The notes beneath the pieces were generated by a model. The model made no database searches and had not been told where the DNA came from. It saw nothing but the letters and a program-made list of their open reading frames with translations. DNA of 64,000 bases, taken from the NCBI GenBank assembly GCA_963920525.1, contig OY986438.1, positions 77,739,560-77,803,559 of the forward strand. Direction: 5' to 3'. Below are positions 1 to 64,000 of the stretch, one piece after another (within the stretch, counting starts at the first letter, position 1; the number at the start of each line of letters is the position of its first letter). The position numbers and the translations under genes were made by a program. The DNA comes from Dichetophora obliterata (lineage: Eukaryota > Arthropoda > Insecta > Diptera > Sciomyzidae).

Positions 1-416
1 TATTCTGCCTAATAAATTGAAAATTGAAATTATATTCTTAGGTGAATCCATGGACTCAATCAAACATAAAATGATAGATTACCTGCAGTACCGTCGTTGA
101 TTATGATTAAGTTCTCTCAAACATATATCTGATGCATCTGGAGATATTTGTAAACACATTAATATAACAATCTACTTGGATAAATGGACCTAAGCCTCAA
201 ATGTATAATTTTGGTGTATGAACAAATAAATAATCTGAATGTACCTAAACCTGGGATCTGAATGTGACTACATTTGTCGACGGTACCGTGGTGTCTTGGT
301 TTTTACCTCTTGAAACACTACGTTAGATCGATTTGTAATATATTAATATGAGTAGCCGATAAGACCTAGTTTGTCTTGATGCCTGCGTTCGCAACTGGAT
401 TTCTTTGTAAGTTCGC
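1..416. other. No recognisable feature
   Basis: AT-rich sequence with no coding potential that I can support. It does not resemble the U5 end of the adjacent minus-strand LTR, so it is probably flanking DNA or an unrelated decayed repeat. Confidence 0.5.
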
Positions 417-827
417 AACTACGTTTGAAAGGTGGAAATACTTTCACTAGCTAGTCTCAACATGTGCACGCAGCCGCGCTTGCACCCAGACTGCCTTTCT
501 TATGCCAGCGAGTTGCCTTATATATGCGCTCGCTGTGTTCTGTTTCGTCGTTCACGTGTTTTGTTTTCCCTGCCTGTGTGTGTGTAACTGTGTACATGCC
601 ATGTTTGTATGTGTCATGTTTGTATGTGTCATGTTTGTATGTGTGTATTTAGTATTTATTTACTTATTTATTATGACTTCAGTGTATTTATAATAATTTG
701 TTATAATTGAAAAATTTTATACATATAATAATTTAATATTTTCATTACATATTAAATTTACTTAAATTTATTAAACATTCATAATTCATTTACATTTAAT
801 TTCCTTTATACATATCATAACCTCACA
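417..827 (-). repeat. Element A 3' LTR, truncated
   Basis: This block matches 11797-12185 closely over the stretch reading gaaaggtgga through attcataattcattt. On the minus strand it begins TGTGAGG directly after a purine tract, as an LTR does after its PPT. The 5' LTR copy also starts TGTGAGG at 12185. Only the U3-proximal part is present: the U5 end seen next to the PBS (3851-4017) is missing here, so the LTR is truncated at about 417. The copies differ by many substitutions and indels, so the element is old. Confidence 0.75.
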
Positions 828-846
828 CCCCTTTTTCTTTTCTTGT
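828..846 (-). other. Polypurine tract of element A
   Basis: The minus strand reads an A/G-rich run ending in GGGG immediately before the LTR start TGTGAGG. This is the position and composition expected of the plus-strand primer of an LTR retrotransposon. Confidence 0.65.
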
Positions 847-1004
847 CTGACTTGACTTTCGCCTGACCACTCATGTTGATGGCGTCGTTTTCTTCAGTCG
901 GCGTGCTGTTGCTGATGATGCCGTCAATTAATGCGGCACGTCACAAGCGCCTGCTGTGGTGACGTGGACTGAGGCGTTAGCTGAAGCGTCAACTTCATGC
1001 TACT

Positions 1005-1610
1005 GCTTTTGTGTTTGCAGCTGCTACTGAGCTGATATGCTGATTTCGATGAAGTAGCTGTTATTGATTTTGCTGATACAGCGCAGCTATGAGTCTGTTC
1101 GCTGCTTTTTGGCGACGTAGCTCTGCTGTTGCCTTGCTGAGCTAGTGGTGTCGCAACTGGTGCAGTGATGCTTTGACGACGCTGCTGTTATAGCGCTGCT
1201 GTGATGCTTTTTATTACGTGACTGCAATCCTGTGCTGCTTTTGATGAGGCAGTTGCTACTGCGCTGCTGTAATGCTTTTGGTGACGCAGCTGCTACTGCA
1301 TTGCTGTGATACTTTTGATGACGCAGCTGCTACTGCGTTGCCCTGCTGGTTTTGTTGACGCAGCTGTTACTACGCTGCCGAACTGTTTGGTTGACTCAGC
1401 TGCCATTGCGCTGCTGTGATCTTGTGCTGCTTTTGATGACGCAGGTGCTGCTGAGATGGCCGTTAATTATGCAGTGGCGGCTCCTGTTGAAGTTGGTTAC
1501 GCAGATGCTGCTGCAATGTCAGCTAGTGACGCAGGTGTTGCTGTGATGACAGTTGGCTACGCAGATGCTGTTGCGCTGGCAGTTTGTGACACAGGTGCTG
1601 CTGCAATAAG
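1005..1610. repeat. Degenerate GCTGCT-rich minisatellite
   Basis: Irregular tandem units of about 30-45 bp built on gctgctgtgatg...gacgcagctgctactgc. The minus strand would encode Ala/Thr/Ser-rich sequence continuing from the integrase relic just above it, interrupted by stops. It looks like a tandem expansion inside or next to the pol region of element A. Confidence 0.65.
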
Positions 1611-1862
1611 TTTAAATTGCTGACATATAGAGCACCTTCGTACATACCGGCTTATGTCTCTGAGCATGCCTGGCCAGTATTATTGGCTTGTTATTTTGGC
1701 GATGGCCTTGCGCATGCTCATGTAGCTGGCGGGGACCATCGGAATTTTCTTTAATAACTTGTTCTCGTTGGAAACTAGGGACACACAGTTTCCAGGGAGC
1801 GTAGTCGTCATTTTTTTGTTTGGTGGTATAAAGCGGTATAGTACACCATTTTCTTTGCAATA
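1611..1862 (-). pseudogene. Element A integrase N-terminal (zinc-binding) relic
   Basis: Across two minus-strand frames there is a Ty3/gypsy-type HHCC integrase N-terminus: a CVPSFQREQVIKEN-like start, then QYYWPGMLRDISRYV, then a CxxC-like pair. A frame change splits the motif and the catalytic core is absent. It lies only about 500 bp from protease remnants, so RT and RNase H have been deleted between them. Family knowledge places integrase at the C-terminal end of pol, consistent with minus-strand order gag (3.7-2.7 kb), protease, integrase. Confidence 0.6.
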
Positions 1863-2329
1863 GTTCGGATACTTTTCAGGATTCTACTGCACTTCTGCTT
1901 TTCTCTTCTTTCTCTATTCTTTGCAGAGGCGTTTGACTTTCCAAGCAATATTTTTTGGGGTTGTCGTGATAGAGCGCTTGCTTCGATGTGTAACCTGCCC
2001 TTCCTGTGCATGGTAATATGTGACACCCAATTGAGATATTCGAATTTTCACAGCTCGGCTTTTGCAAACTTGCTGATTTTTGCTTCGTCGGCTGGAACCT
2101 CTGTACCTGACTTGTTTTTCCTGGCGTGTACCTTCTTGGCTGCTTCTTATAGATCACCTGTACTTGACCTCACTTCCTCTGCTCGTACATCGTACAACTT
2201 TAGTTGCTTCTTGTGGATCACCCGTGCTTGATCCAATTTCCTCTGTTCGTACAACCGTGCAGCGTGCCGTTTCTTGTTTTTTCTTATCGTTCTTGTTTTC
2301 TCTGAGAGTGATCGCATAGTCTCCGCACT

Positions 2330-2640
2330 GCAACCTTGTTTCCATTGCGACCAGAAAGTCCATGCCTAGAATCAGATCGTCTATCACGTCATGTACTATG
2401 ATTAATTCTGTGTTGCATTGCTTTCCTCCCAGTGCTATGTTTATAACAAGTTACTGAGTAACCTCCTTCGTGGTTTCGTCAGCCATTCGTTTTCGTGTAG
2501 ATTTGTTTCGAGTTTGCCTGATTTTTTTGTTTTACTTGCCAGTGATATGCTGATGAAACTCCGTGTTGCATCAGTGTGGATTATTGCCTTCATCGTGTGG
2601 TTACCTATTGTGACTATAGCGACCACGTGGTTACCGTTTC
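2330..2640 (-). pseudogene. Element A aspartic protease relic
   Basis: The minus strand shows HTDATRSFIS at about 2530-2560, a degenerate form of the catalytic DTGAT-S motif, and ILGMDFL at about 2355-2375, the conserved C-terminal protease motif. The two lie in different reading frames separated by stops. The catalytic Gly is lost and the reading frame is broken, so this is a dead gene. Confidence 0.6.
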
Positions 2641-2699
2641 GTGTGATGTTTAGTTGCGATTCGTTCTATTCGGTCTGGGTATTCGTTTGTACTCGCCTA

Positions 2700-3726
2700 G
2701 GATGATACCTTGGGTAGTTTCCCGGCGACAGCAGTTTCTCGTCAAAATCCCTCGTTTTCCGCACTCCCAGCAGAAAATTACAGCAGGGTTTCTGCACTCA
2801 TATTTGTAGTGTCTATCGTGACCACAATGTTAACATGCTGTCCGTGCGTTATTTGGGTACTCAGTTTCTTGCGTAATTCTGCGGTGATGCTCTTCTCGCT
2901 TTCGTGGTATGGCTGGTCTGGTCGTTGGAGGTTCTTTCCGCAGGCTTCCGAAATCTTCGGCAAGGCTCATCAGCTCATCGAGATTCTCGAAGTCTTTTCT
3001 CTTTATATAGAGCTAATAGTCGTGAAGACTGTTTCAATATATGCGCTCTAGCTTGCCTTGCTCGGAGAAATCTGCATGTCACATTAAATATTGCAACTCG
3101 ATAAGGTAGTCCTTGAATTTTTCCTTTGGCCGCTTTTGTCCTTGTCTGATCTCATCTTCCAGATGCTCAAAATATTTGGATGGCAGAAAGAACCGTAAGA
3201 AATCCTTCTAATACGCATTCCATTCCTGCCACTGCCGATTGTTGTTGCGGAACCATTTCAGCTCGTTATCTCTTAACAGTTCGGGCATTGTTCGAGGTAA
3301 GTGGTCCTTGTTTAATCCGTATACTTCAGCTAACTCCTCTACTCTTTCAATAAATGCCAGTGGTTCCTTACCGCCATCATATGTAAGAGACCACTACCTG
3401 ACCTTACCGCTGAATATGGTATTCGCTTGACTCCTTCGAGCTATACGTATGGATGGTATACGCCTTGTTGGATGGTCAAAATCTCGTTGACCGTCTGGGT
3501 GTGCTACCGGAACAGTTATTTTTGGTATCTCGGGATTTCTTGCCGGTGATGGTGTCCCTCCGTGTTTTGCCTCTAGTTCTGCAAGGCGTGGTTGCAGCTC
3601 TGGTTTCTGCCCTTGATCTGCAATGATGGTTGAAAAATTCTTCCTTGCTTCTTGCACCGTTCCTGTACTGTCGAACTCAAAATTTTCTTCGTAGCCTTGC
3701 AGCTCGTCTTTCCTTAAAAAGTACAC
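2700..3726 (-). pseudogene. Element A gag relic
   Basis: The minus strand from 3726 down reads a Gag of the Osvaldo/Ulysses type. An acidic N-terminal segment (MYFLRKDELQGYEENFEFD) is followed by a capsid-like stretch with [24 protein letters not shown] and FKDYLIELQ. Two degenerate CCHC knuckles (about 2750-2850) sit near the end, one with a stop at its second position. Several stop codons and frame changes interrupt it, first just after 3394. It lies about 100 bp downstream, in its own orientation, of the PBS. Confidence 0.65.
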
Positions 3727-3829
3727 CCAGGATGAATTGACAATTTTCCTCGTGTGTTGTTTTACGCTGATGTTTCCTCTTACTTTATCGTTGCTCTCTG
3801 ACTTTCGTGTTTTTCTTTGTTTTGTTTAG

Positions 3830-3848
3830 AGTCCCTGCTCAGGCGCCA
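3830..3848 (-). other. Primer-binding site of element A (tRNA-Lys type)
   Basis: The minus strand reads TGGCGCCTGAGCAGGGACT. This is close to the TGGCGCCCGAGCAGGGACT site of element X in this window and to the tRNA-Lys-type PBS known from Osvaldo and Ulysses. It lies two bases inside the LTR end. Confidence 0.75.
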
Positions 3849-3850
3849 TT

Positions 3851-4017
3851 AGTAACGAACCCTTTTTCGTCCGTTAATAGTTTGCTGAGGTGAGCTCAGT
3901 GAGTAAACCAAGGGTTCATATAAAACAATTTATATCCTAACGATTCCAATATTTAAATGAGAAAGCCGGAGTTTTTAGTTTTAAAATGTAATAAAAATTT
4001 GTTTTTATTGTTACTTT
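3851..4017 (-). repeat. Element A 5' LTR, U5 side
   Basis: Minus-strand LTR end (GGTTCGTTAC) adjoining the PBS, with AATAAAAA polyadenylation-like runs. The same ending, GGTTCGTTACA, closes the LTRs of element X, so A and X appear related. The LTR is interrupted at 4017 by the BEL element and resumes at about 11581. Confidence 0.65.
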
Positions 4018-4635
4018 TGTACATTCTTTAATGTACAAAATTTTGAGTTACATTTCAATTAACTTTTGTCTTATTTTGTGCAGTTAGCATGTGAGTGAAT
4101 ATCATATTGCATAGTCGACGAGAAAAGCTAATAATTTAATTTCCCACGAAATTTCATTTAATCAGCAATTTGTGCTGACGCGTAACATTGTAGCTATAAA
4201 ATTTAATTTTTATTATTGGTAAATTGAGAATGACTTCCTGCGACCGACTGTCTGGGAAATTAAAATTATGCAATTGTTCGATATTTACTCAAACAGCTAA
4301 CTTTTCAGTTTTTGTTTTATATTTTTTTATTTGTTGTTGCTATAAATTGTTTTCTAAATTGTATGGTTTATGTTATGTGCTTTAGTATATAAGACAAACT
4401 TCAATTAATAAAATTTCAGTCAAAATTAATTCGTGCATTCTATTGAATCAATTCGCATAGTTAGTTAAAGTGCAGTTTTATATTCACAAGAAGTATTCTG
4501 GTTCAAGTGCCAGAATATTTATCAACACAATAATCTAGTTTCAAGTGCTAGATTATTCCACCTTCACTAGGGTAAACTAGTTCAAGTGGTAAGTTATCCA
4601 AAAGGCAAGGCAAACGAGCCTTGTCTTCGAAAACA
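4018..4635 (+). repeat. BEL element 5' LTR
   Basis: It starts TGTACATT and ends AAACA just before the PBS (618 bp). It contains a TATA box (tatataag near 4386) followed by an aataaa signal near 4406, an arrangement suitable for transcription start and polyadenylation in R. Confidence 0.7.
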
Positions 4636-4654
4636 TTAGTGACCCCGACGTGAT
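4636..4654 (+). other. BEL element primer-binding site
   Basis: TTAGTGACCCCGACGTGAT follows the LTR directly. GTGACCCCGACGTGAT is the usual PBS core of insect BEL/Pao elements. Confidence 0.75.
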
Positions 4655-4703
4655 CCAGCACACAAGGATCAAGCTTTAACTTTAAGGAGAAACAAACTTC
4701 AAC

Positions 4704-6292
4704 ATGACAACAATTCAAGAGCTCACAGCGAAGCAACAAGCGACTGGTAGCATAATCCAGCAATTGATAACCAACTACAAAAAGGATCCAAAAGGCCGAA
4801 AACAATCGAAAGAATACTTTGAGAAAAAGGTGACAGCTCTCAAGGTTTTTTGGGAAGAATTCGAACAAACTGACAGCCAAATCCGTGAACTATGCGAAGA
4901 CAACATCGAAAATGAATACTTTTTGAAAGATTACTACAATTTAATTAAAACTTTGGTTAGTAACTACCGGAAGGAGTTTGAACTTGCCATCACAGCAACA
5001 ACAAACCAAGGATTACCACTAAATCCTAGAAAGACAATTGATGAAGAAAATACTTCAATAAGCTCACAACAGGCAGCAGTCATCTACCAAACAACATGAA
5101 TCCAACGAAAATCCAATCATTTGTCAACTAAGAAGGTACAATGCACTGTTCAGCTCCATAACACGGTTCATATATTCCATCAATGGCGATCAAGGAATTC
5201 ATCACAAAGAATTTAAATTAACGAAGATGGAAATACTAACGACTTTATGGCAACAACTGGAATCAACGCATTATTCTATGTATAATTATGTGAAGACCCA
5301 ACTGAATTTGAATACGATCTCGAGGGGCATATTAATCTTGAAGAAGAAGATACAATGCACTGTTCAGCTCCATAACACGGTTCATAGATTCCATCAATGG
5401 CGATCAAGGAATTCATCACAAAGAATTTAAATCAACGAAGATGGAAATACTAACGGCTTTATGGCAACAACTAGAATCAACATATTATTCTATGTATAAT
5501 TATGTGAAGACCCAACTGAATTTGAATACGATCTCCAGGGGCATATTAATCTTGAAGAATCTATCCAAAATATAAAAATCACGCTATCATCAGAGGCGAA
5601 TGAAAATGAAAAATTAAGACCATCCATACCATTTGACATTGACAGAAGATAACTATCAAGCTGCATGGGAATTATTGCAAGAGCGATATCATTACGAACG
5701 CCTGATAACATCAAGTCTTATGCAAAGAATTATTGGTCTTCCATGCAATTCAAAGGATGTACCATCGGTTTTCATGCTAAAAACATTACATGACACCACA
5801 AAAGAAAATCTTCAGGCTTTACAAAACATTGGCGTTAATACAAACAATTGGGATCCAATTCTACTTCACCTGTTGGTTGGAAAGTTGGACAAAGAGACAC
5901 ACAAGCTCTATGAACAGACACTGGAAAATCCAATGGTAAATCAAACTCTCAAAGAATTTTAATTGTTTTTGGAAAAACGTTTCCAGTCACTAGAAGCGCT
6001 GGGAGGCACAAAAAGCATACAAAACAAGGAAAAGAATTTGTTTTCAAAACCATTGACTTCAATGATTACTTCCAGTACGAATGTGCTAAACAACTGTCAA
6101 CTATGCCATCTCAAGTCTCATTCTCTATTTGCCTGCAGCCAATTCATTCAATTATCGCCAACCAAACGATTAAACTTTGTGCAGAAGAACATAATTTGTG
6201 TCAATTGTCTAAAAACTGGTCATGTGGCTAAGAAGTGTTCCTTTTGGAGTTGCACTAAATGCAACAAGAAACATAACACGCTGCTTCATTAA
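4704..6292 (+). pseudogene. BEL-type gag, frameshifted
   Basis: It starts at ATG 4704 (MTTIQELTAKQQ), 50 bp after the PBS. The N-terminal part is helical and Lys/Glu-rich and is open to 5099. A duplicated and disrupted segment follows, then capsid-like sequence at 5633-5962. The zinc-finger block of BEL Gag is at about 6091-6290: CQLCHLKSHSLFAC, then CVNCLKTGHVAKKC, then CTKCNKKH with NTLLH. The frame is broken by stops near 5099, 5430 and 5960. Gag would form the particle and bind RNA. Confidence 0.8.
5130..5560 (+). repeat. Tandem duplication inside BEL gag, about 214 bp x 2
   Basis: The stretch beginning tacaatgcactgttcagctc occurs at about 5136 and again at about 5350, followed in each case by nearly identical sequence to ttgaagaa. 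The two units differ by only a few substitutions, so the duplication is younger than most of the element's decay. It disrupts gag. Confidence 0.85.
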
Positions 6293-6343
6293 GATAACCA
6301 GACACAGGGTGCCACGGAATTAAAACATGATCCACAACCCACT

Positions 6344-7174
6344 ATGAATGAGTCAACAGCAACAGCAACTAGTTTGGCAACATGCAACAAAACTGATCAA
6401 TCATACGTTCTACTCAGTACCGCATTGGTAAGGCTAATAGCTGATAATGGAAAAGAATTGAACTTCCGTGCTGTTCTGGACTCAGGCTCACAAATTAATT
6501 TGGTGAGCAACAGAGTAACAAAGGCTCTAGGTATCCACCCAAATGTCACCTCGGTATGCATACAAGGTATTGGTGACACAAGTAGAAGGACTCAACAACG
6601 AATCAATGTTGAGTTGCAGTCTCGAATTATCAATTTTTCAGTTCGTTTAGAAGCATTTGTTTTACTTCAAATTATTCAAGCGCAACCGTCACAAGTCATC
6701 AACACAACCAATTGGAACATACCAAATAATATATGTTTAGTCGATTCTGAATTTCAACGTCCAGGCAAGATCGACATTTTGTTGGGAGCAGAATTCTATC
6801 ATCAAATATTATCGATTGGACAAATCCACCTCGATGAAGGACTTCCTTCTCTTCAAAACACATTTTTTGGTTGGATTGTGTCTGGAAAAATCAACAAACA
6901 AACTCTGTTAACCGTTACGTGTGGAATTCGCACTGATGATGAAAGCAGCATGGACCAAATGATGGAAAGACTTTGGAGGCTTGACGAAGTACAAAACATT
7001 AAAAGGGTTCTGTCGCCCGCTGAACAGCATTGTGAAATGCACTTCACCCAAAATTCTGCAAGAGATTCTGATGGACGCTTTGTAGTCAGAATACCATTTT
7101 CAGAAAGTCCACATACTTTGGGCGAATCAAGAGCAATAGCATACAATCGCTTTCTTGCTCTTGAAAAAAGATGA
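6344..7174 (+). pseudogene. BEL pol N-terminus: aspartic protease and linker
   Basis: An open 276-codon segment carries the retropepsin-like motif VLDSGSQINLVS at about residues 43-54 and, downstream, IDILLGAEFYHQIL and FGWIVSGK, both characteristic of BEL/Pao protease regions. It ends in a linker leading to RT (FVVRIPFSE). The protease motif is intact, but the frame is lost at 7172, before RT. Confidence 0.8.
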
Positions 7175-8630
7175 ATATATTTCATTGGGCCATATGTCAG
7201 TCGTCGATCCAGAAAACATGCTTACCCCCAGTACTATATTCCTCATCACAGTGTACTTAAACTGGATAGCACCACAACGAAGTTACGAGTCTTCTTCGGT
7301 GCTTCTGCAAGATCGTCATCCAGAAAATCGTTGAATGATTTAATGTACACTGGACCTACAGTTCAAAGTGAACTCTTTTCCATTCTTCTTCGCTTTCGAA
7401 TGCCGAAATATGTCTTTACAACTGACATCGAAAAGATGTATAGACAAGTATTGCCACATGAAGATGACAGAAAATATCAATTAATTGTTTGGAGAAATAG
7501 TTCAATGAAGCGGATTCAGTATTATCAATTGAATACGGTAACATATTGAAATACCTCCAACAACTCGGAAGAGAGTATGATACGGCAATGATGTCTACCG
7601 TTAGGTGCAAAACTACTACAAGAAGAGTTTTACGTTGACGATGTTCTTGGTGGATCCAATAACTGGCTGACGGCAATTAAAATGCAAAAGCAAGTTCAAC
7701 ACATTCTACACACAGCTGACTTCAAATTGCGCAAATGGTGTGCAAACCACCCCACAATGCTTCAGCACATTCCACAGAATAATCAAGAAGTCAACTTTGA
7801 TTTTACAAACGATCATGATGAATCGATTAAGGCTTTAGGTCTGACATGGCTTCCAACCACAGACAGATTGTGCATCAAGGTCAATGTAAGCAATGGGAAA
7901 AGAATTTCTAAGAGAAGTGTAACATCAGATTTGGCACGACTATTTCATCCATTGAATCCTAGCTCCAGTAGAAGTCACAGCCTAAATGTTCATCCAGGAG
8001 CTATGGCAACTGAAGTTATCGTGAGATGAAGCTCTTCCAGCAGAACGCCACTATAGATGGTCTAGATTCCGTGACGAATTACACAACTTTAAAATGCCCC
8101 GCCACATTTTTGATGGTATGGAAGTGAAATCTATCCAACTTCATGCCTTCGTAGATGCTTCAGAAAGGGCATTCGGTACTGCAATTTTTATACTATCAAT
8201 TCGCGTCGATAGAACAATAATTGTCCGACTTCTGTGTGCAAAATCACGAGTCGCACCTTTGAAAAAACAAACGCTGCCGCGACTGGAACTAAGCGCGGCT
8301 GTATTGGGTGCACAGCTGATGGCAAGAGTAAAAGCAGATCTTGCACTACATGACTGTCCAATATTTTTGTGGACGGATTCAGAGATTGTTTTGCATTGGA
8401 TAAATTCACCATCCTCTTCATTTCAAACATTTGTCGCCAATCGAATTTCAATCATCCAAGATACAACGACACCCGAGCAGTGGAGGCATGTCGCATCACG
8501 AGATAATGCAGCTGATCTCATCTCACGAGGACTCTCTCCAAAATCAATTATGATATCCAACTTGTGGCTATACAGACCATGTATGCATGGAGCAGAAGAA
8601 ATTCTCCAAACATCTATCGGTTCAGCCTGA
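7175..8630 (+). pseudogene. BEL reverse transcriptase and RNase H, broken
   Basis: Across shifting frames the RT start is visible (LRVFFGASA near 7285; FTTDIEKMYRQ at 7413-7445). After about 7500 the palm is deleted up to LLQEEFYVDDVLGG, with the catalytic YVDD at 7631. RNase H follows at 8094-8630: HAFVDASERAFGTA, LPRLELSAAVLGA, FLWTDSEIVLHWI and an NAADLISRG end. At least four frame changes and one internal deletion make it inactive. The order RT then RNase H and the sequence type are those of BEL/Pao pol. Confidence 0.8.
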
Positions 8631-8639
8631 ATTAGAACT

Positions 8640-9890
8640 AAAAAACAAGCAAACAATGGTTTTAACAATAGCAGAAGATCCAAGCTTCATTTACTTATTT
8701 CATCATAAAAATTCATTTAAAAAACTACAAAGAATTATGGGTTATGTGTGGCGCTTCATCAACAAGTCACGCCACAAACACAGTCAAACGACAGCAAATT
8801 TTGTAGTTACTTTGCAAGAGATGGAAATGGCATTGTTGGCTATAATCAAGAACATTCAACTATCTGTTTTCAAAAATGAAATTCAACTGATCAAAAGAAA
8901 CGGCTGCCTTGGATATTCAAATACACTACTTATCTCCATTCTTAGACAAAAATTGAATTGTACGTGTTGGAGGGCGTTTGCAAGCATCCGATCCTCCATA
9001 TATAAGAAAGCATCAAATGTTGTTTCCATATAACGACCCAATAGTAAAGACATTATTCGAGATACTGCATCAAGAAAACAAACATTGTGGTGATCAGACA
9101 CTACTAGCGACTATGAGGCCAAATTTTTGGCCTCTGAAAGGAAAAATAACTGCAAGAGCCACTGTCCAACGTTGTGTTCAGTGCACAAGAGCCAAGCCAA
9201 AACTACTTAATCAAATTATGGGCAATTTACCAGCATCAAGAGTAACTGCTGCAAGACCATTCATCAATGCAGGAGTGGATTACTGTGGACCAATCCAGAT
9301 TCATTTCAAGATCAGAGGTAAAAAACCACATAAGGCGTATATAGCAGTTTTCTGTTGTTTTGCAACGAAGGCATTTTTGGGAGATCTAAAAAGATTCATG
9401 AGCAGAAGAGGTCATTGCCAAAACATCTATTGCGATAACGCCACTAATTTTGTTGGAGCTAAAAATGAACTAAAGGAATTGAATACTTCGATATATTCTT
9501 CAGAAGCGCAAAATACAATTCAAACAAACTGCAGTAACAAGGGAATTCAGTTTCATTTCATTCCTCCCCGTGCGTCACACTTTGGCGGACTGTGGGAGGC
9601 AGCAGTTAAGTCGGCAAAACATTTCTTAATCAGGAGTATCTTAAACACAACACTCACCTATGAAGAACTCGAAACAATTGTTATTGAAATAGAAGCAATA
9701 TTGAATTCAAGACCGTTAACCCCACTATCAACTGATGCCAACGATTTATCAGCTCTCACTCCTAGACATTTCTTAATAGGAAATTTATTCATTATAGCTC
9801 ACCCCGTTGAAAACATACCATTTAATTCCAGTACCGGAATCCACTTTGAAGGATTGGTCTCAATACAAGTCGCTCGTTCACAATGGGTTT
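8640..9890 (+). pseudogene. BEL integrase, C-terminus lost
   Basis: The zinc-binding HHCC part lies at about 9060-9190 (HCGDQTLLATMRPNFW then CVQCTRA). The DDE core follows: GVDYCGPI (first D, about 9276), YCDNATNFVGA (second D, about 9435) and HFGGLWEAAVKS (E, about 9595). NSRPLTPLS closes the core. The reading frame then enters env-like sequence at about 9880, so the usual C-terminal DNA-binding domain appears deleted. The upstream part at 8587-9033 is in another frame. Confidence 0.8.
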
Positions 9891-11480
9891 TACTAATATA
9901 TTATGACTTAGCCCCTTATCAAACAGAAATGGAAGCAGTGGAAATTGGTACACGAACTCTACAATCACTCTGCCAGAAAATTATTACGAACACTGCATGC
10001 ACAGCGGCACTCAACGCTCTCACTCATTCACTTCGAGTGATTGCATTAGATCACAGTTTATTAAAGAAGAGAAGAATGAAAAGAGGTGCCTTCAACTTGG
10101 TCGGAAATATTGCCAACTCATTATTTGGAATATTATATTCTGAATACGCTGCAGAAATATCAAACACAATAAACGCTGTCAAGAGAAATGAGAATCATCT
10201 TCAACAATTATTCAAAGGACAAACATCAGTCATTGATTCTACAGTAAATATATTCATCAGGACCAAATTAATACAAAAAAGAAATGCGATCAAATTGATA
10301 GCCACTTGGACCATATTATAAATAAAATGAATGCCCTTCAGGGTGAAGACTATCAAACTAAACTAACTCAAATGTTTCTGTCATAGTGTCCAAATGACTC
10401 TGATAATCACCAACCTTCAAAGAATTCAAATGTCTATACTGGATGTATTAGCAGATACTCATCATGGCAAAATCACACCTACACTTTTGTCTCCACAACA
10501 ACTTAAGGACAAAGTGGCACGAATTCAAAACAATTTACCGACTGCATTGGACATTCCGTTTGGAAAAGACAACATACTGCAAATGTTTAAAATAATGGAC
10601 GTGGCAGGAGGGTTATCTAAAGATCATGTAGTCTTCAAATTAACACTACCTCTATATGATCACGAAATACTGGATCTTTTTAAAATACATGCGCTTCCAA
10701 CTATCCTCAATAACAGCATAATTTCGATAGAGGAATGTGCTAAATACATCGCAATCAACGCTCACAGAGACGAGTACATTTCTTTAGACGCAAATACATG
10801 AAACTCCTGCATTCCAAATCGTCCTAATACGTTACAATGCTTTAATGTACAAACCAAACAAAAGAAGGGCTCTGAACAATGCCAGTGTGAGGTAAGGCTA
10901 TTGAACAATGAAACTAAGTCAGACTGTAGAATACGCAATAACAACAATACCGAAGTATGAAAACCCACGAATGACAAAAACTTATGGATTTATGCAGTTC
11001 TCCATCCAACTCGAAATACATCAGTCTGTGATGGTGAAACGCAACAGATTTTTTTGAAAACCTCAGGAATGCTGAGACTCGGCTACAATTGCATCATCAA
11101 AACAAATTTTATTACCATCAAGAGCAATGACACTGTAGTTACCAAGATACTTCAATCTTATACATCATTGGGAAAAGTAAACCAGATCGCATTAACGAAG
11201 CAACTAGAAACATTGTCGCTTCAACCATATCAATACATGGATCAACTTAAAAACTTGACTGAACTGCATGAGATGATCAACCAACAGAATCTTTTAAGCC
11301 TGCCTTTAAGACACATTTCAGCGACGTCATGGTTTCATCGGATACTTGGCATTGACCATAGCCATGGTAACAATCATAATCATTGCGACAATGCGAATCG
11401 TGGGTTGCTTCAGAAAATCCTCCAAGATTCCAGTACCTAGACCTCGACAACGGTTGAACGAAGAACAATTTTCCGTTAAT
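9891..11480 (+). pseudogene. F-type env-like gene of the BEL element, broken
   Basis: Downstream of integrase is an Env of the type shared by errantiviruses and baculovirus F proteins. A basic cleavage-like site (KRRMKR, near 10070-10085) precedes a hydrophobic fusion-peptide-like GAFNLVGNIANSLFG. A helical region follows. Cys-containing ectodomain pieces lie in several frames at 10394-11300, and a hydrophobic membrane anchor followed by a basic tail at about 11335-11430 is in a third frame. Stops and frame changes throughout mean no full protein can be made. The integrase-env fusion in the 8978-10321 frame is probably a deletion product. Confidence 0.65.
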
Positions 11481-11498
11481 GTATCCTGAATTCAGTCA

Positions 11499-11511
11499 AC
11501 CCGGGGCAGGA
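11499..11511 (+). other. BEL polypurine tract
   Basis: cccggggcagga lies immediately before the 3' LTR start TGTACATT at 11512, a typical BEL PPT position. Confidence 0.65.
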
Positions 11512-11580
11512 TGTACATTCTTTAATGTACAATATTTTAAGTTAAATTTTTTCAATTAAATTTTGTTTTATTTTGTGCAT
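11512..11580 (+). repeat. BEL 3' LTR stub
   Basis: About 69 bases match the start of the 5' LTR (tgtacattctttaatgtac... ttttattttgtgca). The match then stops and element A's LTR sequence resumes, so most of the 3' LTR has been deleted. Confidence 0.7.
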
Positions 11581-12185
11581 TCTTATATTAGTTTAATAAT
11601 TATTACTTAATTATACTGTAACATATTTATATATGTTATACACATATTATAAATTAATATAGAGCTTATGTTTAATAGCTTCTGACTTCTATACTGAACG
11701 GTGGGTACACATTCCTATAACTTCTATGCTAAACGGTGGGTACACGTTCCTATAACTACTGGTTGAACGGTGAAAACACGTTCCTATGACTTCTAACTAC
11801 ATTTGAAAGGTGGAAACACTTTCACTAGCTAGTATCGACATGTGCACGCAGCCGCGCTTGCACCCAGACTGCCTTTCTTATGCCAGCGAGTTGCCTTTTA
11901 TATGCTTTCGCTGTGTTCTGTGTCGCCGTTCAAGTGTTTTTTTCCCTGCCTGTGTATGTGGAACTGAGTACATGCCTTTGCTTGTTTGTATTTATTATTT
12001 ATATACTTATTTATTATTACTTCAATGTATTTATAAAAATTTTTTATAGTTGATATATTTTATGTATATAATATTTTTAATACTTACATTATATATTAAA
12101 TTTAGTTAAATTTATTAAACATTCATAATTCATTTTTACATATCATTTATGGGGCACAATTTGTACAAAAATTTTTGTCCTCACA
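11581..12185 (-). repeat. Element A 5' LTR, U3 side
   Basis: The continuation of the LTR split by the BEL insertion. The outer end (TGTGAGG on the minus strand, at 12185) and 11797-12185 match the 3' LTR at 417-827. The part at about 11690-11830 contains four degenerate units of about 45 bp (tgaacggtgggtacacattcctataactt-like), resembling LTR-internal repeat arrays. Confidence 0.65.
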
Positions 12186-12197
12186 GGTTATAGCGTA

Positions 12198-12266
12198 GGA
12201 CCTGGCCAGGATTCGAATCCGGGACCCCTGAGCAAGAGTCAAGGATACCACTAGACTATCGAGGCC
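12198..12266 (-). tRNA. tRNA-like sequence (tRNA relic or SINE head)
   Basis: On the minus strand 69 bases fold as a tRNA. A 7-bp acceptor stem starts GGCCTCG with one mismatch. The A-box-like stretch is TAGTCTAGTGG, the anticodon stem closes a 7-base loop CTCTTGC (anticodon would be CTT), and the B box is GGATTCGAATCC. The D arm is short and poorly paired and the T stem has a mismatch, so a decayed tRNA or a tRNA-derived SINE promoter is more likely than a working tRNA gene. It lies 12 bp outside element A. Confidence 0.5.
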
Positions 12267-12934
12267 GCCAAATTATTTACATCTTAAAGTTTTCAATCCC
12301 GATATTCCCGGGATTGATATGCACAGAAGCGCAACACAAACAAACAGAAACCCAAACGCCTTTTCAACAGAAAAAGTCACGCAAACTCCGCATCATAAAT
12401 GAAACGAACAAACTATCGTCAGTTGCTTCCGACGGCAGCACAGTCGCATTTGGTTCCACTAATTTGGTTAGTTGTTATTTCACTGTTTGAGTTCGGTGAC
12501 TTGCAATTATTGTTGGGGTTGCCGCTGCTGATGTTTTTGTTGCATTTGCTGTAGGTGCAAATGATACCACCGAAATACCAAGCCTTTCTTTTTGTTGTCA
12601 TGATTAAAAGTTTTTAAAATTTATAATTAATTTAATCATTATGCTATTGAAATTTTGTCCACTTGACCCAATCAATTACACTGGTTTACAAATAACGAAA
12701 AGTTGTTTGTACAATGAATGCCATTATCCATTTCTAATGTAAAATCGATCGGTGATTCTGAAAATGTCATTATTTTTTCTGTTACTCCGTTTCCGAGATA
12801 TTGCCCACTGTTGTTTTTTTTTTACAAAAAAAAGTTGGTCCCTTTTTATAGTCTTTATTTCCAAAACTTTCGGAAATAAATTACATTTTTGACGATTTTT
12901 CATGCTTTCCAGAAAAATTTACAAAAAAAAAAAC
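12267..12934. other. No gene seen
   Basis: AT-rich spacer with short homopolymer runs (T9-T11, A11) and a small palindrome around gatattcccgggat near 12300. Nothing codes convincingly. Confidence 0.5.
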
Positions 12935-12936
12935 TA

Positions 12937-14563
12937 CAGTGACACATATTCGTATAAACGCACTCTTAATTTTAAATTTGCTACCTTCTCTCTCTTTTAT
13001 TAATGCATTTTTCAAAACAAATTCAAACTCATATTGTTCACTAAACTAACGGAAATTTGTACTGAATGCAAAAAGCTGTTTTCGTTGTTGTTGTTTTATA
13101 TAAATCAGTTCAGTTTAAATATTTTACTAAAAACAAGTACACATTCCTTTAAACGCACCTGAATAAGGAGGTCGAAAATATATTAGTGGTTTAAAGAAAT
13201 AAGTATTTTCTTGTATTTAATTAACAATTGGTAAATTTTGTTTAATTTAAATGTAAAAATATTTTCTTAATGATATTTTTTTTAAGATTTTATCAAAATG
13301 CCAAAGGGAAAATACCTCAATGACACAGAAAAAGTCCAAATCAACCTGTACCATAAAGAGGGTTATTCAAATCGGGAAATTGGGCGGAGACTAGGAAGAT
13401 CAGAAGCAGTCGTCCGCTCTTTTTTAAAAAACGGTGTTAATTCTGGAGTAAAAAAATCCACGAAAGGCAATCGAAAACTGAGTATTCGCCAAGTTAATCA
13501 AATTAGGAAGGAAGCCACCACAAGTTTTTTGAACTCAACTCAAATAAAAGAAAAATTAGATCTTCCAGTGACAACGAGGCACATTGCACACATTTTACGT
13601 AACTCAGATAACGTTAAATGGAAAAAACCGGTGAGCAAGTCTGTGCTGAAGCCGCATTACAAAAAGGCGCTCTTAGACTTCGCCCAAAAACACATGCAAT
13701 GGTCAAATGAGTGGGACAATGTTGTGTTTTCCGACGAAAAAAAATTTAACTTAGATGGCCCAGACTCTTACAGCCGTTATTGGCATGATTTGCGAAACAA
13801 TGACGTACGTATGTCAAAAAGAAACTGTGGTGGTGGCAGCGTTATGGTGTGGGCGGCATTTTCATCTAGAGGTAAAGCAAATATCTGCTTTGTGCCGCCC
13901 AAAATGAATTCTAAAAAATACACGGAATTGTTGGATGATGCTCTCATTTAATTTTTGGATGATAAAATGGATGAAGACAGTATTTTTCAACAGGATAATG
14001 CTGCCATTCACGTTTCTAAAGAGGCATTAAAGTGGTTTGAAGAGCACAACATCCCACTTATGAAATGGCCTGCATGCAGTCCCGATTTGAATCCGGTGGA
14101 GAATCTTTGGGGATGCATATCACGCAAAATCTATGGACAAAAAGCCCAAGGACACCTTTACAAAACCGTGCCAGAGCTCAAGTTGGCCATTAAGGAAGCT
14201 TGGGAAGATTTAGATCGTCAGTTGCTGGAAAATTTAGTGAAGTCGATGCCGAATCGTATATTTGAAGTTATAAATAAAAATGGTGGACCAATTAATTATT
14301 GAAAATTAAATAAATACCCATTACTATTGAAAATTAAGTTGATGCGTTTAAACGAATATGTACTTGTTTTAAGTAAAATATTTAAACTGAAATGATTTAT
14401 ATAAAACAACAACAACGAAAACAGGTTTTTGCACTCAGTACAAATTTCCGTTAGTTTAGTAAACAATATGAGTTGGAATTTGTTTTGAGTAATGCATTAA
14501 TAAAAGAGAGAGACGGTAGCAAATTTAAAATTAAGAGTGCGTTTATACGAATATGTGTCACTG
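12937..14563 (+). mobile_element. Tc1-type DNA transposon with about 225-bp IR/DR termini
   Basis: The element is 1627 bp, flanked by TA on both sides (12935-12936, 14564-14565), and ends CAGTGACACA...TGTGTCACTG. The termini are inverted repeats of about 222 bp (12937-13158 and 14337-14563). Each contains an outer copy (acatattcgtataaacgcac) and an inner copy (acacattcctttaaacgcac) of one motif, an IR/DR arrangement known from Sleeping Beauty, Minos and relatives. A single transposase gene lies between. Confidence 0.9.
13298..14302 (+). pseudogene. Tc1-family DD34E transposase, one in-frame stop
   Basis: The frame is 335 codons, close to the usual Tc1 length of about 340. The N-terminal DNA-binding region (about residues 1-110) has two helix-turn-helix parts (YSNREIGRRLGRSEAVVRSFLK and a second at about 55-105). 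The catalytic triad is visible: D in VFSDEKKF, D in FQQDNAAIH, and E in LNPVENLWG with 34 residues between the last two. A GGGSVMVW motif is also present. A single TAA at 13949-13951 (after DDALI, before FLDD) breaks an otherwise intact frame, so this copy is probably recently dead. Confidence 0.9.
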
Positions 14564-14565
14564 TA

Positions 14566-15484
14566 GTTGCAAATTTTGTCCAGAAATCAAAATATTTTGC
14601 TGGTTTTGATATTTTTTGCTTAAAGCCTGTACATTTCAGAAAAAATAAGTTATTGTTGAGAAACGAGAAACTGGCAATGAAACGGAATTGATAGTAGCGT
14701 TTATCATTCGTTTGTTTCTTACAACGTCAGTCACTTTGGCAAGATAAAAATAGCAATAGCTTAGGTAACAAAACGGCCCGTCTCCATATCATCGAAACAT
14801 CAAATTTCATTTATGATTTTTTTTCCCGACTTTCAAAAATACTTGGCGTCCTTGGTTCATAAATATTCTCAGTCACAATACCAAAATAATGAATATATGA
14901 CGTTTGAAGTAAATTCGTAAAAGTGAGTCAATTCTTTTCGAAAGTAAATTCACGGCAAACGTAGTAGAAAATATTTGGATCGTCCTTACACTCGCAGCCT
15001 TTTACTCATTTTATTTTTTAGTTTATTTTAATATTTTCTTTCTTTCGTTACAAACTGTGCGCTTCTTATATTTGCCACGTTTTTTGCTGGAATGCTAGAA
15101 TTTTCTTGCGTCTAGTTCTAGTTGTACCAGAGTTGCAGCCATGGTACAATAAAACCAAGTACGACTGACTGTGCTCTTCTTATTATAGCAATTATTGCAA
15201 AATCAGGCGTTTCGCTTTGACAGTTTCGGCGGTCGCGCTCTCAGTGGCCCTAGCTGGTTTTATTGTAGCATACAAAAAAATGTACTCCGTTTCGTTTTGA
15301 CAGAATCGAAGATTGCACTCTTAGTCATGAGCTTACCTGGCTTTGTTGTACCATGCAAACAAATGTATTCCGTTTCGGCGGTTGCGCTCTCAGTCGTGAG
15401 CCTGGTTTATTTATAGCATGTTTGTTTGTATCTTTTGTATTCTTTCTCAAAACATCTGATTTGACACTTATGCCTTATGAACAA
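14566..15484. other. Non-coding spacer with a degenerate tandem repeat
   Basis: No gene seen. At about 15195-15420 there are roughly three units of 75-90 bp sharing cgtttcg...cggcggtcgcgctctcagt...ggttttattgtagcatacaaa; they are diverged from one another. Confidence 0.5.
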
Positions 15485-15486
15485 TA

Positions 15487-16123
15487 GCTGTGTTCCTTTC
15501 GCCTTAATATAACCGCGAAAGCAAATTTTCTTAAAGGAACGTCAAGAAAAACGACTCGTATAGGGCACTACCGTTGCAGTCAAAGTAAAATTCAAACAAG
15601 CAATCATGATACAATAACTATTAGGTGTCATGAGAACGTGTGTCGTTCAAAACTGTTGTGAATTGTCATGGTAGCAATACCTTAGTGAACGATGTTTTTC
15701 GCTGAATGTGTTTTACTCTAAACGTCAGAAAATTTGTAAATTATTTAATTTAATATTATGCAGTTATATGAATAATTTAAATGCAATTTTTGGCTCCTCT
15801 GAATGCGTCCAATGTGTGTGACACACGTGGTTTGTTTTGTTTTCTTTTGTTTAACATTCGATGGTCGCAGCTCGTAAGAAAATAGGTAGCTGTCATGGCT
15901 ACCTAATAGTCATTGTATCAAACAAACAAATAATTAAAAAAATTAAATTACAACTCATAAAAATATACAGGTGCGGCACCTGTGTTTCAAATTCTTTAAA
16001 GGCCATATCACAATTTTATATGGATAGCAAAAATAATCCTATTTGTTATAGGATTATTATTTTTGTGTTTGCTTTGCATTTAAAAAAATAATCTGGATTA
16101 TTTTGAAGCGAATGGAACGCAGC
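15487..16123. mobile_element. Putative TA-flanked MITE, 637 bp
   Basis: The ends read GCTGTGTTCCTTTCGCC and, inverted, GCTGCGTTCCATTCGC, each flanked by TA. Internally there is a hairpin around ataggtagc/gctaccta (near 15885) and another around ataatcctat/ataggattat (near 16040). No transposase is present. Termini and TA flanks suggest a mariner-related non-autonomous element, but this rests on about 17 bp of inverted repeat. Confidence 0.45.
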
Positions 16124-16125
16124 TA

Positions 16126-16471
16126 ATAAAGATTAAAAAAGTCTTTTACCTACAACAACCCTCATTGTTATGTATTTATATGAAAATAAAATAAGGCAAA
16201 ATGCATAATTCGACAATCACTCAATTTGGGTGCTGTCGTTCAATTAAACACAACTTTTCCTTTTCTCAATAGATTTTCTTCAACAATATCTTATTTTTTC
16301 AGAAAAGTATAGGCTTTAAGCAAAAAATATCAAAACTAACAAAATGTTTTGATTTCTTAACAAAATTTACAATTAGTTTTTTTCTTTGACGTAGAATTAC
16401 GTCTTACAGCGCGGTTTTTTTACAAATTTTTTCAAGCAAATTTAAGAAGTGTAGTTGACACTTAGGGGTAT
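16126..16471. other. No gene seen
   Basis: AT-rich spacer without coding signal or clear repeats. Confidence 0.5.
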
Positions 16472-16479
16472 ACCTACAT

Positions 16480-17504
16480 TAGGGCGGGTCGATTTGTAGG
16501 GAGTGAAAAAATTCACCAATTTCCCTATGATTTCCGTATTCTAGGGGTTATTCTATGAAAATTTGCCGAAGGAACCATACCTCTATCGTTAAAATCGAGT
16601 CCCCTACTTTTTGTTGATAAAAAGTTCAAAAGTTACGGGCATTTTTGTCCAATTTTTGGACCATTTTTCCATTTTTTTCATGATTTTGTCCAAGAATATT
16701 ACTTTCATGGCCATTTTTTTGGCTCAGTCCATTATTTAATTCAATTTACAATTCAAAACGAAGAGTTTTAGTCCAAATTTATCGAATTCGGTTGATTAAT
16801 TCATGCGATATTGCTAAAACAAAATAACACATAAAACCAACTTTTTGATTTTTTTCCCTTTTTATTTTTTGATTATTTGTTAGTTATTTCAAGTAACACT
16901 TCACTGAAATGACGCTCAAACAAAACTAGCATACACTGGAATATTATAAACAAACAAAAATAAAGAAGTCTATAAAGAAACTAAAAACAAAAAGAAATAA
17001 ACATAACACAGGGTATGCACCCTGTGAAAAAATATGCCAATAATGTAAAGCGCAAATCAGTCCAGTCGTAACGTAAGGTTCGTAAGGTTCGTAAGCTTCG
17101 TAAGCCAAAAAAATTGAGCCAAAAAAATGGCCATGAAAGTAATGTTCTTGGACAAAATCATGAAAAAAATGGAAAAATGCTCCAAAATTTGGACAAAAAT
17201 GCCCGTAACTTTTGAACCGTTGGACCAATGTTGGAGATTTTTTTTTGTAAATTGATCAAAATGAGCTCATCTTTCCAACACGCCTACTGGCGATTAAAGC
17301 CGATCGGTAGTTTTTGAGTTATGGATGTGAACGTGTAGGTAATATTTCATACGAACGTCAATTTGGGAAAAAAATCTATCAACAAAAAGTAGGGGACTCG
17401 ATTTTTACGATAGAGGTATGGTTCCTTTGGCAAATTTTCATGGAATAACCCATAGAATACGGAAATCATAGCGAAATTGTCGAAAAATAAATCGACCCGC
17501 CCTA
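16480..17504. mobile_element. Foldback-like element with long imperfect inverted repeats
   Basis: The ends are TAGGGCGGGTCGATTT and its inverse. The left arm (16480-16735) reappears inverted in the right arm (about 17109-17504), including cctctatcgt(t)aaaatcgagtcccct and tttggacaaaaatgcccgtaac. Flanks acctacat (16472-16479) and gcctacat (17505-17512) look like an 8-bp target duplication with one mismatch. The right arm has an extra segment of about 140 bp. A short array of ggttcgtaa units lies near 17075-17100. No transposase is encoded. Confidence 0.75.
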
Positions 17505-17512
17505 GCCTACAT

Positions 17513-19050
17513 CCTTTAATATTCATCGTATAAAGAACAAATATATGTTAAAATATCAGTTAGAGTACGAATAAAACGAATATCTAACTTTGGATTTTGT
17601 CACTTATTAATAAAGTCACAAAACAGGAAACGATAATAAATTCGAATTATTTCTGTTAAACATTATATTTGTTCCATATTAAAAATATATTCTGTTAACT
17701 AAAATTTTAATTTTAAATTACTTTTAAAATATACATCTTTATATATAAAATACTTCTGTACCTGGTTTTTCACTTAACTCCTCCTATACGGCAGGACCGA
17801 TTGTAAAAAAATGTAGATGGCTTAAAAGTTTGACCTGGTAGGTGGCGCTGTTGTTACTATGGCATTGTTTAAATGGGTATTTGAGAGTATAACGAATTGA
17901 GAAATTGTCGCGATTTTTCACTACCCCATTACTTTTTGTGCAAACAAAATTATAAAAATACAAAATGAATAAAAATAAAAAAAAATTCATTTTTATGATA
18001 GTTAGGCTTGATTTTTCGACCGTTTATTAATTTTTTACGATAAAAACTTTAAATCGACCCTACATTTATGAATATCATATGAAGGAACATTAAAAAAGCC
18101 ATTTTTGGTTGTTAATATATTTACAAAACAAATATTTTTACCAAACTTTTTGGGAAATAAAGAAATTCGTTAAGGGTTTTTTTTTAAATTATAAAACTTA
18201 GAAGGGAAACGAAAATAAAAAAGATTGAAACACGATTAGACGGACAATTAATCAAAATTTAAAAAAAAATGCAATTCTTAGTAACATGGCCAAGTTATTA
18301 ACTTTCAAAGCCAGCACATTCATTTTTGATTGATTTTATTCTATTTCACTAAAAAATAAAATTAGTTCTAAAAATATTTTGTGTCTTTCAAGTACGAAAG
18401 TTTTTATGGTGTCAACTTCTTGAAAATTTTAAGCAACTTGCATATTCCTATAGAAAATTAAATTTTTCTAATAAAAGACATCTAAGCTAAGAATGCTACT
18501 TACTACTTGTGTCCGACCGAATGTGGATTTTTGGCCGAAGCCGAATACTAATAAAATTTTTTTCAAGTAACAAAAATAACAAAATTTAGGCCTTGATTTC
18601 ATTATTTAATAATTTTAGTACAAAAAACGGCAATCATTAAAGCTAAAATATGTAATTTTCATTAATCTTTTTTTGAAAAAGTAAATAATATAGGTACTCT
18701 TAACTTTTTAGTTATATTTACAGTACTTTGAAGAGGATTATAAAAAATTTTCAGGTTGTAATTAGCAAGGTTTAATTTTTTCAAAATAAGCATATAACTT
18801 AAAATTGATACTTATATGGAAGACCAATGCTTCAGTCACAATTTGTGATCTTTTTATTTTTTATTTAATAATTTAGGGGATAAGGGGTTGTATATGGAGC
18901 TACCTTGGAAGCAATCATTCTTATTCAGTCGTCTTTTTCTGCTAAAGTCTTTTCTTCAGACAAGCTTTCTTGATGGAATTCGATATAATTATGAGTCTTT
19001 ATAAAATATATTATATATACCAAAATTGTTCGGATCGTTCAGATATCAGG
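17513..19050. other. AT-rich non-coding spacer
   Basis: No gene and no clean repeat boundary seen. A stretch near 17745-17830 (tatatataaaatac... ggcaggaccgat) resembles Helitron or LINE-associated repeat sequence but has no ends I can place. Confidence 0.5.
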
Positions 19051-19210
19051 TACACCCAAAAATATTTAGAATAAAATTACTAATAAAATCTTTGTAGAAA
19101 TACAAACAGAGGCTATTCGTAAAATGTACAAATGTTTTGTACATAGCACAAACGTTTGTAGTGTTGGCCGCATGAAAAAAAATTTTTGTATTCGTAACTT
19201 TGTACATTCT

Positions 19211-21859
19211 TTGTACAATTTGCGCGCACGCCCCGACGGAGGAAAAGGACGATGCCGCCAAGGATGCTTTCTACGCGAGCCTAGAGGACGTGTACGATCG
19301 CTGTCCGGCCCACGACGTAAAAATAGTCCTCGGCGATTTTAACGCAAAGGTCGGAAAAGAAGGCGTCTTTGGCCCCACTGTCGGTCAGTTCAGTCTCCAC
19401 GAGGCCACTACGAACAACGGTCTAAGACTGATCGACTTCGCCGCGGCACGAAACATGGTAGTAAGTAGCACCAGATTCCAACACCTCGACATCCATAAGG
19501 CCACCTGGCTGTCCCCTGATCAAAAAACACGAAACCAAATTGATCATTTTGTGATCGACGGAAGGCACGCTTCTAGCGTTCTGGATGTGCGTACATTTCG
19601 GGGAGTGAACATCGACTCCGACCACTTTCTTGTTGCAGCCAAGATCCGCATGCGGTTATGCAATGCAAAGAACATACGCACAGGAATGCAACGAAAGCTA
19701 GACGTCGCTAAGCTGCAATCACAAAGGACAGCTGAGGCCTACTCCGCTCAACTCTCGGTTAAGCTCAACCAACCAACCTCACAACACGATGATGCCGATG
19801 GACTTTGGGCGCACATCTCGCACTCCATGCGCGCTGCCGCTGAAGAAGTGATTGGTTTCCGGCGCCCGCAACCTCGGAACCAATGGTATGACCAGGAGTG
19901 TCGCGACGCGACGGCAGCAAAAAACGCCGCATACAGAAAGACGCTGCAGTCAGCTGCAACGCGAACCGTGCGAGAAAAATATCGTGAAAAGAGGAAGGAA
20001 GAGAGACGCCTTTTCAGACGCAAAAAAAGGGAGCAAGAAAAGCGTGAGCGTGAAGAAATTGAGGTGTACAAAGGCAAGAAGGATGCACGAAAATTTTACC
20101 AACAGGTTAAGCGTCTAACCCAAGGTTTCAAGCCCGGAGCATCCACTTGTAGAGATGGGAATGGAAATCTGGTTACAGATACGCAGTGCGCACTGAGATT
20201 GTGGAGACAGCATTTTTCCAATCTGCTTACGGGCGATGATCCCACCAACTCCGCCCATGGAGAATGCAGTTCGCCACAACCAATCGACGATGACGAAGTA
20301 GAAGTTCTACCACCTAGCCATGACGAGGTTCGAGTTGCTATCCAGCGGCTCGAAAACAACAAAGCAGCGGGTGCTGACGGCCTGCCAGCTGAACTGTTTA
20401 AAGCCGGCGGCGATGAATTGATAGGGTGCATGCATCAACTCATCAGCAAAATATGGCTAGCGGAATGCATGCCCGACGATTGGAATCTCAGCGTGCTTTG
20501 TCCCTTACTTAAGAAAGGAGACCCGACAATTTGCGCCAACTACCGAGGTATCAGTCTTATTTCCATCGCATATAAGGTCCTCTCGAGCGTACTATGTGAA
20601 AGATTTAAGCCGTATACAAAAACACTGATTGGACCTTATCAGTGTGGCTTTCGACCTGGTAAATCCACCATAGACCAGATTTTTACACTGCGCCAAATCC
20701 TGGAGAAAACCAACGAAAAGCAAATCGACACGCATCATCTCTTTGTCGATTATAAAGCTGCGTTCGATAGCCCGAGGCGGGATTGCCTATACGCAACAAT
20801 GTCTGAGTTCGGTATACCTGCAAAGTTGATAAGACTCTGCAGGATGACGTTGAGCAATACTTGCAGCTCCGTCAAGGTAGGAAATGACCTCTCCGAAACC
20901 TTCCATACTGAACGAGGTTTCAGACAAGGCGACCCGCTATCTTGCGATCTCTTCAACATCATCATGGAGGGGATCCTACGAAAGGCCGGTGTGCATCGCA
21001 ATGGCACCATTTTTTACAAAGGTGTTCAGCTCCTTGCGTATGCTGATGATATTGATATCATCGGTAGAACCAAGAGAGATGTCACTGCTGCTTTCACCGC
21101 TATCGAAAAAGAATCAGCCAAGGTGGGTTTGACGGTAAACGAGGGTAAAACGAAGTATATGCTGCCTGCTGGCAGGGGAGCGGGGCGGCTAGGCTCTCAC
21201 GTTTCAACAGGCAACTATAACTTTGAAGTGGTCAAGGAATTTACCTACCTTGGCACCGCCATTAACAGCAATAATGATGTCAGCCTGGAGATAAAGCGAA
21301 GAATAACAATTGCTAATAGGTGCTACTACGGGCTTAGTAAGCAATTACATTGCAGAGCCCTCTCTCGATCGACAAAACTGACACTCTACAAGACGCTCAT
21401 TATACCTGTGCTTCTTTATGGCGCTGAGGCATGGGTTGTCTCGCAAGCAGACGCAGCCGCTCTTGGGGTGTTTGAGAGAAAAGTTCTTCGCAAAATCTTC
21501 GGCCCTATTCGAGTTGGCGACGACTATCGCGTACGAATGAACCACGAGCTGTATGAGCTATACGACGACATTGAAGTAGTTCAGCGTATCGCAATCCAGC
21601 GATTCCGCTGGCTAGGTCATGTCCATCGTATGAATGACGATGCTCCAGCGAAAAAGGTGTTCGAGGCGAAGGCCGAAGGCCCCGACGACGAAGAGGGAGA
21701 CCATGCCTCCGATGGATTGACCAGGTCGAGGAAGCCCTAACCGCGCTTGGTGAAACCAATTGGAGAAGGCGCGGGCGAAGCAGAGGCGCCTGGCGAGAGC
21801 TGATGAGATCGGCCGAAACCCGACGACGGGTTGCTATGGCCACCTAACGGAACGAACGG
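19211..21859 (+). mobile_element. 5'-truncated RTE-clade non-LTR retrotransposon
   Basis: The insertion is bounded by a 15-bp direct repeat aactttgtacattct (19196-19210 and 21860-21874), a target-site duplication. The 5' end is cut inside the endonuclease domain, the usual result of incomplete reverse transcription. The 3' end after the stop is only about 12 bases of aacg-type repeats, fitting the short 3' tails of RTE elements. Confidence 0.85.
19218..21847 (+). pseudogene. RTE endonuclease-reverse transcriptase, truncated and frameshifted
   Basis: The frame is open from the truncation point (CAHAPTEEKDD). The C-terminal half of an AP endonuclease is visible: VLGDFNAKVG, NGLRLIDFA, ATWLSPD..NQIDHFVIDGR and the terminal SDHFLVAAK. 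A basic Arg/Lys/Glu-rich linker follows (about residues 255-290). RT runs from NNKAAGADGLPAELFK through YRGISLISIAYKVL, GFRPGKSTIDQIFTLRQ, FVDYKAAFDS, GFRQGDPLSCDLFN and the catalytic AYADDIDI, with the RTE-type tail RWLGHVHRM. A one-base frameshift near 21675 moves the last about 55 codons to another frame ending at TAA 21845-21847. The first half of the endonuclease is missing. Confidence 0.88.
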
Positions 21860-22291
21860 AACTTTGTACATTCTACAAACGCTAGTTTGTAAAAATCTAT
21901 AATGTATAAATTTGTGAACTGAACGAACATTGTTTGATAATATACAAAGCTGTGGCAGCAGCGTTCGTATATTTGTTCGTATCTTTGTAGATGAAACGAA
22001 TGCGTTTGTAAAATATACAAATATTTCATTGTACAATGTACAAACGGTCATTTGTATTATTTACAAAGTCGTTCGTAGGCTGAAAAGAACAAACAGCTTT
22101 GTAGAATATAATAATTGTTTTGTACATAGTACGAAGCTTTTTTTTGGGTGTATATATAGTGTAGTGTACTTACACAGTCACTATTACCGTACCAAACGAT
22201 ACAAAAACATTGCAACATTAAATTAAAATCCAACAACATTTTTGATGCAACTTAAAACCCAAAAATTATGACGGGCACTAAGAATCAAAAA

Positions 22292-22860
22292 TGTCGTAAC
22301 AAATGTCATTCACACTTCTAAAGTGCTGAATTGTTTTCATCCCCTCTTGCTGCTTGTATCGTTTGGATACTTAATTCTCTGCTCAAGCACAACAACAACA
22401 ACGCTGTTGTTAGTGCAATGCAATTACAATATGAGCAGTGCACTGGAGTAAATACAGCGAATATATTATGTTACTCCAATGCAACTGACCTGCCGAATTT
22501 TCAAGGCTATCAGCGCCAACATTGTTGTTGTTGGCTATTGGAATGTGGCTGGGAACCGATCGACTAACGGGATCGATTGGTAACCCATCGTGAAAATAAG
22601 GGCGGAGTCAAAAATACTGGCATAAATAACTTTAAGAAAAATTCTGTTTTTTTTAGTATATAAGAAAAAAAGAAGAACCAAATAAAGCAGAATTTAATTT
22701 AAAGTCTAAGACAAGAGAAGTCTTTCAATTTTACTTTTCAAATGAATTTCCCTTGAAGTGCCGGCTAGGCCCAAAATATACTAAAGCTGACGAGCTATAT
22801 ACGTAACTCCGTGGCGCGTCCCCAAAATATAAAGTATCACAACTCAGATATATACCAACA
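22292..22860 (+). repeat. Candidate 5' LTR of element Z
   Basis: The bounds TGTCGTAAC and CCAACA give 569 bp, ending one base before a PBS-like tggcgatcctgcc. A TATA-like agtatataag (about 22658-22667) and an aataaa (about 22681) lie in suitable positions. There is no second LTR in the window, so the 5' boundary is an inference. Confidence 0.5.
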
Positions 22861-22862
22861 CA

Positions 22863-22880
22863 TGGCGATCCTGCCGGTTC
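22863..22880 (+). other. Putative primer-binding site of element Z
   Basis: tggcgatcctgccggttc follows the LTR end; TGGCG openings are typical of gypsy PBSs. I could not assign the tRNA. Confidence 0.45.
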
Positions 22881-22950
22881 CCTGGACCTTCAATAGCTAG
22901 GACGAATTTTCTGAATACTAAGCAATCAATGCATTTTCTTTTCATGAGCG

Positions 22951-23328
22951 ATGAACGAGGAATTTCATAAAAAATTCGATGATTTACTAAAAAAAAAAAT
23001 ACAACAGTTTCAAACAGAAGTCAAAAATTCAGAAACAGCGGCAACTTTGCCAAACACAGACGAGGCTCCATTATATATTCCGACACCCATACCTGGACCA
23101 AAGAAGCTCACAATAGAAGAATATAAGCAACGTCAACAATCAAAACAGCAACAACCAAAACCTAAACCCCAACAGGGAAAAAGGAAACACACTAGAAAGG
23201 GCAGGTACGTCCGCCAGAAAGCAGAGCTCCACGAACTATACAGACTCATAGCAATCGTGAAAGGACAACAAAAAAGGGACATTGCTAGCAAAATAAAAGA
23301 TCTGAAATACAAAATCAAAATTAACTAG
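22951..23328 (+). CDS. Small basic leader ORF of element Z (TIEEY family)
   Basis: This is a 125-residue ORF upstream of gag. The N-terminal 30 residues are charged and helical (KKFDDLLKKKIQQF). Then come YIPTPIPGPKKLTIEEYKQR, a Gln/Lys/Pro-rich run and a very basic region (GKRKHTRKGRYVRQKAELHELY), ending in a Lys-rich helix. The core P-x-P-K-x-[LI]-TIEEY-[KR]-x-R and the following basic block match the leader ORF of element Y (58472-58870, minus strand), which also lies between LTR and gag. Small pre-gag ORFs are known in the mdg1/412 lineage. Function is unknown; the composition suggests nucleic-acid binding. Confidence 0.65.
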   Translation: MNEEFHKKFDDLLKKKIQQFQTEVKNSETAATLPNTDEAPLYIPTPIPGPKKLTIEEYKQRQQSKQQQPKPKPQQGKRKHTRKGRYVRQKAELHELYRLIAIVKGQQKRDIASKIKDLKYKIKIN

Positions 23329-23329
23329 A

Positions 23330-23563
23330 ATGCAATCTTCAACAACAAACTCAACTACAACAATCTGTTTCGCTTGTGAAGCATCAGTACAACACATAGA
23401 AGAACACCTTAACTCACACCAAAATATAATAGACGACGCCAGCGACTGGTTACAAAAAGCAGAAACACTCCACAATTTTATCTACAAGAATCCAACATAC
23501 ACAAAAGACAGGAAAAATACAGACAACCTAAAACTGAAGCACCTGCTATTTTCAAAATACTAA
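23330..23563 (+). CDS. Second small leader ORF of element Z, Cys/His motif
   Basis: This 77-residue ORF starts one base after the stop of the previous one. It has CFACEASVQHIEEHLNSH, a CxxC...H...H arrangement like a small zinc-binding finger, followed by a mostly helical tail. I do not recognise a family. The tight spacing after the TIEEY ORF suggests translation from the same transcript. Confidence 0.45.
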   Translation: MQSSTTNSTTTICFACEASVQHIEEHLNSHQNIIDDASDWLQKAETLHNFIYKNPTYTKDRKNTDNLKLKHLLFSKY

Positions 23564-23708
23564 TAAAATTTTGTTTTTTTTTTTTAAAAACATATATTTT
23601 TTTTATAAATATTCATTATGTATTTAAGATACTACTGACAACATAAAACATATAAAAAAAAAAAAAAAAGTTACATATTGTCTGATATATTCTTTTTTTA
23701 CTATTTCT

Positions 23709-23966
23709 ATGATCCCAAATTTCAGTCAACTAGTTTACAACGTCACAATGCTTGACAACAAAAACAAAGATTACATAACGATAAATGAAAATATAGAAAA
23801 CAATTTAGGTTCTTCTATATCAAAGAAAGAATTTTCTACCATAAGCACAACAGCTTTGATAACACTTGCAGTAATCCTATTTTTATTTTACATCGGTTAC
23901 AAATTAAATAACTACTGCAAACAATACGTTCTAAAACACACTAACCGTTTGCAAAATCCAGTTTAG
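23709..23966 (+). CDS. Small membrane-protein ORF of element Z
   Basis: The ORF is 85 residues. The first half is polar with two N-glycosylation-like sites. A hydrophobic segment (about residues 48-66, TALITLAVILFLFYIGY) is followed by a basic tail with one Cys. It resembles the C-terminal membrane anchor of an Env but lies upstream of gag. It could be an independent small membrane protein, a displaced env fragment or a chance ORF. Confidence 0.4.
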   Translation: MIPNFSQLVYNVTMLDNKNKDYITINENIENNLGSSISKKEFSTISTTALITLAVILFLFYIGYKLNNYCKQYVLKHTNRLQNPV

Positions 23967-24004
23967 TTCAATCAATCGCTTACGTATGCCACACTTCATA
24001 CTCC

Positions 24005-24796
24005 ATGAGAACTCTACTTAAAATATATAAACAATTGAAACAAATAAGAGCAAATATAAAAAAGTCCATTAACAGGGGCTACACTTCCAAAACTGTTAAA
24101 CTCAAATCATCACAAATAAACACATACATAAAAAATTTCAACGCTCATTTGAACGCAATACCATAAAATCTTGACACAGCTCGTTTAGCTGAACAATTTT
24201 ATCTACTACATAAAAAAACTAAATCTCTATTGAGTTCAATGTCTATTAACAAAGAAACTCCACCACAAACTGCAGCAACCATGACGAATACTGCAACTTT
24301 CAATTTAGAAACTATTCTAAAAATTGTTCCTTCCTTTTCAGGTTAAGGAATAAGGTTAATAAGGAATTAGACAGTTATCTAAAAATAGTAGACTTACTAT
24401 ATAACTCTTTTAACATTGCAGACAAAGCTAAGCTTATTGACTTAATCATTAGCGTAAAATTAGAAACAAAAGTACGCACAACTATAGCAAACACGAGTAA
24501 CGTAACGACACTAGATCAACTCAAGGATGTGTTGAAATCATCATACAAATCTACATTGACCACATCCCAAATCAACACAAAATTGTCAACTTTGACACAA
24601 AAAAACAACAATATCACCCAGTACAAAGACAAATTGATATCTCTCATATCAGAATTAAACAACATACAAATTTCAGAACTAACAGGTGATGCAATGCAAC
24701 AATCCGTAATCATCAAGATGAATGAAACTTATGCTTTAAACATATTTAAAAATGGTTTAAATGATGACCTAAAGAACACAATATTTGCTGCCCAAC
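24005..24796 (+). pseudogene. Element Z gag, N-terminal and capsid part
   Basis: The frame starts at ATG 24005 with stops at about 24164 and 24345-24375. After a frame change the capsid region is clear: NKELDSYLKIVDLLYNSF, LIDLIISVKLETKVRT, TTLDQLKDVLKSSYKS, ITQYKDKLISLI. It runs into the hAT insertion at FAAQP and resumes at 26471 with KSLTDATNLALELENN. The Gag type resembles mdg1/412 or related gypsy Gags. Confidence 0.65.
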
Positions 24797-26462
24797 CAGT
24801 AGCGTAACTATATTTTGTGCGCCCGCCCGCAGGTTTCTAAAAGCGCCCTGCTATTTACTTGTAGAGTAAAACTATGTTATTAGTAGGTTAATAGAAGCGT
24901 AGGAGAAAACAAGAAAACTCTTGACAAAAAAAAAAGAACGAAAAACTTTTTTAATTCAATGTTACAACAGTTATATATTAAAAATATCTTATTTTATACA
25001 TAAATTTATATTTTATTTTAAAAGAATTTGTTAAAAAAAGCAATAACGTAAAATATTCTTTTTATAACATCAAATATAACACTATTTATAATAAATATTA
25101 TAAGATTGTATCACAAAGTAGGTAAAAACAAAACATTTATTAATTATTTAAAAAAGTTAAACAACTTAAAGTTTGAAAAATGAGATCAATCATTTTCTTA
25201 TTGGTGAAATTTTGTATTTGACGTTACCTGTTAACTAAATAATTTAACTAACGTCACAAAATATGACCAACTGAATGATTAAAATAACATCAGTAGCTGA
25301 CTTGCTCAAAATATGAAAGCTAACGGGTAAATCGACTTCGGCCATAATCGAGTTTTGCTAAACAAAGGTGACTTTTGCTCAAAAAAATCGGCTTTTTTTA
25401 CGCCCCTTTTGTCGTTTATTGCACCCTGAGAAATCGTCTGTACGGTACTTTAATTTTATTTAAACACATATTATTAAATTTTTTGTCATTTATTGTATTT
25501 GATTTTAAACAAAACTAATTTGCGAAGGAAATAAATATTTTAGTATGTCTTAAATTTTTTGGAAACAAACGACTCGTCGCACAGCGTAACGTCCTCATTC
25601 TGGGCCAAAAAGAGAAGGAGTCATCGTAGAGCTATGCAAATTGGCACGAATATCTTTCTTGACAAAATTAAGAAATGTTGAAAAAGGTAAACAAATCCGC
25701 CCTCTGCCACACCCACCTCCCATATAAACGAAACCCATTTTTGCCTGAAACTTCATTAAGTCTTGTCTCAAAACAGCGAAATTTGCTACATCAATTTCTT
25801 TTGTGATTATAGATAAATGGAAAATTTCAAAGGCGAATTCCATGCCCATTAATTATATTTTAGAAACTCAGACTTGAAAAATACTACCAACACAAGTTAA
25901 CTACTTTTTTGTTTAAATTTGTAAGCTGTTTTTAATACAGCAAGGCAATTTTAAAAATTGAGTTGTCTTGTGTTTGGAAATAAGTTAAAATTTTGAAAAG
26001 TAATCAGGCCATACATCAAATATATCACGCATTTTAACTAAACAATTCACTATAAGAAAAATGTATATCTTCCGTGTTAGTAAGTGTTAGCAAGAAATTT
26101 TTTTGGGTTTGGTGTAACGCAGTTCTAATGATGTTTTCGTGAAAATCTTCTAGTCAATCTTTCTTAAAATTATTTTTGAACACTATTACAAAAAATGCAA
26201 GTTTGGCGGCATGTTATAAAGAAACGGTTGCAACTATTAAAAAATTCATTTTGATTCTTTCACCCAAGATATTTTCTATTGAAAGCTACAAAAATTTTGG
26301 AAAAATTCAAACATCGATGTACCATATTTTTGGCCGCTTGTTTTACAGTGTGCGTCGTTCTCCACTTCAATTAGCAATTTCATCTAGGGACTTGTGGGCG
26401 CCCTTGGCTTAGTTGCGCCCGCCCGCAATGCGGGCTCTGCGGGCCCGCGTTTTACGCCACTG
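24797..26462. mobile_element. Non-autonomous hAT-like element in element Z gag
   Basis: The ends are CAGTAGCGTAA and, inverted, CAGTGGCGTAA, followed inward on both sides by gcgcccgcccgca. The insertion is flanked by an exact 8-bp duplication tgcccaac (24789-24796 and 26463-26470). An 8-bp duplication and CAGTGGCG-type ends are hAT characteristics. The 1666-bp AT-rich interior encodes no recognisable transposase. Confidence 0.85.
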
Positions 26463-26470
26463 TGCCCAAC

Positions 26471-26970
26471 CAAAGTCATTAACAGATGCAACAAACCTAG
26501 CACTCGAGCTAGAAAATAATAACAAAACAAACAACCAATTATTGTATTTCCAGAATAATAACTACAGCAATCAACGCAACAACACTCAAAACAAAAACAC
26601 AAGATACAACTACAACGGATATCAAAATAACAACAATTCAAGAAACATAGGTTCAAGAACAACAGTTTCAATAGAAATCAAATTTTAAACAACAACTATA
26701 GAAGAAACAGTAATGCATACAGATATGCACAAAACAATAATAACACATATAGAAACTCACGAAATAATAACAATAATAATGCACATAGATATGCACAGAA
26801 TAATAACAATGCGAATGCACACCGTAATTCAAATATTGTATGAATAGAAGACAGAATTACAACAACACAAACCAGCGTGATAACAGAAGAATGTTCGCTT
26901 TTGAAGCTAAAAAGCAGGGAAACGACGAGCGCTCGGATGTCGAGGAAGATCATCCGGGACAGCAAAATTA
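26471..26970 (+). pseudogene. Element Z gag C-terminus, Asn-rich
   Basis: Gag resumes in the frame predicted by removing the hAT insertion and becomes extremely Asn/Arg/Tyr-rich (NNYSNQRNN-type runs). The DNA is an imperfect array of aataataac/acgaaata units to about 26850. I see no CCHC knuckle; the Asn/Arg-rich tail may replace it. The frame shifts several times before pol. Confidence 0.55.
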
Positions 26971-29284
26971 AGGATATATAACCTATCGGATATCAAAACA
27001 AACTATATCATAGCAAAATGTTATAACTCCAAAAAACCACTTACTTTTCTTATCGACACAGGAGCAGATATATCTATCTGCAAATTAAACAACATTGAAG
27101 CAGACTTGAAGATGAACACTAGATGCAAACTCACGGGAATAACAAATGAACAAATAACCACTCTAGGCAAAATCACTTTAACATTAGATTTTCAACATAA
27201 AACACTTTTGCACAATTTCCACGCAGTTGAAGACAATTTTCCGATACAAACCGATACAAACCGGCAGAGATTTTTTATCTAAAAGCGCATGCAAAATTGA
27301 CTACGAGACACAAACATTGAACATAGCAATAGAACACATCGTGACACCGTTACACTTTAATAAACACGTGTATGACACAATGCGTATACCACCAAGAACA
27401 GAAATGATACATCCCATTTCATTAAATTTAAAAGAGGATAGTGTTATTCTTAATGATGAAATACAACCCGGTGTATTTTTAGCGAACACAATAATACCAG
27501 CGACCGGTAAATGTCACGTAAAACTTTTGAACACAACAAACGCCGAAGTTAAACTAACCAAATTAACACCAAAAACAGAACCACTTTCTAACTACATTCA
27601 ATTCTATCATACTAACACATTTAACAAAACACGCTTCAAAAAACTAGCCCAAGAACTACAGGTAGACACTAATCACCCTTTAACAGACATTTTTAGGGAT
27701 TTCCAAGACATTTTCCATCTAGAAGACGAAAAACTAACAATAAACAACTTTTATACACAGACATTAACTACAAATGACACAACACCTACCTACATAAAAA
27801 ATTACAGACTACCTCACGCCCATAATGAAGAAATCCATAAGCAAGTACAAGAATTACTAAAAAATTACATCATTGAAAACTCAATAAGCCCTTACAATGC
27901 ACCGCTATTGCTAGTACCTAAAAAGTCAGAAGATGACACAAAAAAATGGTGACTAGTGGTAGATTTCAGAAGATTAAACGACAAATTAATTAACGACAAA
28001 TTCCCACTGACAAGAATAGAAGACGTTTTAGACAAACTTGGTCGAGTAAAATACTTCTCCACACTCGACATGACAAGCAGTTTTCACCAAATACCTTTAG
28101 ATGAAAAGTCCAGACCACTAACAGCTTTCTCCACAAATGATGGACACTATCAATTCAAACGACTACCTTTCGGATTAAAATATCCTCTAATAGTTTTCAA
28201 CGCATGCTCACGCTTGCATTAACTGGTTTAAGCTCAGAAGCATTTCTTTATGTCGATGACATAATAGTTTTTGGTTGTAGTCTACAACACCACAATACCA
28301 ATCTAATTAAAGTTTTTGAACGACTATCTAAATACAATTTAAAATTGAATGCAGCAAAATGCAAATTCTTGAGACCAGAAGTAGTTTACCTTGGACACTT
28401 AATTACACAACATGGAATCAAGACTGACCCATCAAAACATGACACAATAAAATATTATCCGACTCCGACAAATGCGGACGAAGTACGACGTTTTGTAGCT
28501 TTTTGCAATTATTACAGGCGATTCATCAAAGATTTTGCTAGTATCGCGCAATGCCTAAACAACCTATTAAAGAAATCACTAGCATTTAAATGGACGGAAC
28601 AGTGCCAACAAGCTTTTGACACACTAAAACAAAAATTAATTGAACCTCCAGTGTTACAATATCCGGATTTTTCAAAATCTTTTATTGTAACAACTGACGC
28701 CTCAAACTTTGCTTTAGGTGCTATCTTATCACAAGGAGAAATAGGTAACGACCTTCCTATTTCGTTTGCGAGTAAAACACTTCAAAAACACGATTTGAAC
28801 AAACCCGTGATAGAAAAGGAATTATTAGCTATTCATTGGGGCATAAATTTCTTCAAGCTATACTTATATGGTAGAAAGTTCATTGTGGTTACAGACCACA
28901 GACCACAGACCATTAGTGTCACTATTCAGCCATAAAAACCCATCATCAAAAATGACAAGGATAAGATTGGATCTTTCGGACTATGATTTCGAAATAATAT
29001 TCAAAAAAGGAAAAGTTAATACTAACGCTGACGCTCTATCGCGTATAAAAATAGATTCAGCAACATTAAAAAAAATGATTCCCTCAAAAGAGGATAAAAA
29101 AATAAAGAAAGCATTGATTTTAACAAGAGGTATGAAAATGAAAGAAAATGATAAAATTAAACAAAATGAAGAAAATGAAGCGAATATAATTATTAAAGAG
29201 AGATGCAGGATTTCAGAAGAGCTTGATCAACTTTTCTTATGGGAATGCAAATCGATATCTGACGTTAAGAACTTAAACGCTTAA
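26970..29284 (+). pseudogene. Element Z pol: protease, RT, RNase H
   Basis: The protease FLIDTGADISIC lies at about 27049-27084. A frame change sits near a small duplication (ccgatacaaa twice, about 27240-27262). RT begins at LPHAHNEEIHKQVQELL and PYNAPLLLVPKK. TGA at 27950-27952 follows KKW, where gypsy RTs have W-R-L-V-V-D. FSTLDMTSSFHQIPL and the catalytic FLYVDDIIVFG (about 28245) follow, with a frame break near 28200. RNase H has TTDASNFALGAILSQG and TDHRP, with a small duplication there (cagaccacagaccacagacc). The chain ends in a charged linker; integrase is absent. Confidence 0.85.
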
Positions 29285-29416
29285 AATTTGAAATAAACAA
29301 AAATAATTTGAAGAAAAATATAATTGTCGACAATAAAGATGATTTCGTACTAGTGCGATGTGGTGATAATCCAACGAATCTAGATTCGACATTGGAGAAA
29401 CTATCATCTGAAATGT

Positions 29417-30031
29417 TGTAAGGACCCCTTTCGACGGGGTCAAAACCGGCCCTCACAATCAGAGCCCACCAAACGATTCTACCGATGGCGGCCCTGCTAC
29501 GGCCACATAAACGACCGGCAGCCAGGCAATACCCCATCGCATAATAAGCAGCGCCCCTGTAAATACAAATCACAGGCGACCGCATCTACAACAACAACCA
29601 CACTACCCCAGTTTAAGTTATTTGCTTAACAACAGCAACGCTACACATTTATAGTCAACGACATCAACAACAACAACGCTGCTCCAGCATTAAAAGCAGT
29701 CAACGCTACAACAGCAACGCTATGTACCCATAGCCAAAAAAGACGAAACCCCCTCCCGATGACGACAAACAACAGCTGCCTCAGCCACACATGAACCACG
29801 GATCACGCCACTCACGGTAACCGTACCTATTTATATAATCATTAAATTTCATATTCCGACTGCAACTCAAAGTACAGCCATAATAAAACACATCTTTATT
29901 TTTGTTATTATAAACTTCATTATTCTAATAGTCTAATCTTTATTAAGCTATATATATGTAATACACACTATACATACTAATAAGTTAAACATTGAATTGA
30001 CCACTTAAAATCCAATACTTGAAACTAAACT
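29417..30031 (+). repeat. Element X LTR1, first part
   Basis: It matches 60919-61531 nearly base for base, from TGTAAGGACCCC to gaaactaaact. Contains caacaacaacg-type repeats in U3. Interrupted by the LINE at 30032. Confidence 0.9.
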
Positions 30032-30140
30032 GCAAATCAGTCTTCGTCTAATCGTTGGCAACACAACATCGTCTATTACTGCGTGCAAACATTTTTAAAT
30101 AAACATAACACCTTGCTCTCGTGAGCTTATACTTTACACA

Positions 30141-31442
30141 ATGTCAGTACCCGCGACGAACTCTGAACTTGTCTATTGTTGTTTTTGTGCTAAAAATCTG
30201 CATATTAATTGCGAAAAATGTAATAATCAGTTATATTCTGATATATTGATTAAACTTGAAAATGCATTTAAGTCTGTTCAAGAACTTAAACAATTATTTG
30301 AATCATTAGTGAAATCAAATGTCGCACACGTCGATGAGAATTCTGCCAAAGTGCTTAAAGCGACGGGTGAAAATCGCATTCTCACACGCTCAAAATCAAA
30401 AAATGCCGAAACGGTTCGTCTACCTAAAACATCTGTGCGTAGTGTTTCCCTCAGCTCTCCCGCTGTAGATGGTGCTAATAATAAACATGTTCGGAAAACT
30501 CCGACAATTATTCGCGCTATTAAGACAGCGAAACAAACTTTGACTTGTGCTAACAATGGTCAAACTGACGCACGTGCTAATAAGGCATCAACTCCGCTTA
30601 ATAGCTCAAACGTGTCAATCTCTTCATATGCCTCGGTTGTTGCTGCTTCTGAAAAACCAGTTGATGTCAAATTTGTGGTTGCTGCCCCCACCTCTACTGG
30701 TGCGCCCTCTGCTGATAATGTTTTTGTTAACAATGCTGTTCATGCAGCCTCAGGCTCGGCTGATACTCTTTCTAATGAAGTTGTTGCTGTTGATGTAGTT
30801 GTTGCTGCCTCCACCTCTGCCGGTGCACCCACTGCTGTTATTGCTGCTAATGATGTAAGAGCTGCTCTCTCGTTATTAGAAGTAAATAATCTACCCGGTG
30901 CACATAATTTGCATACAAACACTCATGTCAATGAACGTTTTGAAGGCCACGGCTCTGTAACAACTGGTGATGCAGTTCGCTCTCATAATAGTGGGACATA
31001 TGTTGAAGCTATAGATACAGCTTTACCAACTGATAATATTCTAAATTACTATGAAAATAATTTTACGAATTCTAATTAACGTTTTAATAGAAAAACTAAT
31101 GCTATAATTGGCACTAATGACTACCAAGGTGAAAATATTGATGTCATAAGACGGCGCAAATGGTTTCATCTATCTAATTTTCGACCTACGACAACGTACG
31201 AAGCTATTCAGAACTATGTCGTATCTAAGGCTAGTATTGCTGCATCGGAAGTCGTATGCTATAGCCTAGCTAAAAGAGAGGTTCTAAATGCTAATCGTGT
31301 TTGTTTTAAATTAGGCATTCCTGCCATTCACGCACACACAGTCTTTAACTCGAATTTTTGGCCTGCTGGAGTTCGAGTAAAACCATTTAACAACATTCCA
31401 AAAAACGTCAAGCGTCCGTCGGTACAGAACCAGCAATTTTAA
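30141..31442 (+). pseudogene. LINE ORF1 protein, one in-frame stop
   Basis: The ORF starts at ATG 30141 (MSVPATNSELVYCCFC). A Cys-rich N-terminus (CCFCAKNLHINCEKC, a small zinc-finger/PHD-like pattern) is followed by a coiled-coil-like helix (about residues 30-60) and a long Ala/Ser/Val-rich, low-complexity middle. TAA at 31077-31079 follows FTNSN. The same frame continues to 31442 with the conserved ORF1 C-terminal domain (KWFHLSNFRPTTTYEAI, then VCFKLGIPA and NFWPAGVRVKPF). ORF1 proteins of this group bind RNA and act as chaperones. Confidence 0.75.
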
Positions 31443-31459
31443 ATGCTTCTATACCGACG

Positions 31460-32493
31460 ATCCCATACAATTATGCACCACTGCGTCCACATAAAACAGA
31501 AGTATACTATCATAATGTTGGTGGACTTCGCACTAAATCAACAGAATTTTCTCTAAATGTGATTGACTGTTCTTATGATGTCATTGCCCTAACGGAGACC
31601 TGGTTGCATCAGAATATTATAACATCTGAACTTTTTGATGACCAATTCGAAGTATTTAGACGCGACCGCAGCTCAACAACTGGCTTTACTCGTGGAGGTG
31701 GTGTATTAATTGCCATCCGTGCACATTTTAGATGTCAAGAAATATCATTACAACATCTGTCAGGTGATGTGGAGCAAATATGCGTACGTGTTGATTGTCC
31801 GGTTGCCGGCGACGTGGTTGCTGCACAATCCTTTTTAAGTATCTATATTTTTGTATCTTATATCCCACCATGCTCCAATAGTGAAATTTATACTAAGCAT
31901 TTTATTAATATACTTAATGTAGTTGAACGACTTAAGGACAATGACTATCCATTAGTTCTCGGTGATTTCAACTTGGGCAATACTTTTTGGTCATACTCTA
32001 ATGAAATTATGAGTATGATTCCAAGCTCTATGAGTAATATTGTTGAAATAGAATTTTTAGACTCCGTCTTCTCGTTGGGATTGTGTCAATTAAATTCGGT
32101 TAAAAATAGTTTAAATAAAATTTTGGACTTAGTTTTTTCTGATCGTGATCTTAATGCTAATTGTAACGAAGCTGATTTCCTTTTGTCAAATAACTCTTTG
32201 CATCATAAGGCGCTTTTAATTCAGTTGGATACGGCAACCTTAAGTATACCTGCTCTAGAAGAGGATACTTTTGTATTTGCTTTTAATAAGGCAGACTATG
32301 TTGGCATGTCTAACTTCTTATCTAGTGTCGATTGGCGTACAGTTTTTGGGGAAAATCTTTTAGTTAATTATGAAATTTTCATTAATATTATTAACGAAGC
32401 ATTTGTGACTTTTGTTCCTATAAGGAAAATTAAGAAGAACACCAAGCCGGAATGGTTTAGTAGAGATCTCTTCAAACTAAAAAACCGTATAAA
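31460..32493 (+). pseudogene. LINE ORF2, endonuclease domain
   Basis: The frame is open across the end of ORF1 and lacks an ATG near its start. AP-endonuclease motifs: YYHNVGGLRTK, IALTETWL (catalytic E), RGGGVLIAI, SYIPP, VLGDFNLG and NNSLHHKALLI in place of the terminal SDH. After the endonuclease, RKIKKNTKPEWFSRDLFKLKNRIN leads toward RT and is cut at 32493 by the Helitron. Confidence 0.8.
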
Positions 32494-32514
32494 TCTATAT
32501 ATATAAAAATGGAT

Positions 32515-32583
32515 GTATGTATGTGGGTATGTGGGTATGTGGGTATGTGGGTATGTGGGTATGTGGGTATGTGGGTATGTGGC
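32515..32583 (+). repeat. gtgggtat microsatellite in the Helitron head
   Basis: Uninterrupted 8-bp units gtgggtat (about seven) following gtatgtat units, just inside the Helitron 5' end. Confidence 0.9.
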
Positions 32584-32629
32584 TATATCACATATAGACT
32601 CCAAAACCGCTGAACCGATCTTTATGAAA

Positions 32630-34900
32630 TTTTCAGGGAAACTGAAGCCACATCTTGAGAGTGTTCCTGTGAGGTTTGGTAACTATTGAAAAAGGGGGCG
32701 TGGTACCTCCCATACAAGCCAAATTTACGCTATCGATCGCAAACCAAAAAAAGGATATATTAAGACGGTTTCAATCGTAAAAAACTAAGATTTAGTAATT
32801 TTGTTCAGATGGTTACTGTCGGTAACTGTACGAAAAATGGGCGTGGTCGTAATATAAATACGCCCACTTTTTTGAAATCATGGCAATTCCGGAGTTTTAC
32901 ACATTTTTACAGTGAAACTTGCTGTGTAGGTGATCTAAGAGGCGGTCACTATATGTAAATGTTTTCACGCCCACGTTTACCGCCCACAAATCAATATCTC
33001 TATATATAAAAAGCAAAACGATGTGTGTCTGGCTGTGTGATGTCTATAGACTCAAAAACTACTGAATCGATTGACCTGAAATTTTGGCAGTCGATTTGTT
33101 TCAGGTACGAGATGGTTTAGGAACAAAAATTTGCCACACCCCCTTTTTACCGCCCCCAAATCAATAAAAATGTTATATTTCAGTCGGTTTGGGTCGTATA
33201 AGGCTAAAATTTTGTAATTTAGTATGTTCGGTTACTGTCGACAACTGTACTAAAAATGGGCTTCCACGCCCCCTTTTACCGCCCAAAAATAAATGAAAAT
33301 GGTTCATTTCAGATGGTTTTGGTCGTATAAGACTTAAATTTGGTACTTTGGTTTGTGTAGTTACTGACAGTAAATGTACGAAAAGTTGGTTTCCACACCC
33401 CCTTTTTGCGCCCACAAATCAGTGAAAATAGTATATTTCAAGCAGTTTTGACCGTATGAGACTAACATGTGATACCTAAGTTTGTATGGTTACTTTCGGC
33501 AACTGTACTAAAAAAAGGTGTCATCGCTATATAGCCACACCCATTTTTTGAGAAATCATTAAAATTGACTACTGGGTCGATTGAGCTAAAATGTTGGCTT
33601 AGTTTGTACAGTTACTGTCAGCAACTGAACTAAAAATTGGTTTCCACGCCCCCTTTTACCGCCCACAAACCAATGAAAACGTTTTATTTCAACGGTTTGG
33701 GTCGTTTTAGACAAAAATTTTGTAATTCAGTTCATATGGTTACTCTCGGCAAGTGCACTAAAAATAAGCCTGTCCCACTTTAGTTAAACTCACTTTTCGG
33801 GGAGTTAGCATCGAGTGAAGTAAAATGCGCCAAGCTCAACCTAAATTGAGCTGAAATTTGGGCATTCGATTTGTTTCGATTACGAGATGGCTCTAAGGAA
33901 ATATTTTGCAGCACCCCTTTTTACCGCTTGCAAAACAACAAAAATGTTATATTTCGCACGGTTTTGATCGTATTAGACCAAAATTTGGTTATTTAGTTCA
34001 TATGGTTACTTTCGGCAGCTATTCGACATTTTCGTATATGGCAGTAAGGCGGTCTATGGCAGAACAACGTCTGCCGAGGAGAGTGAGTGTTCCTGTGAGG
34101 TTTGGTAACGTTTGGACGAGGGGGCGTGGTACCTCCCATACAAGCTAAATTTGCGCTACCGACCACAAACCAAATAAAGGATATATATCAGACGGTTTCG
34201 ATCGTAAAAAACTAAGATTTAGTAATTTTGTTCAGATGGTTACTGTCAGTAACTGTACAAAAAATGTGCGTGGTCGCAATATATATACGCCCACTTTTTC
34301 GAAATCATGGCAATTCCGGAGTTCTACACATTTTTATAGTGAAACTTGCTGTGTAGGTGCTCCAAGAGGCAGTCACGATACATTAATGTTTTCAAGCCCA
34401 CTTTTACCGCCCACAAATCAATATCTGTATATATAAAAATGAGTCGTGATTTGTTCGGATGCTTAAAACTTGAAAACGACTGAACCAAATTGGATACTTC
34501 TTTCTACTGGTTTAGGAAAAATATAATGCCACACCCCCTTTTGTCGCCCACAAACCAATAAAAATGCTGTATTTAAGACGGTTTTGGTCGTATTAAATTA
34601 AAATTTGGTAAATAAGTTCGTATGATAACTATCATTAACTTTAATAAAAATGGGCGTGGTCACACTTCATCTACGCTTACTTTTAAGAAAATATCAAAAT
34701 ACTTCGAAACTATTGGTCCGATTGAGCTCAAATTTTGTAAGTACGCTTTGCTTTGAGTACGAGATGGTTTAAGAGGAAATGCCACACCCCCTTTTACCTC
34801 CCACATATATATAAAAAATTGTTGTTATCGAATAGCTTTAGAGTTATGGGTCGCACAGCTTAGAAATTCGGTATTCGACCACAATTTAGACGTACCGTTT
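32630..34900 (+). repeat. Helitron internal repeat block 1
   Basis: Diverged units of roughly 120-190 bp share cgcccccttttaccgcccacaaa, ggttttggtcgtat and ggttactgtcggcaactgtac. A segment of about 390 bp at 32630-33020 recurs at about 34090-34450, and each copy ends in tctatatataaaa or tctgtatatataaaa, like the Helitron's own 5' end. Confidence 0.8.
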
Positions 34901-36240
34901 CAGTGATGAAATTTTATGGTAGTGGACAAGGGGGAGGGGCACCTCCCATACTACCCAAATTTGTGATATCGAATAGCTTTGAAGTTATAGGAATTCAACT
35001 ATGGAATTCAGTTTTTGACCTCAATTTACACATGCAGTTTCAATGGTTTTATTTTATGGGCGTTAGACAGGGAGGCGTGACATCTCCCTTACAACCCAAA
35101 TTTGCGATATCGAATTGCTTTGAAGTTATAGGTTGACAGCTTAAGAATTCGGTATTCGACCTACATTTATGCATGCACTTTCATTCCTCTACATTTTGTG
35201 AGCGTAGGGAAAAGGGGAGTTGTACTTCCCAAACAACCCAACTTTGTGCTATCAAATAGCTTTGGAGTTATAGGTCGCACAACGCCGGAATTCAGTATTC
35301 GACCTCAATGTACACATGCAGTTTCATTGATTCAATTTTATGTTCATTGGTATGAGGGGCGTGGCACCTCCCATTTAACGTAAATTTGCGATATCGAATA
35401 TCAGCGTCAGAATTCAGTATTCGGCCCCAATTTATACATGCAGTTTCATTAATTACATTTTATGAGCGTTGATCAAGGGGGAGTGGCACCTCCCATACAA
35501 CGAAAATTTGTGATATCGACAAGGGGGAGTGAAACCTCCTATTTAACCCAAAATAGATATATCAAATAGCTTTGGGGATATAGGTCTCACAGCTTTGGAA
35601 TTCAGTATTGGACCTCAATGTACACATGCAGATTCATTGATTACATTTTATGAGCGTTTATCAAGGGGAAGTGGCACCTCCCATGCAACGAAAATTTGTG
35701 ATATCGAATAGCTTTGGAGTTCAAGGTCGCACAGCGTCGGAATTCAGTATTCGACCAAAATTTACGCTTGCAGATTTACTGATAAAATTTTTTAGTGTTT
35801 ATCGGGTGGGCGTGACACCTCCAATTGAACCTAAATTTGCGATATCGAATAGCTTTGGAGTTATAGGTAACTCAGCCACGGAATTCAGTATTCGACCTCA
35901 ATTTACACATGCAGTTTCATTGGTAAAATTTTATGGGCGTAAGGAAAAGGGTAGTGGTACCTCCCATACAACCCAAATTTGTGCTATCGAATAGTTTTGG
36001 AGTTATATGTCGCACAGTTTTGGAATTCGGTATTCAACCTCCATGTACACATGCAGTTTAATTGATTACATTCTATGAGCGGTGATCAAGAGGGCGTGGC
36101 ACTTCCTATACAACCAAAATTTGTTATATCGAATAGCTTTGTGGATATAGGTCGCACAGTCTCAGAATTCAATATATGACCTCAGTTTAGACATGCTGTT
36201 TAACTGATAACATTTTATGGGCGTTTGACAAGGGAGAGTG
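34900..36240 (+). repeat. Helitron internal repeat block 2, about 150-bp satellite
   Basis: About nine units, some partial, share ggggcgtggcacctcccatacaa, tttgcgatatcgaatagctttgg and ggaattcagtattcgacctc. The last unit runs into the 3' end. The chance ORFs in this block simply follow the period. Confidence 0.85.
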
Positions 36241-36266
36241 GCAGCAACGCGCCGGGTTTCAGCTAG

Positions 36267-37813
36267 TAAATTATACAAAAAGAGTAAATTGAACATGTCC
36301 TTTCGTGAAAACTATCTTGTGGCTCGTAAACAGTATGAAACTCTGAAGATCTCCCTTTATAGAAGTAATGTCCGGGCGTTGGAATCGGATATTAAATGCA
36401 ATCCTAGAGCTTTCTGGAAATTTTTTAATAAAAAGAGAAATACTAAGGGTCTTCCTAAAAATATGTATTTTAAAGATAAAATATCGAACAATATTGATGA
36501 TGCATGTAATATGTTTGCTGACTACTTCCAATCAAATTTTGTTTTAGATAATGTTCCTATACATCAAGATCGATCGCTATATAATGGAGAGCGAATCACT
36601 GATTTGGGCAGTTTAGTTCTTTCGGTAGAAGATGTTTTTAACGAGTTGTTGTCACTCGATATTAATAAGGGTGCTGGCCCCGATAATATCCCACCAGTCG
36701 TCCTTAAAAAATGTGCTGCTGCACTTGCTCAGCCTCTTTCAATAATTTTTAATTTGTCCCTTGAGAAAGGTATATTTTTGGATATTTGGAAGGTTTCAAT
36801 TATAGTTCCTATTCATAAATCTGGATCAAGACAAGACATTGGAAACTATAGACCAATATCTAAGTTACCATCAATTCCCAAATTGTTTGAAGCCTTGGTG
36901 AAAAAGCAGATCTATCAAGGCATTAAAAATTCGATATCTGAAAGCCAGCATGGTTTTGTCTCTGGAAAATCAACCTCTACAAACCTGGTTCTATTCACTC
37001 ACTTAATAAAAAATGAATTGGAGAATGGTAAACAAATAGACGGTATTTTCACAGATTTCGCTAAAGCATTTGATAGAGTTCAGCACTCTATTCTAATTAA
37101 TAAGCTCAGTCTAATGGGTTTTCATTCTTCACTCTTGTCTTGGCTTAGTGAGTACCTTTTAGGTCGTAGCCAAAATGTATGCATGGGAAAGACGATCTCA
37201 AAAGCAATAATTAATCATTCAGGTGTGCCACAGGGTAGCCACCTTGGGTTATTTATTCTTTTCATCAATGATCTTCCTAATTTTATACAGTACTCAGATT
37301 GCCTTATGTATGCTGATGATGTTAAGATTTTTAAGTCTGTAAGCTCTCTTAGTGATCAATGGAGTTTACAAAGTGATTTAAATAGTCTGCACTCATGGTG
37401 TATGCTAAATAAACTGAATTTAAATTTGTCAAAATGCAACATAAGAGTTTGCTGACCCGTATACCTTAAAGACTCTTTTCATTTCCATTATAAGATCAAT
37501 ACTTGAGTATGGGTGTGTAATATGGGACCCATTTTATGAGTCGCATAGTACAAGATTGGAAAAAGTCCAAAAACGTTTTACTCGTTTTGTTGTGAAAAAA
37601 CTAAATTGGAATTTTATGCCAGAGTATAGCTCCCGATGTGCACTTATTGGGCTTAAATCGTTGAGTTCTAGAAGAAAATATTTTCTTATAACTTTTGTTC
37701 GAGATCTTTTAATGAATAATATTAACTGTGCGCCAATCCTCGCCCGTCTAAATATTTATGCTCCGGAAAGACACTTTAGGCAAAGAGATTTTTTTTTACA
37801 TTCCGCACCATAG
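36267..37813 (+). pseudogene. LINE ORF2, reverse transcriptase domain
   Basis: The frame continues from the endonuclease half. RT motifs in order: KGAGPDNIPPVVLKKC, WKVSIIVPIHKSG, NYRPISKLPSIPKLFE, SQHGFVSGKSTSTNL, GIFTDFAKAFDRVQH, GVPQGSHLGLFILF and catalytic LMYADDVKIF (about 37306). It stops at 37453 after LSKCN, and a stretch of about 50 codons seems deleted before the C-terminal SILEYGCVIWDP and RLEKVQKRF motifs at 37500-37813. The motif set fits the CR1/Jockey group. Confidence 0.85.
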
Positions 37814-38069
37814 AACTAACTATGGCCGGAGTGATCCGATTTTTAACATGTGCACTGTCTATAACAGTGTAAGTGCTCGTATAGATTTCACTAAAAATAG
37901 AGAGGCATTTAAGCAAACTGTATTGAGTATTGTATAAATCCTTAATTTTATATTCTTTAAATAATTACATTATAATTATGGTTTTAGTGTAATTTAAGAT
38001 GCAATAAAGAGACTGTTAAACATTTTTGTCGATAGTTTATAAATAAATAAATAATAATAATAATAAACT

Positions 38070-39219
38070 AAAGTACTCACCCTGTATTATATTTAAGCTA
38101 GAAACATAAAGCACACACACATTGTTACACATATAAGAAATTTATATTATCAAAAATAACACATACATACAAAAGTACTGAGCGAGCTTCCCCTCAAAAT
38201 ATAACACACACATTTATACACCACATAAGAAATAGTGTGTATCAAATTTTGTAAATTATATTTGTTTCTCGCTCAGACAAGCATAGAATGTATGACTATC
38301 GTAAATAGAATAAGTTTATATGCGTCACATGACGCCGGTGCCAGCCACCACTTAGGAGATTTTATTTTTTGGAAATAAAGAGTCGAGTGCGAGACACTGA
38401 ATGGATAAGACGTACTGAATTTTTATTACGATTTATTCGAGTTGGAAATATTTAGAAGCTGAGAGCAATTTGGAAGGTAGCTGGTCGGACGGACGCTGAC
38501 ACCAAAGACGGTAAGGTATCTTGAAAACAACCCCACACCACTTCCTAGATTCCTTTCACACTAGGGCAAAACGTCGAGAGTTAAGACCTTTCATCGAAAG
38601 CTTTTCATCTCCGTTTTCCCACTTCCAACTCTGCATGAGTACCGCCGAAAGGCCATTTCACAAAATCTGTTTCACGCTTGAGGCCAGACGGCTCTTTAGG
38701 AGCACCTCAGGACCTCGCGTCGAAACGCCTTGCCAGCTATACGCCAGCAAATATCCTATTACAAGGCGAGCGTCGTGGCCAGAGACGTTAAAGTTCTCCG
38801 TGCCCTGCTTTGTGCTTTCCCACAGCTCTGCATGAGTAAACCAAAGCATAACCCCTTTAACAAAATTGTTTCACGCTTGAGGCTGGACGATTCACCGAGT
38901 CACCCAAGCGTCGCGTCGAAACAAATCGCAAGCTACACGCCAGCGTCCCTATCCCATTCCCGAAGAAATCCCTAGCGACGCAAACCGCACGGACAGACAG
39001 GCCGACAGGACGAACCGGCCATCCACCTGCAAAGCATCACTACCCGTAAGAGGATTTCTAGTCGGACATCGCCGCGATTCTAGTGCTCCCTTAAAAAAGG
39101 AGTGCAAGCGGTCACAACCCAAAACCTCCACAACAATTCTTGTGCCAGAACCCCGGACAGCCGCTGAGTTATACCCTGGCTGGAAAACCCAATCTGTAGC
39201 GCCCCGGAGGTTCGTTACA
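38070..39219 (+). repeat. Element X LTR1, second part with promoter and poly(A) signals
   Basis: It matches 61532-62683. Contains tttatatg (about 38313) and an aataaa (about 38377), then R-U5 sequence of about 840 bp, ending cggaggttcgttaca. Confidence 0.85.
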
Positions 39220-39221
39220 AG

Positions 39222-39240
39222 TGGCGCCCGAGCAGGGACT
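39222..39240 (+). other. Element X primer-binding site, copy 1
   Basis: TGGCGCCCGAGCAGGGACT, two bases after the LTR end; tRNA-Lys type as in Osvaldo/Ulysses and in element A. Copy 2 at 62686 has TGGCACCC. Confidence 0.8.
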
Positions 39241-39484
39241 CTGTAAGCAACCATCAAGCAAGCAGAGTCCAAGAAGAAAAAACCCAGGACCACGAGCCAA
39301 GCTTTCACATCATACGGAAACCACAGGCGTGGCCAGAAGCCGAAGTACAGTTCCGAGGACTACAAAAACATTCACACACACACACGTCAACGTGCCCAGC
39401 ATCAAGTGCGACCATACGCTGACAACGGTCGCAAGGACCACCACACTAAGTCTTCGAACTGGTTTAAAGACAACACATACAATG

Positions 39485-39745
39485 ATAATAATCATCTTTA
39501 ATTTAACAAAATAAAAGATAGCAGGATGCTACAAAATTAATCATCTTTAACACAATACAAAAATAAAAGATAGCGGGATGCTACAAAACTAATCATCTTT
39601 AAACACAACATAAAAATAAAAGATAGCGGGATGCTACAAAATAATCATCTTTAATTCAACAAAAATAACGATAGTAATCATCTTTAACCCTAAAAATGAC
39701 AACGCATAATTTGTCGAACTCGTTTGACGAAAACGAGTACAATCA
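39485..39745 (+). repeat. About 60-bp leader repeats of element X
   Basis: Four to five units of aatcatctttaa...aaaataaaagatagcgggatgctacaaaa, also present at 62950-63205 in copy 2. They lie between PBS and the first ORF. Confidence 0.85.
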
Positions 39746-39906
39746 TCTCTAACAAAGCAAACAAAAACAACAGCAGTTTCAAGGCCCATTATTGTGCACC
39801 AACTTCATCGTCCAAGCAAGCATAATCGTCGTGAACCCAGTAGGCCAATCCTACGATCATCACACAAACCCGGCGAACTTGTTTGACGAAAACAAAACCA
39901 CCACCA

Positions 39907-41256
39907 ATGTCATATTGCAACTGTTGCCCTCCGGTGACACAGCCACCGGAACCTACTCCGAAAGCAGCCACAGCTGTCGTTGCAAGAGAGACCCCAAAAC
40001 GAGTCGCAGGAAGCCCCATAACTCCACTTCAGTTTCGAGAACAAATGTTCGAAGAGTTACGGCAGCACATCCGACTAAAACACCAGCAGGAAGCTAGACA
40101 AGCAGCCCACAGCGAGCCTCGAAAAGAGCCGGCGCCATCAAAACAGCCACCCCCTCCTAAATCGACCGCTCGAAGAGCTAAAAAGCCTGCTACACGGAAG
40201 TTACAGCGTGAGCCAGAGCCACCAAAGCGGCCGTTGCTTTCGAAAACGATCGCTATTAAGATGGAAGAACCGGTAGCACCGAAGCTACAACCAATGCCAG
40301 CGCCACAAACGCAGGAAGTGCCAGCCAAACCTTTCGAACTGGACATCCCGCAAGAGTGCGAACAACCCCTAGAAGTGAGACAAGTTACAGCTGAACCTGA
40401 ACCATCACAACCCATACCCTGGCAGGAAGACGTCCAGGTTCCAGAAAAACTTGAGTTACAGCCAGAAGATCCGCTTCCAGAAGAAAATAAGGTAACCATC
40501 GATTCCCTCATCGGCACCAGCTCTCAACCTGCGAGCACCCTCACGCCAGAGCCATTGGCAAACCCCGAAGATACGTCAGTCGACGTGAAAGTTTTGCGCC
40601 ACACCGCAGAGCCAGAAAAATCGATACAAGGTGACGACCCCGACGACCTACAGCTCATAAAAAGTAAGTTGGCAGAATCACTAGAGGCCACGCCAGCCCA
40701 ACACGCACGACCGCCAGAAATTCAAGCGTGTTCAATCAGAAAGCGAGACGATTCACTAAAAGCAATTACACCGCATAACCTTGAAGGGCCACTAGCGCCA
40801 GATAAGCAGTTAACTCCCGTCAAACAGCAGAACCAAGAAGGGTCACTAGCACCAGACAAACCACTAGTGCCATCCAAACAACGATACCATGAAGGGCCGC
40901 CAGTGCCATGCAGACAACAAAAACATGAAGGACCACCGGCTCCAGATAAGCAGACAACACACACGCAGTCAACCGGGTCAATGTTACAGCCCCATCCCAA
41001 GAGACCGCCAGCTTCACGCGATAAGAAGACAACAGCAGCACAGGAACTGCTACCAATATTCGTACCCACCGAAGATGACTTCGCGTCAAGCAAAGTAGCA
41101 AACAACGAAGGGCCCATGGCCACAGCTTACGTGCATCATACAATTTGGGACCCAGGCATTGAGCAGAACAGTACACATCAGCGACTTGAAGAAGTTCTTT
41201 GCCATCGACAACTCACGACAGCCCGCATCATAAAACGAAGCATACCGCGGCCCTAA
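39907..41256 (+). CDS. Element X ORF1: proline-rich protein
   Basis: The frame runs from 39883, but ATG 39907 (MSYCNCCPPVTQPPEP) is the better start because copy 2 has a stop just upstream of the matching ATG (63369). The protein is about 449 residues, highly Pro/Lys/Glu/Gln-rich and probably disordered. It has one helical segment (LQFREQMFEELRQHIRLKHQQEARQ), basic Arg/Lys-Pro stretches, and an array of EGPxAPDKQ-x-TP-x-KQQ units near the C-terminus. I see no capsid, zinc knuckle or protease motif. It occupies the place of gag, but homology to Gag is not visible. Function unknown. Confidence 0.65.
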   Translation: MSYCNCCPPVTQPPEPTPKAATAVVARETPKRVAGSPITPLQFREQMFEELRQHIRLKHQQEARQAAHSEPRKEPAPSKQPPPPKSTARRAKKPATRKLQREPEPPKRPLLSKTIAIKMEEPVAPKLQPMPAPQTQEVPAKPFELDIPQECEQPLEVRQVTAEPEPSQPIPWQEDVQVPEKLELQPEDPLPEENKVTIDSLIGTSSQPASTLTPEPLANPEDTSVDVKVLRHTAEPEKSIQGDDPDDLQLIKSKLAESLEATPAQHARPPEIQACSIRKRDDSLKAITPHNLEGPLAPDKQLTPVKQQNQEGSLAPDKPLVPSKQRYHEGPPVPCRQQKHEGPPAPDKQTTHTQSTGSMLQPHPKRPPASRDKKTTAAQELLPIFVPTEDDFASSKVANNEGPMATAYVHHTIWDPGIEQNSTHQRLEEVLCHRQLTTARIIKRSIPRP

Positions 41257-41456
41257 TCCGCGTCAACAACTGGAAGCTACCGCGGCCCTAATCCGCGTCA
41301 ACAACTGGAAGCCACCGCGGCGCTAATCCGCGTCAACAACTGGAAGCTACCGCGGGCCTAATCCGCGTCAACAACTGGAAGCCACCGCGGCCCTAATCTG
41401 CGTCAACAACTGGAAGCTACCGCGGCCCTAATCCGCGTCAACAACTGGAAGCTACG
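41247..41456 (+). repeat. 36-bp minisatellite, six units
   Basis: Units ccgcggccctaatccgcgtc + aacaactggaagctac, nearly identical. ORF1 ends inside the first unit (TAA in ccctaatcc). The 36-bp length equals 12 codons. Confidence 0.95.
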
Positions 41457-42606
41457 CAACCCGACTATGTCATCATTCGCAGCCGTATCTGCCCCACCAA
41501 CTACGTTTCAGCACCGACTCAACATCATATGTGCAACCGCAGCACCGTCTGCGACACCAAAAGGGACCCGCAGCACCATCTGCAACACCAACTAGGACCT
41601 GCAGCACGTACCTGCACTAACAACTACCACCAACAACATGTCATACCTGACACGAAAAGTTGCAACCAGTGCAACAGCAAAATGACACAACCTCAAGTCA
41701 TGTGACAAGTCACAAACCATCACGCTACACATCAGCACCTACCAGAGAAGGTCACTGCCAAGTAAAGTCATCGCATCGGTCAACCAACAAACCGGGCTAG
41801 CAGTCCAAAGAATCACCTTGCGACCAGCTATCGACATGACCCCGCTGAAGCATGTCATCAACATGACAACTAGCGTTTGCATTATACACATGCAACGAGC
41901 GTCAAAACCCTCAGACCGCTCGTATTTTAAATTACATTCACCAAGCAACGCCTACCAACGGAAAGCCACCACGTCGAAGATATAGCCATCAGTCATCATC
42001 TACACTGCAAACGCCCAAACAAGTGTCGCACGCAGCATTATTACTGAGCTACACATCAGACGTACAACAAAGTCATACTTTCCTGGCAACATTTCCGTCG
42101 TAATACAACCATCACGCACCAGATGCACATCAAATCGTCAAAAATTCGTCAAAAAAACAGAAAATCGTCAAAATGCATTCATCAGTCATCGTCTACAGGG
42201 CCAACGCTCAAGCAAGCGTCACACACGACATAATTACGGAGCTACATGCCAGATGCACAACCAAATCACACTTTCTGTCAATCTCACCACAAGAATTCAA
42301 CCATCATGCACCGGCTGCACATCAAATGGTAAATTCACATGAAACTGCGTCATACAGTAAAGTATTTATAACTGGCAACACCGCAACAAAACGAAAGAAA
42401 GTTTGAACATAACTTCAAAACAAGCCATTGCAATTTGGACCGTTTCATAAGCAACAACGCAATTGAGTCTCCGAGCGCGATAAAACTTCGCAGTAAATTT
42501 AAAGTAAATATTTTCAAGTCGTATTTTTGCCAACCCACAGGGATTACGCCAAACTGTTTTTTTCAAAACAACCAACGCAAAGCGAGATCACCTCCAGCAC
42601 AGCATT
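41457..42606. other. Element X inter-ORF region with a tandem duplication
   Basis: No convincing ORF. A stretch of about 160 bp at about 41985-42140 (catcagtcatc...ccagatgcacatcaaat) is repeated in diverged form at about 42175-42335. The region is more GC-rich than the window average. Confidence 0.55.
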
Positions 42607-42825
42607 ATGGACCAACTACAGCTGAATAAGCAGATATTCATCGCTAAATTAAGGGAGCAAGTAGAAAAGGAGAAGCACGCTGCACAGGTCGCAGCGAAAG
42701 CACCCAAGTACGCAAACGCCATCGCAGACATCATCGCCGCCCCAGGCAAGCAGCTCCGTCGAGTGATCCGACCCACGTCCATTGTGGAGCGATCCGAGTG
42801 GTCCAAAACCCCTCGGCCGCCCTAG
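42607..42825 (+). CDS. Element X ORF2a: short helical ORF before the protease
   Basis: 72 residues with a charged N-terminal helix (QIFIAKLREQVEKEKHAAQ), ending at 42825 and overlapping the protease frame by 28 bp. It may be the true N-terminus of the protease joined by a frameshift, or a separate small protein. No family recognised. Confidence 0.4.
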   Translation: MDQLQLNKQIFIAKLREQVEKEKHAAQVAAKAPKYANAIADIIAAPGKQLRRVIRPTSIVERSEWSKTPRPP

Positions 42826-44168
42826 ACAGATCGATCAACGTTGACCAAGCATTCCGGCAAGATGCCACCACTACACCGAACTGGTCAAACTGTTCACCGT
42901 CAGCGCCATACATAGCCGACGACCTATTCGTGCACAGGTTTTACAACCAGACGGTAGTGACACCACCCGCCATCGAATGCACAGCGCAACTCGAGCAGGA
43001 GATGCAGCAGATACTGCCCCAAGCAACCGCAGAACTCGACGCCGAACTAAATCGCTCAACTGCACCCTTCGCAGCTAGCAAAGACTCGACGCAGTCTCAA
43101 CAGCCTGCACAGACGCCGACAACAGCGCCAGCAGCGGCAGCCACGACAGCCATAGAGCTGTCCAGCGACGACGACGACAACGAAAGCCCAGAGCATCTGT
43201 TCACCTACCCACCAGGTCCAGGAGGAATCACGATCGAAATGAACGATTATGCCTGTCTCGCTACAGACGTCTACGTGAACGACAAGATCATAGATTTCTA
43301 CCTGAAGTGGATTCAACGGGTGTTACTGCATGACGATCAACAAGCTGAATATCATTTCTTCAGCCCGCATTTTTACGAGCACCTCACGCGCCCCAGAGGA
43401 CGAGCAAGTGATACAACTTTGTCACTTGCTCAGCTACGCTACAAGGAGGTCCAGCCTTGGACCCGCCGCCACGATATTCTAAGCAAGCGGTACATCATCG
43501 TACCAATTAATCAAAATTTGCATTGGTTTGTAGTGATCATTTGCACAATAGCCACCGCAACACCGTCTTCGCATGCCATCACGCAACCCGCACACCAGCA
43601 GCCAGCAATGCTGCTATTTGATTCGCTTGCGTACACGGATCGCTCCCAGGTATTTCAGCCACTACGTAAATACCTCACACAGGAGTTGCACGCCAAATAC
43701 CCAGAGTGAAATCACACCACATTCACCGCCGAGAACCTGCCAGGATACCGCATGGTGGTACCACAGCAGCGAAATATGGCGGATTGCGGGCTCTTCACCC
43801 TACAATATGTGGAAAAGTTTGTAGAAGACGCCAACCACATCCCGCTTACCAACATCGAACGCGCCACCTGGTTCGCCACGGAACTCGCCACCCAAAAGCG
43901 CAGGCAAATAAGCGAGCTTATCCAGGAATTGGCAGGTCAACGTTTGCCTCCAATACCCCTGCCAGCATTACCCACAAGCAACAGCGAAGCAGTAACGCAA
44001 CCAGACACGGTTGCCAAATCACGCTTGATTTCATCTTTGCTGGACATCACCGACATACTCGAGCTAATACAAAAGGCCACAGCTCCACCACACTCAACTA
44101 CAACAGCACGAACGGGAAGTGCATGCCAAGCACCCACCCACGTCGATACAACCACCCTACATGTTTGA
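42798..44168 (+). pseudogene. Element X Ulp1/SENP6-7-like SUMO protease, one in-frame TGA
   Basis: This is a C48 cysteine-peptidase domain in one frame. VNDKIIDFYLKWI (about residues 159-171) is the substrate-cleft motif. YHFFSPHFYEHL and KRYIIVPI follow, then His242 in NLHWFVVII, Asp275 in LLFDSLAY, Gln324 and Cys330 in VPQQRNMADCGLFTLQY. The QxxxxxC spacing is that of SENPs, and the IIDFYLKW...FFSPHFY pattern and the insert between His and Asp are closest to SENP6/SENP7 (Drosophila velo type). SENP6/7 remove SUMO chains in the nucleus. A Ser/Asp-rich IELSSDDDDNE stretch precedes the domain. TGA at 43707-43709, between Asp and Cys, is the only break. Without read-through this copy is inactive. 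Confidence 0.85.
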
Positions 44169-44649
44169 CAGCGGGCCAGCGATCTCATCATTTCTGCCCA
44201 CACCGGATATCCAACGCCCACGCAGCTCAGTAATCACCGAAGGAGGTCAACCACAGCCAACATTTTACACTGGCTGGGATCTAGAACCGGACCTGTACAC
44301 TACAGAGCCACACAGCGATTTCGATGACCTGTATACTACAGAGCCATACAGTGATTTCAACGACCTGTATACTACGGAACCACATAGCGATTTCGACAGC
44401 CACATTTACGCATCAGAGCCACATAGCAGCAACGATCAGCGACTTGCAGGCAGTTGTCAAGACACCACGAGCGCAGAACCATCGTCGCACCCACACTGGC
44501 AACCTACACCATCCGGTTTCAATATGAACGCACATGAAGACCCCAAATACAGCGGCAGTCAATATCAAACCCACAACGAGATGCTCCTGGAGAACTGCAT
44601 AGGCTGGCTCATCCAACCAGACGAAGCCACTCCCACGACCATAGATTAA
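44119..44649 (+). CDS. Element X ORF3 or protease C-terminal extension with 12-residue repeats
   Basis: 176 residues in a different frame from the protease, overlapping its last 50 bp. It contains three copies of a 12-residue unit DLYTTEPHSDFD and a diverged fourth, encoded by 36-bp DNA repeats, followed by a Ser/His/Pro-rich tail ending GWLIQPDEATPTTID. Either a separate protein or the C-terminus of the protease reached by frameshift. It ends seven bases before the target site of element Y. Function unknown. Confidence 0.5.
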   Translation: MHAKHPPTSIQPPYMFDSGPAISSFLPTPDIQRPRSSVITEGGQPQPTFYTGWDLEPDLYTTEPHSDFDDLYTTEPYSDFNDLYTTEPHSDFDSHIYASEPHSSNDQRLAGSCQDTTSAEPSSHPHWQPTPSGFNMNAHEDPKYSGSQYQTHNEMLLENCIGWLIQPDEATPTTID

Positions 44650-44652
44650 ACG

Positions 44653-44656
44653 CAGG
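44653..44656 (+). other. CAGG target-site duplication of element Y
   Basis: cagg before 44657 and again at 60689-60692 flanks the two LTRs of element Y; four bases is usual for Ty3/gypsy integration. It proves the 16-kb element is one insertion in element X. Confidence 0.9.
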
Positions 44657-45794
44657 TGTTGCGTCCTCCCGTGAGGATGCACATAGGTCCTATTCGTGGC
44701 CCTACTTGTCAGACTGGGAACTCGTCCCAAGTCCTGGTTATTCTTTCTCACCTTATTATGCTAGGCATGATGAGTTATGCCGGTCTGTAGGCAGCCGTGA
44801 GGGTGCCAGAATGTTACCTGTATTATACTTACTCATGCTGATCTGGGTTGAAAAGTCCTCTGGTCCTTCTTTAGGTCCCTTGTTCTGTTTAGAGAGAATA
44901 ACGTTTTTTGTACTTTTCTTTACCGGTCACTTTAGTGACTGTATACTTTTATTTTCACAGTTTTATTTGTTTACCATTAACAGTCAACTATCTACACAGT
45001 TATAAAATCGACTATCTACTCTCTTAAAACTACTTATATTTAACACCTCGGTTTTTACGATAATTGGGTGTACTCAGCATTTGTGCAAGATGCGGAAGGC
45101 AATCTTGCACAATAATTAGTCTTAGTTTTTATTGATCTAGTTTACAATTATTTCCTTGTACGTAATTTCTTAACAATTAGGAAATGTTAAGCTTGCATTT
45201 GGTCTTGCATTCTTGGCCTAGGTTATATCTGGCTCAAGAATTTACTCTAGTTCCAATTAATTATTCTTTAAAATATACAGACATTCTTAAAGTAAACATT
45301 ATTATTCAGTCTTACATTCCTACATACTTATTTAATATTGCCAACTTAGGCCGAACAAACATACAAACATGTATTACATGTGTAATTGGGTCATGTTCCA
45401 ATGTTCAGTTCGTATTTAACTTATACTTGTTTTGCGTTATTCGCTTAGCCAAACTTTGTGTATGTTAAATACAACAATAAAATATTAAAATTAATTTACC
45501 TCTGGTTTTTGCCTAGCTAGCATTTTACGCTGGCCGCACAGAAGTAAATTGTTGGCTTTATTTTATTGTCTTTCATATAGCGCTTGCTATGAAAGCTGAT
45601 CGCCCAACTGGCGTCAGTGGTTACTTTAATAGCTTCTGTTTTGAAGGTGCCGACCTTGGCATTGAATTAACTTAAAGCGCTACAATGCAATGAAAGCTGA
45701 TCGCCCGATTTGCGGTAGATCAGTTCTCATTGCAGGCACTTGAACATTTAAAAACAGATAACGTTTTGGGGAAGCCGCGTTGTGAGTCACAACA
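44657..45794 (-). repeat. Element Y 3' LTR
   Basis: 1138 bp, on the minus strand TGTTGTGACTCACAACG... CGCAACA. The U3 tip is a palindrome GTTGTGA-C-TCACAAC holding a TGAGTCA-type site. A perfect 9-bp stem (gtgcaagat/atcttgcac) lies at 45084-45111. A short repeat atgaaagctgatcgccc occurs twice about 100 bp apart in U3. Confidence 0.95.
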
Positions 45795-45808
45795 TTCCTC
45801 CCCCCTTG
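45795..45808 (-). other. Element Y polypurine tract
   Basis: The minus strand reads gcaagggggaggaa directly before the LTR start TGTTGTG. Confidence 0.85.
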
Positions 45809-48519
45809 CACAAAGAAAATTTTTACCTTGAAGAGGTTAAAATTTTCGTCAATATACTTTAAAGTCTATTGTGTGTATGCTTGTTTTGCTTGTCTAATAA
45901 TTTTATGTGCTAAATGATCACAATTTTATATGCTAGTTCATTTTTCAACATCATTCTTCGTTTGATTTAATTTAATTTGGTTTACTTTAGGTAATTACAT
46001 ATCTTAAATTTTATTAATAGCATATTGATATTGTACTATGCTCTTAATTCTTAAGTTGTTAATTTTACAAAGTTCATTAGACTCATTACCTATTCTTGTT
46101 ATTTATATGTTAATTGTATAAAATTCTGCTTGTATTTATAACAATTTTTTACTACTTTTAATATATATTTAAAGTCACTTCTGTCTTGTATGAATGCATC
46201 CCTTGTGGTGTAATCTGATCCTCGTTGGCCTGCTACTGCCTGGTGTGTGGTGTCTATTACTTTTAGTCATCTTCTGGTTCCTTCTGTTGTTTTTATTTCT
46301 CCGCCCCGTTGTCCATCGGTGTGCCAAAAATATCACGGCGTGTTTCCTGTCTTTCATTGGTACAAGGATTTTTCTTTCGTACAATAATGCCAATTTGGTC
46401 TGTTCTGAAAGGTCCACGGTGTAGTCTTACATCATGTATTTTGACTTATAATTGAAGTTGCTGTTCCATCTATGTTGAATTAAATTTTGTTGTGTTTTAT
46501 ATCAGCATTTTAAGTTCTAGTTTAGTTTGTTTTTATTTTCTTCTGTCTCTCTCGCTGAAAGTTCTATTGTTGTGTTATATCGTTGTGTGGTGGGCTCTTG
46601 GATCACTTATCGGCCTTATTCCACTTGCTTATAAAGTCGGTTCCATTATTCCTTCGCACTATGCTCCACAGAAAAACTGCCAGCATATATTTGAAAAATG
46701 TTAAAAAAAAAACATAATTTCAAATTGTTGCGATACGTCTAACATCTTTACTTAATTAACATAATGTACTGCAAACCTGCACTTCTGTTCCATTTTACTA
46801 TGTCTTTTTGTCGTTGACTCAGAACTGTTGACATTTTTAAACTAATGCCGTTCCTTGTTTATTGTAGCTACTCCTCGCTGCCTATCATCTTTCCAGCTAA
46901 AACTCCATTATAATTACTTGTTGTACGTGATACTTGATACCTCGTATCAGAATGCAAAAGTAATATTGTATTTGGCCACTTTCGGCTTTAGTCATGGAAT
47001 TCCGTTGCATCTTTAGACCCAAAGTATTATCCTGGTATCTATGCTCGTTGCACTCCTGCTATTGTGATGCATACAAGACTATCGGTAACCCTCATATTCA
47101 TTTTTAGATGAAATTAATACTTATGTCTTATTTTAATCTTTTCATCTCAAAATAACTTAATTTATAGCTAATTTTAAATTTAAATCTTGCGCCAAAATGT
47201 TTTTGAACTGTTTTTAAATTTTGCGCTAATTATAACAACTATTACAATATATGCGTATTTTATTTGTTCTTTTCAGTGACCTTCATATATAATAATTTTT
47301 TTTTTTCATATATTCTTTGTTATCAAACTAACATATTATTTCAAAGGGTTTAATTTCACTTTACTCCTTTTAATATCTAAACATTTTAAATATCCTTTTA
47401 ACTTTTATTTTTATTTTTTCTTATATTTTCATGTATCTATAAGAAGCTATTTTGAATACTACTTTATTATTCATTTTAATCTTAAAGCTTTAATTCAAAA
47501 GTTTTCATTTACATATTAATCGAATCTTAATATTTCCGCATAATGAGAATTTTTATTTTAATTTTTATTTTGAATACCGAATTTTTCGATATTTTTATGC
47601 GAATTTGTATTCTTCTTTTCAATATTTCAACGCTTAAGTGCATTTTATTTCTCTTTAAATTCATTTTAAATTTAGGTATTTACAATCCAAAAAAAAAACT
47701 TTTTTTTTTATCTTTAAAAAAAAACTTATTTTTCTCAAACCGTAAAATCAAATTTTCTTTTATCATTTTTCTGTATTTTATTCTTCCATTTTATGTATTT
47801 TGTTTTACTGTGTTTTCAATGGACTTTGTCAATTGTCTCCTTTTTAATTATGTTTTACTACGTCTTCATTTGACGTTATAAAATTTCTTTATTAACCTTT
47901 TCAAATAGGTTTTAATTTTTTAATTTAAATTTTTAATTTTATTAACCTTTTCAAAGTAAAAGGTTGGCACTATCCTGGAATCTACAAGTAGAATGCGTGA
48001 CCACGATAAATACCTGCCAGTGATTTCCGTAACTACGTCATTCATTTTGAAAATTCCAAGACAATTACTTGTTACTCCAGATTATTTTTATACCATCTTT
48101 CACAGTTCCCTTATCTTCCTGCTATATTTTCCTGCTATCTTCTATTACTAAAAAAAAAAACAAATCCCGATTTATGCAAACCTTCTTCTTCATTACTTTA
48201 CATTAAACTTTAAATCCAAAAAAAAAATTTACAGAATTATTTTAAATAAAGTGGCACTATTTTGGGATCTGCAAGTAGACTGCGTTGTACTAGAATTTAA
48301 TCCTTGCGAGGGATTTCTGTATCAACGTCTTTCACTCTGAAGATTCCAACACATTTGCCTTTTACTTCAGATTTTCTGTACTTTTACTACCATATTCTGC
48401 CATTTCGCATTTCTTCCTATAAAATAATTCTGAAATTAAACTACATAAATTTAAACTTTAATTTTTAATTACATAACTATTATTGATTTATTTAATTATA
48501 GTCATTTCGTTTTAATTTT
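45809..48519 (-). other. Long AT-rich 3' region of element Y
   Basis: 2.7 kb between env and the PPT with no gene I can support. It has long A and T runs. A diverged duplicate pair lies at about 47955-48120 and 48245-48410 (tggcactat.ctgg.atct.caagtaga). Near 46290-46440 the minus strand has a GC-richer, ATG-less stretch of about 50 codons (KIHDVRLHRGPFRTDQIG...) that may be an exon or a relic. Confidence 0.55.
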
Positions 48520-50472
48520 TTATGTATACTTGACCCCGCAGTACTCCTCTGTGTTAATCTTGCATGGTAATTTTGGAAGTTCCCGATTGTTGTTTTTGTG
48601 CGTCGACCGTGCCATTACTTGCGCGTGCTTCACTATATGTAGTGGCACTCTTGGTGTTGGTATTTCTGTTTCGCTCATGACTTCGGCTACCGCATTTCTT
48701 CGTATGAGATTATCTCTCACTTCTTTCCTAACATATACAACTAATCCTATCAATATCGCCAATACCGCCATAGTTGATACGCCGCCGGTGATTCCCATCT
48801 TTTCCATGAATATCTGCTTCGCATATGTTTCGTCGTTTATTCTCTGCTGGGTCACTTCGTTTTTTAATACTTCAAAACTTTTCTCTCCTTCCGATAATAA
48901 CGCCCTCATATTCTTGTGATTCGTAACTTTAATAGGCAGCACCGTTAGTGCCTTCTCGTTTTCATTTTTAGTCCCGATCTGGCTCCACTCTTTCTTCAAT
49001 AACTCCATGTACTCCCCGTGATCAACCTGGCTGAAACCAATCTCCATTTCACTTGTTTGTGTTTTCTCGTATGTTATTATCGCGTCCTTATTTTGTATTG
49101 AACAGTCTTGCTTAACTGTTAATATACCCAGCTTGTTTAATGTAATTACGCTTGTCCCATTTTTACACATGACATCAAATATCACCGGTTTTCTAAAACT
49201 GAACAACCATACATTTGATTTCTCCGTCTTTACTAGCATTCCTTCGGTAGCTGGCACCGCGACAGGGTAACATGCGTTCCTCTTGTCCGATCTGTGTTGA
49301 AGTAATCTAATCTCACACAATGGATTGCTACTAGTGAATATTCTACCTTGATTCTTGCACAGCAGGAATTCCGTTTTATCCGTATCTCCTAATTTAAAAC
49401 ACCTGCCTCTTTCTTCATTTGTCTTACCGATGAACTTAAACTTGTCCTCTGACTCCGCCACGTAGTCAAAATTCGGCTTACACAGTGAGTCCCATTCCTC
49501 GGTTGCTACCATTGGGATCGGATACGGCTTATAAATCGTAAATCTCTCTGCCTCCGGAATTGGTACTTTAATTACGATTAATACACTCCCTTCTGTGGGA
49601 AATACCTTGAGATTTGCTGTTTTGTGAATATCGAATGCGCTCAAAATAAAACTAACTCCGTTTCCCGCTACTCTCAATGTAGTCATTAGTGTCTGTATGT
49701 CAGTCGCTGTTACTAAAAGTGGATTCAAGTTTCCCTTATATAAATCGTCAATGATGGATAACTCTGACAATTGTTGCCCTTGTATTTCTATTAGCTTAGC
49801 TTCCATCCTAGCTTTAATTTCCAAAGTTTTGACAACGTATTCTAATCTGACTACCTGCTTAGTCCATTCATCTTGTATATCTTTTTGGCTCGATATTGTT
49901 CTGTTTAGCTCTATCTGTATCTCTTCTACTTCCGTTATCAGTGTGTCTATTGGTTTTGATAATTTTTTATAACTATTGGCCAACACAGTAATTTGGTGAT
50001 CCATCATCTTGTATGTCTCCGTTTGCCGTTTGTCCATGTTGCTCAGGTGCTCCATTACTTTCTCTGAATGCTTCCTATCCATCACCCCGAATGCCCAATT
50101 AAATGCCTCTCCGACGAAGTCCAATGATCTCTTGATACGTCCATGCCGAAATGTTTGCTTTATACTGTTCTCGTTCCTCAGTAGATTTTTAATTATCGCC
50201 TCTATTTCCCTAAATGTCATTGTACACTTGTCCAAAGTGGTCAGCTCCTCCTCCACACACACTGCTCTCGTCTTCTCTTGCATTTCTCCTATAGTTTTTA
50301 AAACTTCCCCCATCTGGATAGGTTCGAATCGTGTGAATATTGTCCACTCGTTCTTAAAAAACAACGCCGTGTCTATATTCTCGAAAAACATCGGTGTTTC
50401 TGTAAGTTCCCTAATCTCTGTTTGCTGCATCCATGTTTCCTGCGCTCCACTTACAATCATACAAAACCACAT
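48520..50472 (-). CDS. Element Y envelope protein, F type, intact frame
   Basis: This is a 650-codon open frame downstream of pol. It shows the layout of errantivirus Env and baculovirus F proteins: a basic cleavage-like site RIKR at residues 112-115, followed by the hydrophobic start of a fusion peptide (SLDFVGEAFNWAFG). A long helical region spans about 130-250, a Cys-bearing ectodomain about 340-480, and one membrane anchor (about 562-581, STMAVLAILIGLVVYV) precedes a 69-residue basic tail. A classic long signal peptide is not obvious; MWFCMIVSG is short, so the true N-terminus may be added by splicing, as known for errantivirus env mRNAs. It is in the virion or cell membrane in related elements. 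Confidence 0.82.
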   Translation of the reverse strand: MWFCMIVSGAQETWMQQTEIRELTETPMFFENIDTALFFKNEWTIFTRFEPIQMGEVLKTIGEMQEKTRAVCVEEELTTLDKCTMTFREIEAIIKNLLRNENSIKQTFRHGRIKRSLDFVGEAFNWAFGVMDRKHSEKVMEHLSNMDKRQTETYKMMDHQITVLANSYKKLSKPIDTLITEVEEIQIELNRTISSQKDIQDEWTKQVVRLEYVVKTLEIKARMEAKLIEIQGQQLSELSIIDDLYKGNLNPLLVTATDIQTLMTTLRVAGNGVSFILSAFDIHKTANLKVFPTEGSVLIVIKVPIPEAERFTIYKPYPIPMVATEEWDSLCKPNFDYVAESEDKFKFIGKTNEERGRCFKLGDTDKTEFLLCKNQGRIFTSSNPLCEIRLLQHRSDKRNACYPVAVPATEGMLVKTEKSNVWLFSFRKPVIFDVMCKNGTSVITLNKLGILTVKQDCSIQNKDAIITYEKTQTSEMEIGFSQVDHGEYMELLKKEWSQIGTKNENEKALTVLPIKVTNHKNMRALLSEGEKSFEVLKNEVTQQRINDETYAKQIFMEKMGITGGVSTMAVLAILIGLVVYVRKEVRDNLIRRNAVAEVMSETEIPTPRVPLHIVKHAQVMARSTHKNNNRELPKLPCKINTEEYCGVKYT

Positions 50473-50558
50473 AATTTTTATATAATTTCCTATAACGAAA
50501 CAAACAAAATCTTTTTAGTACAAAATATTCTATGAAACGCTTCATTATGTCCCAAATA

Positions 50559-50590
<32 letters not shown>

Positions 50591-51150
50591 ATTAATATTA
50601 GTACTCCTAATATGAATCTTATACTATTTTTCCCTTTCCCGTACTTTCTTTATTTTATGTTATTAGATTTTTCCTAAAATATTATTTTTTTTTTTCTCTC
50701 TCGACAGTGTATATAATAAAATGTTTTTATAATTTTCCTACATCTACATAATAATCAATTATATCTTTACTATTTCTTTACTCTATTACTCACTTAATTA
50801 CTCTATATTCCGTTCGTTAATATATATATATTTATAAAAAAAAATCATTATTTCTTCTTAACCTTTAATTTTCGTGTAATAATTTAAGCAGGTTGTTATG
50901 CAGTTTCTTATTCTTTTCTATTTAACACCTCCCTTCATAAAATACTTTTAACTTTCTCTTAATATTTTAATTCATTAGTTTTAAGCTTTCAACTTCAGCG
51001 ACCTAAATTTGCTCCTCAATACGCTGATGTTGTTACTATTATACTTATTCGATTGTGAAATTATGAATTTCCTTATTCTGCATTTTAATTTCAATAATTT
51101 TTTCTCTTATTGCATATTTTCTCTTACTTCCCGCTTTATTATTATTATTA
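50473..51150. other. AT-rich interval between env and the antisense gene
   Basis: Contains a (ta)n run and long T runs near 50555-50590 and no ORF of note. Env and the opposite-strand gene diverge from this interval, so any internal promoter would lie here. Confidence 0.5.
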
Positions 51151-51159
51151 TGCAATTGC

Positions 51160-51180
51160 TTATATATGCATAATACTGAA
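51160..51180 (+). promoter_or_regulatory. Possible TATA element for the antisense gene
   Basis: cttatatatgcataatactg lies about 155 bp upstream of the ATG at 51324. Composition around it is AT-rich, so a chance match is quite possible. Confidence 0.25.
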
Positions 51181-51323
51181 TATGTTACTTCGATTGCGCG
51201 AAATTTTGCTTAGTTTCACCATGCAATCAGCTTTAAATTCAAAAAGTTTTCTTGTTTACTACTACTTCCGACTAAATTTAGTTCTTCTGTATACTTTGGA
51301 ACGATCGTATCAATATATTCATC

Positions 51324-52083
51324 ATGTCCAACCGTGAGTATTATTGTTTTATTATTACTTTTTTTTTTCTTTATGTATTATAATCAATCGACTTGATTTA
51401 TTAATTTTAGGTAACGTGTATAAACAATACCAGCAATATCGACGCGCGCTGCTCGAGGAACGAGCAGCCGAAATGCCGCCCACTTGGCCGGAGTACCCGC
51501 CATTTGAGGAGGTTGGTCGTCCCATAAATGCGATCCGTGTTTATCACGAAGATCCCCCAGGTAACTTATTTTATTCTTTTAGATGACTTGTTTTATATTG
51601 AAAGGTATTTCTCTTATTTTCTTCTTTTTTTTTTCTCTATTTAAGCTCCCTTGGAGCCTCAAGCATTGGTGGAACTTTTTGAGTCCGCATCCGAGCTGAG
51701 TGATGACGGTTATAGTTCTGAGGTAAAGGATCCATGATGAGACGGAGTCCCGTCTTTTTTTTCTTGAAAGACATAGGGCCGCCGATCTCGCCGCTATCGA
51801 AGAAGAAACACAACGACTTAACCACAGCACAACACTTTGGGAGAAGGATCCAGTCGTCTTCCTCGACGAATACCACTCACGCCTAGTCGACTGCTGTTGG
51901 GACGATTTAGCCGGAGTTGAGCTACAACGTCTCCTCTCATCGTACAGGTCCACTAGAAGTGTCGATGCACTGGTTCAATGCTGTGCTGAGATCTTAAGAA
52001 TCAATCTTGAGGGGGTGCAAAAACCGCCCGACCTTCCTCTCCCTACTGCTCTACGGTATTTTGGGGAACAGCACAAGGAATAG
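51324..52083 (+). CDS. Unrecognised spliced gene inside element Y, antisense to gag-pol-env
   Basis: Exon 1 51324-51333 (ATG TCC AAC C). Intron 51334-51410 (GTGAGT...ATTTTAG). Exon 2 51411-51560. Intron 51561-51645 (GTAACT...TTTAAG after a T-rich tract). Exon 3 from 51646. Splicing gives one frame: M-S-N-R-N-V-Y-K-Q-Y..., EMPPTWPEYPPFEEVGRPIN, ...SASELSDDGYSSE, to TGA 51735. A one-base shift then opens 115 more codons (51736-52083) rich in Glu/Arg/Leu (ADLAAIEEETQRL, VVFLDEYHSRLVDCCWDDL) to TAG, with AATAAA about 15 bases later. Exons are GC-rich against AT-rich introns and flanks. It is tail-to-tail with pol and head-to-head with env. No family recognised; captured host or viral gene or an element accessory gene. 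The shift may be a mutation, an error or another intron. Confidence 0.6.
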
Positions 52084-52093
52084 ATTAATTAAA

Positions 52094-52110
52094 TTAAATA
52101 AATAAATTAT
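52094..52110 (+). terminator. Polyadenylation signal of the antisense gene
   Basis: aaataaataaatt follows the TAG at 52081-52083 by about a dozen bases, a compact arrangement common in insects and viruses. Confidence 0.45.
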
Positions 52111-52190
52111 TTTATATCCATAAAGTTATAAATTCTATTTCATGCGCTCAGGCTAAAAATTGTAGGAGTTAAGCTATCTATTTTATATCT

Positions 52191-53291
52191 TTAATTTTCA
52201 TGAAATAATTTCAGTAAATTATTATGGAACCTCTTGTTTTTTCCTTTTATTAATATTTCTGTAGTGACGGGGCCTCTAACCGCCACTACCTCAAACGGAC
52301 CTGTCCAAATAGGTGAAAACTTATTTTTCCTCACTTGATTCTTTAGGAGTACTCTGTCTCCCACCTTGAAGTCTACTGAATTTACTTTACTATCGTAATA
52401 GTTCTTTGATACTTTCTTCACATTATCCTGATTTTTCCGAACTAACTCGTGCGCCCTCTGTATTTGAAACTTTAATACTTTCGACGGGTCGTCTGTATTA
52501 TATACAGGCCTACATTTTCTCATTAAATTTGTAGGCATTTCGGAATCAAACCCGTACAATGTTCTAAATGGCGTTTGTTTTGTTGACAAATGCGGTGTAT
52601 TATTATGTACATGCATTGCTGAGGATAACCACTGATCCCAGTTGGACCCATCCTTTTTTTGCGAAACTTCTTAAATATTCCGCCAATGGTCTATGACTCC
52701 GTTCTAACGAGCCATTCGCCTGTGGGTGGTAGGGTGTTATATGCAATTTCTTTACCCCCAGCATTTTGCACACGTCTGAAAATAATTGAGACACAAAATT
52801 CGATCCGTTGTCTGTTACTAACACTTTTGGTGTATTGTGTCTCGTAATTATTTCATCAAAAAATGCTTTCGCTACGGTGCTGGCCTCCGCGTCTGGCATT
52901 GGTACGCATGCCATATACTAAGAAAAATCGTCCTAAAACGTTAATATATATTTATTACCTGAAACTGTTTCTGGTAATATTCCTACCATGTCCATGTATA
53001 CCTTTTCAAAAGGTCGCCTTGGTGTATCTGTTAGCACCCTCGGCATTTAGTCAGCCGTGAACTCTTGTTTACCTGACATTTCTTGCAATTTTTCACATAT
53101 TCCTTTATCTGTTTCTTCATCCCATTCCACCTAAATTCCTGCCTGATTCTTAAATATGTTTTAAGGGACCCTTGATGCCCCCCAAGCCTGGAATCGTGAA
53201 AATCCTTTATTATCATCTGTATCTCACTCGGATCTGTTAGCACTCTCGCAACTGGTTTTTCGGGTTTTCCGAACGATTTCCTCCTCGTCAA
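52191..53291 (-). pseudogene. Element Y integrase, multiply broken
   Basis: The HHCC domain is at 53031-53230 (HDSRLGGHQG ... CKKCQVNK). The DDE core follows: first D in YMDMVGI (about 52995), second in VTDNGSNFVS (about 52805), E in NGSLERSHR (about 52705). The C-terminal domain is at 52191-52560 (FKVGDRVLLKN, FSPIWTGPFEVV, HNNLLKLF). Breaks: a frameshift near 53265 in an A/G run, one near 53060, TAG codons at about 52937 and 52922, and a further frameshift near 52615. No functional integrase can be made from this copy. Confidence 0.85.
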
Positions 53292-56274
53292 TAATCCCCT
53301 CCTCCTCCTGTGCTGACTCTTCCTCCTTGTCCTCTTCCCTAATCTTAGATCGTGTCTTAACCATGTTCACGTCATCCTTTGTCTTTTCTTTGTGCAAATT
53401 TTCTACCGCCACATTTTCGCTCACATGTGGTACCCTACTTAGAGCGTCAGCATTAAGATTCTTCTTTCCCGGCTTATAAATTATCTCAAAGTCATATTCT
53501 GATAACTTATGCCTGAATCTCGCTAATCTGGATGTTTGATCTTTTAAGTTCGCAATTCCCCTTAATGGCTGATGGTCGGTGTATACTTTAAAATATCTAC
53601 CCAATAAATATGCTCTAAAATTTTTTGCCGCCCACACTATGGCTAAAAATTTCTTCTCTATAGTCGAATATCTCCTCTCTGCGTCATTTAGAGCTCTACT
53701 CGCAAATGAAATTGGTCTGTCTTTGCCTACCTCTCCTTGAGAGAGAACTGCTCCTAGCGCTTCGTTACTAGCGTCTGTTGTTAATATAAATGGCCTAGTA
53801 AAATCCGGATATGCTAAAACTGGAGGTGATATAACTGCTTCTTTTAATTCATTAAATGCTTTCTGGCAGCTGTCCGTCCATTTAAACTTTTCGTCTTTTC
53901 TAAGTAATTTGTTTATTGGCAATATTATTTTTGCTGCGCCTGAAATAAACTTCCTGTAATAGTTTATTAATCCCAAAAATGCTTGTACCTCTTTTCTGTT
54001 TCTGGGTACTGGAATTCTTTTTACGCATTCCACCTTCCCTGGATCAGGTAAAGCTCCTAGTTCTGAACACTTATGCCCTAAATATACTACTTCCCTGCGC
54101 AAAAACTGACATTTTTCTGTATTCAATTTCAATGTGTTTTCCCTTAATACGTTGAAAACCTTTGTCAACCTCTCCTCATGCTCCCCTAAATTCCTTCCGT
54201 AAACTACTATGTCATCTAAATACACAAAGCAGTCCAAACCCTGTAATCCTGTTAAAATATGATTCATAATTCTCTGAAACGTTGCCGGTGCACCTGTCAG
54301 ACCAAACGGCATTCTTTTAAATTCGTAATGCCCCATTCCTGTACTGAACGCTGTCTTCTCCTTATCTTCTTCATTAATTAAAACCTGATGGTACACACTT
54401 GCGAGATCTAATGTCGAAAAATACCTGCTATTACCTAGTTGGTCCAATATTTCATCTATTCGTGGAAGTGGGAACACCTGCTTTACTGTAGCCTCATTGA
54501 CTTTCCTGAAGTCTACTACTAGCCTCCATTTCTTTTGCCCGTCTTTACCACTTTTCTTTGGTACTAGCAGCAAAGGAGAATTCCAAGGCGATTTGCTTGG
54601 TGAAATTATTCTGTCCTCTAAAAGCTTGTTTACTTGTGTATTTATTTCCTCCCTATGGCTCTGAGGCAACCTGTACTGCTTCTGATTAATAGGTGATTGA
54701 TCTGCTTTAGTCGGTATTTCGTGCTTTAAAACTGGTGTGAAGGACAATTCATCACCCTCTAACAAAAATATGTCATGAAATGATATGCACAATTTCTCTA
54801 TCGATGATCTCTCCTCTTTATTTAAACTTCTTCCTATATCAATAGATTTCAATAATGTATCTATCCTTTTTCTAATATCTGTTGTTTGGTATGTATTAAT
54901 TTTCCCACTACTTGCTTCCTTGTATTTATTAAAATTTGAAAATTTTGGCTCAAAATCGGGTTTTAAATTATATTCCTTTTCTGTCGCGTTTAAGATTGGA
55001 ACAAGGACTCTGTTATTCCTCACTTCTACCAAAGCATCCCCCAAATATATTCCCGTCTCTATTTCCTGTTTGTGTATGATTATCTTCGGTATTTTGGTTT
55101 TTACTTGCATGGACACTAATGTTACTGCCCTTGCTTTAACTGTTCTATTTTTATTGTAACAAATGTTACCCCACTCGTATGCTGTTTTCAGTGGTAAAAC
55201 AATGCTCTTCCCGCAATCTATATCAACGAATACCAATTTCTTATCCAAAGAATCTATTATTGACCGATTCCATAAATTGTCCCTTCCTAGAATACCATCT
55301 GCTGGAATCCCTTGTTCGGTTTCCACTACCTGTAACGTGAAACACAGTTTGTCCATTAATAAATGTTTCACTTTAATTGAACCTAAAGTACGTACATATC
55401 CCCCAAACGCGCCACTCAATTCTCTCGTGTCCTTTTTGCTTACGTTTTCGAACGACTTCAGTGACTTTTTCTTAATCAAGCTAGTATCCGCCCCAGAATC
55501 AACCAGTAAAATGAGTTTTCCGTCTTTTGCTTCCTTACAAGGAACCTGTACGAACACATCATTTACCCCAGTCTTCTCGGGACACGTAGCCTTCCTACCT
55601 AAAGTCCAGTTTGAATGACGACCGTTCGTCCTCAATCGACTCAATGATAATTCAGTTAGGCCCCAAAGCTCGTAGAATAATTTTTTCAACCCTTTTTTAA
55701 ATATTGACAACTTCGATTTTGCTCTGTGTACTGACTTACTTATCAACGAATTACCCTTACCTACACTTAAGCCATTGGCAACCTCCAATACCCACACCGT
55801 TACCATGCAGAGGCCCATTATTAATAATTGAATACATGGAATAACCAATCTCTTGCAGGCGCTTCCCAATTCAATCCCCAGGTCCTTTATATCCTTCACA
55901 CATCCTTGTTTTTGTATACCTTGGGCCCTAAATCCTTCTACCTTTTCCGTTATATCCTCTACTTGCACCTGAAGGTTTTCCTGTTCCATATCCGCCCTGT
56001 TACTCTTCGATAATTCGGTGCTTGCAACTACGCCATTTCTTGACCTCTGATGGATATTCATCTCATCCCTCGTCTCTGTTGATGACAACCTATCAAATGC
56101 CTTTCCTGACGCTCGCTTATACCTGCTCTTTGTTTCAATATTATCTATTCTTCCCGATGGTAATGACAACTGCTCTACCCCTTGGTTAGACCTATGATAG
56201 ATATTCACCCCGTCTCTCCTTGACGGTAATGACAAATTATTCATAGCCCCCTGGTGTGTGAGAGAGATATTCAT
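53224..56274 (-). CDS. Element Y pol: protease, RT, RNase H
   Basis: A 1016-codon open frame, starting by the first ATG 42 bp after gag; real entry is probably by frameshift from gag. Residues 1-235 are unusual: short repeats with LSLPS(R/G)R and a hydrophobic stretch (about 143-165, LVIPCIQLLIMGLCMVTVWVLEV). Protease motif LLVDSGADTSLI is at about 256-267, with ILGRDNLW later. RT shows QYRLPQSHREEI, WNSPLLLVPKKSG, FSTLDLASVYHQV, GHYEFKRMPFGL and catalytic FVYLDDIVVYG (about 54210). RNase H has LTTDASNEALGAVLSQGEVG and YTDHQPL. The frame runs into integrase via a one-base shift. Confidence 0.9.
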   Translation of the reverse strand: MNISLTHQGAMNNLSLPSRRDGVNIYHRSNQGVEQLSLPSGRIDNIETKSRYKRASGKAFDRLSSTETRDEMNIHQRSRNGVVASTELSKSNRADMEQENLQVQVEDITEKVEGFRAQGIQKQGCVKDIKDLGIELGSACKRLVIPCIQLLIMGLCMVTVWVLEVANGLSVGKGNSLISKSVHRAKSKLSIFKKGLKKLFYELWGLTELSLSRLRTNGRHSNWTLGRKATCPEKTGVNDVFVQVPCKEAKDGKLILLVDSGADTSLIKKKSLKSFENVSKKDTRELSGAFGGYVRTLGSIKVKHLLMDKLCFTLQVVETEQGIPADGILGRDNLWNRSIIDSLDKKLVFVDIDCGKSIVLPLKTAYEWGNICYNKNRTVKARAVTLVSMQVKTKIPKIIIHKQEIETGIYLGDALVEVRNNRVLVPILNATEKEYNLKPDFEPKFSNFNKYKEASSGKINTYQTTDIRKRIDTLLKSIDIGRSLNKEERSSIEKLCISFHDIFLLEGDELSFTPVLKHEIPTKADQSPINQKQYRLPQSHREEINTQVNKLLEDRIISPSKSPWNSPLLLVPKKSGKDGQKKWRLVVDFRKVNEATVKQVFPLPRIDEILDQLGNSRYFSTLDLASVYHQVLINEEDKEKTAFSTGMGHYEFKRMPFGLTGAPATFQRIMNHILTGLQGLDCFVYLDDIVVYGRNLGEHEERLTKVFNVLRENTLKLNTEKCQFLRREVVYLGHKCSELGALPDPGKVECVKRIPVPRNRKEVQAFLGLINYYRKFISGAAKIILPINKLLRKDEKFKWTDSCQKAFNELKEAVISPPVLAYPDFTRPFILTTDASNEALGAVLSQGEVGKDRPISFASRALNDAERRYSTIEKKFLAIVWAAKNFRAYLLGRYFKVYTDHQPLRGIANLKDQTSRLARFRHKLSEYDFEIIYKPGKKNLNADALSRVPHVSENVAVENLHKEKTKDDVNMVKTRSKIREEDKEEESAQEEEGIIDEEEIVRKTRKTSCESANRSE

Positions 56275-56315
56275 CCCATTTTGCCTATTCTTTGTATTTG
56301 AGTTGGGATTCCAAT

Positions 56316-58028
56316 CTATTGGCGTAGATTGGCCCGCATGGAGTTTCCCTGCCTACTTTCCCTGTTTATTTTTGCGTAACAGTCCTTTTTATAATGCCCT
56401 GGCTTGTTGCACCAGTGACATGTCACCTGTTGTTGCTTGTCACCCGTATTATGGGATCCTTTGGTTCCCGTGGTATTGTCCCTAAACGGATTATTTCTTG
56501 CTTGGCTGTTGTTATATGGCCTAGTGCCATTATTCCCTTGCATATTGCTCCTTTCTACCGGGACGTAGGGTGGTGCACATTTCCACCCTTTCTCGTGCCC
56601 ATACTCCTGGCACTTATCACAATAGGGAGTGTTCTTCCTTGTGATACACTCATCCCTGGTGTGTCCTTGCCTGTTACAGAATGAACACCTTACATTCATT
56701 CTATACTCCTTGGACCTCTTATCCTCTCTTTCGGACCTATTGTTATCCGCAAACCTAACTCCTGTTGATACATTCCTTATCCTTAAACCCTGTTCCAGTC
56801 TACTACTCAATTCCTGCACCTCATCCCTTTCTTGTATTGCGTATGTCCTGCGCATGGAGTTCCTTCCTGACTCATTCCTGTGCCTGTCATTTAGCATGTA
56901 CTCTGTGTCTATCGCTTTCCTCACTACGTCTGAAAAATCTTCTCCTGTCTGCGCTAATACTACCGTTCTTATTCCTAGATCATTTATCCCCCTTTTAAAC
57001 GCGGTCAGCACGGATCTACTCAATTGATCGAGAAGCATCTTGTTGTCCCCTATATAATCTCTCCCCCTAGCTTCTATTGAACCTAACCTTCGTGCAAACG
57101 AACTTATTGTCTCTCCTGGCTCTTGTTCACATTTCGACAATTCGGTATATACTGAATCATATGTGGTGGCCCGTAAATAGTTACACTTAATTAAAATGTA
57201 TATATCCTCTAATTTGCTAAAGCGTCGGGACCTACATAATTCAAAAGCATCTCCATGCAACCTGAGCTTAATGCACTCTATGAAACTTGGCATATCCGCC
57301 TCTTTTATCGTCTTCGCGGCCAGGTCGCATCCCTGAATAAATCGATATACCTCTGCCGGTGACTCGGTACCCGAAAACAAGGGTACGAGGTTATTCACCG
57401 TCTTGGCAATTTCGTTCACGTTCATATTTGTGTTGGTGAACCGCACGTTCTCGTAAATATGATCCGCCTCCCTGCCTGTATCTACCAGTATTTCCTTATG
57501 ATACAGAGATGTATCCGTTGCTAGCCTTAGCTCGTCCTCCAAATGTCTATTTCTCACTTGCAACTCCCTGATCCTATCGTTTGCCTGTCCTATCGTTTCA
57601 AACTCCTCCCTGGCCTGTTGAGCTATTAATCTTTCCACCAGGTCCGTTGAAATGTCCTTTCTTTTAAACAGAGTTCGTAACCTCTCGTTTTCGATGTCTA
57701 ATTCCTCTGCTCTCTCTAGCTCCCCAACCCTTTGTTGTTCAACCTCTCTGAGCTTTGATTTTAGAGCTTCAAAATGATTCTTATATGATTCAAATTTTTC
57801 TACCTGCGCCACACTCTTGTGCTCGTGAAAACTGTCTATGAAATCGAACAGTACATCCGCCTCTTCGACCTTTGTTAAATTTTTCTCAAGCGCATTTGAC
57901 TGAAGCAGCGCAAAATTATCTTTGTTTGATATCACTACCTTAGCTCGTGCCCACAATTTTTCTACAAATCTTTCTAATTCTCCTATGTGCTCTAAATGCT
58001 TCCTTTCTGTTTCACTCACGTGGTCCAT
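56316..58028 (-). CDS. Element Y Gag polyprotein, intact frame
   Basis: 570 codons from ATG at 58028. Residues 1-185 are strongly helical and Glu/Arg-rich, probably coiled coil. A capsid-like region follows (about 205-390: VPLFSGTESPAEVYRFI, DAFELCRSRRF, EPGETISSFARRLG). The C-terminus has three CCHC zinc knuckles: CSFCNRQGHTRDEC (about 448-461), CDKCQEYGHEKGWKC (about 470-484, one residue longer than standard) and CHWCNKPGHYKKDC (about 537-550), with an Asn/Arg-rich spacer. Gag assembles particles and packages RNA. Many errantivirus Gags lack knuckles, so three is notable. Confidence 0.9.
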   Translation of the reverse strand: MDHVSETERKHLEHIGELERFVEKLWARAKVVISNKDNFALLQSNALEKNLTKVEEADVLFDFIDSFHEHKSVAQVEKFESYKNHFEALKSKLREVEQQRVGELERAEELDIENERLRTLFKRKDISTDLVERLIAQQAREEFETIGQANDRIRELQVRNRHLEDELRLATDTSLYHKEILVDTGREADHIYENVRFTNTNMNVNEIAKTVNNLVPLFSGTESPAEVYRFIQGCDLAAKTIKEADMPSFIECIKLRLHGDAFELCRSRRFSKLEDIYILIKCNYLRATTYDSVYTELSKCEQEPGETISSFARRLGSIEARGRDYIGDNKMLLDQLSRSVLTAFKRGINDLGIRTVVLAQTGEDFSDVVRKAIDTEYMLNDRHRNESGRNSMRRTYAIQERDEVQELSSRLEQGLRIRNVSTGVRFADNNRSEREDKRSKEYRMNVRCSFCNRQGHTRDECITRKNTPYCDKCQEYGHEKGWKCAPPYVPVERSNMQGNNGTRPYNNSQARNNPFRDNTTGTKGSHNTGDKQQQVTCHWCNKPGHYKKDCYAKINRESRQGNSMRANLRQ

Positions 58029-58471
58029 CTACAGTTATTCACTACCTCAAGATTCTAGTTAAAAAAAAAAACTCTTTTAATTCGCCTTGCATTTATTATC
58101 ATATATCCCTGTTTATTCTTCTATCCAATTTATTATTTAATTGTAAAGGAAGACAAAAAGATACTTCGCATTATCTCTATTAAAGGTCTTCTTGAGGAAA
58201 TTTTTAGTTTCATATCTTCATTCCTGATGTAAAAAAAAAATCAAACTATTCCCTTTAACCAAATTCTTTTTCCTACGAACAATTTGAACACTTCAATAGA
58301 ATCCACTTCAAAGTATAGTCAAAATCATATCATTAAGAAAGAACATTTATTTAATTACATTTATTATTCAACGACTATGGGTACTTTTAGATATAATAAA
58401 ATGCAGCAATAGTTTTCCTTGTTTGATGCTCATCTAGCAACTACCCTTCGTCCTGCTTTTCGCCTCCGTCC

Positions 58472-58871
58472 TTAAGTACGGCTAGCCTTGATGTCTCTTC
58501 TTATTCGCCTCTTCCATTCATTTGTTGTTGCCATATTTAGTTCTTCGTACAGCAATGCTCGCACCACCCTTCGCTTGTAGGCTTTTCCTCCTCTCTTCCT
58601 TTTGGTGCTAATGACAGGGGGTATGTATGGTTCTACTTCCTTCCGTACTATCATATGGTTCCGCCGGCGATACTCCTCTATCGTTATTGGCTTTGGACCT
58701 GCTGTCTTCGAGGTAGGCGTATAGACCGGATACCGCTGTGGTGCTCCCTCCGGTACGTACTCTTCGCAGTTAGTTCCGCACTCTTTTTCCTCCTGCACCT
58801 GTTCCTCGTACTTTCTGAAAAGTGCCTCTATCACCTCCGCTGTTGGCGTCTCAAGTTCCTGGTAACAATCT
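58472..58871 (-). CDS. Element Y leader ORF (TIEEY family), no ATG
   Basis: The frame of about 130 codons lies between LTR and gag. It has no ATG at its beginning: the codon at 58834 is GTG. It may instead start at a splice acceptor (tttacag or ttaccag, near 58862-58875 on the minus strand). Acidic N-terminal helix (ALFRKYEEQVQEEKECG), then YPVYTPTSKTAGPKPITIEEYRRR, then a basic tail (STKRKRGGKAYKRRVVRALLYEEL, EWKRRIRRDIK). The P-K-P-ITIEEY-R-x-R core and the basic block match the leader ORF of element Z. Role unknown; a nucleic-acid-binding accessory protein is plausible. Confidence 0.6.
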
Positions 58872-59526
58872 GTAAACGAAATAGCCGTTCTGGTTTAAAC
58901 AGTTTTTATTGCTATCCTAATTTTCCCGAAAATTAATTTAATTCTACCGAATTGTACCTCCAACTTTTAGCATATAAAATTGTCGCTAAAGTTAAATGCG
59001 AGCAAGAATAGTTGCTTTGACGCAAAGCTAATTTATTAATTTTTGTTAAGTTAATATATAGAAGAAACGACGCAAAACCCTTTTTTAAAATATTTGACTA
59101 AACCTTTTCTAAAAAAAAAACATTATCCTTATGGCCCCTGTAATCATAAGGAGTCTATCAACCATTACTATTCCAAGTTTTTTTTTTTATAAATGTCCTA
59201 AAAAAAAATGTCCATTCTAAAAAAATTATACAACGCAAAAAAAAATTATTCCAATCAAAAATTTAAATTCCTTAAAAAAAATTTTTATTCCAAAATATCC
59301 TTGTTGTTCCTGTAACAACAAAGTCCCACCGATTACTTTGAATCCCTACAAAAGAACTAATGTCCTTACTGTTCCTATAACAGAAGGATCCTAGCTATTA
59401 CTTTTTTATGGCCATTATTTTCTTTCTTTTTATGAATATCCTAAAAAAAATTTCCATTCTTTAAAAATTTTTACCAAACTAATAAAAAAAATTATCCTAA
59501 AATCTTTGCTGTCCTTGCGAACAGAA
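58872..59526 (-). other. Element Y 5' leader
   Basis: Strongly AT-rich with many A and T runs; no ORF. A short motif of the type ccttg-tgttcctgtaacaa-aag recurs about three times (59140, 59300, 59370, 59510), suggesting degenerate repeats of about 60-140 bp. Confidence 0.5.
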
Positions 59527-59547
59527 GGATCCTACCGGCTGCGCCAA
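59527..59547 (-). other. Element Y primer-binding site (tRNA-Ser type)
   Basis: The minus strand reads TTGGCGCAGCCGGTAGGATC, three bases from the LTR end. TGGCGCAGTCGGTAGGAT is the site used by 17.6/297-like errantiviruses, one base different. Confidence 0.85.
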
Positions 59548-59550
59548 TTT

Positions 59551-60688
59551 TGTTGCGTCCTCCAGTGAGGATGCACATAGGTCCTATTCGTGGCCCTACT
59601 TGTCAGACTGGGAACTCGTGCCAAGTCCTGGTTATTCTTTCTCACCTTATTATGCTAGGCATGGTGAGTTATGCCGGTCTGTAGGCAGCCGTGAGGGTGC
59701 CGGAATGTTACCTGTATTATACTTACTCATGCTGATCTGGGTTGAAAAGTCCTCTGGTCCTTCTTTAGGTCCCTTGTTCTGTTTAGAGAGAATAACGTTT
59801 TTTGTACTTTTCTTTACCGGTCACTTTAGTGACTGTATACTTTTATTTTCACAGTTTTATTTGTTTACCATTAACAGTCAACTATCTACACAGTAATAAA
59901 ATCGACTATCTACTCTCTTAAAACTACTTATATTTAACACCTCGGTTTTTACGATAATTGGGTGTACTCAGCATTTGTGCAAGATGCGGAAGGCAATCTT
60001 GCACAATAATTAGTCTTAGTTTTTATTGATCTAGTTTACAATTATTTCCTTGTACGTAATTTCTTAACAATTAGGAAATGTTAAGCTTGCATTTGGTCTT
60101 GCATTCTTGGCCTAGGTTATATCTGGCTCAAGAATTTACTCTAGTTCCAATTAATTATTCTTTAAAATATACAGACATTCTTAAAGTAAACATTATTATT
60201 CAGTCTTACATTCCTACATACTTATTTAATATTGCCAACTTAGGCCAAACAAACATACAAACATGTATTACATGTGTAATTGGGTCATGTTCCAATGTTC
60301 AGTTCGTATTTAACTTATACTTGTTTTGCGTTATTCGCTTAGCCAAACTTTGTGTATGTTAAATACAACAATAAAATATTAAAATTAATTTACCTCTGGT
60401 TTTTGTCTAGCTAGCATTTTACGCTGGCCGCACAGAAGTAAATTGTTGGCTTTATTTTATTGTCTTTAATATAGCGCTTGCTATGAAAGCTGATCGCCCA
60501 ACTGGCGTCAGTGTTTACTTTAATAGCTTCTGTTTTGAAGGTGCCGACCTTGGCATTGAATTAACTTAAAGCGCTACAATGCAATGAAAGCTGATCGCCC
60601 GATTTGCGGTAGATCAGTTCTCATTGCAGGCACTTGAACATTTAAAAACAGATAACGTTTTGGGGAAGCCGCGTTGTGAGTCACAACA
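59551..60688 (-). repeat. Element Y 5' LTR
   Basis: 1138 bp, same length as the 3' LTR with about nine differences. Hairpin stem copy at 59977-60004. The reading frames inside it on the plus strand (for example at 59600 and 60078) mirror those in the 3' LTR and are not convincing genes. Confidence 0.95.
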
Positions 60689-60692
60689 CAGG

Positions 60693-60918
60693 CCGCAACG
60701 ATGCCACCGCTACCAAGGCACTTTCAAACAGAGAGTCACTACGAAGTCCACCCAGCCTGGCCTCCATAGCTACAGCAGCGGATTAGCAACGAGCAGGCTC
60801 GACATAAGCGTGGAACACAGCGCACAATCAGTAAACATATCGAAGGGATATACTACAGGGTCCGGATTTGCCGATCCGGAAAAGTGAGAACGCTTTAACC
60901 CCCGAACTACCAGGGGGG
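60693..60918 (+). other. Element X internal 3' end and PPT
   Basis: Continuation of element X after the Y insertion. No ORF of note. A small palindrome ccggatttgccgatccgg occurs near 60860, and the tract ccaggggg immediately before TGTAAG (60919) is the PPT. Confidence 0.7.
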
Positions 60919-62683
60919 TGTAAGAACCCCTTTTGACTGGGTCAAAACCGGCCCTCACAATCGGAGCCCACCAAACGATTCTACCGATGGCGGCCCTGCT
61001 ACGACCACATAAACGACCGGCAGCCAGGCAATACCCCATCGCATAATAAGCAGCACCCCTGTAAATACAAATCACAGGCGACCGCATCTACAACAACAAC
61101 CACACTACCCCAGTTTAAGTAACTTGCTTAACAACAGCAACGCTACACATTTATAGTCAACGACATCAACAACAACAACGCTGCTCCAGCATTAAAAGCA
61201 GTCAACGCTACAACAGCAACGCTATGTACCCATAGCCAAAAAAGACGAAACCCCCTCCCGATGACGACAAACAACAGCTGCCTCAGCCAAACATGAACCA
61301 CGGATCACGCCACTCACGGTAACCGTACCTATTTATATAATCATTAAATTTCATATTCCGACTGCTACTCAAAGTACAGTCATAATAAAACACATCTTTA
61401 TTTTTGTTATTATAAACTTCATTATTCTAATAGTCTAATCTTTATTAAGCTATATATATGTAATACACACTATACATACTAATAAGTTAAACATTGAATT
61501 GACCACTTAAAATCCAATACTTGAAACTAAACTAAAGTACTCGCCCTGTATTATATTTAAGCTAGAAACATAAAGCACACACACATTGTTACACATATAA
61601 GAAATTTGTATTACCAAAAATAACACATACATACAAAAGTACTGAGCGAGCTTCCCCTCAAAATATAACACACACATTTATACACCACATAAGAAATAGT
61701 GTGTATCAAATTGTGTAAATTATATTTGTTTCTCGCTCAGACAAGCATAGAATGTATGAATATCGTAAATAGAATAAGTTTATATGCGTCACATGACGCC
61801 GGTGCCAGCCACCACTTAGGAGATTTTATTTTTTGGAAATAAAGAGTCGAGTGCGAGACACTGAATGGATAAGACGTACTGAATTTTTATTACAATTTAT
61901 TCGAGTTGGAAATATTTGGAAGCTGAGAGCAATTTGGAAGGTAGCTGGTCGGACGGACGCTGACACCAAAGACGGTAAGGTATCCTGAAAACAACCCCAC
62001 ACCACTTCCTAGATTCCTTTCACACTAGGGCAAAACGTCGAGAGTTAAGACCTTTCATCGAAAGCTTTTCATCTCCGTTTTCCCACTTCCAACTCTGCAC
62101 GAGTACCGCCGAAAGGCCATTTCACAAAATCTGTTTCACGCTTGAGGCCAGATGGCTCTTTAGGAGCACCTCAGGACCTCGCGTCGAAACGCCTTGCCAG
62201 CTATACGCCAGCAAATATCCTATTACAAAGCGAGCGTCGTGGCCAGAGACGTTAAAGTTCTCCGTGCCCCGCTTTGTGCTTTCCCACAGCTCTGCACGAG
62301 TAAACCAAAGCATAACCCCTTTAACAAAATTGTTTCACGCTTGAGGCTGGACGATTCACTGAGTCACCCAAGCTTCGCGTCGGAACAAATCGCAAGCTAC
62401 ACGCCAGCGTCCCTATCCCATTCCCGAAGAAATCCCTAGCGACGCAAACCGCACGGACGGACAGGCCGACAGGACGAACCGGCCATCCACCTGCAAAGCA
62501 TCACTACCCGTAAGAGGATTTCTAGTCGGACATCGCCGCGATTCTAGTGCTCCCTTAAAAAAGGAGTGCAAGCGGTCACAACACAAAACCTCCACAACAC
62601 TTCTTGTGTCAGAACCCCGGACAGCCGCTGAGTTATACCCTGGCTGGAAAACCCAATCTGTAGCGCCCCGGAGGTTCGTTACA
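60919..62683 (+). repeat. Element X LTR2
   Basis: Uninterrupted 1765-bp LTR, TGTAAGAACCCC to GTTACA, preceded by a PPT and followed by a PBS-like sequence. It therefore serves as the 3' LTR of copy 1 and the 5' LTR of a second copy. It shows what LTR1 looked like before the LINE insertion. Confidence 0.9.
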
Positions 62684-64000
62684 AGTGGCACCCGAGCAGG
62701 GACTCTGTAAGCAACCATCAAGCAAGCAGAGTCCAAGAAGAAAAAACCCAGGACCACGAGCCAAGCTTTCACATCATACGGAAGCCACAGGCGTGGCCAG
62801 AAGCCGAAGTACAGTTCCAAGGACTACAACAACATTCACACACACACACGTCAACGTGCCCAGCATCAAGTGCGACCATACGCTGACAACGGTCGCAAGG
62901 ACCACCACACTAAGTCTTCGAACTGGTTTAAAGACAACACATACAATGATAATAATCATCTTTAATTTAACAAAATACAAGATAGCAGGATGCTACAAAA
63001 TTAATCATCTTTAACACAATATAAAAATAAAAGATAGCGGGATGCTACAAAACTAATCATCTTTAAACACAACATAAAAATAAAAGATAGCGGGATGCTA
63101 CAAAATAATCATCTTTAATTCAACAAAAATAACGATAGTAATCATCTTTAACCCTAAAAACGACAACGCATAATTTGTCGAACTCGTTTGACGAAAACGA
63201 GTACAATCATCTCTAACAAAGCAATTAAAAACAACAGCAGTTTCAAGGCCCATTATTGTGTGCCAACTTCATCGTCCAAGCAAGCATAATCGTCGTGAAC
63301 CCAGTAGGCCAATCCTACGATCATCACACAAACCCGGCGACGGTTAAGCGAAAACAAAACCACCACCAATGTCATATTGCAACTGTTGCCCTCCGGTGAC
63401 ACAGCCACCGGAACCTACTCCGAAAGCAGCCACAGCTGTCGTTGCAAGAGAGACCCCAAAACGAGTCGCAGGAAGCCCAATAACTCCACTTCAGTTTCGA
63501 GAACAAATGTTCGAAGAGTTACGGCAGCACATCCGACTAAAACACCAGCAGGAAGCTAGACAAGCAGCCCACAGCGAGCCTCGAAAAGAGCCGGCGCCAT
63601 CAAAACAGCCACCCCCTCCTAAATCGACCGCTCGAAGAGCTAAAAAGCCTGCTACACGGAAGTTACAGCGTGAGCCAGAGCCACCAAAGCGGCCGTTGCT
63701 TTCGAAAACGATCGCTATTAAGATGGAAGAACCGGTAGCACCGAAGCTACAACCAATGCCAGCGCCACAAACGCAGGAAGTGCCAGCCAAACCTTTCGAA
63801 CTGGACATCCCGCAAGAGTGCGAGCAACCCCTAGAAGTGAGACAAGTTACAGCCGAACCTGAACCATCACAACCACCCATACCCTGGCAGGAAGACGTCC
63901 AGGTTCCAGAAAAACTTGAGTTACAGCCAGAAGATCCGCTTCCAGAAGAAAATAAGGTAACCATCGATTCCCTCATCGGCACCAGCTCTCAACCTGCGAG
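62684..64000 (+). mobile_element. Element X copy 2, internal start (cut by window end)
   Basis: It repeats 39220-40540 almost exactly: PBS (TGGCACCC here), the 60-bp leader repeats (62950-63205) and ORF1. Differences are scattered substitutions, a replaced short stretch before the ORF1 start and one added codon. Confidence 0.9.
63369..64000 (+). CDS. Element X ORF1, second copy, partial
   Basis: Same proline-rich protein as 39907-41256, from ATG 63369 (MSYCNCCPP) to the window end (about 210 codons). An in-frame TAA lies ten codons upstream, which supports this ATG as the start. One extra Pro codon (SQPPIPW for SQPIPW) relative to copy 1. The retained frame between copies that otherwise differ suggests the protein is, or recently was, under selection. 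Confidence 0.75.
   Translation, partial: MSYCNCCPPVTQPPEPTPKAATAVVARETPKRVAGSPITPLQFREQMFEELRQHIRLKHQQEARQAAHSEPRKEPAPSKQPPPPKSTARRAKKPATRKLQREPEPPKRPLLSKTIAIKMEEPVAPKLQPMPAPQTQEVPAKPFELDIPQECEQPLEVRQVTAEPEPSQPPIPWQEDVQVPEKLELQPEDPLPEENKVTIDSLIGTSSQPA

What the first reader, a model, noticed from the sequence alone, without database searches (positions are those of the whole stretch)
42798..44168. A pol-less long-LTR element carrying a SENP6/7-like SUMO protease
Seen: a C48 domain with His242, Asp275, Gln324 and Cys330 in SENP spacing, between two LTRs of element X, with no RT or integrase in about 5.7 kb of internal sequence. Known: SENP6/7 edit SUMO chains, and SUMOylation (for example through Su(var)2-10) is needed for piRNA-guided heterochromatin in Drosophila. 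Inference: the element captured or evolved a deSUMOylase that could weaken its own silencing or aid nuclear steps, while borrowing pol from a Ulysses/Osvaldo-like relative. Ulp1 genes are known as cargo of plant Mutator-like elements; I am not aware of this in an insect LTR element.
Basis: partly seen in the sequence, partly recalled or inferred. Interest (0 to 1): 0.95.

Follow-up and report, generated by a model that had tools for sequence, protein, structure and literature searches.

The report
Retrotransposons carrying a SUMO-cutting protease
In this unnamed, probably insect, genome a large family of LTR retrotransposons carries a gene predicted to encode a SENP6/7-like SUMO protease behind gag or pol; the gene is under purifying selection in the open copies compared, would likely help the elements resist SUMO-dependent silencing, and in one branch gag and pol sit on separate elements that each carry it.

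Summary
Confirmed, and larger than reported. The ORF at 42798-44168 has a Peptidase_C48 domain closest to SENP7, in an LTR element (X) with 1,765-bp LTRs, tRNA-Lys-type PBS, PPT and a 4-bp TSD around its tandem array. The window copy is dead: TGA, frameshift, nested insertions. It is one of many: PF02902 gave 150 scored matches (of 440 candidates), 131 without a stop in the match. Seven 10-kb stretches show gypsy-type elements with the C48 ORF downstream of gag and/or pol. Open copies show dN/dS 0.07-0.18 (14 pairs, dS 0.1-0.5). "Pol-less" holds for this copy: the nearest relative (97%) carries a full 1,232-codon pol frame. Unexpectedly, in X's branch gag and pol lie on different elements with the same kind of LTR and C48 module: of 48 loci typed, 26 have gag only, 7 pol only, 15 neither, none both. 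One 14-bp deletion at the catalytic Asp occurs in two gag-type and one pol-type copy, so the types exchange sequence. Best reading: a captured SUMO protease, likely acting in trans against SUMO-dependent silencing. Enzyme activity, target and two-component mobilisation are untested.

The parts
29417..30031 (+). X LTR1, first part (TGTAAGG...); preceded by TSD ATGT at 29413-29416
   Evidence: matches 60919-61533 at 98.2%; TSD equals right flank in L068
38064..39219 (+). X LTR1, second part (after a Jockey-like insertion about 30032-38063), ends TTACA
   Evidence: matches 61528-62683; LTR1/LTR2 1734 of 1765 sites identical
39222..39239 (+). primer binding site TGGCGCCCGAGCAGGGAC (tRNA-Lys type: recalled; PMC3286476 passages give tRNA-Lys for Osvaldo-like elements)
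   Evidence: sequence; same PBS in L032, L034, L035, L076, L077
39844..41256 (+). X ORF1: proline-rich 470-codon frame related to ORF2 of gag-type element L032; no Pfam domain
41223..41467 (+). 35-bp tandem repeats that in pol-type relatives hold the end of pol
42648..43709 (+). C48 open frame up to the TGA (His at codon 242 and Asp at codon 275 counted from 42798)
43152..43178 (+). IELSSDDDD, a SUMO-interacting-motif-like stretch (motif recalled, function not tested); also in L067, L032, and in close form in L031 and L014
   Evidence: sequence
43710..44168 (+). rest of the C48 domain after the TGA (Gln324, Cys330)
44068..44649 (+). likely continuation of the same protein in another frame (frameshift in this copy), interrupted by Y
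   Evidence: resembles the tail of the L067 and L032 C48 ORFs
60689..60911 (+). rest of X internal sequence after nested element Y, region of the conserved C-terminal module
   Evidence: matches L067 from 60725 on
60912..60918 (+). polypurine tract AGGGGGG
   Evidence: sequence; a G-run directly before TGTAAG in 15 of 18 X-like loci examined; L037 (the window copy), L050 and L051 showed none in the stretch held
60919..62683 (+). X LTR2 (1,765 bp)
62684..64000 (+). start of a second X internal region (tandem copy; its C48 lies at C4:77805846-77806513, right of the window, with a TAA in the first piece)

Best explanation
X belongs to a clade of Ty3/gypsy LTR retrotransposons whose last gene is predicted to encode a SENP6/7-like SUMO protease that likely strips SUMO chains from the host's silencing machinery and so would help the elements to be transcribed and copied. 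Shown: the gene, its place behind gag and/or pol, the His-Asp-Gln-Cys set, purifying selection, a weakly conserved C-terminal module, and many open copies. Shown for X's branch: gag and pol lie on separate elements with the same kind of LTR end, PBS and C48 module, and the two kinds exchange sequence. Inferred: the protein is a deSUMOylase; it acts in trans (copies with a dead C48 have spread); gag-type and pol-type RNAs share one particle. The window's X has neither gag nor a working pol and a broken protease, so it is a dead passenger.
For: PF02902 in eight open ORFs at 2.2e-27 to 2.9e-31; a profile of 10 element proteins (A1) matches SENP7 at 6.5e-78, Ulp2 at 2.8e-31 and SENP2 at 2e-27, while the genome's Ulp1-like exon L001 matches SENP1 first. 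H, D, Q and C all align in 52 of 59 loci (54 distinct places). dN/dS 0.07-0.18 in the 14 pairs with dS 0.1-0.5. gag+pol+C48 in one stretch: L034, L036 and three more by position. Split branch: 26 gag-only, 7 pol-only, 0 both, 15 neither of 48 loci; LTR end+PBS to pol with no gag hit and no room in L067 and L031. Gag-type L039 and pol-type L044 3' modules are 98.9% identical over 2310 nt; the same 14-bp deletion is in gag-type L046, L047 and pol-type L048. SUMO is needed for SFiNX-guided silencing in Drosophila ovary (PMC8733420, passages).
Against: No assay, transcript, small-RNA or structure data. Substrate is unknown; SUMO may not be the only Ub-like target. Spread of copies with a dead C48 (L046-L048) fits action in trans but also a dispensable gene. 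The C48 tree is unresolved: a single capture is mildly disfavoured (AU p 0.03, groups named after seeing a tree). The SIM-like motif was not found by pattern in the other subfamilies, nor in X copies L039 and L043. A role in particle or integration steps would explain the selection equally well.
Confidence: 0.5

Rival explanations
1. The protease is real but serves the element's own particles: it removes SUMO from Gag or integrase to allow assembly, nuclear entry or integration, with no role in silencing.
For: Six of the seven long stretches read hold a gag or pol frame beside C48 (L035 only remnants); purifying selection does not tell the substrate.
Against: Pol already has an aspartic protease; the closest solved relative, SENP7, is a SUMO-chain editing enzyme (recalled).
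Confidence: 0.35
2. The gag/pol split is apparent only: gag-type and pol-type copies are ordinary non-autonomous derivatives of a full gag-pol-C48 master that is rare, unassembled or not scored.
For: Full gag-pol-C48 elements exist in sister subfamilies (L034, L036, C3:169705704, C1:58636119, C3:109230850); only 38 of 22233 pol and 106 of 3034 gag candidates were scored; 15 of 48 loci have neither.
Against: 0 of 33 loci with gag or pol have both. Gag-to-C48 spacing in the 26 gag-type loci is 2.2-3.9 kb (partial matches extrapolated), against 4.6-5.1 kb in the three elements with both, and pol plus spacer needs about 5 kb. Gag-type L032 carries its own ORF2 in pol's place. Both types occur in three subfamilies (X, 70% group, A) and probably a fourth (C).
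Confidence: 0.3
3. The C48 ORF is neutral cargo, a host SENP6/7 copy picked up by chance and drifting.
For: TEs capture host genes (recalled; PMC13317346 in a listing); the window copy is broken.
Against: dN/dS 0.07-0.18 and the same catalytic residues across subfamilies only 31-66% identical to X.
Confidence: 0.03

Closest known systems
Osvaldo/Ulysses/Isis lineage of Ty3/gypsy elements (Drosophila, mosquitoes, Calliphora)
   Same: LTR of about 1-2 kb and tRNA-Lys PBS (PMC3286476 passages); 4-bp TSD, gag and pol in an Isis-like element (PMC3630058 passages)
   Different: The passages I read (also PMC5408442) mention gag, pol and an env for some; none mentions a C48 ORF or gag and pol on separate elements. 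Sequences of Osvaldo/Ulysses were not available, so their third ORF was not tested
NeSL / Utopia non-LTR retrotransposons of nematodes
   Same: Retrotransposons that encode an Ulp1-like protease (PMC4640811, passages)
   Different: Non-LTR elements with an N-terminal protease domain; here a separate ORF near the 3' end of LTR elements, SENP6/7-like
Ginger1 and Mutator DNA transposons with Ulp1
   Same: C48 domain carried by a transposable element (PMC2836005, passages)
   Different: DNA transposons; in Ginger1 the domain is at the C-terminus of the transposase
SENP6/7-type proteins of Diptera (P0002 Anopheles, P0003 Chironomus; that they are host genes is my reading)
   Same: 43-47% identical to the subfamily F protein over 23-29% of its length
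   Different: Longer N-terminal region and a long loop before the catalytic Asp; element proteins lack that loop and end in a different module
Non-autonomous LTR elements (LARDs, HeT-A, BARE-2; recalled)
   Same: Rely on proteins from partner elements
   Different: Here gag-type and pol-type each lack what the other has, and share LTRs plus a third gene

Membership tests
Peptidase C48, SENP6/7 (Ulp2) branch | C48 profile over the catalytic domain | tested here: met
   E 2.2e-27 to 2.9e-31 in the eight element ORFs scanned
Peptidase C48, SENP6/7 (Ulp2) branch | His-Asp-Gln-Cys set | tested here: met
   52 of 59 loci (54 distinct places) with all four aligned; exceptions L046, L047, L048, L052, L063, L065, L066
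Peptidase C48, SENP6/7 (Ulp2) branch | closer to SENP7 than to SENP1/2/3/5/Ulp1 | tested here: met
   profile E 6.5e-78 against 2.8e-31 (Ulp2) and 2e-27 (SENP2)
Peptidase C48, SENP6/7 (Ulp2) branch | cleaves SUMO chains | not testable with these tools
   needs enzyme assay
Ty3/gypsy LTR retrotransposon | LTRs, PBS, PPT, TSD | tested here: met
Ty3/gypsy LTR retrotransposon | gag and AP-RT-RH-IN pol | tested here: met
   met by the family, not by the window copy
Osvaldo lineage | LTR of about 1-2 kb and tRNA-Lys PBS | tested here: met
   LTR 1,765 bp; PBS TGGCGCCCGAGCAGGGAC against PMC3286476 passages
Osvaldo lineage | RT phylogeny with Osvaldo/Ulysses | not tested
   no reference pol sequences in reach; only shown that C48-element pols share 64-90% identity over their RT-IN part and about 41% with Y
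Two-component (split gag/pol) element | gag and pol on different elements with common cis-signals | tested here: met
   26 gag-only, 7 pol-only, 0 both, 15 neither of 48 (from capped searches); LTR end and PBS seen before pol in L067 and L031 and before gag in L032
Two-component (split gag/pol) element | the two kinds mobilise each other | not testable with these tools
   only indirect: shared 14-bp deletion and near-identical 3' modules

The most novel reading that the evidence does not exclude
A segmented LTR retrotransposon: gag and pol travel on two kinds of elements that share LTRs and leader, co-package and recombine, and each segment carries its own copy of a captured SENP6/7 SUMO protease that disarms SUMO-dependent silencing for the whole consortium, including gutted passengers such as X.
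Probability: 0.4. Interest if true: 0.94.

Novelty: new variant of a known kind. Interest (0 to 1): 0.87.

Why it matters
SUMO is needed for Piwi-guided transposon silencing in flies (PMC8733420, passages), yet I know of no transposon-borne antagonist of that step (recalled, not searched beyond the calls named). A selected, multi-copy SUMO protease inside LTR elements gives a direct test of a transposon counter-defence against piRNA-guided heterochromatin. A stable split of gag and pol over two elements would also be a new solution to the retrotransposon life cycle, comparable to a segmented virus genome.

Tried and rejected
Rejected: chance ORF (E values, selection); one-off capture (many copies); 'pol-less family' (pol in L067, L031, L033, L034, L036); envelope identity for the third ORF (PF02902 in all eight ORFs scanned, no envelope domain). 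Led nowhere: viral-contig scan with A1 found 18 pattern stretches, none a relative; the origin tree was not resolved; the X-LTR copy count and the search for the genome's own SENP6/7 gene did not complete (last tries). Structure prediction was not used: whole-genome loci are not among the sequences that tool names, and folding the window copy would need its stop read through. Paper searches for a C48/Ulp1 gene in an LTR retrotransposon and for split gag/pol elements listed no such report by title and abstract start; the library is open-licence only, so this is no proof.

Bias: one search scored the best 150 of 440 candidates, 130 of 496, 106 of 3034, 38 of 22233, so intact copies are favoured. 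Of 70 C48 rows with at least 57% identity, 48 were used; the 22 dropped are short or many-stop fragments, one of them a second piece of the tandem copy beside the window. One of the 15 'neither' loci (C2:129414010) has a gag about 13 kb upstream, beyond the limit used. Two X gag-type loci on C2 (115.40 and 115.43 Mb) look like an inverted duplicate. In one search the 231 pairs of 22 chosen open domains were computed and those with dS under 2.5 printed; the pairs are not independent. The 59 loci are all those but L001; five places are in it twice, and one (L037) is the window copy.

Full report
Observation. The ORF at 42798-44168 is a Peptidase_C48 domain, split by a TGA at 43707-43709 (Pfam E 7.8e-18 and 1.1e-5). 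Its best solved relative is SENP7 (7.7e-27), well ahead of Ulp2 (9.3e-11) and SENP2 (3.3e-7). It lies in an element with 1,765-bp LTRs (98.2% identical), a tRNA-Lys-type PBS and a PPT. LTR1 is split by a Jockey-like insertion (EN and RT domains) and the internal part by a minus-strand env-bearing gypsy-type element Y with its own TSD CAGG. LTR2 is followed by a second internal region, then a third LTR outside the window; the array is flanked by ATGT on both sides. So X probably entered as one insertion into an older gypsy element and is now a tandem array; how the array arose is not tested. The second tandem copy's frame stops after the same residues as the window's (L064), so the TGA probably predates the tandem. 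Of gag and pol, X's 39231-44656 keeps only pol's last 25-53 residues.

The family. A search of the window's own 1.31-Gb genome with PF02902 scored 150 of 440 candidates; all 150 rows pass the Pfam cut-off and 131 have no stop in the match (my count of its rows; 19 have one or two). One (L001) is a Ulp1-like exon, probably of a host gene. The 29 other loci fetched are 31-66% identical to X's domain and group into about eight subfamilies; many pairs within a subfamily are 95-100% identical at different places. With X's own sequence as query, 132 matches were listed, 16 of them at 91-100%, two of those being pieces of the tandem copy. Four X-like copies (L038, L039, L043, L044) have stop-to-stop frames of 717-826 codons; the others carry a stop, frameshift, deletion or shorter frame.

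Anatomy of relatives. Seven 10-kb stretches were read (L031-L036, L067). L034 and L036 hold gag (PF03732), pol (AP, RT, RNase H, integrase) and C48 in order; L036's pol frame has one stop between its RNase H/H2C2 part and the integrase core. L033 has pol and C48 with part of a gag beside 200 withheld bases. L031 and L067 have pol and C48. L032 has gag, a 739-codon ORF2 and C48, no pol but its tail. L035 has a gag start fused to a truncated integrase, and C48. In the five stretches where a 3' LTR was recognised (L031, L032, L034, L035, L067) the C48 ORF is the last long forward frame before it; in L033 and L036 no LTR was recognised. The L034 LTR parts held are identical over 1,356 bp, so it is a young insertion. 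The pols are 64-90% identical to one another over their RT-IN part and about 41% to Y.

The protein. Ten open proteins align across the domain; 37 alignment columns are invariant, among them H337, D370, Q418, Q419 and C425 of L067. A profile of them matches SENP7 at 6.5e-78. All ten can also be aligned in a weakly conserved C-terminal module of about 40-50 residues (a pattern like YRVxIxRxG, one invariant Arg); the eight ORFs scanned with Pfam gave no domain there. A SUMO-interacting-motif-like stretch (IELSSDDDD or close) lies before the domain in X, A, B and C representatives; the pattern missed it in X copies L039 and L043 and found none in the other subfamilies (motif recalled). Selection: in the 14 pairs with dS 0.1-0.5, dN/dS is 0.07-0.18; in the 7 closer pairs it is 0-0.38; no decayed-copy control was run. 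The four catalytic residues align in 52 of 59 loci (54 distinct places); the exceptions are L046-L048, L052, L063, L065 and L066.

Origin. The nearest proteins outside the genome were SENP6/7-type proteins of Anopheles and Chironomus (only 7991 candidates were scored, 12 passed). In trees the element domains form two well-supported groups plus L017; one clade for all is mildly rejected (AU p 0.03), one without L017 is not (p 0.15); elements plus the two dipteran proteins as one clade is rejected too (p 0.01). The groups were chosen after seeing a tree and long branches are present. One or a few captures of a SENP6/7 gene is as far as this goes.

Split gag and pol. In L067 the LTR end and PBS lie about 0.9 kb before pol, and in L031 about 1.0 kb, with no gag hit. 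Fifteen short probes upstream of C48 gave gag in 10, pol in 2 and neither in 3; those three (L074, L078 and L079, from the elements of L043, L040 and L041) had only leader sequence, and one search then placed gag in all three elements. Two genome searches typed the loci: of 48 X-branch C48 loci (identity at least 57%), 26 have gag upstream and no pol, 7 have pol and no gag, 15 have neither and none has both. In the 26, gag ends 2.2-3.9 kb before the C48 reference point, while pol plus its spacer needs about 5 kb; the three elements with both have 4.6-5.1 kb. So absence of pol does not rest on search depth alone. Both kinds occur in X (11 gag, 3 pol at 84% or more), in the 70% group (3 and 2) and in A with its near kin (3 and 2); C has 3 gag and 1 pol (with stops). 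Gag, pol and C48 together are found in three typed loci of other subfamilies and in L034 and L036. The 3' modules of gag-type L039 and pol-type L044 are 98.9% identical over 2,310 nt, and of L009 (gag-type) and L011 (pol-type) 96.7% over 3.66 kb. An identical 14-bp deletion that shifts the frame at the catalytic Asp occurs in gag-type L046 (C6) and L047 (C4, 85 Mb) and pol-type L048 (C4, 179 Mb). So sequence moves between the two kinds, as co-packaging with template switching would give (gene conversion is an alternative), and copies with a dead protease have spread.

Mechanism. I commit to a deSUMOylase acting in trans against SUMO-dependent silencing. [quoted passage not shown] Shown here: gene, position, residues, selection, exchange. 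Inferred: activity, substrate, trans action, co-packaging. A role on Gag or integrase is the main rival. Window X lacks gag, pol and an intact protease and is a passenger.

What is known. Ulp1 proteases occur in NeSL/Utopia non-LTR elements (PMC4640811 passages) and in Ginger1 and Mutator DNA transposons (PMC2836005 passages). My searches of the open library listed no LTR element with one. PMC7676866 (SUMO pathway and rDNA repression) was seen in listings only. Osvaldo lineage traits are from passages of PMC3286476; lineage membership by RT tree was not tested.

Noticed in passing
window 44657-60688 (minus strand): Nested gypsy-type element Y, about 16 kb, LTRs 1,138 bp at 99.2% identity, gag-like, pol and Baculo_F-type env ORFs (env 1e-26), TSD CAGG.
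   Followed up: partly
window 30032-38063: Jockey-like non-LTR element inserted in X's LTR1, with 93- to 271-bp repeats between its EN and RT frames.
   Followed up: partly
G000:C7:12176614-12236379: Six C48 matches spaced about 11.85 kb apart, a likely tandem array of a whole LTR element (L036 lies in it); shorter tandem spacings at C4:88.82, C3:163.70, C1:145.15, C3:154.43 and C4:62.31 Mb.
   Followed up: no
G000, e.g. C3:135162253-, C2:228208460-, C2:51633652+: 23 of 61 typed gag matches had no C48 within 12 kb downstream among the 64 C48 rows typed there (132 rows exist); several are open 390-codon gags, possibly a gag-type without C48.
   Followed up: no
L067/L031 pol: X and A pols are 87-90% identical over RT-IN but only about 48% in the N-terminal part with the aspartic protease, and 61% in C48, which suggests module exchange.
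   Followed up: no
C-terminal 40-50 residues of element C48 proteins: Weakly conserved module of unknown fold in all ten proteins aligned.
   Followed up: partly
window 6344-10321: Broken Pao/BEL-like element with aspartyl protease, H2C2 integrase and Baculo_F-like frames (class is my reading).
   Followed up: no
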